Shown piece by piece: positions 1 through 47,897 of a stretch of 47,897 bases of DNA (within the stretch, counting starts at the first letter, position 1; each line of letters begins with the position of its first letter). The translations under genes and the position numbers were made by a program. Below the pieces are notes generated by a model, which made no database searches, was not told the origin of the DNA, and worked only from the letters and a program-made list of their open reading frames with translations. Origin of the DNA: Candidatus Bipolaricaulota bacterium (GTDB taxonomy: Bacteria; Bipolaricaulota; Bipolaricaulia; UBA7950; UBA9294); the NCBI GenBank assembly GCA_030611415.1, contig JAUWPW010000006.1:1-47897 (forward strand), given 5' to 3'.

Positions 1-46
1 GTCTATTCAAGGCCTGGAAGTTCAACTAAGCCGAATCGACAGGATC

Positions 47-955
47 TCATGCTAGGAAGATGAGTGTTGCGCCAATCATAGCAACTACCGTTCCCCCAAT
101 GGTGCGAATATTGATCCCTTCTTTGAGAACAAAGTGTGAGACTGGGAGCAGGAGAACCGGGGATAGTGCCATTAACGTAGAAGTGAGGCCCACCGGCGCT
201 AGTCGCAGAGCTACCAGGGAAAGCGTTACTCCAATAAATGGCCCAGAAAGCGCTCCAGTAATGGTTGCCCAGCAAGCACGTCGGTAACGTAGTTTTGCAA
301 ACGTGGCACAAACCTGCCCTCTTAGCACTGGCCATATCCAGATAGCTGTCGTCGCCGCAAAGATTTGAACTACATTCGTTGACAAAGGAGGAAATCCGCC
401 GCTCATCCCTTGCCTGCAAAAAATGTAGCGCAATGACTGAGTAACAACAGCACCAATCCCGTAAAGCACCCCAATGCGATAACGTCTGACAAGTAGTGGT
501 TTATCGCTTTTGTCTGGACGCCAGACGACAAGTGCAATACCTGCTACTGTAATAAAGATAGCAGCAACCTGCAGCGGCTTCAGTGCTTCATCAAGAAATG
601 CCCAAGCAAGCAGAGCACTGATCACAGGGACAAGTGTCATTATCAAGGAGCTACGGTGTGCACCAAGAGAGGAAAAAGCGCGGAATAACATAGCATCGCC
701 AACGGCAAAACCGATAACCCCTGATAGGCTCAACCATCCCCATCGAGCGAGTTCGATATGTAACGGAAAGGGCTCTCCCATCACGATCAGATGCGTGACC
801 AAAAGAAAAACAAGCGCTAAGGTTAATCGAAGGCGGTTGAGAATGCTCGGCCCAATTAATCGCACAGCAATTGTGAACAGAATATAGGTAAGAGACCAGA
901 ATACCGCGGTAGCCAGCGCGGCTAGCTCTCCATATAACACAGACCCTTCAATCAT
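47..955 (-). CDS. EamA/DMT-family transporter
   Basis: 302-aa hydrophobic ORF with duplicated EamA-like helices (AVFWSLTYILF..., VAAIFITVAGIALVVWRP); ends next to tnaA on the same strand. Confidence 0.85.
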   Translation of the reverse strand: MIEGSVLYGELAALATAVFWSLTYILFTIAVRLIGPSILNRLRLTLALVFLLVTHLIVMGEPFPLHIELARWGWLSLSGVIGFAVGDAMLFRAFSSLGAHRSSLIMTLVPVISALLAWAFLDEALKPLQVAAIFITVAGIALVVWRPDKSDKPLLVRRYRIGVLYGIGAVVTQSLRYIFCRQGMSGGFPPLSTNVVQIFAATTAIWIWPVLRGQVCATFAKLRYRRACWATITGALSGPFIGVTLSLVALRLAPVGLTSTLMALSPVLLLPVSHFVLKEGINIRTIGGTVVAMIGATLIFLA

Positions 956-961
956 GCAAGA

Positions 962-2347
962 CTAACCATGTATTATCGGCTCAAAGCGAGCAATGAAGTG
1001 ACGCAATGGACCCTCTCCCTCAGTAATCCGGTATCCTGGAAGCCTTTTCTTGCTACTGGCAGCGGCTGTCGCTCCTTCGATTACCGTGTCTAAGTGTGTA
1101 CGGGTATACACCCGCCGTGGGATAGCTAATCGCACCAGCTCAAGCTTTGGGAAAATCTCTTTTCCATCTTCACCCTTGTGTGCGAACATTACACTACCTA
1201 TCTCCACTGCCCGTACACCTGACCGTATATATAGCTCCACTACAAAGGAAAGACCTGGAAACTCTCGTCGAGGGAAATCGGGCAGCAGTCTGAGTATGTC
1301 AATGTACACAGCGTGCCCACCAATTGGCTCAACGATCGGGATTCCGTTCTCTTTTAACCCAGCTCCAAGATAAGAAACCTGACCGATGCGATCACGTAAG
1401 TAGTCAAGATCCAGGACCTCATATAGCCCAAGGGCGATCGCCTCCAGATCCCGCCCAGCCAACCCACCGTAGGTAGTGAACCCTTCCATCAAGATCAGCC
1501 GCTCGCGCGCTGCGGCAAGAATCTCAGCATTGTTCATTGCGAGAATTCCACCGATATTTGCCAGTCCATCTTTCTTGGCGCTCATTGTCATTCCATCAGC
1601 AAGCGAGAACATCTCTCGCGCAATCTCAATTGGAGAAACGTCTTGATAACCCTCCTCGCGTTCACGGATGAAGAACGCGTTTTCCGCAAATCGACAGGCA
1701 TCGATAAAGAATGGAATCCTGTGTTCGCGAGCAATCTTGCTTACCTCGCGTAAGTTGGAGAGAGAAACTGGCTGGCCACCGCCAGTATTGTTGGTGACCG
1801 TCATCATTATCAAAGGAATTCGCTCTCTTCCCACTTTATTAATCAAAGAAAGCAGCTTGTTTGTATCCATATTGCCTTTGAATGGAACAACCTTCTCGGC
1901 TTCATACGCCTCTTCAATGACCAAATCAACTGGCTGGCCACCGTTCGCCAAGATGTTTGCCCGAGTAGTATCAAAGTGCATATTGTTAGGAATAACATCA
2001 TTAACGTTTACCATTGCAGAGAATAAGACGTTTTCCGCTGCGCGACCCTGATGAGTAGGAAGCAGATGCCGAAATCCAAAGATGTCGTGCACGGCTGTCT
2101 CAAAGCGCTCAAAGCTGCGACTGCCAGCATAAGATTCGTCTCCACGCATTAGGCCTGCCCACTGCTCTTGACTCATTGCTCCAGTTCCGGAGTCAGTCAA
2201 TAGGTCAACATAAATATCCTGTGCACGAAGGTTGAACACATTGTACCCCGCTTCCTTGATCCTCTCCTTCCTCTCATCTGGCGTAATGATTGCAACTGGT
2301 TCAATTACCTTGATTCGATACGGCTTATAAGGGACATCTATGCTCAT
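962..2347 (-). CDS. tnaA: Tryptophanase / tyrosine phenol-lyase family beta-eliminating lyase (closer to tryptophanase by eye)
   Basis: [39 protein letters not shown] (PLP lysine region), [14 protein letters not shown] ggagg upstream of ATG. Confidence 0.88.
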
Positions 2348-2629
2348 CCTTATCCTCCTTCAAGGTGAATCCTATCGCTAGATAGTAAGCATTTACATCA
2401 GCAATAATCTGGTGGAAGCCGAGGTAGTTATCATTTGCTCTTTTCTCTTCAAACAACAAATGCTTCATGTTAGTTCACGACAAGCCAAAGGACAACCTGC
2501 CCGAAAGTTTGGGTTGACTGAGTCATCACTTGGGCCTTTAATATGGAAGTTGATTTGGCACATTCAAGGAGGGCTTGTCATGCGTAAACAGATCGATCAA
2601 TGAAAGGTGAATGAGCCACGAAGTAAGGC

Positions 2630-2635
2630 TATAAT
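2630..2635 (+). promoter_or_regulatory. Putative -10 box 9 nt before the fabG-like ATG
   Basis: TATAAT; GTGAAT at 17-nt spacing upstream; no SD. Confidence 0.45.
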
Positions 2636-2644
2636 CGATTCATT

Positions 2645-3394
2645 ATGCAAGGTTCAGAGCAAGCAACTTGTGCGATTATTACTGGGAGCTCGCGTGGCAT
2701 TGGTGCAGCAACAGCCAAACGGCTAGCTGCAGCCGGCCATGCGATAACTATCAATTACTTAAACAACACTAGGCAAGCTGAAAAACTCGTACACGAGATC
2801 CAAACAGCTGGAGGAAAAGCGTTTCCTTTTCAGGCAGATGTTGCCGACTTCACACAGGTGAAGAAAATGGTGGAAGAGACGGCAAAACACTTCGGCAGGA
2901 TCCAAATCGTCGTCAATAATGCTGGTTTCTCACAACACTGCACCATTGACCACATGACTATTAAGGACTGGGACCGATCTGTGGCAGTCAACCTCTCCGC
3001 AGCCGTATATGTCGTAAAAGCGGCACTTCCATACCTGAAAAGAGAACCCTGGGCACGAATCATCAACATTTGCTCCTTGCGAGCGATGACTGGCTCCAGT
3101 CACGGAGCCCACTATGCCGCTGCTAAATCTGGACTAATCGGGCTCACCAAGTCGTTGGCATTGGAGCTTGCACCAGACATCACGGTCAATGCCATCTCAC
3201 CAGGATATACCAATACAGACATGAATGCTGAAGCACTGGCAACAAAAGGTGATGCCATTCGAGCACGTATTCCAGTGAAGCGAATTGCTGAACCAGAAGA
3301 GATCGCTGCTCTTGTCGCTTTTCTCGCCTCACAACAAGCCGGCTACATCACCGGCGAAACGGTCAATGCCAATGGTGGAATCTACATGCAATAG
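2645..3394 (+). CDS. fabG: Short-chain dehydrogenase, 3-oxoacyl-[ACP] reductase-like
   Basis: TGSSRGIGAATAKRLA, NNAG, YAAAKSGLIGLTKSLALELAP, SPGYTNTDMN. Confidence 0.85.
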   Translation: MQGSEQATCAIITGSSRGIGAATAKRLAAAGHAITINYLNNTRQAEKLVHEIQTAGGKAFPFQADVADFTQVKKMVEETAKHFGRIQIVVNNAGFSQHCTIDHMTIKDWDRSVAVNLSAAVYVVKAALPYLKREPWARIINICSLRAMTGSSHGAHYAAAKSGLIGLTKSLALELAPDITVNAISPGYTNTDMNAEALATKGDAIRARIPVKRIAEPEEIAALVAFLASQQAGYITGETVNANGGIYMQ

Positions 3395-3435
3395 ACAACC
3401 AGATCTTGTGCCTTCACGACACTCGGAGAGGACCA

Positions 3436-4689
3436 ATGACAACCAAATCAATCACAAGGTTTCGTGCATATAATCATAATCAGGACAAGGAAGCGATCCG
3501 CCAAATTTGGCGGGAGATTGGCTGGTTAACCAAGGAAAAGAGAGAAGAAGATGCACTGGACTTGTTCTTAACCGCTGGGCACACCACAGTAGCGGAGGTA
3601 AACGGCAAGCCTGAGTGCCTGGTAGTGAGCATGCCAGGGACAATTCGTTACCTTAAACAGGAGCTCCCATTTTCTGCGCTTGCCGGAGTAATGACAAGCA
3701 GGATTGCCCGCAAACGTGGATTAGCAAGCCGATTGGCAGCCTATGTAGTGGCACACGAAGCCGCTCAGGGGACGCTTGTATGTGGGCTGGGAATGTTTGA
3801 GGAAGGTTACTATAACCAACTTGGTTTTGGAACAGGGGGCTACGAGCACTGGTACTCCTTTGATCCAGCACAACTGAAGGTGAATCTAATCCCACGTATG
3901 CCGGACCGACTTACTACTGACGACTGGGAAATGGTTCATGTATCGCGTCTTGCCCGTCGCCGCGGTCATGGCGCATGCAATCTAACCGCTCCCGAGAACA
4001 CTCTTTTAGAAATGTTCTGTGAGGGCAATGGGTTTGGCCTTGGCTATCACGATGGGCCACATGGTGAGTTAACGCATCACATCTGGTGTTGGGCAAAGGA
4101 TTTAGAATACGGACCATACAACATCTCATGGATGTCTTACAAGACCCGGGAACAGTTCATCGAGCTGCTCGCCGTGATCAAGAGCCTAGGTGATCAGATT
4201 CGATTGGTGAAGATCCGAGAACCACAAGGGATTCAGCTACAAGACCTGCTTCATCAACCATTCAAGAACCGTCAGGTGACTAAAGATTCTAAGTATGAGA
4301 ACCAGTTACATGCCGCCGCATCTTGGCAAATTAGAATCTGCCACTTGACCGAGTGTTTGAAACAGACACAATTGAAGGGAAAAGAACTGCGATTTAATCT
4401 CGTGCTTGCTGACCCTATCGAGCAATTCCTGGACAAAGACACGCCATGGAATGGAATCACTGGTAACTATGTGATCACGCTGGGCGAAGAATCACAAGCT
4501 AAGCCGGGCAAGGACAAGGATTTACCAACCCTACAAGCATCGGTAGATGCTTTCTCTCGTCTGTGGTTAGGGGTGCGGCCAGCAATAGGATTAGCCTTCA
4601 CAGATGATATCATCGGACCTCCCGACCTTCTCCACAGGCTGGACCAACTCATCTCCCTTCCCGATCCCAAACCAGACTGGGATTTCTGA
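3436..4689 (+). CDS. GNAT N-acetyltransferase, Eis-like architecture
   Basis: GVMTSRIARKRGLASRLAAYVVAHEAAQG acetyl-CoA-binding-like motif; about 420 aa; start taken at the ATG after gagagg rather than the ORF-track start. Confidence 0.7.
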   Translation: MTTKSITRFRAYNHNQDKEAIRQIWREIGWLTKEKREEDALDLFLTAGHTTVAEVNGKPECLVVSMPGTIRYLKQELPFSALAGVMTSRIARKRGLASRLAAYVVAHEAAQGTLVCGLGMFEEGYYNQLGFGTGGYEHWYSFDPAQLKVNLIPRMPDRLTTDDWEMVHVSRLARRRGHGACNLTAPENTLLEMFCEGNGFGLGYHDGPHGELTHHIWCWAKDLEYGPYNISWMSYKTREQFIELLAVIKSLGDQIRLVKIREPQGIQLQDLLHQPFKNRQVTKDSKYENQLHAAASWQIRICHLTECLKQTQLKGKELRFNLVLADPIEQFLDKDTPWNGITGNYVITLGEESQAKPGKDKDLPTLQASVDAFSRLWLGVRPAIGLAFTDDIIGPPDLLHRLDQLISLPDPKPDWDF

Positions 4690-4736
4690 TCATCAGGTAC
4701 TACCGCTTGCTTACCCACAAGGCCGAAGGAGGAACA

Positions 4737-5297
4737 ATGGAAAAGCCAATCTCACGGAAAATCGGCAGTACACAACTTGTGATCTTGCTCGGCGATATTA
4801 CAGAACAACCAACAGAAGCAATCGTAAATGCCGCAAACCCCTCTCTGAGAGGAGGTGGGGGCGTAGATGGAGCGATCCATCGTGCAGGTGGGCGACAAAT
4901 CCTTGAACAATGTCAGACCTACACACGAAAACATGGGTCACTCCCTTCAGGAAAAGCCATGGTAACTACCGGAGGCAAACTTAGAGCAAAGTATGTCATT
5001 CATACCGTTGGTCCAGTCTACAAGAACAAGCAAGAATCACCTCCAATCCTACAAAGCGCCTATCAAGAGAGCCTTAAGCTTGCCGAAGAATCAAAGATCA
5101 CGAGCGTTTCATTTCCATCAATAAGCACTGGCGCATACAGGTACCCGTTGCAGGCAGCAGCAGAAGTAGCAGTGAAGGCAGTTATTGGCTGTCTACGTGC
5201 CGGCTCGGCATTGCAACTTGTACAAATCGTCTGCTTTACCAAAAACACTTTCACCGCGTACAAGATGGCCCTCGAGGAGGCTACAGAACAAGCCTGA
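4737..5297 (+). CDS. Macro-domain (ADP-ribose-binding / deacetylase) protein
   Basis: GDITEQPTEAIVNAANPSLRGGGGVDGAIHRAGG, SFPSISTGAYRYPLQAAAEVA; SD aaggagg before ATG at 4737. Confidence 0.92.
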   Translation: MEKPISRKIGSTQLVILLGDITEQPTEAIVNAANPSLRGGGGVDGAIHRAGGRQILEQCQTYTRKHGSLPSGKAMVTTGGKLRAKYVIHTVGPVYKNKQESPPILQSAYQESLKLAEESKITSVSFPSISTGAYRYPLQAAAEVAVKAVIGCLRAGSALQLVQIVCFTKNTFTAYKMALEEATEQA

Positions 5298-5833
5298 TCC
5301 AGTGAACCCCTTACGTTTCACTGCATCGAAGAAGAACACACCTCCCTCAAGAAATAACCCAAAAACCACTCTCATTTTGCAGGCGGACTTCTACGTATTC
5401 TACGGACATTTGGACCATAAATAGGTAGTCTTCGTTTCACTATTGGGTGAGAGAAGTACTTGCCCTATTACGATGGATAATTTTAAATAGTTGGTGATTA
5501 AGTTCACCTTAGCCCCACGAAAAGGTCACCGGGTGGTGAAAAAAGTGGGAGCGCTGGCCTTAGCAAAAGCGGGTTGCCTGGGTCTTTGCCTCCTTGACAA
5601 CCGCGGCGGAAGTACTGTATCAAACCGGCTAAGTGTTCGCTTTCGCCGCGGTTTACGCTGACTGATTAAGAGAGACACCTGACTACCAGCGAAAGATTCG
5701 TTCCCCTCTTAACCACCGCACTACACAGCCCAACAAGACGAACTTGCTCAACTTGCTGATGTCAAAATGTATGAAGCGAAACGGAGACACAAGAATCCAC
5801 CAACTCATACACAACCACCAAGCTATCCTCCTT

Positions 5834-6364
5834 TCACAAGCAGTAAAGACCGTTCTTGATCCGAGGAATGAGGGCCATCAACACTGCTTGGCAGGTGATC
5901 GCAAACCGGTCAATTCGTCCCTCTGAAAGATAGCCAATCGCGCCAATGCTTGTTCCAGGCTCAGACAGCCCAGCAACGCGGCTTGTCTCACAATCAAGTG
6001 TCGAGCCGGAGAGCAATTGCCTTACGATACTCTTTGGAAGCTCATATCCTGGTCCATGCCCAGTTGTGATCCTACCTGATCGATCAAGTATCGCGCACAA
6101 TTGAACGCTGAAAGGGCAATCAGATCCTGGGAACTCCACCAATCCCGCCTCGATTCCTACACCAAAGTCACCATTGCCAAGAGCACCGCGTGCCCGGTTG
6201 ATTGCTCCGCGTAGAATCTCTCCGGCAAAAGGTTGTGAAGGCACATTTGCGTCAACCGCTATTGATTCTACCAGTACGGATTCCCCCGGAAATGTCTTGG
6301 CAAACGCTGATCGTGTAGCCCTTACTTTGAGTACATTTCTTGTCCCAACATAAATCTTCATCAC
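5834..6364 (-). CDS. DUF84 / inosine-xanthosine triphosphatase-like (YjjX family)
   Basis: MKIYVGTRNVLKVRATRSAF, PFAGEILRGAINRARGAL, DFGVGIEAGL. Confidence 0.8.
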   Translation of the reverse strand: MMKIYVGTRNVLKVRATRSAFAKTFPGESVLVESIAVDANVPSQPFAGEILRGAINRARGALGNGDFGVGIEAGLVEFPGSDCPFSVQLCAILDRSGRITTGHGPGYELPKSIVRQLLSGSTLDCETSRVAGLSEPGTSIGAIGYLSEGRIDRFAITCQAVLMALIPRIKNGLYCL

Positions 6365-6424
6365 CCTATCCTAGCCACGAGGATTCACTTGCGCAACATC
6401 TCTTCATACAGTAGCCTTCTTATC

Positions 6425-6892
6425 ATGGCTAAGAAGGTTATAGCAACTAATCGTAAAGCGCGCCACGATTACGACATCCAAGAAACCTACGAAGCAGGAA
6501 TAGTTCTTACTGGAACAGAAGTCAAGAGTCTACGGGCTGGTAGGTGTTCACTTAAGGACGGTTTTGCGCTGATCAAGGACGGAGAGGCAATATTACGCAA
6601 TGTACATATCTCGTCCTATAAAGAAGGGACAATTCATAATGTCGAACCTAACCGTGACCGAGACCTTTTACTGCACCATCGCGAGATCGCCCATCTAGCG
6701 ACCAAGGTACAAGAACGCGGATACACCTTGGTTGCCTTGCGCATCTACTTTCGACACGGCTACGCCAAAGTAGAGCTTGGTCTGGCCAAGGGACGCAAAA
6801 CCTATGACAAACGCCGCAAACTGAAAGAGGAGGATGAAGATCGCCGCACACAGGAAGCGCTAAAACGGTACAGTCGAGGGCAACGAGTATAG
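6425..6892 (+). CDS. smpB: SsrA-binding protein
   Basis: MAKKVIATNRKARHDYDIQETYEAGIVLTGTEVKSLRAGRCSLKDGFA...; the ORF-track TTG start at 6389 coincides with a putative -35 box, so the ATG at 6425 is preferred. Confidence 0.97.
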   Translation: MAKKVIATNRKARHDYDIQETYEAGIVLTGTEVKSLRAGRCSLKDGFALIKDGEAILRNVHISSYKEGTIHNVEPNRDRDLLLHHREIAHLATKVQERGYTLVALRIYFRHGYAKVELGLAKGRKTYDKRRKLKEEDEDRRTQEALKRYSRGQRV

Positions 6893-6921
6893 ATACACAG
6901 TAGAAGAATCCTAGAACAAGA

Positions 6922-8115
6922 CTAGCTACGAAAGAGAACCGCTTCACGTTTGAACAACCTAATCGAAGCAGTGATGAGCACCCCCCCGCAGAACGCATTT
7001 GCAACGAAAGTATAAATCAGATGACGGATCTCTAGTGTTCCAACGATAATCTCTTGCAAGGCGTAGAGCGCATTTGCAACTGGAATAAGAAAACGGGCAC
7101 CAAGAAAGGATACTCCTCCTGTCATTGATACCAGTCCTACAAGCACAATGATCATATAGATTGGCATAAGATAAGTACTTGCCTCCTTTTGACTACGGGC
7201 AAAACTACCTACAATCACAACCAACGCGGCAAGGATAACGGCAAGTGGCACAAGCACAGCGATCATCCAACCAAAGGCAACTGCCCCCAGAGAAAAGGTC
7301 GCAGTCGCTCCGGTTGGTGCAAGTCCTCCACCGAAAAAGCGTATTCCAATAAGAAGACCAACTGCCGACAGAAGCGATGAGACAAGCGAAACCGTGAGAA
7401 CGGTAAGGAACTTCCCAAGAACAATCTCAGTACGTGAGAGCTGGCTAACAAGAAGTGTAGCGATTGTCCCACGCTCTTTTTCTCCAGCAGTGATTTCTGC
7501 TCCAAGCCCCATGGCCCCTGTCAAAATGGCCAGAACCATGAAGTAAGGCAAGAGGCGGCTTATTATCATTTTGCCAACGGACTCACTTGTGGCAATATCT
7601 TCTACATGTACACTTAGCGGAGGAGATAATACATCATAGTCAACACCTAGGGCATCAAGCTTGCTGCGTATGACCTCTCTTAGGTAATCTTCAAGAAACG
7701 TACTCACTCTAGCAGCTGCCACTGTTCCTGCCTGGGTAGTTTGGTCATAGTAGAGCGTAACATCCAAGCCACTTTCCGGCTTACCGGTTTCCTTCTCCAG
7801 CGCCATCATCGCTTCGGCAACTCCCAACTTAACGTCGGCGAGCCCCTCTTCTGTGTTGTCGTAAAACAGTGGAGTAATAGTTGGGTTTAACTGAAGATAG
7901 GAAAGAAATCCCATATTCTGCGCATGGTCAACAACAATCACCCTTGGAATCATTTCCTCAACCCTTGTTTGTTCCACTGTGGCGAAATGTCCAATTACTG
8001 CCAAGATCAACGGGTAGAAAAAGAGGGGGAAAAAGATAGTGAGGATCATCGTCCTACGATCGCGAAGGGCGCCGATCAACTCCTTGGCAAAGAGAAGACG
8101 AACATTACTCCACAT
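6922..8115 (-). CDS. ABC transporter permease, NatB-like
   Basis: N-terminal ELIGALRDRRTMILTIFFPLFFYPL, GEKERGTIATLLVSQLSRTEIVLGKFL; paired with an ATPase. Confidence 0.85.
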   Translation of the reverse strand: MWSNVRLLFAKELIGALRDRRTMILTIFFPLFFYPLILAVIGHFATVEQTRVEEMIPRVIVVDHAQNMGFLSYLQLNPTITPLFYDNTEEGLADVKLGVAEAMMALEKETGKPESGLDVTLYYDQTTQAGTVAAARVSTFLEDYLREVIRSKLDALGVDYDVLSPPLSVHVEDIATSESVGKMIISRLLPYFMVLAILTGAMGLGAEITAGEKERGTIATLLVSQLSRTEIVLGKFLTVLTVSLVSSLLSAVGLLIGIRFFGGGLAPTGATATFSLGAVAFGWMIAVLVPLAVILAALVVIVGSFARSQKEASTYLMPIYMIIVLVGLVSMTGGVSFLGARFLIPVANALYALQEIIVGTLEIRHLIYTFVANAFCGGVLITASIRLFKREAVLFRS

Positions 8116-8184
8116 ATGTTACCCATTCACCTCCCACAACTTTTCCCTCTGAAACAATACCACCCATAACAAAGGGCAAGAGGA

Positions 8185-8937
8185 TCAGCAGGTTGGCTCT
8201 CCTTCTAGCGCGGCAAAGAAAATATCCTCCAAATCCTCCTTGCCAAAGCGACTTCGCAGCGCGCCAAGCGTTCCTAGAGCGTGCAATCGACCACGATAGA
8301 GTATACCGATCCGGCTACACAGCTTCTCTGCCACTTGCATGATGTGAGTCGAGAGAATGATCGTGTGCCCTTGTTCCCGAAAGAGTTGAATTGTCTCAAT
8401 CACTGCTCGTCCAGCCATTACATCCAGGCCAAATGTCGGCTCATCAAAGATAAGTACCGGTGGATTGTGAATAATGCTGCGAGCAAGCGATAACTTCTGC
8501 TTCTCACCAGTCGAGAAGGTTCCCACACGTCGGCTGGCAAGAGAGGTTAATTCTAACATGTCAAGGATTCTCTCGGTACGCTCTCCGATTTCAGCCTCTG
8601 TCAATCGATTGATACGTCCGAAGAAGCGCAAAGTCTCCTCAGCCGTAAAGCGATCATATAGTCCTGTTTCGGTGGCAAGAAACCCAATCTGCTCTCGCAC
8701 CTTATCTGGTGAAGCTTTCGTATCGAATCCAGCGACCCTTACAGTCCCTGAACTTGGAGTAAGAATAGTAGCAAGCATTCGCAAAGTAGTTGTCTTTCCA
8801 GCGCCATTTGGCCCAAGCAGACCGAAAATCTCGCCACCGTAACAGGTAAATGACAGGTCATCAACCGCTCGTAGTCCGCCCTTTCGTGTCTTGAAAAGCT
8901 TCGTGAGATTGCGTACCTCAACCATCGCTTCACTCAT
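8185..8937 (-). CDS. ABC transporter ATP-binding protein, NatA-like
   Basis: GPNGAGKTTTLRML Walker A, STGEKQKLSLARSIIHNPPVLIFDEPTFGLD. Confidence 0.93.
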   Translation of the reverse strand: MSEAMVEVRNLTKLFKTRKGGLRAVDDLSFTCYGGEIFGLLGPNGAGKTTTLRMLATILTPSSGTVRVAGFDTKASPDKVREQIGFLATETGLYDRFTAEETLRFFGRINRLTEAEIGERTERILDMLELTSLASRRVGTFSTGEKQKLSLARSIIHNPPVLIFDEPTFGLDVMAGRAVIETIQLFREQGHTIILSTHIMQVAEKLCSRIGILYRGRLHALGTLGALRSRFGKEDLEDIFFAALEGEPTC

Positions 8938-10193
8938 ATGAATTCTTCTCCTATCATTTCCTGTAATACTTCTGGAATATGTATCCTACCATCAGGCATT
9001 TGGTTGTTTTCGAGTATTGCCGCCATCAAGCGTGGTGTAGCAACACCAGATCCGTTCAACGTGTGTACGTACCGTGGCTTCTTTCCTGTACCTGGGCGGT
9101 AACGTGTATTCCCGCGACGAGCCTGAAAGTCCTCACAGTTGCTGCACGAAGAAACTTCATAGTAACGCTCCTGGGCCGGCAGATAGACTTCTATATCGAT
9201 TGTCTTACTTGATTGTTGTGCCAGATCCTGCGTGGCAAGCAGTGCAACACGGTAGTGAATTCCAAGTTTCCGCAATATTTCTTCAGCATCAACTACCAAT
9301 TGATCAAGCTCGGCATAGGATTGCTCCGGTGTAGCAAATTTGAACATCTCTATTTTATTAAACTGATGTATCCGAATCAGGCCTCGCTCATCTCTGCCAT
9401 AAGTCCCAGCTTCACGACGAAAACACGTGGTGTAAGCAACGTATTTTTTCGGTAGCTCGTCTTCATCGAAGATTTCTCCCCTATGCAGGTTTGCGAGCAG
9501 GCTTTCCGCAGTTGGATTCAAGTAAAGATTGTCTTTCTCGCAATGATAAATGTCATCAGCAAATTTTGGAAGCTGCGAAGAAACATACAGGCTCTCTGAA
9601 TTTCCAAGAAACGGCGGGATCACTGGCGTATATCCATTCTCTGCGTGATGGGCAAACATGAACTGGATAAGAGCCATTTCCAAGCGCGCCCCTAGGCCAA
9701 TGTACATGGGAAATCGTGTACCGGCAATCATTGCCGCACGGCGAAAATCAAGGATTTTCTTCTCCTCACCAATTGCAAGGTGATCCTTGACCTTGAATCC
9801 AAATTGTGGCTGTTTCCCAAAACTACGTAAAGTAACCTTGTTCTCCTTAACCCCTATTGGCACTGTAGGATGTGGAACGTTTGGAAGCAACGACATAAGG
9901 TGATCGATACGGGACAAAATCCTGCTTAGCTCAGAATCAATCTCTGCTATTCTATTAGATACGCCTGAGAGCGAAGCGATCAATTCAGAGGCATCCTCCC
10001 CTGCTTTCTTGCATCGGCCTACCTCCTGAGCCCCGCGGTTTCTCTCTGCTTTTAGCTGTTCAATACTGTGAATCAGAGAAAGACGTTTTTGGTCGAACGT
10101 GAGAATTTCTTCAAGTTCAATTGACGAATCCCTTGTCTTGAGCCGCTTTTCAATCCCCATCGGATCTTCGCGCAGCCTATGAATATCAAGCAT
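8934..10193 (-). CDS. serS: Seryl-tRNA synthetase
   Basis: MLDIHRLREDPMGIEKRLKTR, FRREAGTYGRDERGLIRIHQFNKIEMF, LNGSGVATPRLMAAILENNQ; overlaps the natA-like gene by 4 nt. Confidence 0.97.
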   Translation of the reverse strand: MLDIHRLREDPMGIEKRLKTRDSSIELEEILTFDQKRLSLIHSIEQLKAERNRGAQEVGRCKKAGEDASELIASLSGVSNRIAEIDSELSRILSRIDHLMSLLPNVPHPTVPIGVKENKVTLRSFGKQPQFGFKVKDHLAIGEEKKILDFRRAAMIAGTRFPMYIGLGARLEMALIQFMFAHHAENGYTPVIPPFLGNSESLYVSSQLPKFADDIYHCEKDNLYLNPTAESLLANLHRGEIFDEDELPKKYVAYTTCFRREAGTYGRDERGLIRIHQFNKIEMFKFATPEQSYAELDQLVVDAEEILRKLGIHYRVALLATQDLAQQSSKTIDIEVYLPAQERYYEVSSCSNCEDFQARRGNTRYRPGTGKKPRYVHTLNGSGVATPRLMAAILENNQMPDGRIHIPEVLQEMIGEEFI

Positions 10194-10268
10194 CTATCCT
10201 GCCTCCATAATTACAATTCTATGAAAAGAAAAGCCGGACGGCAACGTGAACTGCATTGATGAGATAGC

Positions 10269-10274
10269 TATAAT
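10269..10274 (+). promoter_or_regulatory. Putative -10 box 10 nt before the RNase Z-like ATG
   Basis: TATAAT; GTGAAC at 17-nt spacing upstream; no SD. Confidence 0.45.
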
Positions 10275-10284
10275 CATCACAACA

Positions 10285-11133
10285 ATGAGAATTCTAACCT
10301 ATTCAAAGGGCCTTTACTCAACTTGGCTTTACTACAGCGCCGACCGCATCTTGTTTGATGCCGGCGAGGGAGCAAGCTCCATACTAGGCAACAAGACATT
10401 TGCTATTAAGCGGATCTTTCTGTCCCACGGGCATGCTGACCACACCGCCGGGCTGTTGTCCCTTGTTAACATACGCAATAATGCAATGGGAGACAAGGAA
10501 AAGAAACTCACAATTTACTATCCAAAGGGGAACTATCTCATCTCTGAGATGATCGCCTTCCTGGCGCGAACCAATCGACACCTAAACTACATCTTGGAGT
10601 GGGTTCCACTTACCGCAGGGGATACAGTGGAACTTCTTGCAGGGCAGTTGCCACGGTATGTCGAGACCTTTCCTACAGTACATGTGCACAACGAGGTCTC
10701 TCTAGGTTACAACATTGTAGAGGTTCGTCATCGCTTAAAGCGGAATCTTGTTGGTCTCTCACAAGAAGAGATTGTTAATTTGGTGCAAAAAGAAGGCAAA
10801 CAAAGGATTACAGAAACTTACCACCAACGTTTGTTTTCCTACGGCGGGGACTCAGTTGCGATAAAACCTGCTTACATACAGAATACTGAGGTCCTCTGCC
10901 ATGATACCACCTTCCTTGATGAACAGGATCGGAAAGCATACAAACACGCTACGCTAGCTGAGGCTATCGCTACAGCGAGAGCAGCATGTGTAAAGAAAGA
11001 GCTGATCTGTTTTCATATATCCAGTCGTTACAAGGAAAAAGCAAGAGAGATCGCAGCAGCAAGTGGACGTTACTCTGAGTTAGAGTTCAAGGTAATCCTT
11101 GTTCCACCAGGTCGGATTTTCAGCATTGCTTAG
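10285..11133 (+). CDS. MBL-fold hydrolase, ribonuclease Z-like
   Basis: FLSHGHADHTAGLLSL, LCHDTTFLDEQDRKAYKHATLAEA, CFHISSRY. Confidence 0.82.
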   Translation: MRILTYSKGLYSTWLYYSADRILFDAGEGASSILGNKTFAIKRIFLSHGHADHTAGLLSLVNIRNNAMGDKEKKLTIYYPKGNYLISEMIAFLARTNRHLNYILEWVPLTAGDTVELLAGQLPRYVETFPTVHVHNEVSLGYNIVEVRHRLKRNLVGLSQEEIVNLVQKEGKQRITETYHQRLFSYGGDSVAIKPAYIQNTEVLCHDTTFLDEQDRKAYKHATLAEAIATARAACVKKELICFHISSRYKEKAREIAAASGRYSELEFKVILVPPGRIFSIA

Positions 11134-11210
11134 CGCCATTTGCCAGTTGAAAGATACCTGCTGCCTTTGGTAGCATTGTCATAGTACTTATCACTACAAA
11201 GGGAGGAATC

Positions 11211-12524
11211 ATGATTAGCCGTCACTTCGTTCGTATCCAGACTGAACTACCCGGACCAAGATCAGCCGCAGTATTCTCCACCAAGGAACGTTATGTAGCC
11301 TCTCCTCTCACTACCTATGCACCATTTATTATCAAGAAGAGCAAAGGCGCAATAGTTGAAGACCTTGATGGGAACACATTCCTTGATTTTTCCGGCGGTT
11401 GGGGTTGCCTTAACGTTGGACAATGCAATACCCGAGTCGTGGCCGCGCTCAAGGACCAAATCGATCAGTACTTGCACACGGATTTCACTTCTGTGCCCTA
11501 CCAGCCAATGATTGAACTGTCACAACTGCTGTGTGAGCGCATTCCTGGAAGTGGGGCAAAGAAAGCTGCTTTTTTCAACAGCGGGGCAGAAGCTGTAGAA
11601 AATGCAGTAAAGCTCGCTCGTACCTATACAAAGCGAAAGGCGGTCCTCGTGTTTGAGAATGCCTTTCACGGAAGGACATTGTTGACAATGACAATGACAC
11701 ACAAAGCCAAACCGTACAAATATGGATTTGGCCCTTTTGCTTCCGACGTCTATCGTCTCCCTTATCCTAACCTCTACCGTTCTACTATTAAGGAAACGGA
11801 TATCGAGCGGGCACTCCTCGCCATGGTCGATCCTTCAGAAGTAGCGGCAATGGTTGTTGAGCCAATTATCGGCGAAGGAGGATTCCTTGTGCCTCCTCAA
11901 TGGTTCCTGCCCGCGATGCGAAGACTGGCTGATCGTTATGGATTTGTTCTTGTGTTTGATGAAATACAATCCGGCATCGGCCGCACTGGGAAGTTCTTCG
12001 CTTATGAACACTTCGATGTCTCTCCTGACCTTATCTGTGTTGCCAAGTCACTTGGATCGGGACTACCTCTTTCCGGTGTAGTAGGAAAGGCAGAGATCAT
12101 GGATTCACCGGTTGGGGGTGGAATTGGTGGGACCTATGCTGGAAACCCGCTTGCTTGCCGTGCTGCAATCGAGGTGATCAAGTCATTCAATGAAACTGAT
12201 CTCCTTGAGCAAGCAACTCATGTTGGGGAAAGAATTAAACAAAGATTCAACCTGCTTAAACAGCGCTATGATATTGTGGGAGACGTACGCGGCCTAGGAG
12301 CAATGATGGCAATGGAGTTGGTCAGGAACCAAGAGACTAAAGATCCTGCTCCTGACGAAACTGCAAAGATCACTAGAGAAGCGCTATATAATGGGGCTAT
12401 CTTTCCTACAGCGGGCTTGTACGGAAACGTCATCCGTGTCTTAACATCACTCGTTATCACCGATGAACAGATCGATGAGGGAATGGACATCCTTGCAGAA
12501 GCTTTTGAGAAGCTGGTTGGCTAG
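11211..12524 (+). CDS. Class III aminotransferase (4-aminobutyrate aminotransferase-like)
   Basis: NSGAEAVENAVKLARTYTKRKAVLVFENAFHGRTLLTMTMT, FDEIQSGIGRTGKFFAYEHFDVSPDLICVAKSLGSGLPLSGV; SD aaagggagg. Confidence 0.93.
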   Translation: MISRHFVRIQTELPGPRSAAVFSTKERYVASPLTTYAPFIIKKSKGAIVEDLDGNTFLDFSGGWGCLNVGQCNTRVVAALKDQIDQYLHTDFTSVPYQPMIELSQLLCERIPGSGAKKAAFFNSGAEAVENAVKLARTYTKRKAVLVFENAFHGRTLLTMTMTHKAKPYKYGFGPFASDVYRLPYPNLYRSTIKETDIERALLAMVDPSEVAAMVVEPIIGEGGFLVPPQWFLPAMRRLADRYGFVLVFDEIQSGIGRTGKFFAYEHFDVSPDLICVAKSLGSGLPLSGVVGKAEIMDSPVGGGIGGTYAGNPLACRAAIEVIKSFNETDLLEQATHVGERIKQRFNLLKQRYDIVGDVRGLGAMMAMELVRNQETKDPAPDETAKITREALYNGAIFPTAGLYGNVIRVLTSLVITDEQIDEGMDILAEAFEKLVG

Positions 12525-13750
12525 ACAACGGGTTCGTTGTGTCTGCCTACTATTTGAAATCCGATAGCAGCGACAACAGCAATTGCCGCAACTACTCCCC
12601 ATAGAAGTTGAGGGGCAGTGCTTCCATAGGCGTCGATCAGTACACCGCCAATAAATGGACCAGCGGACCAGCCGAATGCCTCGGCGACTCCAAAAAACCC
12701 CATGTAACGCCCCATCTTGTGCTTGGGGGCCATGTTTGCCACAGCGGTAGTAGCACTCGGAGAAAAGACTACTTCTCCTAATGAGATCACAATCATCGAA
12801 CCAAGAAGAAAGGAAAACGAGGGAACAATTCCCACGGAGAAGTAGCCAGCAGCAAAGAGGATAGCCCCTAGTACAAGGGCGCGCCGCATTCCCAGCCGGC
12901 CGCCAAGCAATGCTGCCGGCCACTGAAACAAAACAACAACAACGCCGTTTAAGGTGTACAAGAAACCAAGCTGTACATCGCTTATCCCAATGAATTCCGT
13001 TGAGAAAACCGACAGCGTGCTCGCAAACTGCCCCATTACTAAGAAAAGAATCAAGCTGAATGAACAAAAGACCAGAAATGTCTTGTCGCGTCCTACATCG
13101 AGCGCTCTCCTCAGTGCAAAGCGTTCCTGCTCGCGTACGTGAATTGACTCTGTGGCAAATAAGATAATGATTATTAGGCCAATTAAGCTTGCTGCAGCTG
13201 TAACCAGGAAAAGAGACCAATAGGATATGGTGACTAAGAAACCCCCAATAGATGGGCCAAGAGCCCAACCAGCGTTACTGCCAATTCGCAGCACTCCAAA
13301 CGCCTCCACTCGCCGCTCAGGACTAACGATATCAGCAACCATTGCGCTTATTCCAGGCTGGGTCAGTGCTCCAACAAAGCGAATCAAGAGGAAAACAAGA
13401 GCAACGGTAAGATAAGATGCGTGGATGTAAATCGCATACGCCATCAGAAGGAAAAGTCCTGTGCGCACCGCCATTGTGCACGAAATGAGTCGCTTACGAC
13501 CGAATCGATCTGCAAGTTCTCCCCCGGTGATCCTTCCCGCTGAACTAACCAAGGCAGATGCAAGCATAATCGTCCCCACACCTTTCATTGATATCCCTAA
13601 CTCTCGGTAAAGATAAAGACTGACAAATGGCATTGCCACGCCGAAACCAGCGGATACGATTAGACGAGCAGCAAACAAAACCCACAAGCGGTTATCGTAG
13701 CGGTCAAGAACCGCGGTAAGTTGAATCAGTAAGCGATTCCACAATCGCAT
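12521..13750 (-). CDS. MFS transporter
   Basis: 12-TM-like; GGELADRFGRKRLIS loop motif, second-half repeat. Confidence 0.9.
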   Translation of the reverse strand: MRLWNRLLIQLTAVLDRYDNRLWVLFAARLIVSAGFGVAMPFVSLYLYRELGISMKGVGTIMLASALVSSAGRITGGELADRFGRKRLISCTMAVRTGLFLLMAYAIYIHASYLTVALVFLLIRFVGALTQPGISAMVADIVSPERRVEAFGVLRIGSNAGWALGPSIGGFLVTISYWSLFLVTAAASLIGLIIIILFATESIHVREQERFALRRALDVGRDKTFLVFCSFSLILFLVMGQFASTLSVFSTEFIGISDVQLGFLYTLNGVVVVLFQWPAALLGGRLGMRRALVLGAILFAAGYFSVGIVPSFSFLLGSMIVISLGEVVFSPSATTAVANMAPKHKMGRYMGFFGVAEAFGWSAGPFIGGVLIDAYGSTAPQLLWGVVAAIAVVAAIGFQIVGRHNEPVV

Positions 13751-13755
13751 ATCAG

Positions 13756-14466
13756 TTAGCCTTCCACCAAACGAAACAAGAACACAAGCAATGGCGCTAT
13801 TGCCAAAGCGGGAAGTAGATTTCCCGCCTTGACATCACGCAGATCGAGTAGCTTGAGCGAAAGTGCGATAAGGACTACCCCTCCTGCTGCGTTAACCTCC
13901 GCCAGGAATAGTGATTCAGAGAACGAGAAGCTGATGGAAGCTTCACTTGCAACGCGCGCAATCAAGCTGATTCCACCTTGATAGACGAAGACAATCACGC
14001 TAGAGAAAAGCACTCCCGGGCCAAGCCCAGAGGCAAGTATCATCGCAGAGACCCCATCCATTACTGCCTTTAGACCGAGAATATGCCAATCTCCATATAG
14101 GCCATCACGCAATGCCCCAAGGATTGCCATAGGTCCAACACAAAACAGCAGGCTTGCACTAACTAACCCCTGCGAAATCGCACTGTCGCTCCAGCGAGGG
14201 AACCGACGTGTCAGGCTTTCCCCTAGATGCATAAGCCTCTGTTCAATCCGAATTCTTGTCCCGATCGCTCCACCAAGGAGAAGGGAAAGCAGAAGAATAA
14301 GAATGTTGTGTGTTTCGATCGCTAGTTGTACTCCCAGAACCAAAGTCACAAGTCCAATCACCATGGTAACAAGCTGATTTATTTCCCGAGAGACTCTCTT
14401 CTTAGCAAACAAACCAACAATACTTCCAATAAGAATAGTTCCCACATTTATCCAGGTTCCGATCAT
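13756..14466 (-). CDS. DUF554 membrane protein
   Basis: MIGTWINVGTILIGSIVGLFAKKRV, GLVTLVLGVQLAI, CVGPMAILGALRDGLYGD. Confidence 0.9.
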   Translation of the reverse strand: MIGTWINVGTILIGSIVGLFAKKRVSREINQLVTMVIGLVTLVLGVQLAIETHNILILLLSLLLGGAIGTRIRIEQRLMHLGESLTRRFPRWSDSAISQGLVSASLLFCVGPMAILGALRDGLYGDWHILGLKAVMDGVSAMILASGLGPGVLFSSVIVFVYQGGISLIARVASEASISFSFSESLFLAEVNAAGGVVLIALSLKLLDLRDVKAGNLLPALAIAPLLVFLFRLVEG

Positions 14467-14582
14467 ACAACAGATCCTACCCTTATAAAGAGAAAGTCAC
14501 AACCAGTAGACATTTGTCACTCACAGGAAAGAAGAGCAGGATTGTCATCTTTGCTACAGTTGTTATAGAGTGATTTCGGGTG

Positions 14583-15698
14583 ATGTACATGAAGAGGAGA
14601 ATACACAGATTCATCTGTTTTCTTATTGTGCTCGCCTTCAGTGGCTCTGCCTGGGGTATGTCGCTCTGCGACTATCGCTCTCCTGAGAGCACAATATCCA
14701 ATGTTGGGATGAGCTTCCTGTATCGTTACTGTAACGGTTCAGCTGAACAGGATATCAACCGCGGACAACTGAGGCTCAACTACAACCGGTTGTTTAACTC
14801 ACCAAACTTTGGATATGAACTGTCTACGCATAACAACATGACAATCTCAGCACTGAATCTATACTCCTTTTCAGCCATGGCAACCGGAAATCTACAGTAC
14901 TATTTTTCCCCCGAGGCAGCGTATTTCGGCTTTGCTGGCACCGAAATTGAGAGCTCCTCCGATCCCAAATACAAGGCTATTGGACTGTTCGTAAGTCTTG
15001 GAATTGGTTACGGGCGATTCACAGACGTGACTCCCATGGTGAGAGCAATGCAGATCGAGTCTTACTTGATAGGAGCAGAATGCATATCTGGGCCTCTACA
15101 CGAGATTGATCTGCAATCCATTGCCTACGAAATCGACAACATCAACACCTATGAAAGCCTTGCCGATATTCTAGATGTATTACAAGGAATCATAGAGGGA
15201 ACCAGGCTCATTAGAATAGGTGGTCTTGGTCCATTAGATCTTTATGAGATGGCAAGAATCATTGAGAAGGGTCGCCGAACACGTTATTGCGGAGGAAACA
15301 TTAAGCTAGGGCTGGGCTACGAAATTATCGACCCTTACCAAGCGTCAAACGACATCTTGGGAACGGCAGCGTTCAACTATGCTTTTGCTTCCACTCCAAA
15401 GTCACAGCTTCTCGTGCAAGGAAGTGCCTCTAGTTCCTACGACATTTTGAATGCCTACCAATTGAGACTTGGCTTCGGATATGACTACGATTTCACAGAC
15501 ATGATTACCCTATCTGCTTCCTATTCCTTCTCCAGACAGGTAAGAGACGGTGATCTCATCAATACTCATGACCTGTCCCTGGATCTTGCAATAACACCAT
15601 CCGTACCAGGCATGAGCATCACATTAGAAGTAGGCCTAACGCAGGATCCAAACTGGGTTACAGATGTTACACTCTTTATGAGTATGGACTTCCTATAA
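14583..15698 (+). CDS. Putative outer-membrane beta-barrel protein, unknown family
   Basis: Signal peptide (KRRIHRFICFLIVLAFSGSAWG), alternating aromatic/polar strands in the C-terminal half, C-terminal ...LFMSMDFL; the GTG at 14580 is an alternative start. Confidence 0.6.
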   Translation: MYMKRRIHRFICFLIVLAFSGSAWGMSLCDYRSPESTISNVGMSFLYRYCNGSAEQDINRGQLRLNYNRLFNSPNFGYELSTHNNMTISALNLYSFSAMATGNLQYYFSPEAAYFGFAGTEIESSSDPKYKAIGLFVSLGIGYGRFTDVTPMVRAMQIESYLIGAECISGPLHEIDLQSIAYEIDNINTYESLADILDVLQGIIEGTRLIRIGGLGPLDLYEMARIIEKGRRTRYCGGNIKLGLGYEIIDPYQASNDILGTAAFNYAFASTPKSQLLVQGSASSSYDILNAYQLRLGFGYDYDFTDMITLSASYSFSRQVRDGDLINTHDLSLDLAITPSVPGMSITLEVGLTQDPNWVTDVTLFMSMDFL

Positions 15699-15780
15699 GG
15701 TTCTTCGCTACTTGACCTGCCTGTCCGATTGGCCAGGCGGGTGTGGGTCAATAACGACGAACGTCTAATAATAGACTGCG

Positions 15781-16434
15781 TTAATCCGAATATGATAGCG
15801 ACGCAATTACATCTTGCATTAACTTATCAAACAAGAGTTCCTTAGCCTCTGCAAGTGGGAAATACTGTGCTTCAGCAATCTCATCTGGATCAGGACTTAG
15901 TTTCCCAGAGACAGAGATCTGATAGAAGACCATGATCCAGTGGAGCTGGCTTCTAATCCCTAGCTTGGCCTTTACGCAAAAGAGCCGTTCAATTTGTGCT
16001 ACCACTCCAAGTTCTTCTCCAAACTCGCGGACAAGGCCTTGTTCTGGGGTCTCTCCAAACCGAAGGAATCCACCTGGAAGCGACCAAACCCCTTTGGTTA
16101 AACCCCTACTACCTTTCACTAGCAGTATGTCCCCTTCCTTGCTATTGATACCTTCTACCACTACTCGCGGCATCCCCGCATACACTGCCTCACGCACCAG
16201 CGTGGTAATATTGGAAAGCAGGACGATTTCATCCTTACCCAACCACTTGTGGGGGTGTCTATCCAGTTCGGGCACACAGAAAAGAACAGGTGAACTTGTA
16301 GCAAGTGAGCCTATCTGTTCCAGTTTGAACGGGATCTCCCCTTCTTGAGGCAGATCAAGAAGTCCATTTCGCTCAGTAAGAAACACTTTCCCATCACTTT
16401 CTATATAGTAACGCATCATTTCCTCTCCGCTCAT
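15781..16434 (-). CDS. NUDIX hydrolase
   Basis: GGFLRFGETPEQGLVREFGEELGV matches the Nudix box. Confidence 0.9.
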   Translation of the reverse strand: MSGEEMMRYYIESDGKVFLTERNGLLDLPQEGEIPFKLEQIGSLATSSPVLFCVPELDRHPHKWLGKDEIVLLSNITTLVREAVYAGMPRVVVEGINSKEGDILLVKGSRGLTKGVWSLPGGFLRFGETPEQGLVREFGEELGVVAQIERLFCVKAKLGIRSQLHWIMVFYQISVSGKLSPDPDEIAEAQYFPLAEAKELLFDKLMQDVIASLSYSD

Positions 16435-16585
16435 TATACGTTTGCAGCTCTACAATATCAGGGTTGCGTTCAAGATACCAATATGGATAATTGCATACTT
16501 GTGACAGACAAGAAAAGAAGGAAAGCTTAAGAGATGTCCTACAAGAAAACGAGATACTCTAGAATTAGTATCTGAAAAGGATTTT

Positions 16586-17080
16586 ATGCCGCACTCTGAT
16601 TCCTCAATAACTGGCGTATCCAATGAAGTAGACAGACTACTGCATCTCTTTGCCCCCTTTCCCGCAAGTGTTATCCCTCTCTTGCAAGAGATTCAAGGCC
16701 ACTATGGATACATCTCGGAAACGAACTTGACACGTGTAGCTACGTATGCTCACGCTCCTAAGAGTACGGTATACAGCGTTGCTACCTTTTATTCGCAATT
16801 TCGTCTTACTCGCCCTGGGAAATACTTGATACGCATTTGTCAGGGAACAGCCTGTCACGTGCTTGGAGCAAATTCCATTTGTGAACATCTTGAGGAGCAG
16901 CTAGGGGTCAAAGTGGGTGAGACAACAGGCGACGGTTTGTTTACCCTGGAAAGTGTCCGTTGTCTTGGCTGTTGTAGTCTGGCTCCAGTAATGATGATCC
17001 GCGATGAAGCATACGGTCGCTTGACCAGAGGAAGAGTTGACGCAATTATCGATGCCTACCGCAATAGGGCAGAGAAATGA
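16586..17080 (+). CDS. NuoE/HymA/HndA-like [2Fe-2S] thioredoxin-fold subunit
   Basis: CQGTACHVLGA...CLGCCSLAP cysteine pattern, ATFYSQFRLTRPGKY. Confidence 0.94.
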   Translation: MPHSDSSITGVSNEVDRLLHLFAPFPASVIPLLQEIQGHYGYISETNLTRVATYAHAPKSTVYSVATFYSQFRLTRPGKYLIRICQGTACHVLGANSICEHLEEQLGVKVGETTGDGLFTLESVRCLGCCSLAPVMMIRDEAYGRLTRGRVDAIIDAYRNRAEK

Positions 17081-18834
17081 GCCGTGTGACCGAAGTGTGG
17101 GTAGGTCTTGCAACATGCGGAGTCGCTGCAGGGGCGGAGCTGGTCTACTCTACATTTGAGTCATCATTGGCGAAACACAACCTACCGGTGACCATGAAAC
17201 GGGTTGGATGCATCGGAATGTGTTACAACGAACCGTTGGTAGATGTCGTAACAGCAGATGAAAACCGCTTTACCTATGGACACGTGTGCCCAGAAGATGT
17301 AGAGCGTATCGTGACCGAACACATACTAAACGGTCAACCAGTAAATGAGTTACTTATTCCGGCTGATGGTTTCTTCGAGCACCAAGTTCGCATTGTTCTC
17401 GAAAACTGTGGATTGATTGACCCCGAAGTACTAGAGGAGTATCAAAGACACGATGGCTATAAGGCACTTCAAAGAGTCCTGTCAGAGCTAACGCCAGCCG
17501 AAGTAATTGAAGAGATCAAATCATCTGGCCTGCGCGGCCGCGGCGGAGCGGGATTCCCTACCGGCGTCAAGTGGGGTTTTGCTGCTCGCGAGCCTGGACC
17601 AGAGAAGTTCCTTGTCTGTAATGCCGATGAAGGAGACCCTGGTGCATTCATGGATCGCAGTGTTCTTGAAGGTGATCCCCATCGCGTGATTGAGGGAATG
17701 ATCATTGCTGCCTATGCAATTGGCGCTCCACATGGATATATCTACGTGCGTGCTGAATATCCCATGGCGATCAAGAGACTGAAGAAGGCAATTGCCGCAG
17801 CCGACCAAGCTGGCTTCTTAGGAGAGAACATCCTCGGAAGCGATTTTTCATTTGAAATCAAGATAAAAACAGGCGCAGGGGCTTTTGTGTGCGGAGAAGA
17901 AACTGCGCTGATCGCCTCCATCGAGGGAAAGAGAGGAACACCCCGACGGCGCCCCCCTTATCCGGCTGTTTCTGGGTTGTGGGGAAGGCCAACCAATATT
18001 AACAACGTAGAAACCCTGGCAAACATCCCCTGGATTATTCGCCACGGAGCAAAGGAATTCGCACACTATGGAACCGAAGACAGTAGAGGGACGAAGGTCT
18101 TCGCTCTTGCGGGCAAGATAAATCATAGCGGTTTGATCGAAGTTCCAATGGGAATGTCCATCAAGGAGATTGTGTTTGATATCGGAGGCGGACTCCGAGA
18201 GAACAAAAAATTCAAGGCCGTGCAAATCGGTGGGCCATCAGGTGGATGCATACCAGCAAAACTTGCCGATGTCCCGGTAGACTACAAATCAATTACACAA
18301 ACCGGTGCAATCATGGGCTCTGGCGGGCTAATCGTGCTTGATGAAGACACGTGCATGGTAGATATTACTCGATTCTTTCTTGACTTCACGCAGAAAGAAT
18401 CCTGTGGAAAGTGCACCTTTTGCCGCATAGGAACAAAACGAATGCTGGAAACATTGACTCGTATCTGCGACGGAAAAGGAGTGCCCGAGGATGTTGCCAA
18501 CCTCATAGAGTTGGCTAACAAAGTCAAGGCCTACTCGTTGTGTGGACTTGGCCAAACCGCTCCGAACCCCGTACTCACCACCACTAAGTACTTCCGCAAT
18601 GAGTATGACACTCACATCATCGACAAATCGTGCCAGGCACACGTGTGCAAGGCTTTGATCCACTATGAGATCGATCCATCTGCATGCAAGAATTGCAGGT
18701 TATGTACAAAGCAATGTCCGGCACAGGCTATTTCTCAGGGAGAAGGGGACCACCAAGAAATTGATCAATCCGTCTGTATCAAGTGTGGCCAGTGCTATGA
18801 AGTGTGCCCATTTGGAGCAATCACCATTCAATAA
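17077..18834 (+). CDS. NuoF/HymB/HndC-like FMN and NADH-binding subunit with C-terminal 2x[4Fe-4S]
   Basis: GLRGRGGAGFPTGVKW, CNADEGDPGAFMDR, ESCGKCTFCRIGTKRM, two CxxCxxC...C ferredoxin motifs at the C-terminus; ATGA overlap with the upstream gene. Confidence 0.95.
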   Translation: MSRVTEVWVGLATCGVAAGAELVYSTFESSLAKHNLPVTMKRVGCIGMCYNEPLVDVVTADENRFTYGHVCPEDVERIVTEHILNGQPVNELLIPADGFFEHQVRIVLENCGLIDPEVLEEYQRHDGYKALQRVLSELTPAEVIEEIKSSGLRGRGGAGFPTGVKWGFAAREPGPEKFLVCNADEGDPGAFMDRSVLEGDPHRVIEGMIIAAYAIGAPHGYIYVRAEYPMAIKRLKKAIAAADQAGFLGENILGSDFSFEIKIKTGAGAFVCGEETALIASIEGKRGTPRRRPPYPAVSGLWGRPTNINNVETLANIPWIIRHGAKEFAHYGTEDSRGTKVFALAGKINHSGLIEVPMGMSIKEIVFDIGGGLRENKKFKAVQIGGPSGGCIPAKLADVPVDYKSITQTGAIMGSGGLIVLDEDTCMVDITRFFLDFTQKESCGKCTFCRIGTKRMLETLTRICDGKGVPEDVANLIELANKVKAYSLCGLGQTAPNPVLTTTKYFRNEYDTHIIDKSCQAHVCKALIHYEIDPSACKNCRLCTKQCPAQAISQGEGDHQEIDQSVCIKCGQCYEVCPFGAITIQ

Positions 18835-18846
18835 GAAGGGAATCAT

Positions 18847-21800
18847 ATGCTCTCAGTTACGATAAATGAAAGGAATGTGTGCGGGTTCAAGGATGAGACA
18901 ATCCTTGAGTTAGCGCGTCGTATCCAGATTGATATCCCTGCTTTATGCGCTGAAGAGCGGCTTGAGCCATTTGACTCCTGTGGGATCTGTGTCGTTGAAG
19001 TAGAAGGAATGGGAGTTGTTACATCTTGCTCCACCCCAATCAAAGACGGTATGATTATCCATACCCATAGCAAGGCAGCGGAGGAAGTTAGGCGAACGGC
19101 ATTAGAGCTGCTCTTGAGTAACCATTGGGGAGATTGCATCGCCCCATGCCAGCTCGCCTGCCCAGCACACACTGACTGCCAAGGCTATGTAAGCCTAACA
19201 GGAAATGGACTGTTTTTTGAAGCTCTTCAATTACTCTACGAAAAACTTCCTTTTCCTGCATCCTTTGGCAGGATCTGTCCTGCTCCGTGCGAGGATGCTT
19301 GCCGTCGTCAAATAGCCGATGATCCCTTACAAATCCGCTATATCAAGCGATTCTTAGGAGACAAGGAATTCGACTATATCCCCAAGGTTAGCAAGGATAC
19401 GGGGTACAGTATTGCCATCGTAGGCGGTGGGCCCGCAGGGCTGTCTGCTGCCTACTTCCTCAGGCGAAACGGACATGCTACTGTAGTGTTTGATGCCATG
19501 CCCAAGATGGGAGGGATGCTCCGCTACGGCATACCTGACTTTCGCCTCCCCCAAAAAGTGCTCGACCGCGAGATTACAGTTCTACAGAGGATGGGAATCG
19601 AGTTTCGAAATGACATGCACCTAGGAAAAGAACTTTCACTGGCTGCCCTGGAGCGAGACTTCGATGCCATATTTCTCGGCCTTGGGGCATGGGGAGCACG
19701 TAGTCTCGCTATCACAGGCAAGGATCATCCAGCTGTCTTCCAAGGGATTGACTTACTACGAACGGTTAATGAGGGAAACAAAACGCCTCTGCCTGATCAC
19801 GTCGCTGTAATTGGAGGCGGAAATACCGCCATGGATGCGGCACGATCGGCGCTTCGCCTTGGGGCACAAGTAACAGTCCTCTATCGGAGAAGCCGCGAGC
19901 AAATGCCAGCTCTTCCAAGGGAGATTGTCGAGGTCGAAGAAGAAGGAGCTGTCTTTCAGTTTCTCACTCAGCCAGTTGAGTTCATCAGCAATGGTAGTCT
20001 CCTCTCCGGAGTGAAGTGTATCAAGATGAAGCTCGGTGCCCCCGACGCTCAGGGACGTGCCAGACCGATTCAGATTGACGGCTCCGAATTCGTCGTGCCT
20101 GTCAAAGCAGTGATCCTTGCCGTAGGACAGTTAGTAGATACAACGTGTCTAGTCCAGTCGCCAGTGGATACCGATCAACACGGTCGGATTATAATCGACG
20201 AGGGAACCGGACAAACTTCTCATAAGAAGATATTTGCCGGTGGGGATGTAGTAACAGGTCCCGGATTTGCTGTCGAAGCGGTAGGCGCTGCACACCAAGC
20301 AGCTGATGCAATTGAGCGTTACCTACTCAAAGAAAACACCACCCCATCATTTATCTATACCAACGAAAAGATCGATGTAACAGAGGCGGATCTAGGAGAT
20401 GTGCTCCGAGTCCCACGGATACCCGCGTACGTACACCCCCCGGCAGAACGCATCCACGATTTCAGCGAGCACGAAACAAACTTCACCGATGAACAGGCCG
20501 AGAAAGAAGGGAAGCGATGCTTAGGCTGTGGATGTCTGGCTTTTAACCACTGCCTGTTGCGAGACTATGCAACGATGGCTCATGCCTCACAAGACACGTA
20601 CAAGGGCGAGCTATCGCGTAAACTTCCAGATAACAGGCATCCGTTCATCATCCGTGACCCTGGTAAATGCATCGCCTGTGGGCGGTGTGTACGTGTCTGC
20701 GGCGATATTTGCGGTATTCACGCCATCGACTTTGTTGGGCGTGGAATTGACGCCGAGATAGAAGCTCCATTTGATCATCCCTGGCAGGAATCCAGCTGCA
20801 TCTCCTGTGGTGCATGCGTTGACGCGTGTCCCACCGGAACATTGGAAGACAGAACAGCACTCGAGAAACAGCTACCGATTCAATTAATAGAGACAAATTC
20901 AACGTGTTGCCTGTGCAGCCTTGGCTGTGAGATCAAAGTGGGGAACCTGAACGACAACTACATGAGAACACTCCCTGCAAAAGAGGGGGCCATTCTTTGC
21001 GCCAAGGGGCGCTACGGGTGGCATAAACTGGTCTCAGAACCGCGAATAACTCACCCTCTCATTCGGACGAAAGAAGGCCTTATCAAGGTATCATGGGATG
21101 AAGCGTTCAATCATATCAAGGAATCGCTCACCAGTGGAGGGTCAGCGACAACCGTAATCGGCGCAGGACATTTGACGAACGAAGAGGCCTACCTTATCGC
21201 TCGGTTGGCACGCGAGGGGTTAGATACGGATCTTCTCACAATTGAAGAGCTTAGTGATGACAAGGGAGTCAGGCTACCGGCACGTGCTATCACTTCTACT
21301 GATGCTATCGCTACAGCTGATCTGATCTTCGTTCTTGGTCCTAGATCTCCATACGAAGGGTTTGTTCTCGACCTGAAGGTCCGTGCAGCTCAGAGGGCCG
21401 GCGCAACTGTAGTTAGCCTTCAAGGGAGACTGGGCGATGCCGACATCGTAATCGATGATAGCGACCCAAAATCAATCATTGAACAACTTACTGAGCCGGC
21501 AGAGAACAAAACGCATGATGGGCTTACATCACTTCGCGAACATATCGCCCTTGCCAAAAACCCCTTGCTTGTAATTGAAGAACGAATGATCGGCCAAGAG
21601 ACTGCACGCGCTATCCTCGGCCTTGTCAAGGACAAACCATCCTACAAAATCGTGCTACTTCGTGGGCTAGCAAATCTGAATGGTCTTATGCAACTTGGGT
21701 TCCGGGCAGTAAACGAGTCCTCATCTGACCAGCTTTCCACGTGTTTTGTCTTTGGTGCCAACCCTGGCAAAGATCCCATCTATGCCAGTAAATTGGAACA

Positions 21801-22164
21801 GACTAACCTTGTTGTGGCAATGACCCACATGCAGAACGAAACAACGAATTACGCTGATGTTGTCTTGGCAATGTCTCTTCCGATTGAATGCCGGGGACAT
21901 CTAATCGATACTAACAACAGAACTAAGGCGTTATCATCTGATCTTAGCAGTCCCATTCATAAAGAAAACTGGAAGATCATTGTTGAACTTGGTTCTGTGC
22001 TCGGTCTAGGCTGGCATTACAGCGAACTCCAAGCAGTAACAAAGGACACAAACTCTCTGTTGGGCTCTCATTCCGTAAATAAAGACGGTGTTTCGATGTT
22101 TCCGGGCACAGTAAGCTCCTTAACACTTGCGATCGAACATGAGTTATCCAAAGCAGGGATATAG
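18847..22164 (+). CDS. Large fused oxidoreductase: [2Fe-2S] ferredoxin + GltD/NfnB-like FAD/NAD(P) domain + 2x[4Fe-4S] + NuoG/molybdopterin-type domain
   Basis: [79 protein letters not shown] and [26 protein letters not shown]...[25 protein letters not shown]. Confidence 0.88.
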   Translation: [1105 protein letters not shown]

Positions 22165-22248
22165 TCTTTGAGATAATCCTTAGCACGACCATAGTTCATA
22201 AACATCAACGAACTTCAGATCCTTTGGATTCGTGCACCTCTCACCAGC

Positions 22249-22276
22249 TTGACATCTATAAGCAAGAAGCTATTCT
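22249..22276 (+). promoter_or_regulatory. Putative sigma70-type promoter 9 nt before the metallophosphoesterase ATG
   Basis: TTGACA-16 nt-TATTCT. Confidence 0.55.
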
Positions 22277-22285
22277 GAGAGAGCA

Positions 22286-23266
22286 ATGATGCAAGCAGTT
22301 GCTGTAACTGACCTTCACGGAAATGTCTCCCTCTACGAGCTCCTGTTACGCGTCGCCAATCTATGGAAGCTTACCTCCATCTTTATCACCGGTGACCTTG
22401 CCCCTAGCACTCTTCAAATTCAACAAGATAGCGTCAAGAGCATCACTGGCCGCGAACGTGGAGCGGTTGTACAAGAGAAGTTCTTCACCGATCAATTTAT
22501 CCCTCTTCTCGGTAGCTTTCTCCTCGAACATCGCCATACTGACATCTACGCAATTATGGGGAACGATGACCGCCGAGTGAATGAACCCTTATTGAAGGCG
22601 TTCGATGAAGATGTAACAAATTTTCACCTATTAAACGATCGACTAGTTCCACTACGCGATTCCCATCAAAAGCAATCGTTCTTCCCCGGCGAGATACCTC
22701 GGCTGTGGGTGGCAGGATATCCCTACGTTCCTCCTGGGGGATCCCTGTTAATGGACTGGGTGAAGTATGAGAACCGCGTCAAACTACGGCCATCAGGAAT
22801 GGATTCCACCACGGACATCTACGACATGGGGATTGCGACAGATACACGAGCCCACTTGTCAACGATCGCGGACGACCTCGATGATTTCGAAGCCTATTTG
22901 CAACGTGATTCCCACACCAAAAGCAAGATCTCCTACAATCCCGCGCGGACAATCCATCTCTTCCACGCCTCTCCTTACAACACACTACTTGACTGGACTA
23001 CCCCTCGCGGGCGCTACGACTACCTTCATCTCCCCGATCACGTGGGAAGCGTAGAGATCCGCCGGTTTATCGAGCGCACACAACCTTATCTGGTTCTTTC
23101 AGGGCACTGCCACGAGTCCGTTGTCATCGGTGATTACAAGGATGATTTAGGAAAGACGCGCTGCGTTAATCCAGGGAGCCAGACACACCTGGATGTATTG
23201 AGCTTAGTACAATTTGATATTTACCATCCACAGGAGATGAAACAGTTCTTCATCCACGCACGATGA
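22286..23266 (+). CDS. Metallophosphoesterase
   Basis: VTDLHGN, ITGDLAPS, AIMGNDD, SGHCHES. Confidence 0.85.
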   Translation: MMQAVAVTDLHGNVSLYELLLRVANLWKLTSIFITGDLAPSTLQIQQDSVKSITGRERGAVVQEKFFTDQFIPLLGSFLLEHRHTDIYAIMGNDDRRVNEPLLKAFDEDVTNFHLLNDRLVPLRDSHQKQSFFPGEIPRLWVAGYPYVPPGGSLLMDWVKYENRVKLRPSGMDSTTDIYDMGIATDTRAHLSTIADDLDDFEAYLQRDSHTKSKISYNPARTIHLFHASPYNTLLDWTTPRGRYDYLHLPDHVGSVEIRRFIERTQPYLVLSGHCHESVVIGDYKDDLGKTRCVNPGSQTHLDVLSLVQFDIYHPQEMKQFFIHAR

Positions 23267-23272
23267 AGGATC

Positions 23273-23299
23273 GGGGGCTCCTGGCCCACAGGAGCCCCC
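23273..23299. terminator. Perfect 11-bp stem-loop between convergent genes
   Basis: GGGGGCTCCTG-GCCCA-CAGGAGCCCCC; no clear T-tract on either side. Confidence 0.6.
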
Positions 23300-23311
23300 A
23301 GACTTTAGAAG

Positions 23312-23818
23312 TTAACACCACAGACAAACGGGACTTGCCTCCACTGAACGGAGAATAGCCCCACAGCCACGGTGTTTCCATTGCTCCTCGACATCCACAA
23401 ACTGAACATCGAGGAGTCTTGCTGGACCACGAATCGGCCCAAGCAATCCTTGATAAGACGTCACCAATCCTAGATCCAGCCTCTGCAACAGCGCATACGC
23501 TTGATCTAGTTTGCGATGAACAACTACGATAAGATCAATATCCGAAGCGATTTGTGCATCTCCATTCATCGCACTTCCATAGAGATAAACACCACAAACA
23601 CCACATTCCAATCTTCCAAGATATCCTGCTATACCCTTTGCGATCCTATACCGAAGCGTACTATGGGCAAGCGCTTCACCGTTACGCAGTGCAATCACAG
23701 CCTGCTCCACACTTACATGTAAGCGATTGGCACAGAAAGCCACTGCACGGTTCAACAGCACCTCTGATTCAAGCTCCGCTGCAAGCAGACCACTTGGGGT
23801 ACCAAGGCTCATTTTCAT
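23312..23818 (-). CDS. Minimal nucleotidyltransferase-domain protein
   Basis: VYLYGSAMNGDAQIASDIDLIVVV matches GSxxxGxxxxxSDIDL. Confidence 0.8.
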   Translation of the reverse strand: MKMSLGTPSGLLAAELESEVLLNRAVAFCANRLHVSVEQAVIALRNGEALAHSTLRYRIAKGIAGYLGRLECGVCGVYLYGSAMNGDAQIASDIDLIVVVHRKLDQAYALLQRLDLGLVTSYQGLLGPIRGPARLLDVQFVDVEEQWKHRGCGAILRSVEASPVCLWC

Positions 23819-23835
23819 CCTCTCTTCACATTAGC

Positions 23836-25140
23836 CTAAAGGAACACACCACGCAGCATGGCCGCTTGCGCAACACGTTCCACTCCTAACACGAAGGCTG
23901 CCAACCGCAAGGAGATATTCCTTTCCTTGGACAGATCTAATACCTCCCTTAGAGCACGCTGCATAACTTTCCCAAGGCGCTGGTTGGTCTCCTCTTCCTC
24001 CCAAGGAAGACACTGGATATTCTGCACCCATTCAAAGTACGAGCAGACGACACCGCCAGCGTTGGCAAGGATGTCTGGCACAACGACGATTTCATTCTCT
24101 GCAAGGATAACGTCTGCTTCCGGAGTCGTGGGACCGTTTGCCGCTTCTATGATAACATTCGCTCTGACATGCGCTGCATTCTGTGAGGTGATTTGTGCCT
24201 CCAATGCAGCAGGGATCAATATATCCACATCAAGAGTGAGCAGTTCTTCGTTTGTGATCTCCTCTATGCCAGAAGCACAATAACCGGCAAGCAGGTGGCC
24301 CGGGGAACCCTTTACATAGTGGACAACATCGTCAATATCAAAGCCCTCACTGCGGTAGTATCCACCCGAGATGTCACTCAGTGCGACAACCTTACCACCC
24401 TGTTTGCTGAGCAGCCGGGCTGCAACCGATCCAACATTACCAAAACCCTGCACCGCAATAGTTGCATGAGAAAGGTCAATGCCAAGCCGCTGCAGAACTC
24501 CAATTGTGATAAACATCACTCCGCGCCCGGTTGCCTCCGCTCGCCCCAAGGCACCGCCAAGTTCAATGGATTTTCCCGTCACGATACCAGGAACTGCTTC
24601 ACCACGTAGTTGACTGGCTGTATCCACAACCCAGTTCATGATGGATGCGTTTGTATTCACATCCGGAGCAGGAATATCCTGCTTCGGTCCAATGATCGGA
24701 AGGATACGTGCGGTATAGCAACGAGTCAACCGCTCTACTTCCCGCTCAGAAAGCCGCGTCGGATCACATACAACTCCACCTTTTGCCCCACCATATGGCA
24801 CATTAGCCACAGCGCATTTCCATGTCATCCAACCAGCTAATGCTTTCACCTCATCAAGAGTTACACCAGGGTGATAACGAATCCCTCCTTTACATGGCCC
24901 ACGCGCGCTACTGTACTGAACCCGATATCCAGTAAAGACCTCTATCTCACCATCATCACGTATGATTGGAATGCTCACTTCCAGAGAGCGTTCCGGAGAA
25001 CGAAGAATCTTCCAGATACCATCCGGAATGCTCGTATGCACACGCGCCAGATCCAGCTGTCGCAACATCATCTGATAGGGATTAATCGTTGTCCGTACTG
25101 CTTCTTTTTGCAGAACCTCAGTTATTCTCTTAGCCGCCAT
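23836..25140 (-). CDS. gdhA: Glu/Leu/Phe/Val dehydrogenase (glutamate dehydrogenase)
   Basis: GPCKGGIRYHPGVTLDEVKALAGWMTWKCAVANVPYGGAKGGV, VQGFGNVGSVAA, ANAGGVVCSYFEWVQN; start placed at the ATG preceded by ggaggtg. Confidence 0.95.
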   Translation of the reverse strand: MAAKRITEVLQKEAVRTTINPYQMMLRQLDLARVHTSIPDGIWKILRSPERSLEVSIPIIRDDGEIEVFTGYRVQYSSARGPCKGGIRYHPGVTLDEVKALAGWMTWKCAVANVPYGGAKGGVVCDPTRLSEREVERLTRCYTARILPIIGPKQDIPAPDVNTNASIMNWVVDTASQLRGEAVPGIVTGKSIELGGALGRAEATGRGVMFITIGVLQRLGIDLSHATIAVQGFGNVGSVAARLLSKQGGKVVALSDISGGYYRSEGFDIDDVVHYVKGSPGHLLAGYCASGIEEITNEELLTLDVDILIPAALEAQITSQNAAHVRANVIIEAANGPTTPEADVILAENEIVVVPDILANAGGVVCSYFEWVQNIQCLPWEEEETNQRLGKVMQRALREVLDLSKERNISLRLAAFVLGVERVAQAAMLRGVFL

Positions 25141-25442
25141 AAGGCGTTCACCTCCAACGAGAAAGCATAGGTCCCTTCTCATACCAAGACTAGGCTAAAC
25201 GACAGTGGCACAAGTTCATTTTTGCAGCCCCGTAACCACTAGAAATGAAATCATTCACATCCCAAACTCAGCAAGATGGATAGTCTTTGTCCAAGGTTAG
25301 AAGCATAATAAGGGCCTCCAGCCATGGTCAGATAGCTACTTTAGTCATGTCATTTGTCATACTCATACCAGCTTAATAGGCGTACTCATCCCTCATAGAT
25401 GCCATGTAGTTCCCTGTCGTCTCACATTGGTTGCAACGGAGG

Positions 25443-26135
25443 ATGAGTGTAGTCTGTTTTATTAGAGCGATGAGAAAAGTAATTCAGAAGAATGAAAGAC
25501 AGAAAGCTGACTGGAAGCAGCTCATTGACAGCTATGCTCCTCTCCACGTCCGTTACCCAGAGGGCGAACTCATCTACCAGGTTGGGACTTACGCTGCCGG
25601 AATCTACCTTATTACAAGGGGGTTTGTCAGTGACCACTGTACGACACGGAAGAAGGATCGCTACCTTTCCACATCAGAGATCCTTGGACCGGGTGAGCTC
25701 ATTGGTTTGGCAATCTTACTACAGGGATCCGATAAGCTGCACATAAGCCGTGCCCGCGCAATCACCGAAACAGAACTTTGCTTCTTTGAAAAGGAAAGCT
25801 TCTTTAAGATGGCGCAAGAACAGACCATAGTTAAGGATTACTGCATAGATTGCTTAGCACGACGTCTCTACTCCATAAAACGGCGGAGCTGCCCCACGGA
25901 TCACAAGACGCCCGCGGAGCAGATGTACCAACTCCTCCTTGAGCTAGCACAAAAACACGGGGAATACTCGGAGAAGGGGTTGATTCTTCTTCCAACAGAG
26001 ATCACCGAAGCGGTCCTAGCACAACTACTAGGAATCTCAAATACTAAGCTATCCCGTATCATCACCTCGGTTACCTGGGTCTCCTTATTAGGGGAACGGC
26101 TCGCCCTCCTCCCAGAGGCATCTCCTCTCAGCTAA
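25443..26135 (+). CDS. Crp/Fnr-family transcriptional regulator
   Basis: cNMP-binding fold (YPEGELIYQVGTYAAGIYLITRGFV..., LGPGELIGLAILLQ) followed by an HTH (EAVLAQLLGISNTKLSRII); exact start uncertain. Confidence 0.78.
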   Translation: MSVVCFIRAMRKVIQKNERQKADWKQLIDSYAPLHVRYPEGELIYQVGTYAAGIYLITRGFVSDHCTTRKKDRYLSTSEILGPGELIGLAILLQGSDKLHISRARAITETELCFFEKESFFKMAQEQTIVKDYCIDCLARRLYSIKRRSCPTDHKTPAEQMYQLLLELAQKHGEYSEKGLILLPTEITEAVLAQLLGISNTKLSRIITSVTWVSLLGERLALLPEASPLS

Positions 26136-26156
26136 ACGAAGAAAAGATCCCTTTCG

Positions 26157-26954
26157 TTACAGGGTTTCTTCTATAATAGAGAGGTAGAATGAGCTGATTC
26201 GGGCACGCTCCACCAGGGTGTCCATATCGATGATGGTGATTTGACTCTGTGCAGTCTCTATCAGCCCTCGTGTGCGGAATCGCTTAAGGACACGCATCAG
26301 TGTCTCGATCGACACACCGATCATCTCAGCTAGTGTTTGGCGAGTAACAGGGGGATCAAGTAGGACAGTCCTCCCGTTTTTCTTTCCGTACTTGTTGGCC
26401 AAGGCAAGAAGCAGTAAAGCCAGATTGCGATCAATTGATTCCACTGCCTCTCGGGTAAGCTTGAACTCAAGCATGATCACCTCGCGGGATAACCACCGAC
26501 AGAGGTCCGCAAACAGCCGAGGATGCTCCTTGCTATACGCAAGAATATTAGACCGTTCAAAGAAAACCAAAGAGGATTCAACAATTGCCTTAGCGAACTG
26601 AACATTGACCGGTTCCCGCTCGAGGAAAACCACTTCCAGACCAAACATTTCGCCCGGGGCAAGGAATCTAAGTATACGCTTTTCCCATCCTTTGCTCGCG
26701 TATTTCCCGATGGAAACAAGGCCATCCTGAACAATATACACCCCTGCAGCATAGGCTCCCTCCTGGGCAATAAGCTCCCCATCATCATAGTGCACCCCTA
26801 AGGATATCTCTCGCAGAGTCTTGATGTCCTTGGAGGTAAGAGAAGGGAAAACGTGGGACAAGAACTCAACTCTATCACCTGTTGATCCACCCTTAATGGA
26901 CATAGCAGCACCTATTTTAAGGGAATCTGGCTCGATTTCACAGGGCTCAAGCAC
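26157..26954 (-). CDS. Crp/Fnr-family transcriptional regulator
   Basis: YDDGELIAQEGAYAAGVYIVQDGLVSIG, LAPGEMFGLEVVF, HTH VTRQTLAEMIGVSIETLMRVLKRFRTRGLI. Confidence 0.88.
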   Translation of the reverse strand: MLEPCEIEPDSLKIGAAMSIKGGSTGDRVEFLSHVFPSLTSKDIKTLREISLGVHYDDGELIAQEGAYAAGVYIVQDGLVSIGKYASKGWEKRILRFLAPGEMFGLEVVFLEREPVNVQFAKAIVESSLVFFERSNILAYSKEHPRLFADLCRWLSREVIMLEFKLTREAVESIDRNLALLLLALANKYGKKNGRTVLLDPPVTRQTLAEMIGVSIETLMRVLKRFRTRGLIETAQSQITIIDMDTLVERARISSFYLSIIEETL

Positions 26955-27032
26955 AAGATCCTCTCTTTTCCTTATTCACTCAGGTTTTTTGTACAATCGT
27001 AACAATTCCTGCTTGTGGTCTTCAATATCTGA

Positions 27033-27170
27033 TCATTTGTAGCATACCGCATATATTGGATCGAGCTTTGCTACGCGTAGTGCCGGGTACAATCCAAACG
27101 TCACGCCAGGCAACACCGAGAACCCACAAGCCAGGAGTGCTGGAGTGAACGATACTACGAACGGCCAGTC
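27033..27170 (-). pseudogene. C-terminal remnant of a MacB/FtsX-type ABC permease
   Basis: WPFVVSFTPALLACGFSVLPGVTFGLYPALRVAKLDPIYAVCYK-stop matches the MacB C-terminus (FGLYPARRAARLDPIEALRYE type); nothing of the upstream protein remains. Confidence 0.7.
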
Positions 27171-27590
27171 GCCTCGTTCTGTCGCTGTGGTGGGCGCAAG
27201 CTCGCGTCCAGAATCAGTTGCGGGTGAGATCCTTCGCAATATCCTACGTTGTGGCTACCACGGGATCGTCTAACCGGTGAACCCAAAGCATGACACAGTT
27301 GAAGAGCTCCCCTGCTACGCATCTGTCGATGATCTCCCTGGGAGAGTCGATCTTGCCGTCCTCGCCATCAATAAGAATCTTGTCCTTCGGGTCGTCGAAC
27401 AGTGTGGGGATATTGCCCTTCCCGCTGCTGATTCGGCTATTGTCATCTTCCGTCCCCCCGCTTGTATATAAGGAGGCCGCAGAGGTTGTCGCCTCGGGAA
27501 TTCTCCGTGTGGTCAAGGAGAACCCGGGTAAGCCAGTTCTTGTTTGCACCCTCAGCAAAAGCTCGACCCTCGCGAGATTGACCTGAACCC
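27166..27590 (+). pseudogene. Degraded ADP-forming acyl/acetyl-CoA synthetase
   Basis: RSVAVVGASSRPESVAGEILRNILRCGYHGIV*PVNPKHDTVEELPCYASVDDLPGRVDLAVLAI with in-frame TAA, then after a frameshift at C6 (27454-27459) PPLVYKEAAEVVASGILRVVKENPGKPVLVCTL. Confidence 0.72.
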
Positions 27591-28107
27591 ATTCATTGCC
27601 AGCGAGCGGACAGCCACGGTCGACATACTGATAAGACTGGAGAATTGAGTGATTCATACACTTATTGATCGAGAGACTGAGCTATCAGATCATAAGATCT
27701 CTCTGACCTTCCTCGCCGCATACAGTAAGCCCAGGCCCAGGTGTTCTGGCGCTTCCAACCCCCACGCATTTGTAGTACTCTGGCACCGGAGGCCTTCCCT
27801 TTCAATGTGTGTCGCGCACCCAAGATATAGGGACCCGCAGGCTGCCACGATCAAGGCTATCATCAGCAGAATAGTAAGGAAGCGAAACCTGAGGCAAGGA
27901 CGAACGGACGGGGTTTGTGGCCGGATTTTGGAGTGCCGAGGATCAGTATTGACTTCCCTGTCGCTTCTTGCTACGGTAACGGTAGGAAGGTATTCTGCAT
28001 ACAAGATGCCTAGCAGTGGCTAGTTAGCCCTCTGAAGCAGGACTAGGCGGCGTACATGGCTATCAAGAAGACTCGAGGTAGGCATATGCGGAAAGCAGCA
28101 TATCCTC

Positions 28108-28130
28108 CCTAATGGAAGAAGGCCATTAGG
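28108..28130 (+). promoter_or_regulatory. Inverted repeat in the leader of the amino-acid ABC operon
   Basis: CCTAATGG-aagaagg-CCATTAGG, perfect 8-bp arms about 100 nt upstream of the start codon. Confidence 0.4.
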
Positions 28131-28231
28131 TTATGTCTATACTCGGAGGGAAGGGAGGTGAAAGTAGTAGTTTCTGGTTTATCAAGTCACTTTGTTTGTG
28201 GTGTTTGCTTAAAGTTCATAAGGAGGTAGCT

Positions 28232-29242
28232 TTGAAGAAGATACTTGTTGTAGCTGTTTTGTTGATGTTGGTTGTTTCCATCGGTGCAATGGGGCAGCAA
28301 ACCCTGGCAACCGTGCTGGAGCGAGGATACGTGATTGTGGGTGTTAACGCTGTTCTCCCGGGTTTTGGCGCCTTGGATACAGCCACTGGTGAATACGCTG
28401 GATTTGATGTCGACTACGGCAGGGCAATTGCTGCCGCTGTCGGCGTAGATGTTGAGTTTATTCCATTGACTGCAGGAGAACGTTTAACTGCCCTGCAAAC
28501 AGGTCAGATCGACGTGCTACTCCGCAACACTACTTGGACGCTTACCCGCGATTCCAAAGACCTGGGGCTGGATTTTTGCCCAACAACTTTCTACGATGGG
28601 CAAGGATTCATCGTCCGTAAGGCTGATGACATCAACTCGATTGGTGATATGGACGGAGCCACAGTCTGTGTGACCTCGGGCACGACCACAGAGGGCAACC
28701 TTGCTGACGCATTTCGCCTGCACGACTTGGCGTTAACTACGCAAGTATTTGCCGATACAGAAGCATCTTTTGGCGCGTATGACGTTGCTGGCTGTGACTG
28801 CTACACCAGCGACAAATCTCAGCTGGCGTCACTGCGAACCACTGCCGCTGTTCCGGGCGACCACATAATTCTCCCTGATACGATCTCCAAGGAACCTTTG
28901 GGGCCGTTAGTCCGCCATGGCGATAATGAGTGGTTTGACATCGTCAAGTGGACTGTATTTGCCACGTTCTTCGCTGAAGAGTATGGCATTACGCAGGCCA
29001 ACGTAGCTACATTCGAAAGCACCAACCCTGAGATCCGACGCTTCCTCGGAGTAGAAGGCGGAATGGGTGCAAAGTTAGGCTTGGCCGAGGACTGGGCGAT
29101 GAACGTTGTCTTAGCAGTCGGTAACTACGGCGAGATCTACGACCGCCACTTGGGTCCCAATGGCCTTGACATCCCACGAGCCGGATCGCTAAACGCGCTT
29201 TGGACACAGGGCGGACTTATTTACTGCCCCGCATGGCGCTAA
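28232..29242 (+). CDS. Polar amino-acid ABC transporter substrate-binding protein
   Basis: TTG start preceded by aaggaggt; signal peptide LKKILVVAVLLMLVVSIGAMG; ERGYVIVGVNAVLPGFGALD..YAGFDVDYGRAIAAAVG. Confidence 0.92.
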   Translation: MKKILVVAVLLMLVVSIGAMGQQTLATVLERGYVIVGVNAVLPGFGALDTATGEYAGFDVDYGRAIAAAVGVDVEFIPLTAGERLTALQTGQIDVLLRNTTWTLTRDSKDLGLDFCPTTFYDGQGFIVRKADDINSIGDMDGATVCVTSGTTTEGNLADAFRLHDLALTTQVFADTEASFGAYDVAGCDCYTSDKSQLASLRTTAAVPGDHIILPDTISKEPLGPLVRHGDNEWFDIVKWTVFATFFAEEYGITQANVATFESTNPEIRRFLGVEGGMGAKLGLAEDWAMNVVLAVGNYGEIYDRHLGPNGLDIPRAGSLNALWTQGGLIYCPAWR

Positions 29243-29256
29243 ATCCTTCGACCGAT

Positions 29257-29300
29257 GAGTACAGTCTGTTTCCAAGCAGGCTGTACTCTATTCTTCTTAC
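29257..29300 (+). terminator. Intercistronic stem-loop (attenuator or mRNA stabiliser) between binding-protein and permease genes
   Basis: GAGTACAGTCTG-tttccaag-CAGGCTGTACTC (12-bp arms, one G-T wobble) followed by tattcttctt. Confidence 0.65.
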
Positions 29301-29316
29301 GCGGAAGGAGTAAGCG

Positions 29317-30498
29317 TTGAGTAGGAAGGTGTCTTCTTCACATTCGGTTCCCTTTTGGCGCGATGTTCGAGTTCTGCGCGTAATAGGCCAGATTGCATTT
29401 CTTGTGATTATCGCTACCGGAATATGGTGGTTGCTTAATAATCTACGAGTCAACCTTAGGGCATGTGGTTTGAAGATTAGTTTTAGCTTCCTTAGGAATA
29501 CGGCTGGGTTTCCAATTTCGGAGGGCTTACCGTATAGTCCGACTGATGTCAATGGGTACGCGTTCTGGGTTGGTATAGTCAATACAATCCGGATCTCTGT
29601 AATTGGAATCGTGCTTGCAACAATCATCGGAACAGTTATCGGTATCGCCCGTCTTTCAAACAACTGGCTTGTGAAAAAGCTGGCTGGTCTTTACGTAGAG
29701 GTAGTACGTAACATCCCCTTGCTTGTGCAGCTATTCTTCTGGTACTTTGCGGTGATGCTAACTGCACTGCCAATGGTCAAGAATAGCATCAAGCTGCCCG
29801 GGCCCATCTACCTCACCCGTCGGGGGGTGTACCTGCCTTGGGTAGCTCCTACGGGGTCATTTGGCGGGTGGATGTGGTACATCATCATCGGCTTGGTTTT
29901 GGCAATCGCTGTTTACGTATTCCGGCGCGCTTATCTTAGACGCGCCGAACGCCCAGGCTTCCCCCTTATATGGGCAGGATTAGTCCTCATCCTCGTTTTG
30001 GGCGCAGGATGGTTTCTCACCTCAGGCAACCCGTTGGCTCTGACCATTCCCGTCCTGAAGCGCTTCAACTTCGAAGGAGGGCTGTGGTTATCTACGTCAT
30101 TCACCTCACTGTTGGTTGGCCTATCGGTATACACTGGGGCATTCATTGCTGAGATCGTGCGGGCAGGGATTCTCGCGGTAAGCAGAGGACAAACCGAGGC
30201 AGCCAGGGCAGTGGGATTGAAAAAGGCACACGTTCTTCGCTTGGTAGTACTGCCCCAGGCGCTGCGAGTTATCATCCCGCCTTTGGCTAGTCAATATCTC
30301 AACTTGACCAAGAACTCCAGTCTGGCAATCCTCATTGGATATTACGATTTGATGAACGTGGGAACGACCATCTTCAATCAGACCGGTCGCGCCGTCGAGA
30401 TGATCCTGTTGATCATGGCTAGCTACCTGACAATGAGTCTACTGACCAGCCTGTTGATGAACTACTACAATCGCCGTATGAAATTGGTGGAGCGCTGA
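29317..30498 (+). CDS. Amino-acid ABC transporter permease (AapQ/GltJ-like)
   Basis: TTG start with aaggag; VEVVRNIPLLVQLFFWYF, AVGLKKAHVLRLVVLPQALRVIIPPLASQYLNLTKNSSLAILIGYYDL. Confidence 0.92.
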   Translation: MSRKVSSSHSVPFWRDVRVLRVIGQIAFLVIIATGIWWLLNNLRVNLRACGLKISFSFLRNTAGFPISEGLPYSPTDVNGYAFWVGIVNTIRISVIGIVLATIIGTVIGIARLSNNWLVKKLAGLYVEVVRNIPLLVQLFFWYFAVMLTALPMVKNSIKLPGPIYLTRRGVYLPWVAPTGSFGGWMWYIIIGLVLAIAVYVFRRAYLRRAERPGFPLIWAGLVLILVLGAGWFLTSGNPLALTIPVLKRFNFEGGLWLSTSFTSLLVGLSVYTGAFIAEIVRAGILAVSRGQTEAARAVGLKKAHVLRLVVLPQALRVIIPPLASQYLNLTKNSSLAILIGYYDLMNVGTTIFNQTGRAVEMILLIMASYLTMSLLTSLLMNYYNRRMKLVER

Positions 30499-30500
30499 TC

Positions 30501-31712
30501 ATGGACGAGAATCAACTAGCCGGTTACGCTGACAAGAACCAACTCCCACCTCCTAGTGAGAGGATTCCTGCCATACGGTGGCTGAAGCAAAACCTATTCA
30601 GTAGCTGGTTTAATGCGATACTCACTATCGTATCGACGGTGCTCATCATGACGATCGTATTTGGACTCCTTAGGTGGGCCTTGGAAGCACGGTGGGAGGT
30701 TATTCCCGCTAACCTGAAGCTGCTGTTGGTCGGTACCTATCCCGTGGAACACCTGTGGCGTGTCTGGGCAACTGTTTATCTTATCGCTTTCCTGCTGGGG
30801 TTTAGCAGCGGAGCCCATGGTGGCTTGATGCGTCGGGTTTCCACCACGGCTGCTTTGGTATCGGTTGTGTTGGCCGTTCTTCCGTTTCCTTGGGGGACTC
30901 GAGGATGGCTCCTCGGCATTGCCGTCGCTGCTGTCGCTGGTTTTGGCTTGGGGTATCTTGGCAAGGGCATCCGTTGGTGCAAACGCCTGGAAATCGCTTC
31001 CTGGATCTTATCATTCCCCATTAGCCTCATCTTTCTCAATGGGGTGGGGGGAATACTTCCTGTCATTAAGGGAAGAACCATGTGGGGGTTCATGCTCAAC
31101 TTGATCGGTGCAGTGGTGGGGATCGGTCTTTCATTTCCTGTAGGCGTGCTATTAGCCCTCGGACGGCGGAGCAAACTGCCGGCCATTCGGCTAGTGTGTA
31201 CCGCGTACATCGAGATTATCCGCGGTGTGCCGTTGATCAGCCTGCTGTTCATGGCTAGCATTATGCTACAGCTGCTTCTTCCCGCTAGCGTACGACCTGA
31301 CTTGCTCATCCGCGCGATGTTGACGATTACGGCCTTTTCGGCAGCGTATATGGCGGAGAATGTCCGTGGGGGACTACAAGCTATCCCACAGGGACAGTAC
31401 GAAGCGGCCTACGCTGTAGGTCTCAACAGAGCGTTGACAACCATACTGATTATTCTACCACAGGCGTTGCGCATAGTAATTCCAGCGATCGTTGGGCAAT
31501 TCATCGCCCTGTTTATGGACACGACTCTGTTTGGGTTCATAGCGATTCTTGAGCTCTTGAACATCACGCGAAGCATAATGGGTAACCTCGAATGGCGTGG
31601 AACCATATTCGAGCTATACGCATTTATCGGGATTGTGTTTTGGATCTTGTGCTATTCAATGTCCTACGTCAGTCGCAGAATTGAAAAAACACTAGGCGTA
31701 GGAGAACGCTAA
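30501..31712 (+). CDS. Amino-acid ABC transporter permease (AapM/GltK-like)
   Basis: [64 protein letters not shown]. Confidence 0.92.
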
Positions 31713-31725
31713 GAGGAGAGGAGAC

Positions 31726-32478
31726 TTGTCTGTGATAAACAACGAAGGAATTATCATCTACCGCGATGTGCATAAATGGTATGGGGATTTTCATGTGCTT
31801 AGAGGGATTACCTTCACGATGCAGAAAGGCGAGGTAGTGGTGATTTGTGGACCCTCTGGCTCCGGAAAATCCACGTGCATCCGCACGATAAACCGCCTGG
31901 AAGAGCACCAACGGGGACAGATCATCGTGGACGGTATAGAGTTAACAAACGATCTGCGCAACATAGAAGCTATCCGGCGTGAAGTTGGCATAGTCTTCCA
32001 GCAATTCAATCTATTTCCGCACCTTACCGCACTGCAGAATGTCTCTCTTGCGCCTTTTTGGGTGCTGAAGATGAGGAAGAGCAAGGCAGAAGAAGCCGCG
32101 ATGAAGCTCCTTGAGCGTGTCGGCATCCCTGAACAGGCACAGAAATACCCAGCACAGCTTTCCGGTGGCCAGCAACAACGGGTGGCCATCGCACGCGCAT
32201 TGGCGATGAGCCCCAAGATCATGCTCTTTGACGAGCCGACCTCGGCACTGGATCCAGAGATGATCAAAGAGGTGCTCGATGTGATGAAGAACTTGGCGCG
32301 TAGCGGTATGACGATGATTGTGGTCACTCACGAAATGGGCTTTGCGCGCGAAGTGGCAGACCGGATTATCTTCTTCGATTATGGTCAGCTGGTCGAGGAG
32401 AATACTCCCGAGGAATTCTTCCACAACCCGAAGCACGATCGCACGAAGCTCTTCCTATCTCAGATTCTGGAATACTAG
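31726..32478 (+). CDS. Amino-acid ABC transporter ATP-binding protein (AapP/GlnQ-like)
   Basis: [53 protein letters not shown]. Confidence 0.96.
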
Positions 32479-32708
32479 ATGAATGCGGCTTTCCTTATGA
32501 GATACGGAAGACCCAGCCGGTAACAAGCCCTAATAAGGCAATGCATTCTCTTGACAGAGATTCCCTTTTGTGCTATGGATTGAGGAATACTGATTGGCTT
32601 TGCCCACGAGAAAGGAACAGCGTACTATCTGATACCAAACCAGTTTGACGAAATGCAAACAATGGCATCCACATCGATAGAGCAGTTGGCTTGAGAAAGG
32701 AGGTTCAA

Positions 32709-34577
32709 TTGAAAGGTGTTTTTGGTCGGTACGCGGATGTTGATCTAACCAAAGGAATTATTAGAGCTTACGACATTCCTAATGAGTGGCACCGAAAATA
32801 CTTGGGTGGAAGAGGCATTGGGCTTAGGATCCTCCTCGAAGAACTGGAAGGAAAGGAAGATCCCTTAGGGCCCAATAACATCTTGATCTTTGCCACTGGT
32901 CCTTTGCAGGGGACAGGAATTGCGGGAGCAGGTCGACATGCTGTAATCACCAAATCTCCGAAGACCGGGAGCCTGAGTGACAGTTACGCTGGAGGCTTTT
33001 GGGGACATGAGCTTGCCACATCTGGGTACGATGGGATCATCATACGAGGAAAGGCCGCCAAACCTGTATATTTGTCTCTTGCAAATGGTAAGGCAGAGAT
33101 TCATGATGCAAGTTCCCTTTGGGGCCTCCAAACTGGCGAGACAGAAGAAATTCTCAAGAGACAATACGAGGGAGCACGAGTCTCGTCTATCGGGCCTGCA
33201 GGCGAAAACCTTGTTAAGTTCGCGTGCATAATAAATGACATGAGCAGAGCAGCAGGCCGCCCTGGGTTCGGGGCTGTAATGGGAAGCAAGAATCTGAAAG
33301 CAATCGTAGTGAAAGGCGGGCAAGCGAAATCTCTCCATGACACAGAAATGTTGACGGAGATACGCAAGAAAATCGTTCAGCAACTGATGGGAAACCCTGG
33401 AATCCAGGAATTCGGGAAATGGGGATCTTCTGCAGCGGTTATGGGGTTAAACGAAGAAGGGATTCTCCCGACCAAGAATTTTCAAGAGGGCACATTCGAT
33501 GATGCCGAGAAGATCGATGGTGCGGGTTCTCGCTTCAAAGAGATTTTAGTAGGGCGTGACAATTGTACCGGTTGCCCAATTCGCTGCAAGCGCCTTGTCA
33601 AAGGCGAATTCATGGGGAGGGCAATTGAAGAAAAATACGGTGGGCCAGAATACGAGACGCTTGCTGCCCTTGGCTCGAACTGTCTGAATGCTGATGTGTT
33701 ATCTATTAGTCTTGCCAATCAACTTTGCAATCAGTACGGCCTAGACACTATTAGCGCTGGCGTCGCTATCGCTTTTGCTATGGAGGCAAGCGAGAAGGGC
33801 TTGATCAAAGAGAAGGTTCAGTGGGGAGATCCAGAAGCGGTAGTTGAGTTAGTGGAGAAGATTGCCTTCCGAAAAGGAATCGGAGATACCCTGGCAAAGG
33901 GGATTGATAAGGTTGCCGCAGAGATCGGAGCGGACTTCGCGATGCACATTAAGGGGCAGGAGCTGCCCATGCACGATCCACGAGGAAAGAAGGCTCTTGG
34001 CTTGAGTTATGCAACGACTCCGCGTGGTGCCCAGCATATGGAGGCATTACACGACGATGGAGCTGAGGGATTAGGCAAGTATGGAACCCCTGAAATCGGA
34101 GTATACGGTCCTATAGATCGTATGTCATGGGACAAGAAACCACGTTTCTGCAAAATCCATCAAGATCTAGCTTCCTTTGCAAACTCTGTAATCGCATGCA
34201 CTTACGTTGGTTTCGAGGTTGCAATGTGCTCAGGCTATAATCCCTACCCTCATTTCCGTGAAGCTCTCTATGCAGCCACTGGACTGGAAATTGGAGTGCC
34301 AGAGATGCTACTCATCGGTGAGCGAAACTTTAACATGCTCAAATTGGCCGCAGCGCAACAGGGGTATACGCGAAACGATGATGATCTACCAGCACGGCTA
34401 CGCGAGCCCCTCCCTCGGGGTAATAGCGCGCATGAGGGCATTCCAGAGGATGTCCTGCAAGGTGGAATCGACGAATACTACAAGCTTCGAGGATGGGATG
34501 ACTATGGTCCTACAGATGAGAAACTGGCCCAGTTAGACATGCGCAACTTCATTGGGTTCATTGAGCGAGAGGACTAA
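32709..34577 (+). CDS. Aldehyde:ferredoxin oxidoreductase (tungsten AOR family)
   Basis: MKGVFGRYADVDLTKGIIRAYDI, KYLGGRGIGLRILLEEL, RPGFGAVMGSKNLKAIVVKG, CTGCPIRC; TTG at 32709 preceded by aaaggagg. Confidence 0.93.
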   Translation: MKGVFGRYADVDLTKGIIRAYDIPNEWHRKYLGGRGIGLRILLEELEGKEDPLGPNNILIFATGPLQGTGIAGAGRHAVITKSPKTGSLSDSYAGGFWGHELATSGYDGIIIRGKAAKPVYLSLANGKAEIHDASSLWGLQTGETEEILKRQYEGARVSSIGPAGENLVKFACIINDMSRAAGRPGFGAVMGSKNLKAIVVKGGQAKSLHDTEMLTEIRKKIVQQLMGNPGIQEFGKWGSSAAVMGLNEEGILPTKNFQEGTFDDAEKIDGAGSRFKEILVGRDNCTGCPIRCKRLVKGEFMGRAIEEKYGGPEYETLAALGSNCLNADVLSISLANQLCNQYGLDTISAGVAIAFAMEASEKGLIKEKVQWGDPEAVVELVEKIAFRKGIGDTLAKGIDKVAAEIGADFAMHIKGQELPMHDPRGKKALGLSYATTPRGAQHMEALHDDGAEGLGKYGTPEIGVYGPIDRMSWDKKPRFCKIHQDLASFANSVIACTYVGFEVAMCSGYNPYPHFREALYAATGLEIGVPEMLLIGERNFNMLKLAAAQQGYTRNDDDLPARLREPLPRGNSAHEGIPEDVLQGGIDEYYKLRGWDDYGPTDEKLAQLDMRNFIGFIERED

Positions 34578-34597
34578 TAAGTAGGATCAGGATTAAC

Positions 34598-34613
34598 CCT
34601 GAACGGGTTCAGG
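34598..34613. promoter_or_regulatory. Perfect 7-bp dyad downstream of the AOR gene
   Basis: CCTGAAC-GG-GTTCAGG. Confidence 0.3.
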
Positions 34614-34892
34614 TGCTTGGAAAGAGAAAAGGACTGCATGCATGTCTCAATTCCTTCTCAGACCTTTTGCGTAACAAAAGCTACATTATCTTTTAGCTGA
34701 GTAGTTTTACTTAATAGGATATGAGTGTCTGCTGGTAATGCGTGTAGATTTGACAGATGAAGTGGTTATCTTATAGCAAGGTGGCCGCCCATACCATCGC
34801 TTGTCGGTACCCTGTTTTCCGGTCCGGATCCCTCAATATAACATGCTCTTAATGGATCTCATACCCTTTTAGGATAATCGCATGCATTACTC

Positions 34893-36002
34893 TTATTGGA
34901 CTTTCCCACGGGCTTTGATCTGCCACACGTCCAGTATCTGGCCATCTTGCAGCACGTACATCTCATCGTGGAGGTTTACGGTGGGACAGACGTGATTGGG
35001 AACGATTTCGATCTTGTCTCCGATCTCCACTGTTTGGGCTGAACCATGAGTATCGATGACGCCGTGTTCCTCATTCAACATGACGATCCTCGCCTCTGGA
35101 ATTTCTTTGATGTACCCATATCCGCAATAGTCGAAAGTAAAGCAATTGAAAGCTTCTTCTGGGAACAGAGCCTTACTACCCGCATCAACCACGATGATGC
35201 CAGGACGCGGCATGCTGATCACTGTAGCTAAGACACTCAACGCACATTGGTCCCAGTTCGCCGCACCGAGACACACTTCGATGACATCATTGAACACGTA
35301 GGTTCCAGGGCGCATCTCGGTGATGCCTTCAACACTTGGGATAAAGGGGGCGGACACTGTGGATCCCACGCTAACAACTTTGATGTCGTGACCTGCCTTC
35401 CGCAGGGTCTCTGCATGGGAGACCATCTCCTGTCCAACCTCTAGTGACTTGCACTCAATGCTCGCTCGCGAAGTACCGTGCTCAACGTGGCCTTCGTGCG
35501 TCATAATACCAAGTAGTTTGATATTGTTTAGAGTGGAAATTTGCTTAGCCAATCTAAGTATCTCTCCCTTATCACTTAGACCACATCGATGCACTCCGGT
35601 GTCGATTTCGATCAGAACTTCGAGGTGAACGTTTTTCTGCTGGGCCGCCTCATTCAGCATTTGAGCACCAACATGGCTGTCAACAGCCACAATTAGACGG
35701 ATCTTTTTTGCAAGCGCCGTAAGTCTGTCCAACTTGCGACGGCCGATGACCTGGTTCGCGATAAATATGTCTTTGATCCCCGCTTCAGCCATTATCTCAG
35801 CTTCTCCGAGTTTGGCAACGGTGATCCCGTTCGCCTCGGCTTCAATTTGGAGTTTAGCGATCTCGGGGGTCTTGTGAGTCTTTGCATGTGGGCGAAGATT
35901 CAATCCATTCTTCCTGGCGATCGAAGCCATTGCGCCAATGTTATTCTTCAGCCGCTCCAAATCCATCAGTAAAGCAGGCGTGTCGATGTCATAGTTGGCC
36001 AT
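34893..36002 (-). CDS. D-threonine aldolase / D-serine dehydratase-like (DSD1 family, alanine-racemase fold)
   Basis: DIDTPALLMDLERLKNNI, LRPHAKTHKTPEIA (PLP lysine), EEHGVID, VPNHVCPTVNLHD metal-site region; ATG with gaaggag. Confidence 0.88.
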   Translation of the reverse strand: MANYDIDTPALLMDLERLKNNIGAMASIARKNGLNLRPHAKTHKTPEIAKLQIEAEANGITVAKLGEAEIMAEAGIKDIFIANQVIGRRKLDRLTALAKKIRLIVAVDSHVGAQMLNEAAQQKNVHLEVLIEIDTGVHRCGLSDKGEILRLAKQISTLNNIKLLGIMTHEGHVEHGTSRASIECKSLEVGQEMVSHAETLRKAGHDIKVVSVGSTVSAPFIPSVEGITEMRPGTYVFNDVIEVCLGAANWDQCALSVLATVISMPRPGIIVVDAGSKALFPEEAFNCFTFDYCGYGYIKEIPEARIVMLNEEHGVIDTHGSAQTVEIGDKIEIVPNHVCPTVNLHDEMYVLQDGQILDVWQIKARGKVQ

Positions 36003-36129
36003 AAGTGACGTCTCCTTCATACGCTAGTATCTAGTTCCATGAATCGGCATACCTCTTCTTGAACGGTGTCGCGTAGACAGCCTTCTCTGGGCAATCTCCC
36101 AAGTCATCCTGATCTCAGGTCTGTCGTAC

Positions 36130-36520
36130 TCAAATCGTGATGTTGAGTCCCAATCCCCTCTCAACGGCCTTCTTCTGCGCAAATAGAGCAATTGCCGTAT
36201 CTTGCACGCCTACTCCTGTCAGATCACAAACCGTAATCTGTTCATCCCTTTCGCGACCGCGCTTGTTGCCCGCTGTAATTTCACCCAATTCGGTTAATGG
36301 AACATCCTCGGAAATCGCCTTTGCCTCTATGCCATGGTGCAACTCTCCCAGTCGCAAACATTGTGACTTGCGGTCACAGACCAGTCCATCCGCACGGGTT
36401 AGAACCTCTGGAAAAAGCTCGTGTTTCCCTTCAGCGTCTGCTCCCATTGCGGTAATATGTAGTCCTGGGTGGAGCCACTCTGGCCTTAGGAAAGGTGTCC
36501 GCGATGGTGGCTGCAGTAAC
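36130..36520 (-). pseudogene. 3-prime remnant of ornithine cyclodeaminase / mu-crystallin family gene
   Basis: PPSRTPFLRPEWLHPGLHITAMGADAEGKHELFPEVLTRADGLVCDRKSQCLRLGELHHGI...ELGEITAGNKRGRERDEQITVCDLTGVGVQDTAIA; the N-terminal portion is absent. Confidence 0.85.
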
Positions 36521-36553
36521 CCATAAGAAAATTGTGGCGCAAGAGGGTCCGCT

Positions 36554-37240
36554 CTACTTTCGTTCTTCGGTTTCGTTGACTACCGCGACAACTTGATCCT
36601 CCAAGCTACCCGAAGGAACAATCCTTCTATCGAAAACGGCTGTCCCGATCGTGAATGCATAGGCTCCGGCTTTGACTACACGTCTGATCTGATCAAGGCT
36701 ATTCACACTTCCTGCGACGATCACCGGAATCTCCAATGCGTCAATGACGCGTTCCATCAACTCCTCAGGATTCTCCTTATGGCGGTAGGCCAGCAGATCG
36801 ATCCCAGCCACCCCCATCTCCTGTTTCTCCAACGCCTCGGCAACGATCTCATCGATCGAGCCGTGCAGCACGGACGGAATTCCGGAGATATTGCCGACGA
36901 ACGGATAGAATTGGATGCCCGTTCCCTTGATGATCTCCATGACATCTTCCGCGTATTGGCCGTACGATCCGATCAGCCGGTCGACGCCGAGTTCGGCTGC
37001 GATCCGCGCTCCACGAAGGGTCGATTCGCGGTCTTCGCTGACAACCTCGAGATAACTGGTCAATCCGGCATCGTCAATCGCCTTTTTCAGTTCCACAAGT
37101 CGATGCTTGGGGATACCGACGTCTTTGAACCCGATATTCTTCACTCCGAGGTTCTTCACATCATCGAGAACGCGGATCGGCGTCGGGATCGTCCGATCGT
37201 TGTATGTCAGAAAGAAAATGAAATCAGTCATTTGTTGCAT
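36554..37240 (-). CDS. Phosphate-binding TIM-barrel protein (HisA/NanE/KGPDC-like), unknown substrate
   Basis: Predicted beta-alpha repeat with IPVIVAGSVNSLDQIRRVVKAGAYAFTIGTAVFDRR phosphate-binding motif. Confidence 0.6.
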   Translation of the reverse strand: MQQMTDFIFFLTYNDRTIPTPIRVLDDVKNLGVKNIGFKDVGIPKHRLVELKKAIDDAGLTSYLEVVSEDRESTLRGARIAAELGVDRLIGSYGQYAEDVMEIIKGTGIQFYPFVGNISGIPSVLHGSIDEIVAEALEKQEMGVAGIDLLAYRHKENPEELMERVIDALEIPVIVAGSVNSLDQIRRVVKAGAYAFTIGTAVFDRRIVPSGSLEDQVVAVVNETEERK

Positions 37241-37251
37241 CTCCTGTAGTT

Positions 37252-38784
37252 CTAGAAACTTTTACTCGCGGTAAACATTCCGCATAGGTCTTCGTAGAGT
37301 TTTGTGTACGCGGCGTACATCCTGGAATACTTCCCGGCAAGCTCATCGCGTGGCTCGGTGCTCGCCGGCGCAAGTCTCACCGTCTTGTCGACGGCCTCGT
37401 CGACGGTCTGCCACACACCGGTCGCTACACCGGCCAAGATAGCCGCGCCAAGGCATGCGGCATCCTGAGGATCCTGGGACACGATGACGGGGCGTTCCGT
37501 GACATCGGCTTTCATCTGCAGCCACAGTTTGCTCTTCGCACCGCCGCCAAGAGACCGGATCTCTTCGACCTTTATTCCTAATCCCTCAAACGCGTCGATC
37601 AATCTTCGGATCGCAAAGCACAGTGATTCCATAATCGCTCGAATCATGTGAGCCTTCGTGTGCCGCATCGTGAGCCCGAAGAACACGCCCTTGGCATCGG
37701 TATTCGATTCAGGCGGTCCTGCCCCCTGTAGATGCGGCAGAACGACGAGCCCTTCCGAACCAGGCGGAACGTTCGCCGCTTCACCCGTCATCAGATCGTA
37801 CGCGTCGACTCTGGTCCGTTCGGCGACCGACAATTCTTCCTGGCAGAACTTGTCCCTGAACCAGCGGAAGACCATCCCGCCAGTCGTAAAGGAATGCGCC
37901 ATGTACATGTCCGGCAGAGCGAAGTAGAAGCAGGGAATTTTCCCCTCCGGATCTTCGAACGGTTTATCGACAAGAGCACACATGGCGAGTGCGGCTCCGA
38001 TGTTCTCCGTCACCACGCCAGGACGGATGCAGCCGACGCCGATCGCGCCGCAAGCTTGATCAAGCCCTCCTGTGACAACGACGGTATCGGGAGAAAGGCC
38101 CAACTCGCGCGCGATCTCCTCTCGAATCGACCCGATGGCTTCGCCCGGCTCCCGGATCTCCGGAAGCTGAGAGGCGGAGATTCCGAGATACGCAAGCATC
38201 TCGTTCCACCACTGTTTCGTGTGGATGTCCCAGTACGTGGTTGAACAAAGGAGCGATCCTTCGGATACGTACTCCCCGGTCAGCCGATGGATCAACCAAT
38301 CCTCGATAAGCAGGAACTTGTCCACCTGCTCGAACAACTCCGGCTCGTTCCGCTTCATCCACAGGATCTTGGCAGCGGGCCATGTCGCACACATCGAGAC
38401 CTGTCCCGTCTTTCGCACAAGTTCGCTCTGCGGGAACACTTCGGCGAGGATCTCCGCCTCCTCGTGCGCACGGCTGTCCATCCAGACAATCGCCGGGCGA
38501 ACCGAGATACCATCCTTGTCCACCGGTATCAGCGTTTCCCCCTGTGCTGAAATCCCGATGCAGCGGATGTCCTCCGGAGCGACTGAACCGTTGCCCAAAA
38601 CTGCTTGAACCCCGCGCTTAACGGCGTTCCAATAGACCTCGACATTCTGTTCGACGACAAGCACCGATGGAACGATCAATTCGTACTCCTGGGTGGATTT
38701 CGCCACCAGGCGTCCGTCATCGGTGAACAGGGCCGTCTTGATCGCCGTCGTCCCGAGATCGAAGCTCAGTATGTATTCGGTCAT
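37252..38784 (-). CDS. FGGY-family carbohydrate kinase (xylulokinase-like)
   Basis: MTEYILSFDLGTTAIKTALFTDDG, AIVWMDSRAHEEAE, VVTGGLDQACGAIGVG, IRSLGGGAKSKLWLQMKADV; the ORF track over-extends the N-terminus. Confidence 0.93.
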   Translation of the reverse strand: MTEYILSFDLGTTAIKTALFTDDGRLVAKSTQEYELIVPSVLVVEQNVEVYWNAVKRGVQAVLGNGSVAPEDIRCIGISAQGETLIPVDKDGISVRPAIVWMDSRAHEEAEILAEVFPQSELVRKTGQVSMCATWPAAKILWMKRNEPELFEQVDKFLLIEDWLIHRLTGEYVSEGSLLCSTTYWDIHTKQWWNEMLAYLGISASQLPEIREPGEAIGSIREEIARELGLSPDTVVVTGGLDQACGAIGVGCIRPGVVTENIGAALAMCALVDKPFEDPEGKIPCFYFALPDMYMAHSFTTGGMVFRWFRDKFCQEELSVAERTRVDAYDLMTGEAANVPPGSEGLVVLPHLQGAGPPESNTDAKGVFFGLTMRHTKAHMIRAIMESLCFAIRRLIDAFEGLGIKVEEIRSLGGGAKSKLWLQMKADVTERPVIVSQDPQDAACLGAAILAGVATGVWQTVDEAVDKTVRLAPASTEPRDELAGKYSRMYAAYTKLYEDLCGMFTASKSF

Positions 38785-38818
38785 AGTAGTCCTTGTTGTT
38801 TCTCCGTAGATCCCCCGT

Positions 38819-40156
38819 TCATAAGTTCGTAACGAAAATGCCGAGGAATTCGGCCAGATCGCAGAGATCCTCTCGAAGATCGCCCTCGGCCAAAACGAAG
38901 TGGTGTTCCATTCCGGCGTTCGCCAGGAGAGACAGAAGATCCTCGCCTGCCCAGGTGGCTTCCAGCTTGGCCAGTGAAACGCCGCCCATCCGGTGCCATT
39001 CCTCAAGCGACATTCCCTTGCATTCAACCTGCCCAGCGAACAACCGGTATGAATCCGAATCGTCCCAGACATTGACAAGGGTCGCCTTGTCCATTTTCCG
39101 AATTGGGAACTGCACGAAGCAGCCCGTCTCTCCTTCTCCAGCGATTGTCACTTCGTCGAGGCTCGCTGCGAGCGACAGCGCACAGCTGCCGGCGTGCCCG
39201 AGATATAAGGTCCCGTTCTCCGGACCGATATAGGCCAGCTCCCCGAGCATCGACGGCGCGGATGAAAGATCTCCGAGGAGGTTCATGACGGTCGTCCGCG
39301 CAAGGTCGCCCTCCGTCTCGAGGACGAATCCGTCATCTCCAAGCCACGATGCAGCGAGATTCGCCGCCCCCCACGCGTACGGATAGGTCTGAATCGTCGC
39401 GGCATCGAGCTGGTATCGGCCTTGGAGCTCCTCGATTGCCAGCGTCTCCGCCGCCGCTACGAGCAGGCGATTCTCTTCCCCCGGTTCGACCGCCGGCAGC
39501 TGTCCTTGGCTCGCCTTTGCCTGAACCAGTTCCTTTCGACGATCCAGCGAAACCCGCTCGACAGTCTCCAGAAATTCGGTCATCTCGATATGAATCACCG
39601 ATGCTCCGAAAAGCTCTCCGAGATCCCATTCCCCCGAAGTCATGTCCTGCGGTCCGAACGCCCGCCACGTCGACCGGGGGCCAATCAGACCGATGTGACG
39701 AGGCTCGTCCCGATGCGCGACCTTCGCTACAAGGGCGTATCGGTCGACCGCATCGCAGATTCGATCTTCGCTCGGCGTCCCGTACGCGAGTTTGAAGCCA
39801 ATTCCCCGATTGCGCAGGATTCCCGCGAAATGCTGGACCGCGGCGACCGAATACGTTTCCGGATACGGCAATCCCCACAGGAAGAGCGGAGCTCCGCTGC
39901 ACCGCGAGATCAAGTATGGAATCGAATCTCTGGCCCACGTTGCGTGGATCAGGACAGCCAAATCGACGTTCTCACTACGGAATCGGGTGCCCGCTTCAAC
40001 GGCGCCCGCATCGGTAAGAACGGTCTCCTCGTGTTTGATGATGACTACACCTCTGCGTTCCAGTTGATCGCCAGCTTCGGCCAACAGCGAACCCGCTCGT
40101 TCAAGCCCGGATTCTGCTTCGTTGCCAACAACTGCTAGACCTACTCTGGGGTTCAT
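38819..40156 (-). CDS. L-fucose/L-arabinose isomerase-like protein
   Basis: LAVLIHATWARDSIPYLISRCSGAPLFLWGLPYPE, GRYQLDAATIQTYPYAWG, GHAGSCALSLA; SD aaggagg. Confidence 0.75.
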   Translation of the reverse strand: MNPRVGLAVVGNEAESGLERAGSLLAEAGDQLERRGVVIIKHEETVLTDAGAVEAGTRFRSENVDLAVLIHATWARDSIPYLISRCSGAPLFLWGLPYPETYSVAAVQHFAGILRNRGIGFKLAYGTPSEDRICDAVDRYALVAKVAHRDEPRHIGLIGPRSTWRAFGPQDMTSGEWDLGELFGASVIHIEMTEFLETVERVSLDRRKELVQAKASQGQLPAVEPGEENRLLVAAAETLAIEELQGRYQLDAATIQTYPYAWGAANLAASWLGDDGFVLETEGDLARTTVMNLLGDLSSAPSMLGELAYIGPENGTLYLGHAGSCALSLAASLDEVTIAGEGETGCFVQFPIRKMDKATLVNVWDDSDSYRLFAGQVECKGMSLEEWHRMGGVSLAKLEATWAGEDLLSLLANAGMEHHFVLAEGDLREDLCDLAEFLGIFVTNL

Positions 40157-40193
40157 GAATAGATACCTCCTTGTACTAATAGTTGGTTGCGTT

Positions 40194-40237
40194 CTGTCTT
40201 GCAGGAACCTCGTCTCAATTGGGTTCTTGCAAGACAG
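40194..40237. terminator. Long stem-loop separating the class-V aminotransferase gene from the sugar cassette
   Basis: CTGTCTTGCAGGAACC-tcgtctcaattg-GGTTCTTGCAAGACAG, 16-bp arms with one wobble. Confidence 0.65.
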
Positions 40238-40262
40238 GTCCTCGCTTCACCGCTGATCTTGG

Positions 40263-41549
40263 CTAGCGCTTCGTGCTCACAAACGTTTTCAGCGCAGCCG
40301 TATCATTCAAGGAATCAATCAACCGTGTCAGCTCTTCTCTTGTATTGTAAGGAGCGATCCCGACTCTTATCAGGCCTCCTTGATCCCGCAGCCCAAGGCG
40401 TTCAACCAATCTGGCAGCAAAGAAATCACCATGCCACACAGACAGGCCTCTTTCACCAAGGTAGTCAGCAACTTCATAGGGGGTAAAACCATCATAGGTA
40501 AAGGAAACTGTAGATGTTCGCGGATGTCCTGTCGGAGGGCCATAAATCTTGATCTTATTAATTTTCTCTAGTCCTTTGATGAGATACTGTGTCAATTCCG
40601 CTTCGTACTCATCAAACACAATGAGTCCGGCAACAATCCGATTCCGTCGAGTGTCACCCCTGCTTTCCGGTGTCTTGTTGAGCTGTTTTCCAAATTTGGC
40701 TCCCATATCAGCAACAAAACCCACCGCCGCTGCCGCACCAGCAATTCCTTCGTGATGAAGCGTACCGGTCTCGAACATGTCTGGCGGATAGCTCTTTTGC
40801 GGTCGTACACGCATCGGCCTGAGTTTACTCAGTACCTCTTTCTTGGCATACATAACACCAATGTGGGGACCGAAGAACTTGTAGGCCGAGCAAAAGAGGA
40901 AGTCTGTCCCGATCTCCCGCACGTCGATCGATCGGTGAGCCGCATAATGAACAGCATCAACAATAGTAAAAGCGCCTACAGAATGGGCCATTTTGACGAC
41001 CTTCTTAACATCCGTAATCGTACCAACAGCGTTTGATGCGTAGTTTACTGCGACTACTCTCGTGCCTGCGGAAAGTTTCCTCTCAAGATCAGCCATGCTG
41101 AGCGTACAGGTTTCTGTGTCAACAACAGCTTCTTCAACTATGACCCCGCGCTCTCGAAGCTGCTCCCACGGCCCTCGGTTTCCTTCATGATCGATCTCTG
41201 TTATGATGACTTTGTCGCCCACCGTCATCTCCCTCATCAACGCCTGAGCAAGAGAGAAATTTAAGGTAGTCATGTTGGCACCGAAGATGACTTCATCTGA
41301 TGAGCAATTGAAGAAATCAGCAAACGCACAACGAGCTTCTTTCAACATCTGATCGGTCTTCCTGCTGGTCTCAAACATACCCTCGACATTCGCATTACTG
41401 TTGATCAGATAGTCGTCCACGGCCTGAATAACGGTCTGTGGGACCTGATACCCTCCTGGCCCGTCCAAAAAAGCCACTGGATAACCGTTTACTGTATTTG
41501 CAAGCGAAGGAAACTCCTTCCTTATGTGAGTGCTCAGTGTCTCCGTCAA
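40263..41549 (-). CDS. Cysteine desulfurase-like class V aminotransferase
   Basis: AFLDGPGGYQVPQTVIQAVDDYL, FGANMTTLNFSLAQAL, DFLFCSAYKFFGPHIGVMYAKKE (PLP lysine); TTG at 41549 with aaggaga. Confidence 0.88.
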   Translation of the reverse strand: MTETLSTHIRKEFPSLANTVNGYPVAFLDGPGGYQVPQTVIQAVDDYLINSNANVEGMFETSRKTDQMLKEARCAFADFFNCSSDEVIFGANMTTLNFSLAQALMREMTVGDKVIITEIDHEGNRGPWEQLRERGVIVEEAVVDTETCTLSMADLERKLSAGTRVVAVNYASNAVGTITDVKKVVKMAHSVGAFTIVDAVHYAAHRSIDVREIGTDFLFCSAYKFFGPHIGVMYAKKEVLSKLRPMRVRPQKSYPPDMFETGTLHHEGIAGAAAAVGFVADMGAKFGKQLNKTPESRGDTRRNRIVAGLIVFDEYEAELTQYLIKGLEKINKIKIYGPPTGHPRTSTVSFTYDGFTPYEVADYLGERGLSVWHGDFFAARLVERLGLRDQGGLIRVGIAPYNTREELTRLIDSLNDTAALKTFVSTKR

Positions 41550-41635
41550 TATACATCTCCTTTCCAAAGTTATGAATGGATGCCGAAAAAAATACGGCGT
41601 CTTCTTTCCCCGTCCGTGATGATATTAGCTCATAT

Positions 41636-42568
41636 TTAGATCCATAGCTTCCCTGTTGCCACGATCTCAACGAGACTGTGACTGATGTACGCCTGTGTCA
41701 CCTTTCTGTCTTGAACAACGAGGCGCAACTCCATAGTGTCGGGTCCGCCCAGGCTGAATATATCGCCCCCCGTTTCAAAAAGCAGGGAGATATCCCCATT
41801 TTCGTCGATCTCTCCGTTCTCCACCATGGCGATGCCAACAGCTACGGTCCCTGTCCCACATGATGGCTCGTAGTACCTCTGGTCAAGACCATGAGGGAAG
41901 ACGAGACGTCCAGAGTGGCTCTTGGAGTACAAATCATACAGTGAGAAACATGAGGTCTCCCGTCCAATATATCTATGGAATTCATGTTGCGCTTCCTGGA
42001 ATATGCGAAACTCTTTCTCGTCCATTTGCTCAAACCTCATGTCGGGATAGACCTGCTTCGCAGCATCACCATTCATGACGAGGAACGTGCCAACTTTCAG
42101 TGCATCTATACCGGCAACTTTGAGGCGCTCAATACCCAAGGCATAACACGCTTCCACAAAAGCTGTCATATCAGTAAATACTCGCTCAACTTTCCCGTCC
42201 TGATGAAGGATTCTTAACCGAACGGGCCCTACGCCAGTTTCCAGAACCACATTCGTCTCCGGTTCCTCAATTGTCAGCCCAACGTGAGACGCTAGATCGG
42301 TTTCAACAATCGCTTTACCCAAGACTTGAGTTAATCCACCACACATACCGAGGAGCTCATATGAAGTGGCGTCGAGTATCTCCAACTTGATGTCAGCTAT
42401 TTCAGACTGATACACAAGCCCTGAGTTATGTCCTCCGATACTGGGCTTGGCAAGCACAGATGCTGCAACCGGAATCCCCTGTCCTTCTGGCATCTGGTCT
42501 GCGTAAAGCAGGACAATCTCATTTCCTCCCATGTGCCCTTTGATGAAATCAACTCTCTTCTTCTCCAT
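41636..42568 (-). CDS. Diaminopimelate-epimerase/proline-racemase-fold protein, substrate unknown
   Basis: Two candidate catalytic cysteines: LLGMCGGLTQVLGKA and YEPSCGTGTVAVG; SD ggggagga before ATG. Confidence 0.7.
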   Translation of the reverse strand: MEKKRVDFIKGHMGGNEIVLLYADQMPEGQGIPVAASVLAKPSIGGHNSGLVYQSEIADIKLEILDATSYELLGMCGGLTQVLGKAIVETDLASHVGLTIEEPETNVVLETGVGPVRLRILHQDGKVERVFTDMTAFVEACYALGIERLKVAGIDALKVGTFLVMNGDAAKQVYPDMRFEQMDEKEFRIFQEAQHEFHRYIGRETSCFSLYDLYSKSHSGRLVFPHGLDQRYYEPSCGTGTVAVGIAMVENGEIDENGDISLLFETGGDIFSLGGPDTMELRLVVQDRKVTQAYISHSLVEIVATGKLWI

Positions 42569-42689
42569 TCTCAATCCTCCCCATTCCGCATGCCCTAGTC
42601 TATCTCTTCTTCCTGTAAATAGACATCCAGTCTACTTTCCGCATACAAGGATCAGCTTCACTTTACCCATTACATCAGCGGCGCTATCA

Positions 42690-43538
42690 TCATTTCGTGA
42701 GTTTCTTCGTATGTGGATCTATCAGGTCGCGGAGACCATCCCCCAAGAGGTTGAATCCCAGGACCGTGATTAGGATAGCTATACCGGGCAGGACGCTAAG
42801 CCAAGGGGCATTGTAGAAATAATTACGCCCCGCGTTCAACATAGTGCCCCACTCCGGCAGCGGAGGCTGTGCTCCAAGCCCAAGAAATCCCAGGGATGCA
42901 GCAATGAGAATCGCATCACCAATTCCGAGGGTTCCTATGACCAGTATAGGTGCAATGGCATTAGGCAATATATGCTTAGACAGTATTCTGAAACGGGAGC
43001 AGCCTATTGTTTTTGCTGCCTCTACATAGTTTTCCTCTTTGATTGATAACGTTTTGGATCGTGCCAAACGACACGTGCCGCACCAGTTCGTTATCCCCAG
43101 CGCGATAAACAGGTTATGTAATCCCGGCCCCAATAAGGCCATGAGGGCCAGTGCGAAGATCAATACCGGTATTGATAGAGTCGCGTTTGTCAGGAACATG
43201 ATGACATCATCCCAAACGCGCCCGTAGAAACCAGCAACAATCCCCAACACACCACCGATAACTGTGTTCGCAAGCTGAGCGATTAGTCCCACTAGGAGAG
43301 AGATTCGTGCACCGAAAAGAAGTCGGCTCAACATATCTCGCCCGCAATGGTCGGTTCCTAACAGGTAACGGCTATCTTCCCCGATTCCCAGGAGCGCATC
43401 GTTCAGATTGCCATGTGCGTAGTGGTACGGAGAAAGCAGGGGCGCAAACACCGCGATGAAGCAGACCAGTATCACAAGAGTTGCGCCTATGACCGCGTTC
43501 TTCTTCCGCCAGAAACGCTTCAAGCTTTTGTGGCTCAA
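42690..43538 (-). CDS. Peptide ABC transporter permease (DppC-like)
   Basis: LLGTDHCGRDMLSRLLFGARISL, NYVEAAKTIGCSRFRILSKHILPNAIAPILV; TTG start preceded by gaggagg, assigned from that SD. Confidence 0.9.
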   Translation of the reverse strand: MSHKSLKRFWRKKNAVIGATLVILVCFIAVFAPLLSPYHYAHGNLNDALLGIGEDSRYLLGTDHCGRDMLSRLLFGARISLLVGLIAQLANTVIGGVLGIVAGFYGRVWDDVIMFLTNATLSIPVLIFALALMALLGPGLHNLFIALGITNWCGTCRLARSKTLSIKEENYVEAAKTIGCSRFRILSKHILPNAIAPILVIGTLGIGDAILIAASLGFLGLGAQPPLPEWGTMLNAGRNYFYNAPWLSVLPGIAILITVLGFNLLGDGLRDLIDPHTKKLTK

Positions 43539-43570
43539 CTCAACATCCTCCTCGATCGATACAATGTCAA

Positions 43571-44506
43571 TTAATACCGGATCCGTGGATCCAAGAAGCC
43601 ATACCCCACATCGATAGCGAGGTTCAAGATAAGAAAAGCCAATACCATAACTAGGATCGCTGCTTGCATAGCCGGAATGTCGCGTCCCAAGATCGAGACC
43701 ACCAACAGACGGCCGATTCCAGGCAAGCCGAATACCTCCTCGATAACCACCGTGTTTGCAAATAGCCAACCGCTCTCTAGTCCAACGATGGTTAGGATCG
43801 GGACCAGCGCATTACGAAATATGTGCTTTCCCCTTACGCGAAAGAGTGAAAGGCCTTTAGATTTGGCCGTCCTTACATAGTCCTGACTAGCTACATCAAG
43901 CATACTTGATCGCGTTACTCTTGCGATGAGACCAATGTATCTGAACCCCAAGGCAAGAGATGGAAGAATCAGGAAGAGTATGTTACCCGCGCTGTATCCA
44001 CTTGTAGGCAAGAGGCCCCATTTGACAGCCACGACCAGCATCAGCATCAACCCCACCCAGAACTCAGGCACCGACACTCCGACAATCGCTGTGACCATGC
44101 AGACGAGATCGATGATTGTACCTCTGTGAATGGCAGCCAAGAAGCCGAGCGTTAAGCCGCCCACAACCGCCAGGAGTATCGAGATTCCGGCCAATTTCAA
44201 GGTGACCGGCAGGCGCTGCTTTATGACATCGCTTAACACTTGATCCGTGCGATAGGAGGTTCCCAAGTTTCCTGTAAGCAATCCGCCGACGAATCTAAAA
44301 TACCGCACATAGGCCGGATCATTTAAGCCCCATTCCTCGCGTAGTTGCTCGATCCCCTCTGTGTTTGCAACCCCTCGCTTGAAACCGGCTGCGCGAACAA
44401 ACGCGGCGTCCCCAGGAAGAAGGCTTAGGACAACAAATATTATGAGGGTGACTGCAATAATCGTGGGTATAAAAGCAAGAAGACGCCTTATAATAAATGC
44501 CAACAT
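43571..44506 (-). CDS. Peptide ABC transporter permease (DppB-like)
   Basis: MLAFIIRRLLAFIPTIIAVTLIIFVVLSLLPGD, QDYVRTAKSKGLSLFRVRGKHIFRNALVPILT. Confidence 0.93.
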   Translation of the reverse strand: MLAFIIRRLLAFIPTIIAVTLIIFVVLSLLPGDAAFVRAAGFKRGVANTEGIEQLREEWGLNDPAYVRYFRFVGGLLTGNLGTSYRTDQVLSDVIKQRLPVTLKLAGISILLAVVGGLTLGFLAAIHRGTIIDLVCMVTAIVGVSVPEFWVGLMLMLVVAVKWGLLPTSGYSAGNILFLILPSLALGFRYIGLIARVTRSSMLDVASQDYVRTAKSKGLSLFRVRGKHIFRNALVPILTIVGLESGWLFANTVVIEEVFGLPGIGRLLVVSILGRDIPAMQAAILVMVLAFLILNLAIDVGYGFLDPRIRY

Positions 44507-44527
44507 GTTATCTACAATCCCTTAGAT

Positions 44528-44575
44528 GAGCGAGGGAGTAGCTGCGAACTTTCACTTCGAGGCACTCCCTCGCTC
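44528..44575. terminator. Intercistronic stem-loop between dppA-like and dppB-like genes
   Basis: GAGCGAGGGAGT...ACTCCCTCGCTC, perfect 12-bp arms, no T-tract. Confidence 0.6.
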
Positions 44576-44589
44576 CACTCTACCGAGAC

Positions 44590-46200
44590 TTACGCTCTTG
44601 GTGAACGCTCATCCACCCAAACCTTCTCGTATTGTTGGTACTTGAGGTCGATTGGCATCTGCTGCATGCCATGGACCCAAACCTGTGTCCCAAAGACCAC
44701 TGTGCTAAAATTAATCGCAATCCAGGGAGCATCATCGGTTACGATTCTCTCGATTTCTCTAAGCAATTCGGTCCGCTCGACGTCATCGACTGTCAGGACA
44801 GCTTCGTCGATCAGAGCATCAACTACAGGATTCGAGTATCGAAGCCAGTTGGTGGCACCAAAGTTCTTTGAATGGAACCGTTGAACAAACTGCAAGGCAA
44901 TAGGCTCACCGCCGTGTGAATCCACATAGGACTCGTAGTTGCCCGTCAAAGCGTCCATCTCAACGGTTCCATACTCCGTTGGAACAAGCTTGCAGTGGAC
45001 ACCGATTGCTTCAAAATACGGCAGAAGTGGTTCGATTGCCGGAATTCCCCAAGTGGCGGCAGTTGGGTCACCAACTACTGAGAATGTAAACCCATCTGGA
45101 TAGCCCGCTTCAGCCAGCAACTCCTTCGCTTTTTCGGGACTGTAGTAATACCCAGATACGTCTTTCAGTGGGATGTTAAAACCTGGAGGGAAGATTCCGG
45201 CCCCTGTTGCGGAGATGGGGACGTTGTTAAGATAGACTCTAACGTATGCATCACGGTCAATTGCATAATTGAGCGCCTGGCGCACACGTTTGTCCTGGAA
45301 CGGCCCCCATTCATTGTTAAACCCAAGATGACGGGTCCACAGTTCCGCGACCTTAAGCTCCTGGAAGTTGGGGTCGTTCTGCCAACGCGGGTAATTGGTG
45401 GGGCTGCTCAAAAAAGCATCAATCTCCCGGGCTTGGAAGGCGGCTCCTGCTGCCGGGTAGTCTGACAACCGCCTGAAAACAAGTGTGTCCAGATAAGGCC
45501 GTCCGCCGTAGTACTCCTCAAAGGCTTTGAGCGTGATCGTGTCACCTCTCCAGCTCTCGAGCATGAACGGACCAGCGCCAACCGGATTCCTTCCAAATTG
45601 GCCGTCACCTACTGCCTCAACTGCTTCAGAAGGTACAACTCCAGCACCTGGCTCGCCCAGTGTTGTGATAAAAGTTAAATCCATGCTCTTGAGAGTGATG
45701 CGAAGAGTGTAGTTGTCCACTACCTCGATCCCTGTAATGCTTTCTGCCTCACCGTTTCGAAACTCGTCTGCTCCAACAACATTGTCAAAGATGTAGACGC
45801 TGATTCCGCCACGGTTGGGATCCATGAGTCGCTCAAAAGAGTATTTGCAATCCTGCGCGATCACTTCCCGACCATTTTGGAAGCTTGCGCCATGACGAAG
45901 GTGGAATGTGTAAACAGTACCATCCTCGCTGATTTCCCAGGACTCAGCAAGGGCGGGCTCTACGGAGAGCTCTGGAGTCCACCTGACTAGGCCCCGGTGA
46001 ACCTGCATGATGACGCTCCCTGTTTCAGCGTCGGTGATTGAAGAGCGCAGCGGATCCAGTGTGATCACTTCACTCGGGTTAAGCATATTGACGAAGGTCC
46101 CGCCATACATCGGTTGATCTTGCCCTACACAGACGGCAAGAGAAGCCATCATCATCAACGGTACCAAAATCCCTACTAAACAAAAGCACCTTATTCGCAT
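44590..46200 (-). CDS. Peptide ABC transporter substrate-binding protein (DppA/OppA-like)
   Basis: Signal peptide; GGTFVNMLNPSEVITLDPLRSSITDAETGSVIMQVHRGLVRW, WEISEDGTVYTFHLRHGASFQNGREV. Confidence 0.94.
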   Translation of the reverse strand: MRIRCFCLVGILVPLMMMASLAVCVGQDQPMYGGTFVNMLNPSEVITLDPLRSSITDAETGSVIMQVHRGLVRWTPELSVEPALAESWEISEDGTVYTFHLRHGASFQNGREVIAQDCKYSFERLMDPNRGGISVYIFDNVVGADEFRNGEAESITGIEVVDNYTLRITLKSMDLTFITTLGEPGAGVVPSEAVEAVGDGQFGRNPVGAGPFMLESWRGDTITLKAFEEYYGGRPYLDTLVFRRLSDYPAAGAAFQAREIDAFLSSPTNYPRWQNDPNFQELKVAELWTRHLGFNNEWGPFQDKRVRQALNYAIDRDAYVRVYLNNVPISATGAGIFPPGFNIPLKDVSGYYYSPEKAKELLAEAGYPDGFTFSVVGDPTAATWGIPAIEPLLPYFEAIGVHCKLVPTEYGTVEMDALTGNYESYVDSHGGEPIALQFVQRFHSKNFGATNWLRYSNPVVDALIDEAVLTVDDVERTELLREIERIVTDDAPWIAINFSTVVFGTQVWVHGMQQMPIDLKYQQYEKVWVDERSPRA

Positions 46201-46285
46201 GAATCCTCCTTATAGAATCTAGAGTTCAACCTGATTACCCAAAGCACAGCATTCTGCATATCTTCTGCAGTATATCACCTCCCCC

Positions 46286-46331
46286 ATATACAAAGGTAAA
46301 GTACTGAGATATACAAAGGTACAATAATGAG
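46286..46331. repeat. Tandem direct repeat, 2 x 23 bp, upstream of the dppA-like gene
   Basis: ATATACAAAGGTAAAGTACTGAG / ATATACAAAGGTACAATAATGAG, 20/23 identical. Confidence 0.7.
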
Positions 46332-46492
46332 AATGGAGAACGCGAAGAAACAAACGAGTTACTTCCCACCAACGCGAAATACCATTACGCCATCGAAATA
46401 ACGATCTGCGCACGTATACGCCAGTGACTGTTCGGATTTTCCTTAGAAGAAGCTCACAGGTGGCATCCAAAACCACCTCCCGCCGATAGCCA

Positions 46493-46512
46493 TAACCCCT
46501 ATATTGGGGTTA
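46493..46512. terminator. Palindromic stem-loop
   Basis: TAACCCC-TATATT-GGGGTTA perfect arms. Confidence 0.4.
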
Positions 46513-46675
46513 GATGGTCAGCACCTAACTTGTACACGGTTCAATCCCTGTTGTCAACTTCTGGCATTGCCTCATCTAAGAAATGTACTCGAAACAGGAG
46601 GTGAGAAATATGTCAATGACTTTGAGACACCCGTCACCTGTAAAATACAATGGTAGAACATTTTGCTCGCTCGAT

Positions 46676-46942
46676 TCAATGGGTGCGTCGCGTGGATTCC
46701 TCATACACGTTTCTTCGATGGCTGATGCTGAGGATATAGAGAACTCTGTTTTCTATGATGTAGACGATACGGTAATTTCCTGCGCGATGGGAGCGCATTC
46801 CTTCCAGCTTTCCTCGTAACCGTTTCCCTTTCTCTGGTTCTTTAGCGAGCTCGTCGATCACACGCTCAATCCGACGACGCCACGAAACTGGGATCCGTTT
46901 GACCTCCTTCTTCACTTGAGGATGGTAACGCACCTCAAGCAT
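46676..46942 (-). CDS. RelE/ParE-superfamily toxin
   Basis: LEVRYHPQVKKEVKRIPVSWRRRIERVIDELAKEPEKGKRLRGKLEGMRSHRAGNYRIVYIIENRVLYILSISHRRNVYE. Confidence 0.88.
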   Translation of the reverse strand: MLEVRYHPQVKKEVKRIPVSWRRRIERVIDELAKEPEKGKRLRGKLEGMRSHRAGNYRIVYIIENRVLYILSISHRRNVYEESTRRTH

Positions 46943-47201
46943 CTGCGAAGACGTCTTGTCCAGAGGTGGAACGCCCTTCTTTGACCTCTTTTCGGCGTTG
47001 TTCAAGCGTTTCCACTAGCCCCGGTGTTTCGTAGATTTCGAGTGTCTCTAGAAGATCCTCGTAGTCTTCGAAGTTCAGCAGGATCACCTCTGGCTTCCCG
47101 TTGCGCGTGAACACAAAACGATCGAGGTTCTCGCGTGCTTCTTTCGCGAGGCGCAAGAGGTCCTTCCGTCCGTCTGTAATAGGGATGATCTTTGTCGCCA
47201 T
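46935..47201 (-). CDS. Phd/YefM-type antitoxin
   Basis: MATKIIPITDGRKDLLRLAKEARENLDRFVFTRNGKPEVILLNFEDYEDLLETLEI; overlaps the toxin start. Confidence 0.85.
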   Translation of the reverse strand: MATKIIPITDGRKDLLRLAKEARENLDRFVFTRNGKPEVILLNFEDYEDLLETLEIYETPGLVETLEQRRKEVKEGRSTSGQDVFADA

Positions 47202-47521
47202 CGTTTCTCCTCCTTGTTTAGATGAGCAGAATAACGATCATTAGCATATACGGAGGGTGCCTCTTTGTCAAGGGATATCTCATGCAAGATGAACAGGATC
47301 GAGATCGGCATGGCTCTCTTGAGCGCCCGAGTCGAGTCCGAGTGGACAGGATCCGCCAATTACTGAGCGAACTCGTGGTGAAAAAGCCATAACGAGGCAA
47401 CCCACCGCTATCACCTTAACCGGCTGGTCGTAGCCGGCGAAGAAGCGGTACATGCAGTCCTAGCTGCTCTGCGGGAAGGCCTCCGCGCCATCCAGTGATA
47501 CAAAATAGAGGAGTCTCTGCG

Positions 47522-47897
47522 ATGGAACAAGAGCGTAAATTGGTGACCTTTGGTGAAACGATGATCCGGCTTTCGCCTCCCGGTCATCAACGACTGGAAC
47601 AAGCCGAACAGCTCGATGTCTATGTTGGTGGCTCGGAGTTAAACGTGGCCGTCACTGCACAACGGCTGTGGTCACAGGAGAGAGCGCGAGAGGTAATGAC
47701 GGAGCTGATGAACTACACGGACATCCTCATAACCACCGAGGAGGACACAGAGCGGGAGACCCCGTCGGTCTGGCGAAACACGTGGACGGGGATTGCCTAT
47801 GCCAATGGTCAGATCTACCGCGGTCCGAAGTTCGATATCGAGGTCGTCGATCGAGTCGGTGCGGGGGATTCCTTCGCTGGTGGGTTTCTGTTCGGTT
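47522..47897 (+). pseudogene. kdgK: 2-keto-3-deoxygluconate kinase (PfkB family) apparently carrying two in-frame internal deletions; runs off the window
   Basis: Translation [125 protein letters not shown]; absent from the ORF track because the frame is open at the edge. Confidence 0.75.

Follow-up and report, generated by a model that had tools for sequence, protein, structure and literature searches.

A candidate sugar-degradation cassette with an orphan phosphate-binding barrel in a Bipolaricaulota genome

Within the 47,897-nucleotide stretch of Candidatus Bipolaricaulota DNA analysed here (contig JAUWPW010000006.1, hereafter the window), three adjacent minus-strand genes probably break down a sugar, as judged from their sequences. 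They encode a divergent L-fucose/L-arabinose isomerase superfamily protein (38819-40156, 445 aa), an FGGY carbohydrate kinase (37252-38784, 510 aa) and an orphan phosphate-binding (beta/alpha)8 barrel (36554-37231 or 37240, 225/228 aa, probably starting at 37231). The best explanation, to which we give a probability of roughly one half, is a catabolic cassette running from isomerase to kinase to a barrel that acts on a sugar phosphate. The isomerase-like protein would make a ketose from an aldose or from a sugar acid of aldehyde type, the FGGY kinase would turn the ketose into a ketose phosphate, and the barrel would hold the phosphate of the kinase product with its strand 7/8 motif and convert it for central metabolism. 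The direction of these steps and the action of the barrel after the kinase are likely, while 'sugar degradation' itself we infer from gene content only. The substrate may be guessed to be a four- or five-carbon sugar; since the barrel family pairs elsewhere with a DUF1537 acid-sugar kinase and PdxA, it might instead be a sugar acid, or a sugar derived from a compound linked to an amino acid. The same isomerase-kinase-phosphate-barrel logic had been put forward in the first-pass annotation and is supported by our analysis, in which the family calls hold for the kinase (PF00370/PF02782) and the isomerase (profile match); no characterised pathway uniting all three families was found in the open-access literature searched.

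The three open reading frames were confirmed at these positions and on this strand. A longer, mechanically called kinase frame reaches 39078 and runs into the isomerase gene. Intergenic gaps are short (34 bp between isomerase and kinase, 20 bp between kinase and barrel), and Shine-Dalgarno-like AAGGAGG, AAGGA and AGGAG stand ahead of the three starts, one per gene. Promoter and terminator scans gave counts not above those of shuffled sequence. The order aminotransferase-isomerase-kinase-barrel is retained in the genome of a second genus (G031), whose version of the kinase is 71% identical to that of the window, and a search of the 1.33 Mb window assembly showed no other FGGY kinase; the cassette is therefore more than a chance arrangement.

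For the isomerase, zero Pfam models were matched, and the single sequence gave no match to solved structures. Its sole curated match, near full length, is NF048012 (sulfoquinovose isomerase SftI; 65.6 bits over residues 44-441), far below the cut-off of 700. Sulfoglycolysis, raised by this match, was ruled out on that score and on the presence of a kinase instead of a transaldolase, as the SftI pathway uses a transaldolase and has no kinase step on the sugar. In contrast to the single sequence, a profile built from the isomerase and eight relatives found L-arabinose isomerase structures (7cwv, E 6e-12) and FucI (2e-4), which places the protein, by sequence, as a divergent member of the L-fucose/L-arabinose isomerase superfamily. 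Putative metal ligands are E282, E306, H321 and H419, of which E282, H321 and H419 are invariant among the aligned relatives and E306 lies opposite an Asp in most; their spacing (24/15/98) resembles that of AraA (27/17/100). The AF2 model of the isomerase, made from three sequences, was unusable (pLDDT 49).

The kinase matched PF00370 with 219.1 bits and PF02782 with 119 bits and is XylB-like, with a TIGR01312 score (369.8 bits) below the equivalog cut-off of 380.25. It carries the motifs SAQGET, WMDSRA and GLDQACG, the catalytic Asp of the last being conserved in every barrel-linked kinase aligned, and members of its subfamily (51-57% identity, common motifs) accompany the barrel in Asgard archaea, Bathyarchaeota, Thermoplasmatota and Anaerolineae. 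Within this bacterial family the pairing of isomerase and kinase is unremarkable, as in a sister operon (locus L184) with isomerase, ADH, FGGY kinase and a DeoC-like aldolase, and the only unusual element is the barrel. Fucose/arabinose/tagatose-type operons (fucose-isomerase, FGGY kinase and aldolase) share the isomerase-then-kinase logic, but the third enzyme of our cassette is no known aldolase or epimerase. The cupin-like DUF4867 family is another that has been seen together with fucose-isomerase and FGGY genes (PMC11968277).

The structure prediction of the barrel is a clean and confident (beta/alpha)8 fold (AF2; pLDDT 94.9, pTM 0.91), and this modelled TIM fold, together with glycine-rich motifs on its seventh and eighth strands, fits the phosphate-binding (beta/alpha)8 superfamily. 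The phosphate motif noticed earlier is real, with 25.7 bits against the PF00977 (HisA/HisF) gathering cut-off of 23.6, the match being confined to residues 147-205 (59 residues) and the HisA/HisF equivalog models remaining far under their cut-offs. The barrel also stays below both NanE models (PF04131, 20 vs 27 bits; the other, 23.5 vs 189). In hhalign its phosphate motif came closest to those of NanE (69%), HisF (63%) and HisA (57%) and not to that of KGPDC (<1%), and NanE had the top score among the 12 E. coli barrels tested. HisA and NanE share only this C-terminal motif with the barrel, and the catalytic half matches nothing. No curated model assigns the barrel to class II aldolases (no match to PF00596) or FucA/AraD, in agreement with the first-pass annotation, nor to RPE or KGPDC, and PF01791 (DeoC/LacD) scores 16.4 bits, below its cut-off of 23.8. 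The nearest solved folds have TM-scores of 0.6-0.7 and include PcrB, BexX and TrpA, which differ in chemistry; the barrel has neither a curated family of its own nor a close solved fold. The narrow motif match and the distant folds both weigh against our preferred reading of its chemistry. BexX, the second-ranked fold match, raised the idea that the barrel makes a thiosugar with sulfur from a cysteine desulfurase, which was rejected, the aminotransferase-fold neighbour having no cysteine in its catalytic region and the barrel's relatives having no such partner. Among 35 aligned members, T12, D15, K39, E65, S68 and R153 are invariant, as are A176-G177 and T197/G199, with S178 nearly so; Lys39 lies at the C-terminal end of strand 2 and Glu65 on strand 3.

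A genome scan yielded 374 species-level barrel relatives, with frequent cupin fusion; a cupin partner sought in the window genome gave just a weak generic match (E 0.002). Of the 90 loci read, 71 have a kinase-type partner no more than 5 kb from the barrel, and the partners are mutually exclusive: 25 loci have an FGGY kinase, 46 a PdxA-type dehydrogenase (33 with a DUF1537 acid-sugar kinase, 13 with PdxA alone) and none has both. A tree built from 88 barrels needs just 3 switches of partner type, compared with 19.3 when the labels are shuffled. In 228 Asgard genomes the barrel occurs in 9 and the kinase subfamily in 7, with both in 6 (hypergeometric p = 3e-9). The barrel, which accompanies kinases of sugars or sugar acids across many bacteria and archaea that are not closely related, would thus mark a degradation step still unnamed by biochemistry. 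It is not a housekeeping enzyme: 4 of 60 relatives have it, and RPE, class II aldolase and transketolase are all encoded elsewhere in the window genome; a role as stand-in ribulose-phosphate epimerase was likewise ruled out by this RPE and transketolase. At odds of rather less than even, the family may catalyse a reaction absent from enzyme lists that is central to a catabolic module of Asgard archaea and several bacterial phyla and is fed by either of two kinase systems that are not related to each other, FGGY on the one hand and DUF1537 plus PdxA on the other.

As to the reaction, our first choice, a little short of an even chance, is that the barrel isomerises or epimerises a ketose phosphate, using the conserved Lys39 and Glu65 as acid-base groups. 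PdxA enzymes yield ketose phosphates by oxidative decarboxylation of sugar-acid phosphates, and this chemistry would suit both partner types because FGGY kinases yield ketose phosphates as well. If PdxA forms DHAP, as it does when D-threonate is degraded, a barrel isomerase would however just duplicate triosephosphate isomerase. Proteobacterial relatives of the barrel lie directly behind DUF1537 and PdxA, or PdxA alone, of D-threonate/erythronate degradation, whereas the window has the FGGY kinase and isomerase in their place, and the C4-acid pathways as described have no such barrel among their steps (PMC12540250, PMC10971088). In E. coli itself, two operons, nanK-nanE-nanQ and lyxK-sgbH-yiaL, join a kinase to a phosphate-binding barrel and also encode a small protein of the sugar-anomer/DUF386 type. 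The nanA-T-E-K-Q operon resembles our cassette in its kinase and its barrel (NanE, an N-acetylmannosamine-6-phosphate 2-epimerase) and adds a sugar anomerase, but the likeness of NanE to our barrel is limited to the C-terminal motif, and NanK is, to our knowledge, not an FGGY kinase.

The second E. coli operon is a direct precedent for a decarboxylase, an unlikely reading in which PdxA or another dehydrogenase would make a 3-keto acid, a kinase would phosphorylate it and the barrel would release CO2. Indeed, in yiaKLMNO-lyxK-sgbHUE and ula (3-keto-L-gulonate), an FGGY kinase adjoins a phosphate-binding barrel of ~220 aa, and yia includes the small DUF386 protein YiaL. C4 sugar acids are substrates of DUF1537 kinases (PMC10971088; pathway, PMC12540250), PdxA partners make 3-keto acids, and some cassettes include a D-2-hydroxyacid dehydrogenase (L146-L148, L083) or an SDR with a PF04199 hydrolase, a possible lactonase. 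However, LyxK shares just 26% identity with the window kinase, yia and ula are without a fucose-family isomerase, and the SgbH/UlaD barrels are not detectably close to ours, their profile matches ranking below those of every other E. coli barrel tested except UlaE. The DxKxxD motif of KGPDC/OMPDC is absent, as strand 3 reads E65-V-V67-S68-x-D70, and V67 is invariant in the 35 members, so that none has a lysine at that position. In addition, PdxA enzymes usually decarboxylate unaided, and an aldose-ketose isomerase is no obvious source of a 3-keto acid.

It is also doubtful that the barrel is a class I aldolase, with Lys39 forming a Schiff base and the ketose phosphate being cleaved to DHAP and an aldehyde in replacement of FucA/RhaD/DeoC-like aldolases. 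The invariance of Lys39 and Glu65 is consistent with this, the L184 operon holds its DeoC/LacD-type aldolase at the barrel's position, and an extra HAD phosphatase of phosphoglycolate type in actinobacterial cassettes could process a cleavage product. Yet most known class I aldolases carry their lysine on strand 4 or 6, unlike the strand 2 Lys39, retro-aldol cleavage would be unsuited to a PdxA product such as DHAP or a tetrulose phosphate, and a weak DeoC/LacD match appeared in just 3 of the 35 members.

The neighbouring genes suggest, with low probability, that the cassette belongs to a larger amino-acid or sugar-amino-acid route with a peptide-type transporter. Directly upstream of the isomerase, in two genera, lies a class V aminotransferase-fold gene (40263..41567, minus strand; TIGR01976/VC1184 family, 420.5 vs cut-off 352.35) whose product has no cysteine at the active-site position of cysteine desulfurases. 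It is followed upstream by a co-directional gene for a short proline-racemase-family protein (41636..42574, minus strand; PF05544, 31.7 bits), whose place in the unit is uncertain. The first-pass annotation held that no transporter is attached, which is doubtful: an SBP_bac_5 solute-binding protein (SBP5-type; 44590-46200) and, from reading the sequence, two ABC permeases (42690-43769 and 43571-44506) lie co-directionally on the minus strand 2.5-6 kb upstream, may form one operon with the cassette, and are possibly an importer, with no ATPase in the cluster (42690..46200). On the other side, 534 bp downstream of the barrel, a D-serine dehydratase/BhcC-like PLP protein is encoded (34893..36020, minus strand; PF01168 and PF14031), and a similar gene is close to the barrel in several rhizobia; its membership of the unit is also uncertain. 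These genes are co-directional with mostly small gaps, and their order is the same in a second genome of the genus. At rhizobial loci with barrel, DUF1537 and PdxA, the neighbours include genes for BhcC-like proteins, threonine aldolase, threonine synthase-like proteins, class III aminotransferases and peptide ABC transporters; the arrangement LysR-DUF1537-PdxA-barrel occurs in rhizobial and Vogesella strains. In contrast, the other genus keeps only the aminotransferase-isomerase-kinase-barrel genes, without the proline-racemase-family gene and the ABC transporter, and in the loci read from archaea and Anaerolineae no such amino-acid genes adjoin the barrel. Some cassettes of the kinase subfamily and barrel have a GPH-family sugar symporter, an SBP1-type sugar ABC transporter or a LivJ/LivH-type transporter; SBP1-type binding proteins are encoded at loci L083 and L177. 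Nevertheless, the upstream aminotransferase-fold gene and peptide-type transporter do not fit a simple sugar pathway and count against our preferred isomerase-kinase-barrel reading.

A last reading, in which the barrel gene has nothing to do with the pathway or is decaying, is nearly excluded already. At fourfold sites the barrel DNA of the two genera is 75% alike, against about 30% for isomerase and kinase, which indicates a separate recent history and also counts against the preferred reading, but its reading frame is intact with 90% protein identity, every residue invariant in the 35 relatives is present, and the kinase linkage recurs in many phyla.

The barrel is an orphan enzyme family with a sharp genomic context. 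Its assignment would supply the name of a pathway step that is missing for uncultured Bipolaricaulota and for Asgard archaea, and would also correct the annotations of rhizobial records. A threitol link was suggested by one Rhizobium record, in which a barrel relative has D-threitol dehydrogenase and DhaKL genes nearby, but was rejected, as that relative is frameshifted and on the opposite strand. Rhizobial records call the barrel '4-hydroxythreonine-4-phosphate dehydrogenase', apparently after its PdxA neighbour.

The three genes from which the first-pass annotation proposed an unusual sugar route were confirmed on the minus strand, namely an isomerase (38819-40156), an FGGY kinase (37252-38784) and a phosphate-binding (beta/alpha)8 barrel (36554-37231 or 37240), each preceded by a ribosome-binding-like sequence. 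In the barrel gene, an AGGAG is placed right for a start at the second ATG, which yields a protein of 225 aa, as long as the homologue in G031, a genome of a second genus. Upstream and co-directional are genes for an aminotransferase-fold protein, a proline-racemase-like protein, two ABC permeases and an SBP5 binding protein, while a BhcC-like gene lies downstream of the barrel across 534 bp. The earlier statement that the unit has no transporter is unsafe, since this SBP5 importer may belong to it; the importer has no local ATPase and is not conserved alongside the unit. Note that the aminotransferase-fold protein (40263-41567, minus strand) belongs to the VC1184 family, has no cysteine in the region that is normally catalytic and adjoins the isomerase in two genera. 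In the sister genome (locus L011), a truncated ornithine cyclodeaminase-like frame was seen by eye between the barrel and the BhcC-like gene (10829-11320), and is absent from the corresponding stretch of the window.

Profile searches found both FGGY domains in the kinase, with XylB as the nearest model at a score slightly below cut-off. The isomerase had no Pfam match, and its match to the SftI model is weak yet extends along the protein; a nine-member isomerase profile reached L-arabinose isomerases and L-fucose isomerase, and acid and histidine positions, putative metal ligands, are conserved. The kinase is 51-57% identical to kinases of Asgard archaea, Bathyarchaeota, Thermoplasmatota and Anaerolineae, all encoded near a barrel, and its subfamily carries the motifs SAQGET, W[ML]D[NS]RA and G[AG]LDQ[AV]CG. 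E. coli LyxK, at 26% identity, does not have the motifs in full.

The barrel exceeded the cut-off for PF00977 only, across 59 residues. Among 35 relatives scanned, many weak matches were found to HisA, NMO, NanE, TrpA and PcrB-type models, those of the window protein being limited to the C-terminal phosphate region. AlphaFold predicted a confident (beta/alpha)8 barrel, whose best PDB matches were PcrB, BexX, GGGPS and TrpA (TM-scores 0.6-0.7). Compared by profile with twelve E. coli barrels, it came closest to NanE, HisF and HisA, and KGPDC was among the last. The family has no assignment in Pfam or NCBIfam, and neither the barrel nor the trio was found described in the open-access literature; most subscription papers lay outside this search, so that a published assignment may have escaped it. 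We conclude that the barrel represents a separate, uncharacterised subfamily of phosphate-binding barrels. As a side observation, relatives on Rhizobium (L006, 8995-9723), Roseateles (L008) and Gluconobacter (L009) plasmids are annotated as '4-hydroxythreonine-4-phosphate dehydrogenase', a label apparently taken from the adjacent PdxA gene. Another relative, 35% identical, lies on a plasmid of the skin staphylococcus Staphylococcus warneri (L152, 6995-7657), flanked by two IS257 copies and beside PutP.

In 84,980 species genomes scanned, 374 barrel relatives were found, and the barrel is rare (4/60 related genomes, 9/228 Asgard genomes and 4/301 genomes of the Anaerolineae phylum). Another genome of the window's genus keeps the whole region in synteny; the second genus retains aminotransferase-isomerase-kinase-barrel alone. 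The kinase subfamily occurs in 3 of 100 Bipolaricaulota genomes, all three with the barrel, and in 7 of the 228 Asgard genomes, six with the barrel (p = 3e-9, ignoring relatedness); the seventh Asgard kinase, on a 9.5 kb contig, adjoins a cupin, an SDR and a sugar ABC transporter.

Partners were sought by profile in 90 loci, of which 80 came from the scan, 9 were fetched and one was the window itself; a few duplicate a genome or locus. Within 5 kb of the barrel, FGGY was found in 25 loci, PdxA in 46 (33 of them with DUF1537) and neither in 19, and FGGY was never co-present with PdxA or DUF1537. On a quick barrel tree with long branches, partner type changed 3 times versus 19.3 in shuffles that ignore near-copies. 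The typical proteobacterial operon reads LysR | DUF1537 - PdxA - barrel, and proteobacterial barrels are often fused to a cupin domain. This fusion is C-terminal in L007 (8989-10044) and about 40 further loci, and some fusions, many in Bosea, have no kinase or PdxA nearby. Asgard, Bathyarchaeota and Anaerolineae loci carry a separate cupin of ~110-140 aa alongside FGGY and barrel; in the Asgard loci these are joined by SDR enzymes and a PF04199 hydrolase, and in some cases by a GPH symporter. FGGY occurs with a D-2-hydroxyacid dehydrogenase in three further Asgard genomes and one Pelagibacter, and with a HAD phosphatase in actinobacterial-type loci.

That one phosphate-binding barrel is repeatedly tied to two unrelated kinase systems indicates that its substrate is a phosphorylated intermediate. 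FGGY kinases yield ketose phosphates, and PdxA enzymes yield 3-keto acid phosphates, which lose CO2 to give ketose phosphates. The barrel would then isomerise or epimerise a ketose phosphate, a reading to which we give a probability of roughly 40% and which is favoured because it suits FGGY and PdxA products alike without extra assumptions; isomerases and epimerases are also among the proteins closest to the barrel by profile. Less likely alternatives are a decarboxylase, for which lyxK-sgbH offers a precedent, and a Lys39-dependent aldol enzyme. The isomerase would serve as the entry step in the window alone, since most other barrel genomes tested lack a homologue and archaeal loci have dehydrogenases in its place; such varied entry enzymes are expected if the ketose is the common intermediate. 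The cupin partner, not evident in the window genome (assembly 1.33 Mb, 93% complete), may work as an anomerase or assist ring opening, in line with proposals for NanQ and DUF4867. Rhizobial barrel clusters also contain importers of the peptide type and genes for beta-hydroxy amino acids, so a conjugate is a possible natural substrate.

The unit DNA is mostly 50-75% identical between the window and G031 (locus L015). Two tracts are mostly 85-100% identical, namely ~300 bp at the aminotransferase/isomerase junction (roughly 40090-40350; L015 about 6900-7130) and ~520 bp of the barrel gene (roughly 36690-37200; L015 10001-10675), and these tracts take in a 107-bp intergenic stretch. At fourfold sites the barrel is 75% identical, isomerase and kinase about 30%, and the latter two (37252-40156) have 58-60% G+C against 50% for the window and 50-51% for the G031 orthologues. 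Allele replacement by recombination inside the cassette is the simplest reading; a less likely source of the mosaic is an artefact of binning or assembly in G031, whose contamination is 8%.

Elsewhere in the window, an aldehyde:ferredoxin oxidoreductase (32691-34577, plus strand) lies beside a polar amino acid ABC transporter (28133-32478, plus strand). By eye, a likely RelE-type toxin and Phd/YefM-type antitoxin were seen upstream of the operon (46676-47201), as was a PfkB/KDG-kinase-like frame at the window end (47495-47896), whose N-terminal part is fused directly to its C-terminal part, as if the middle stretch had been lost by deletion.
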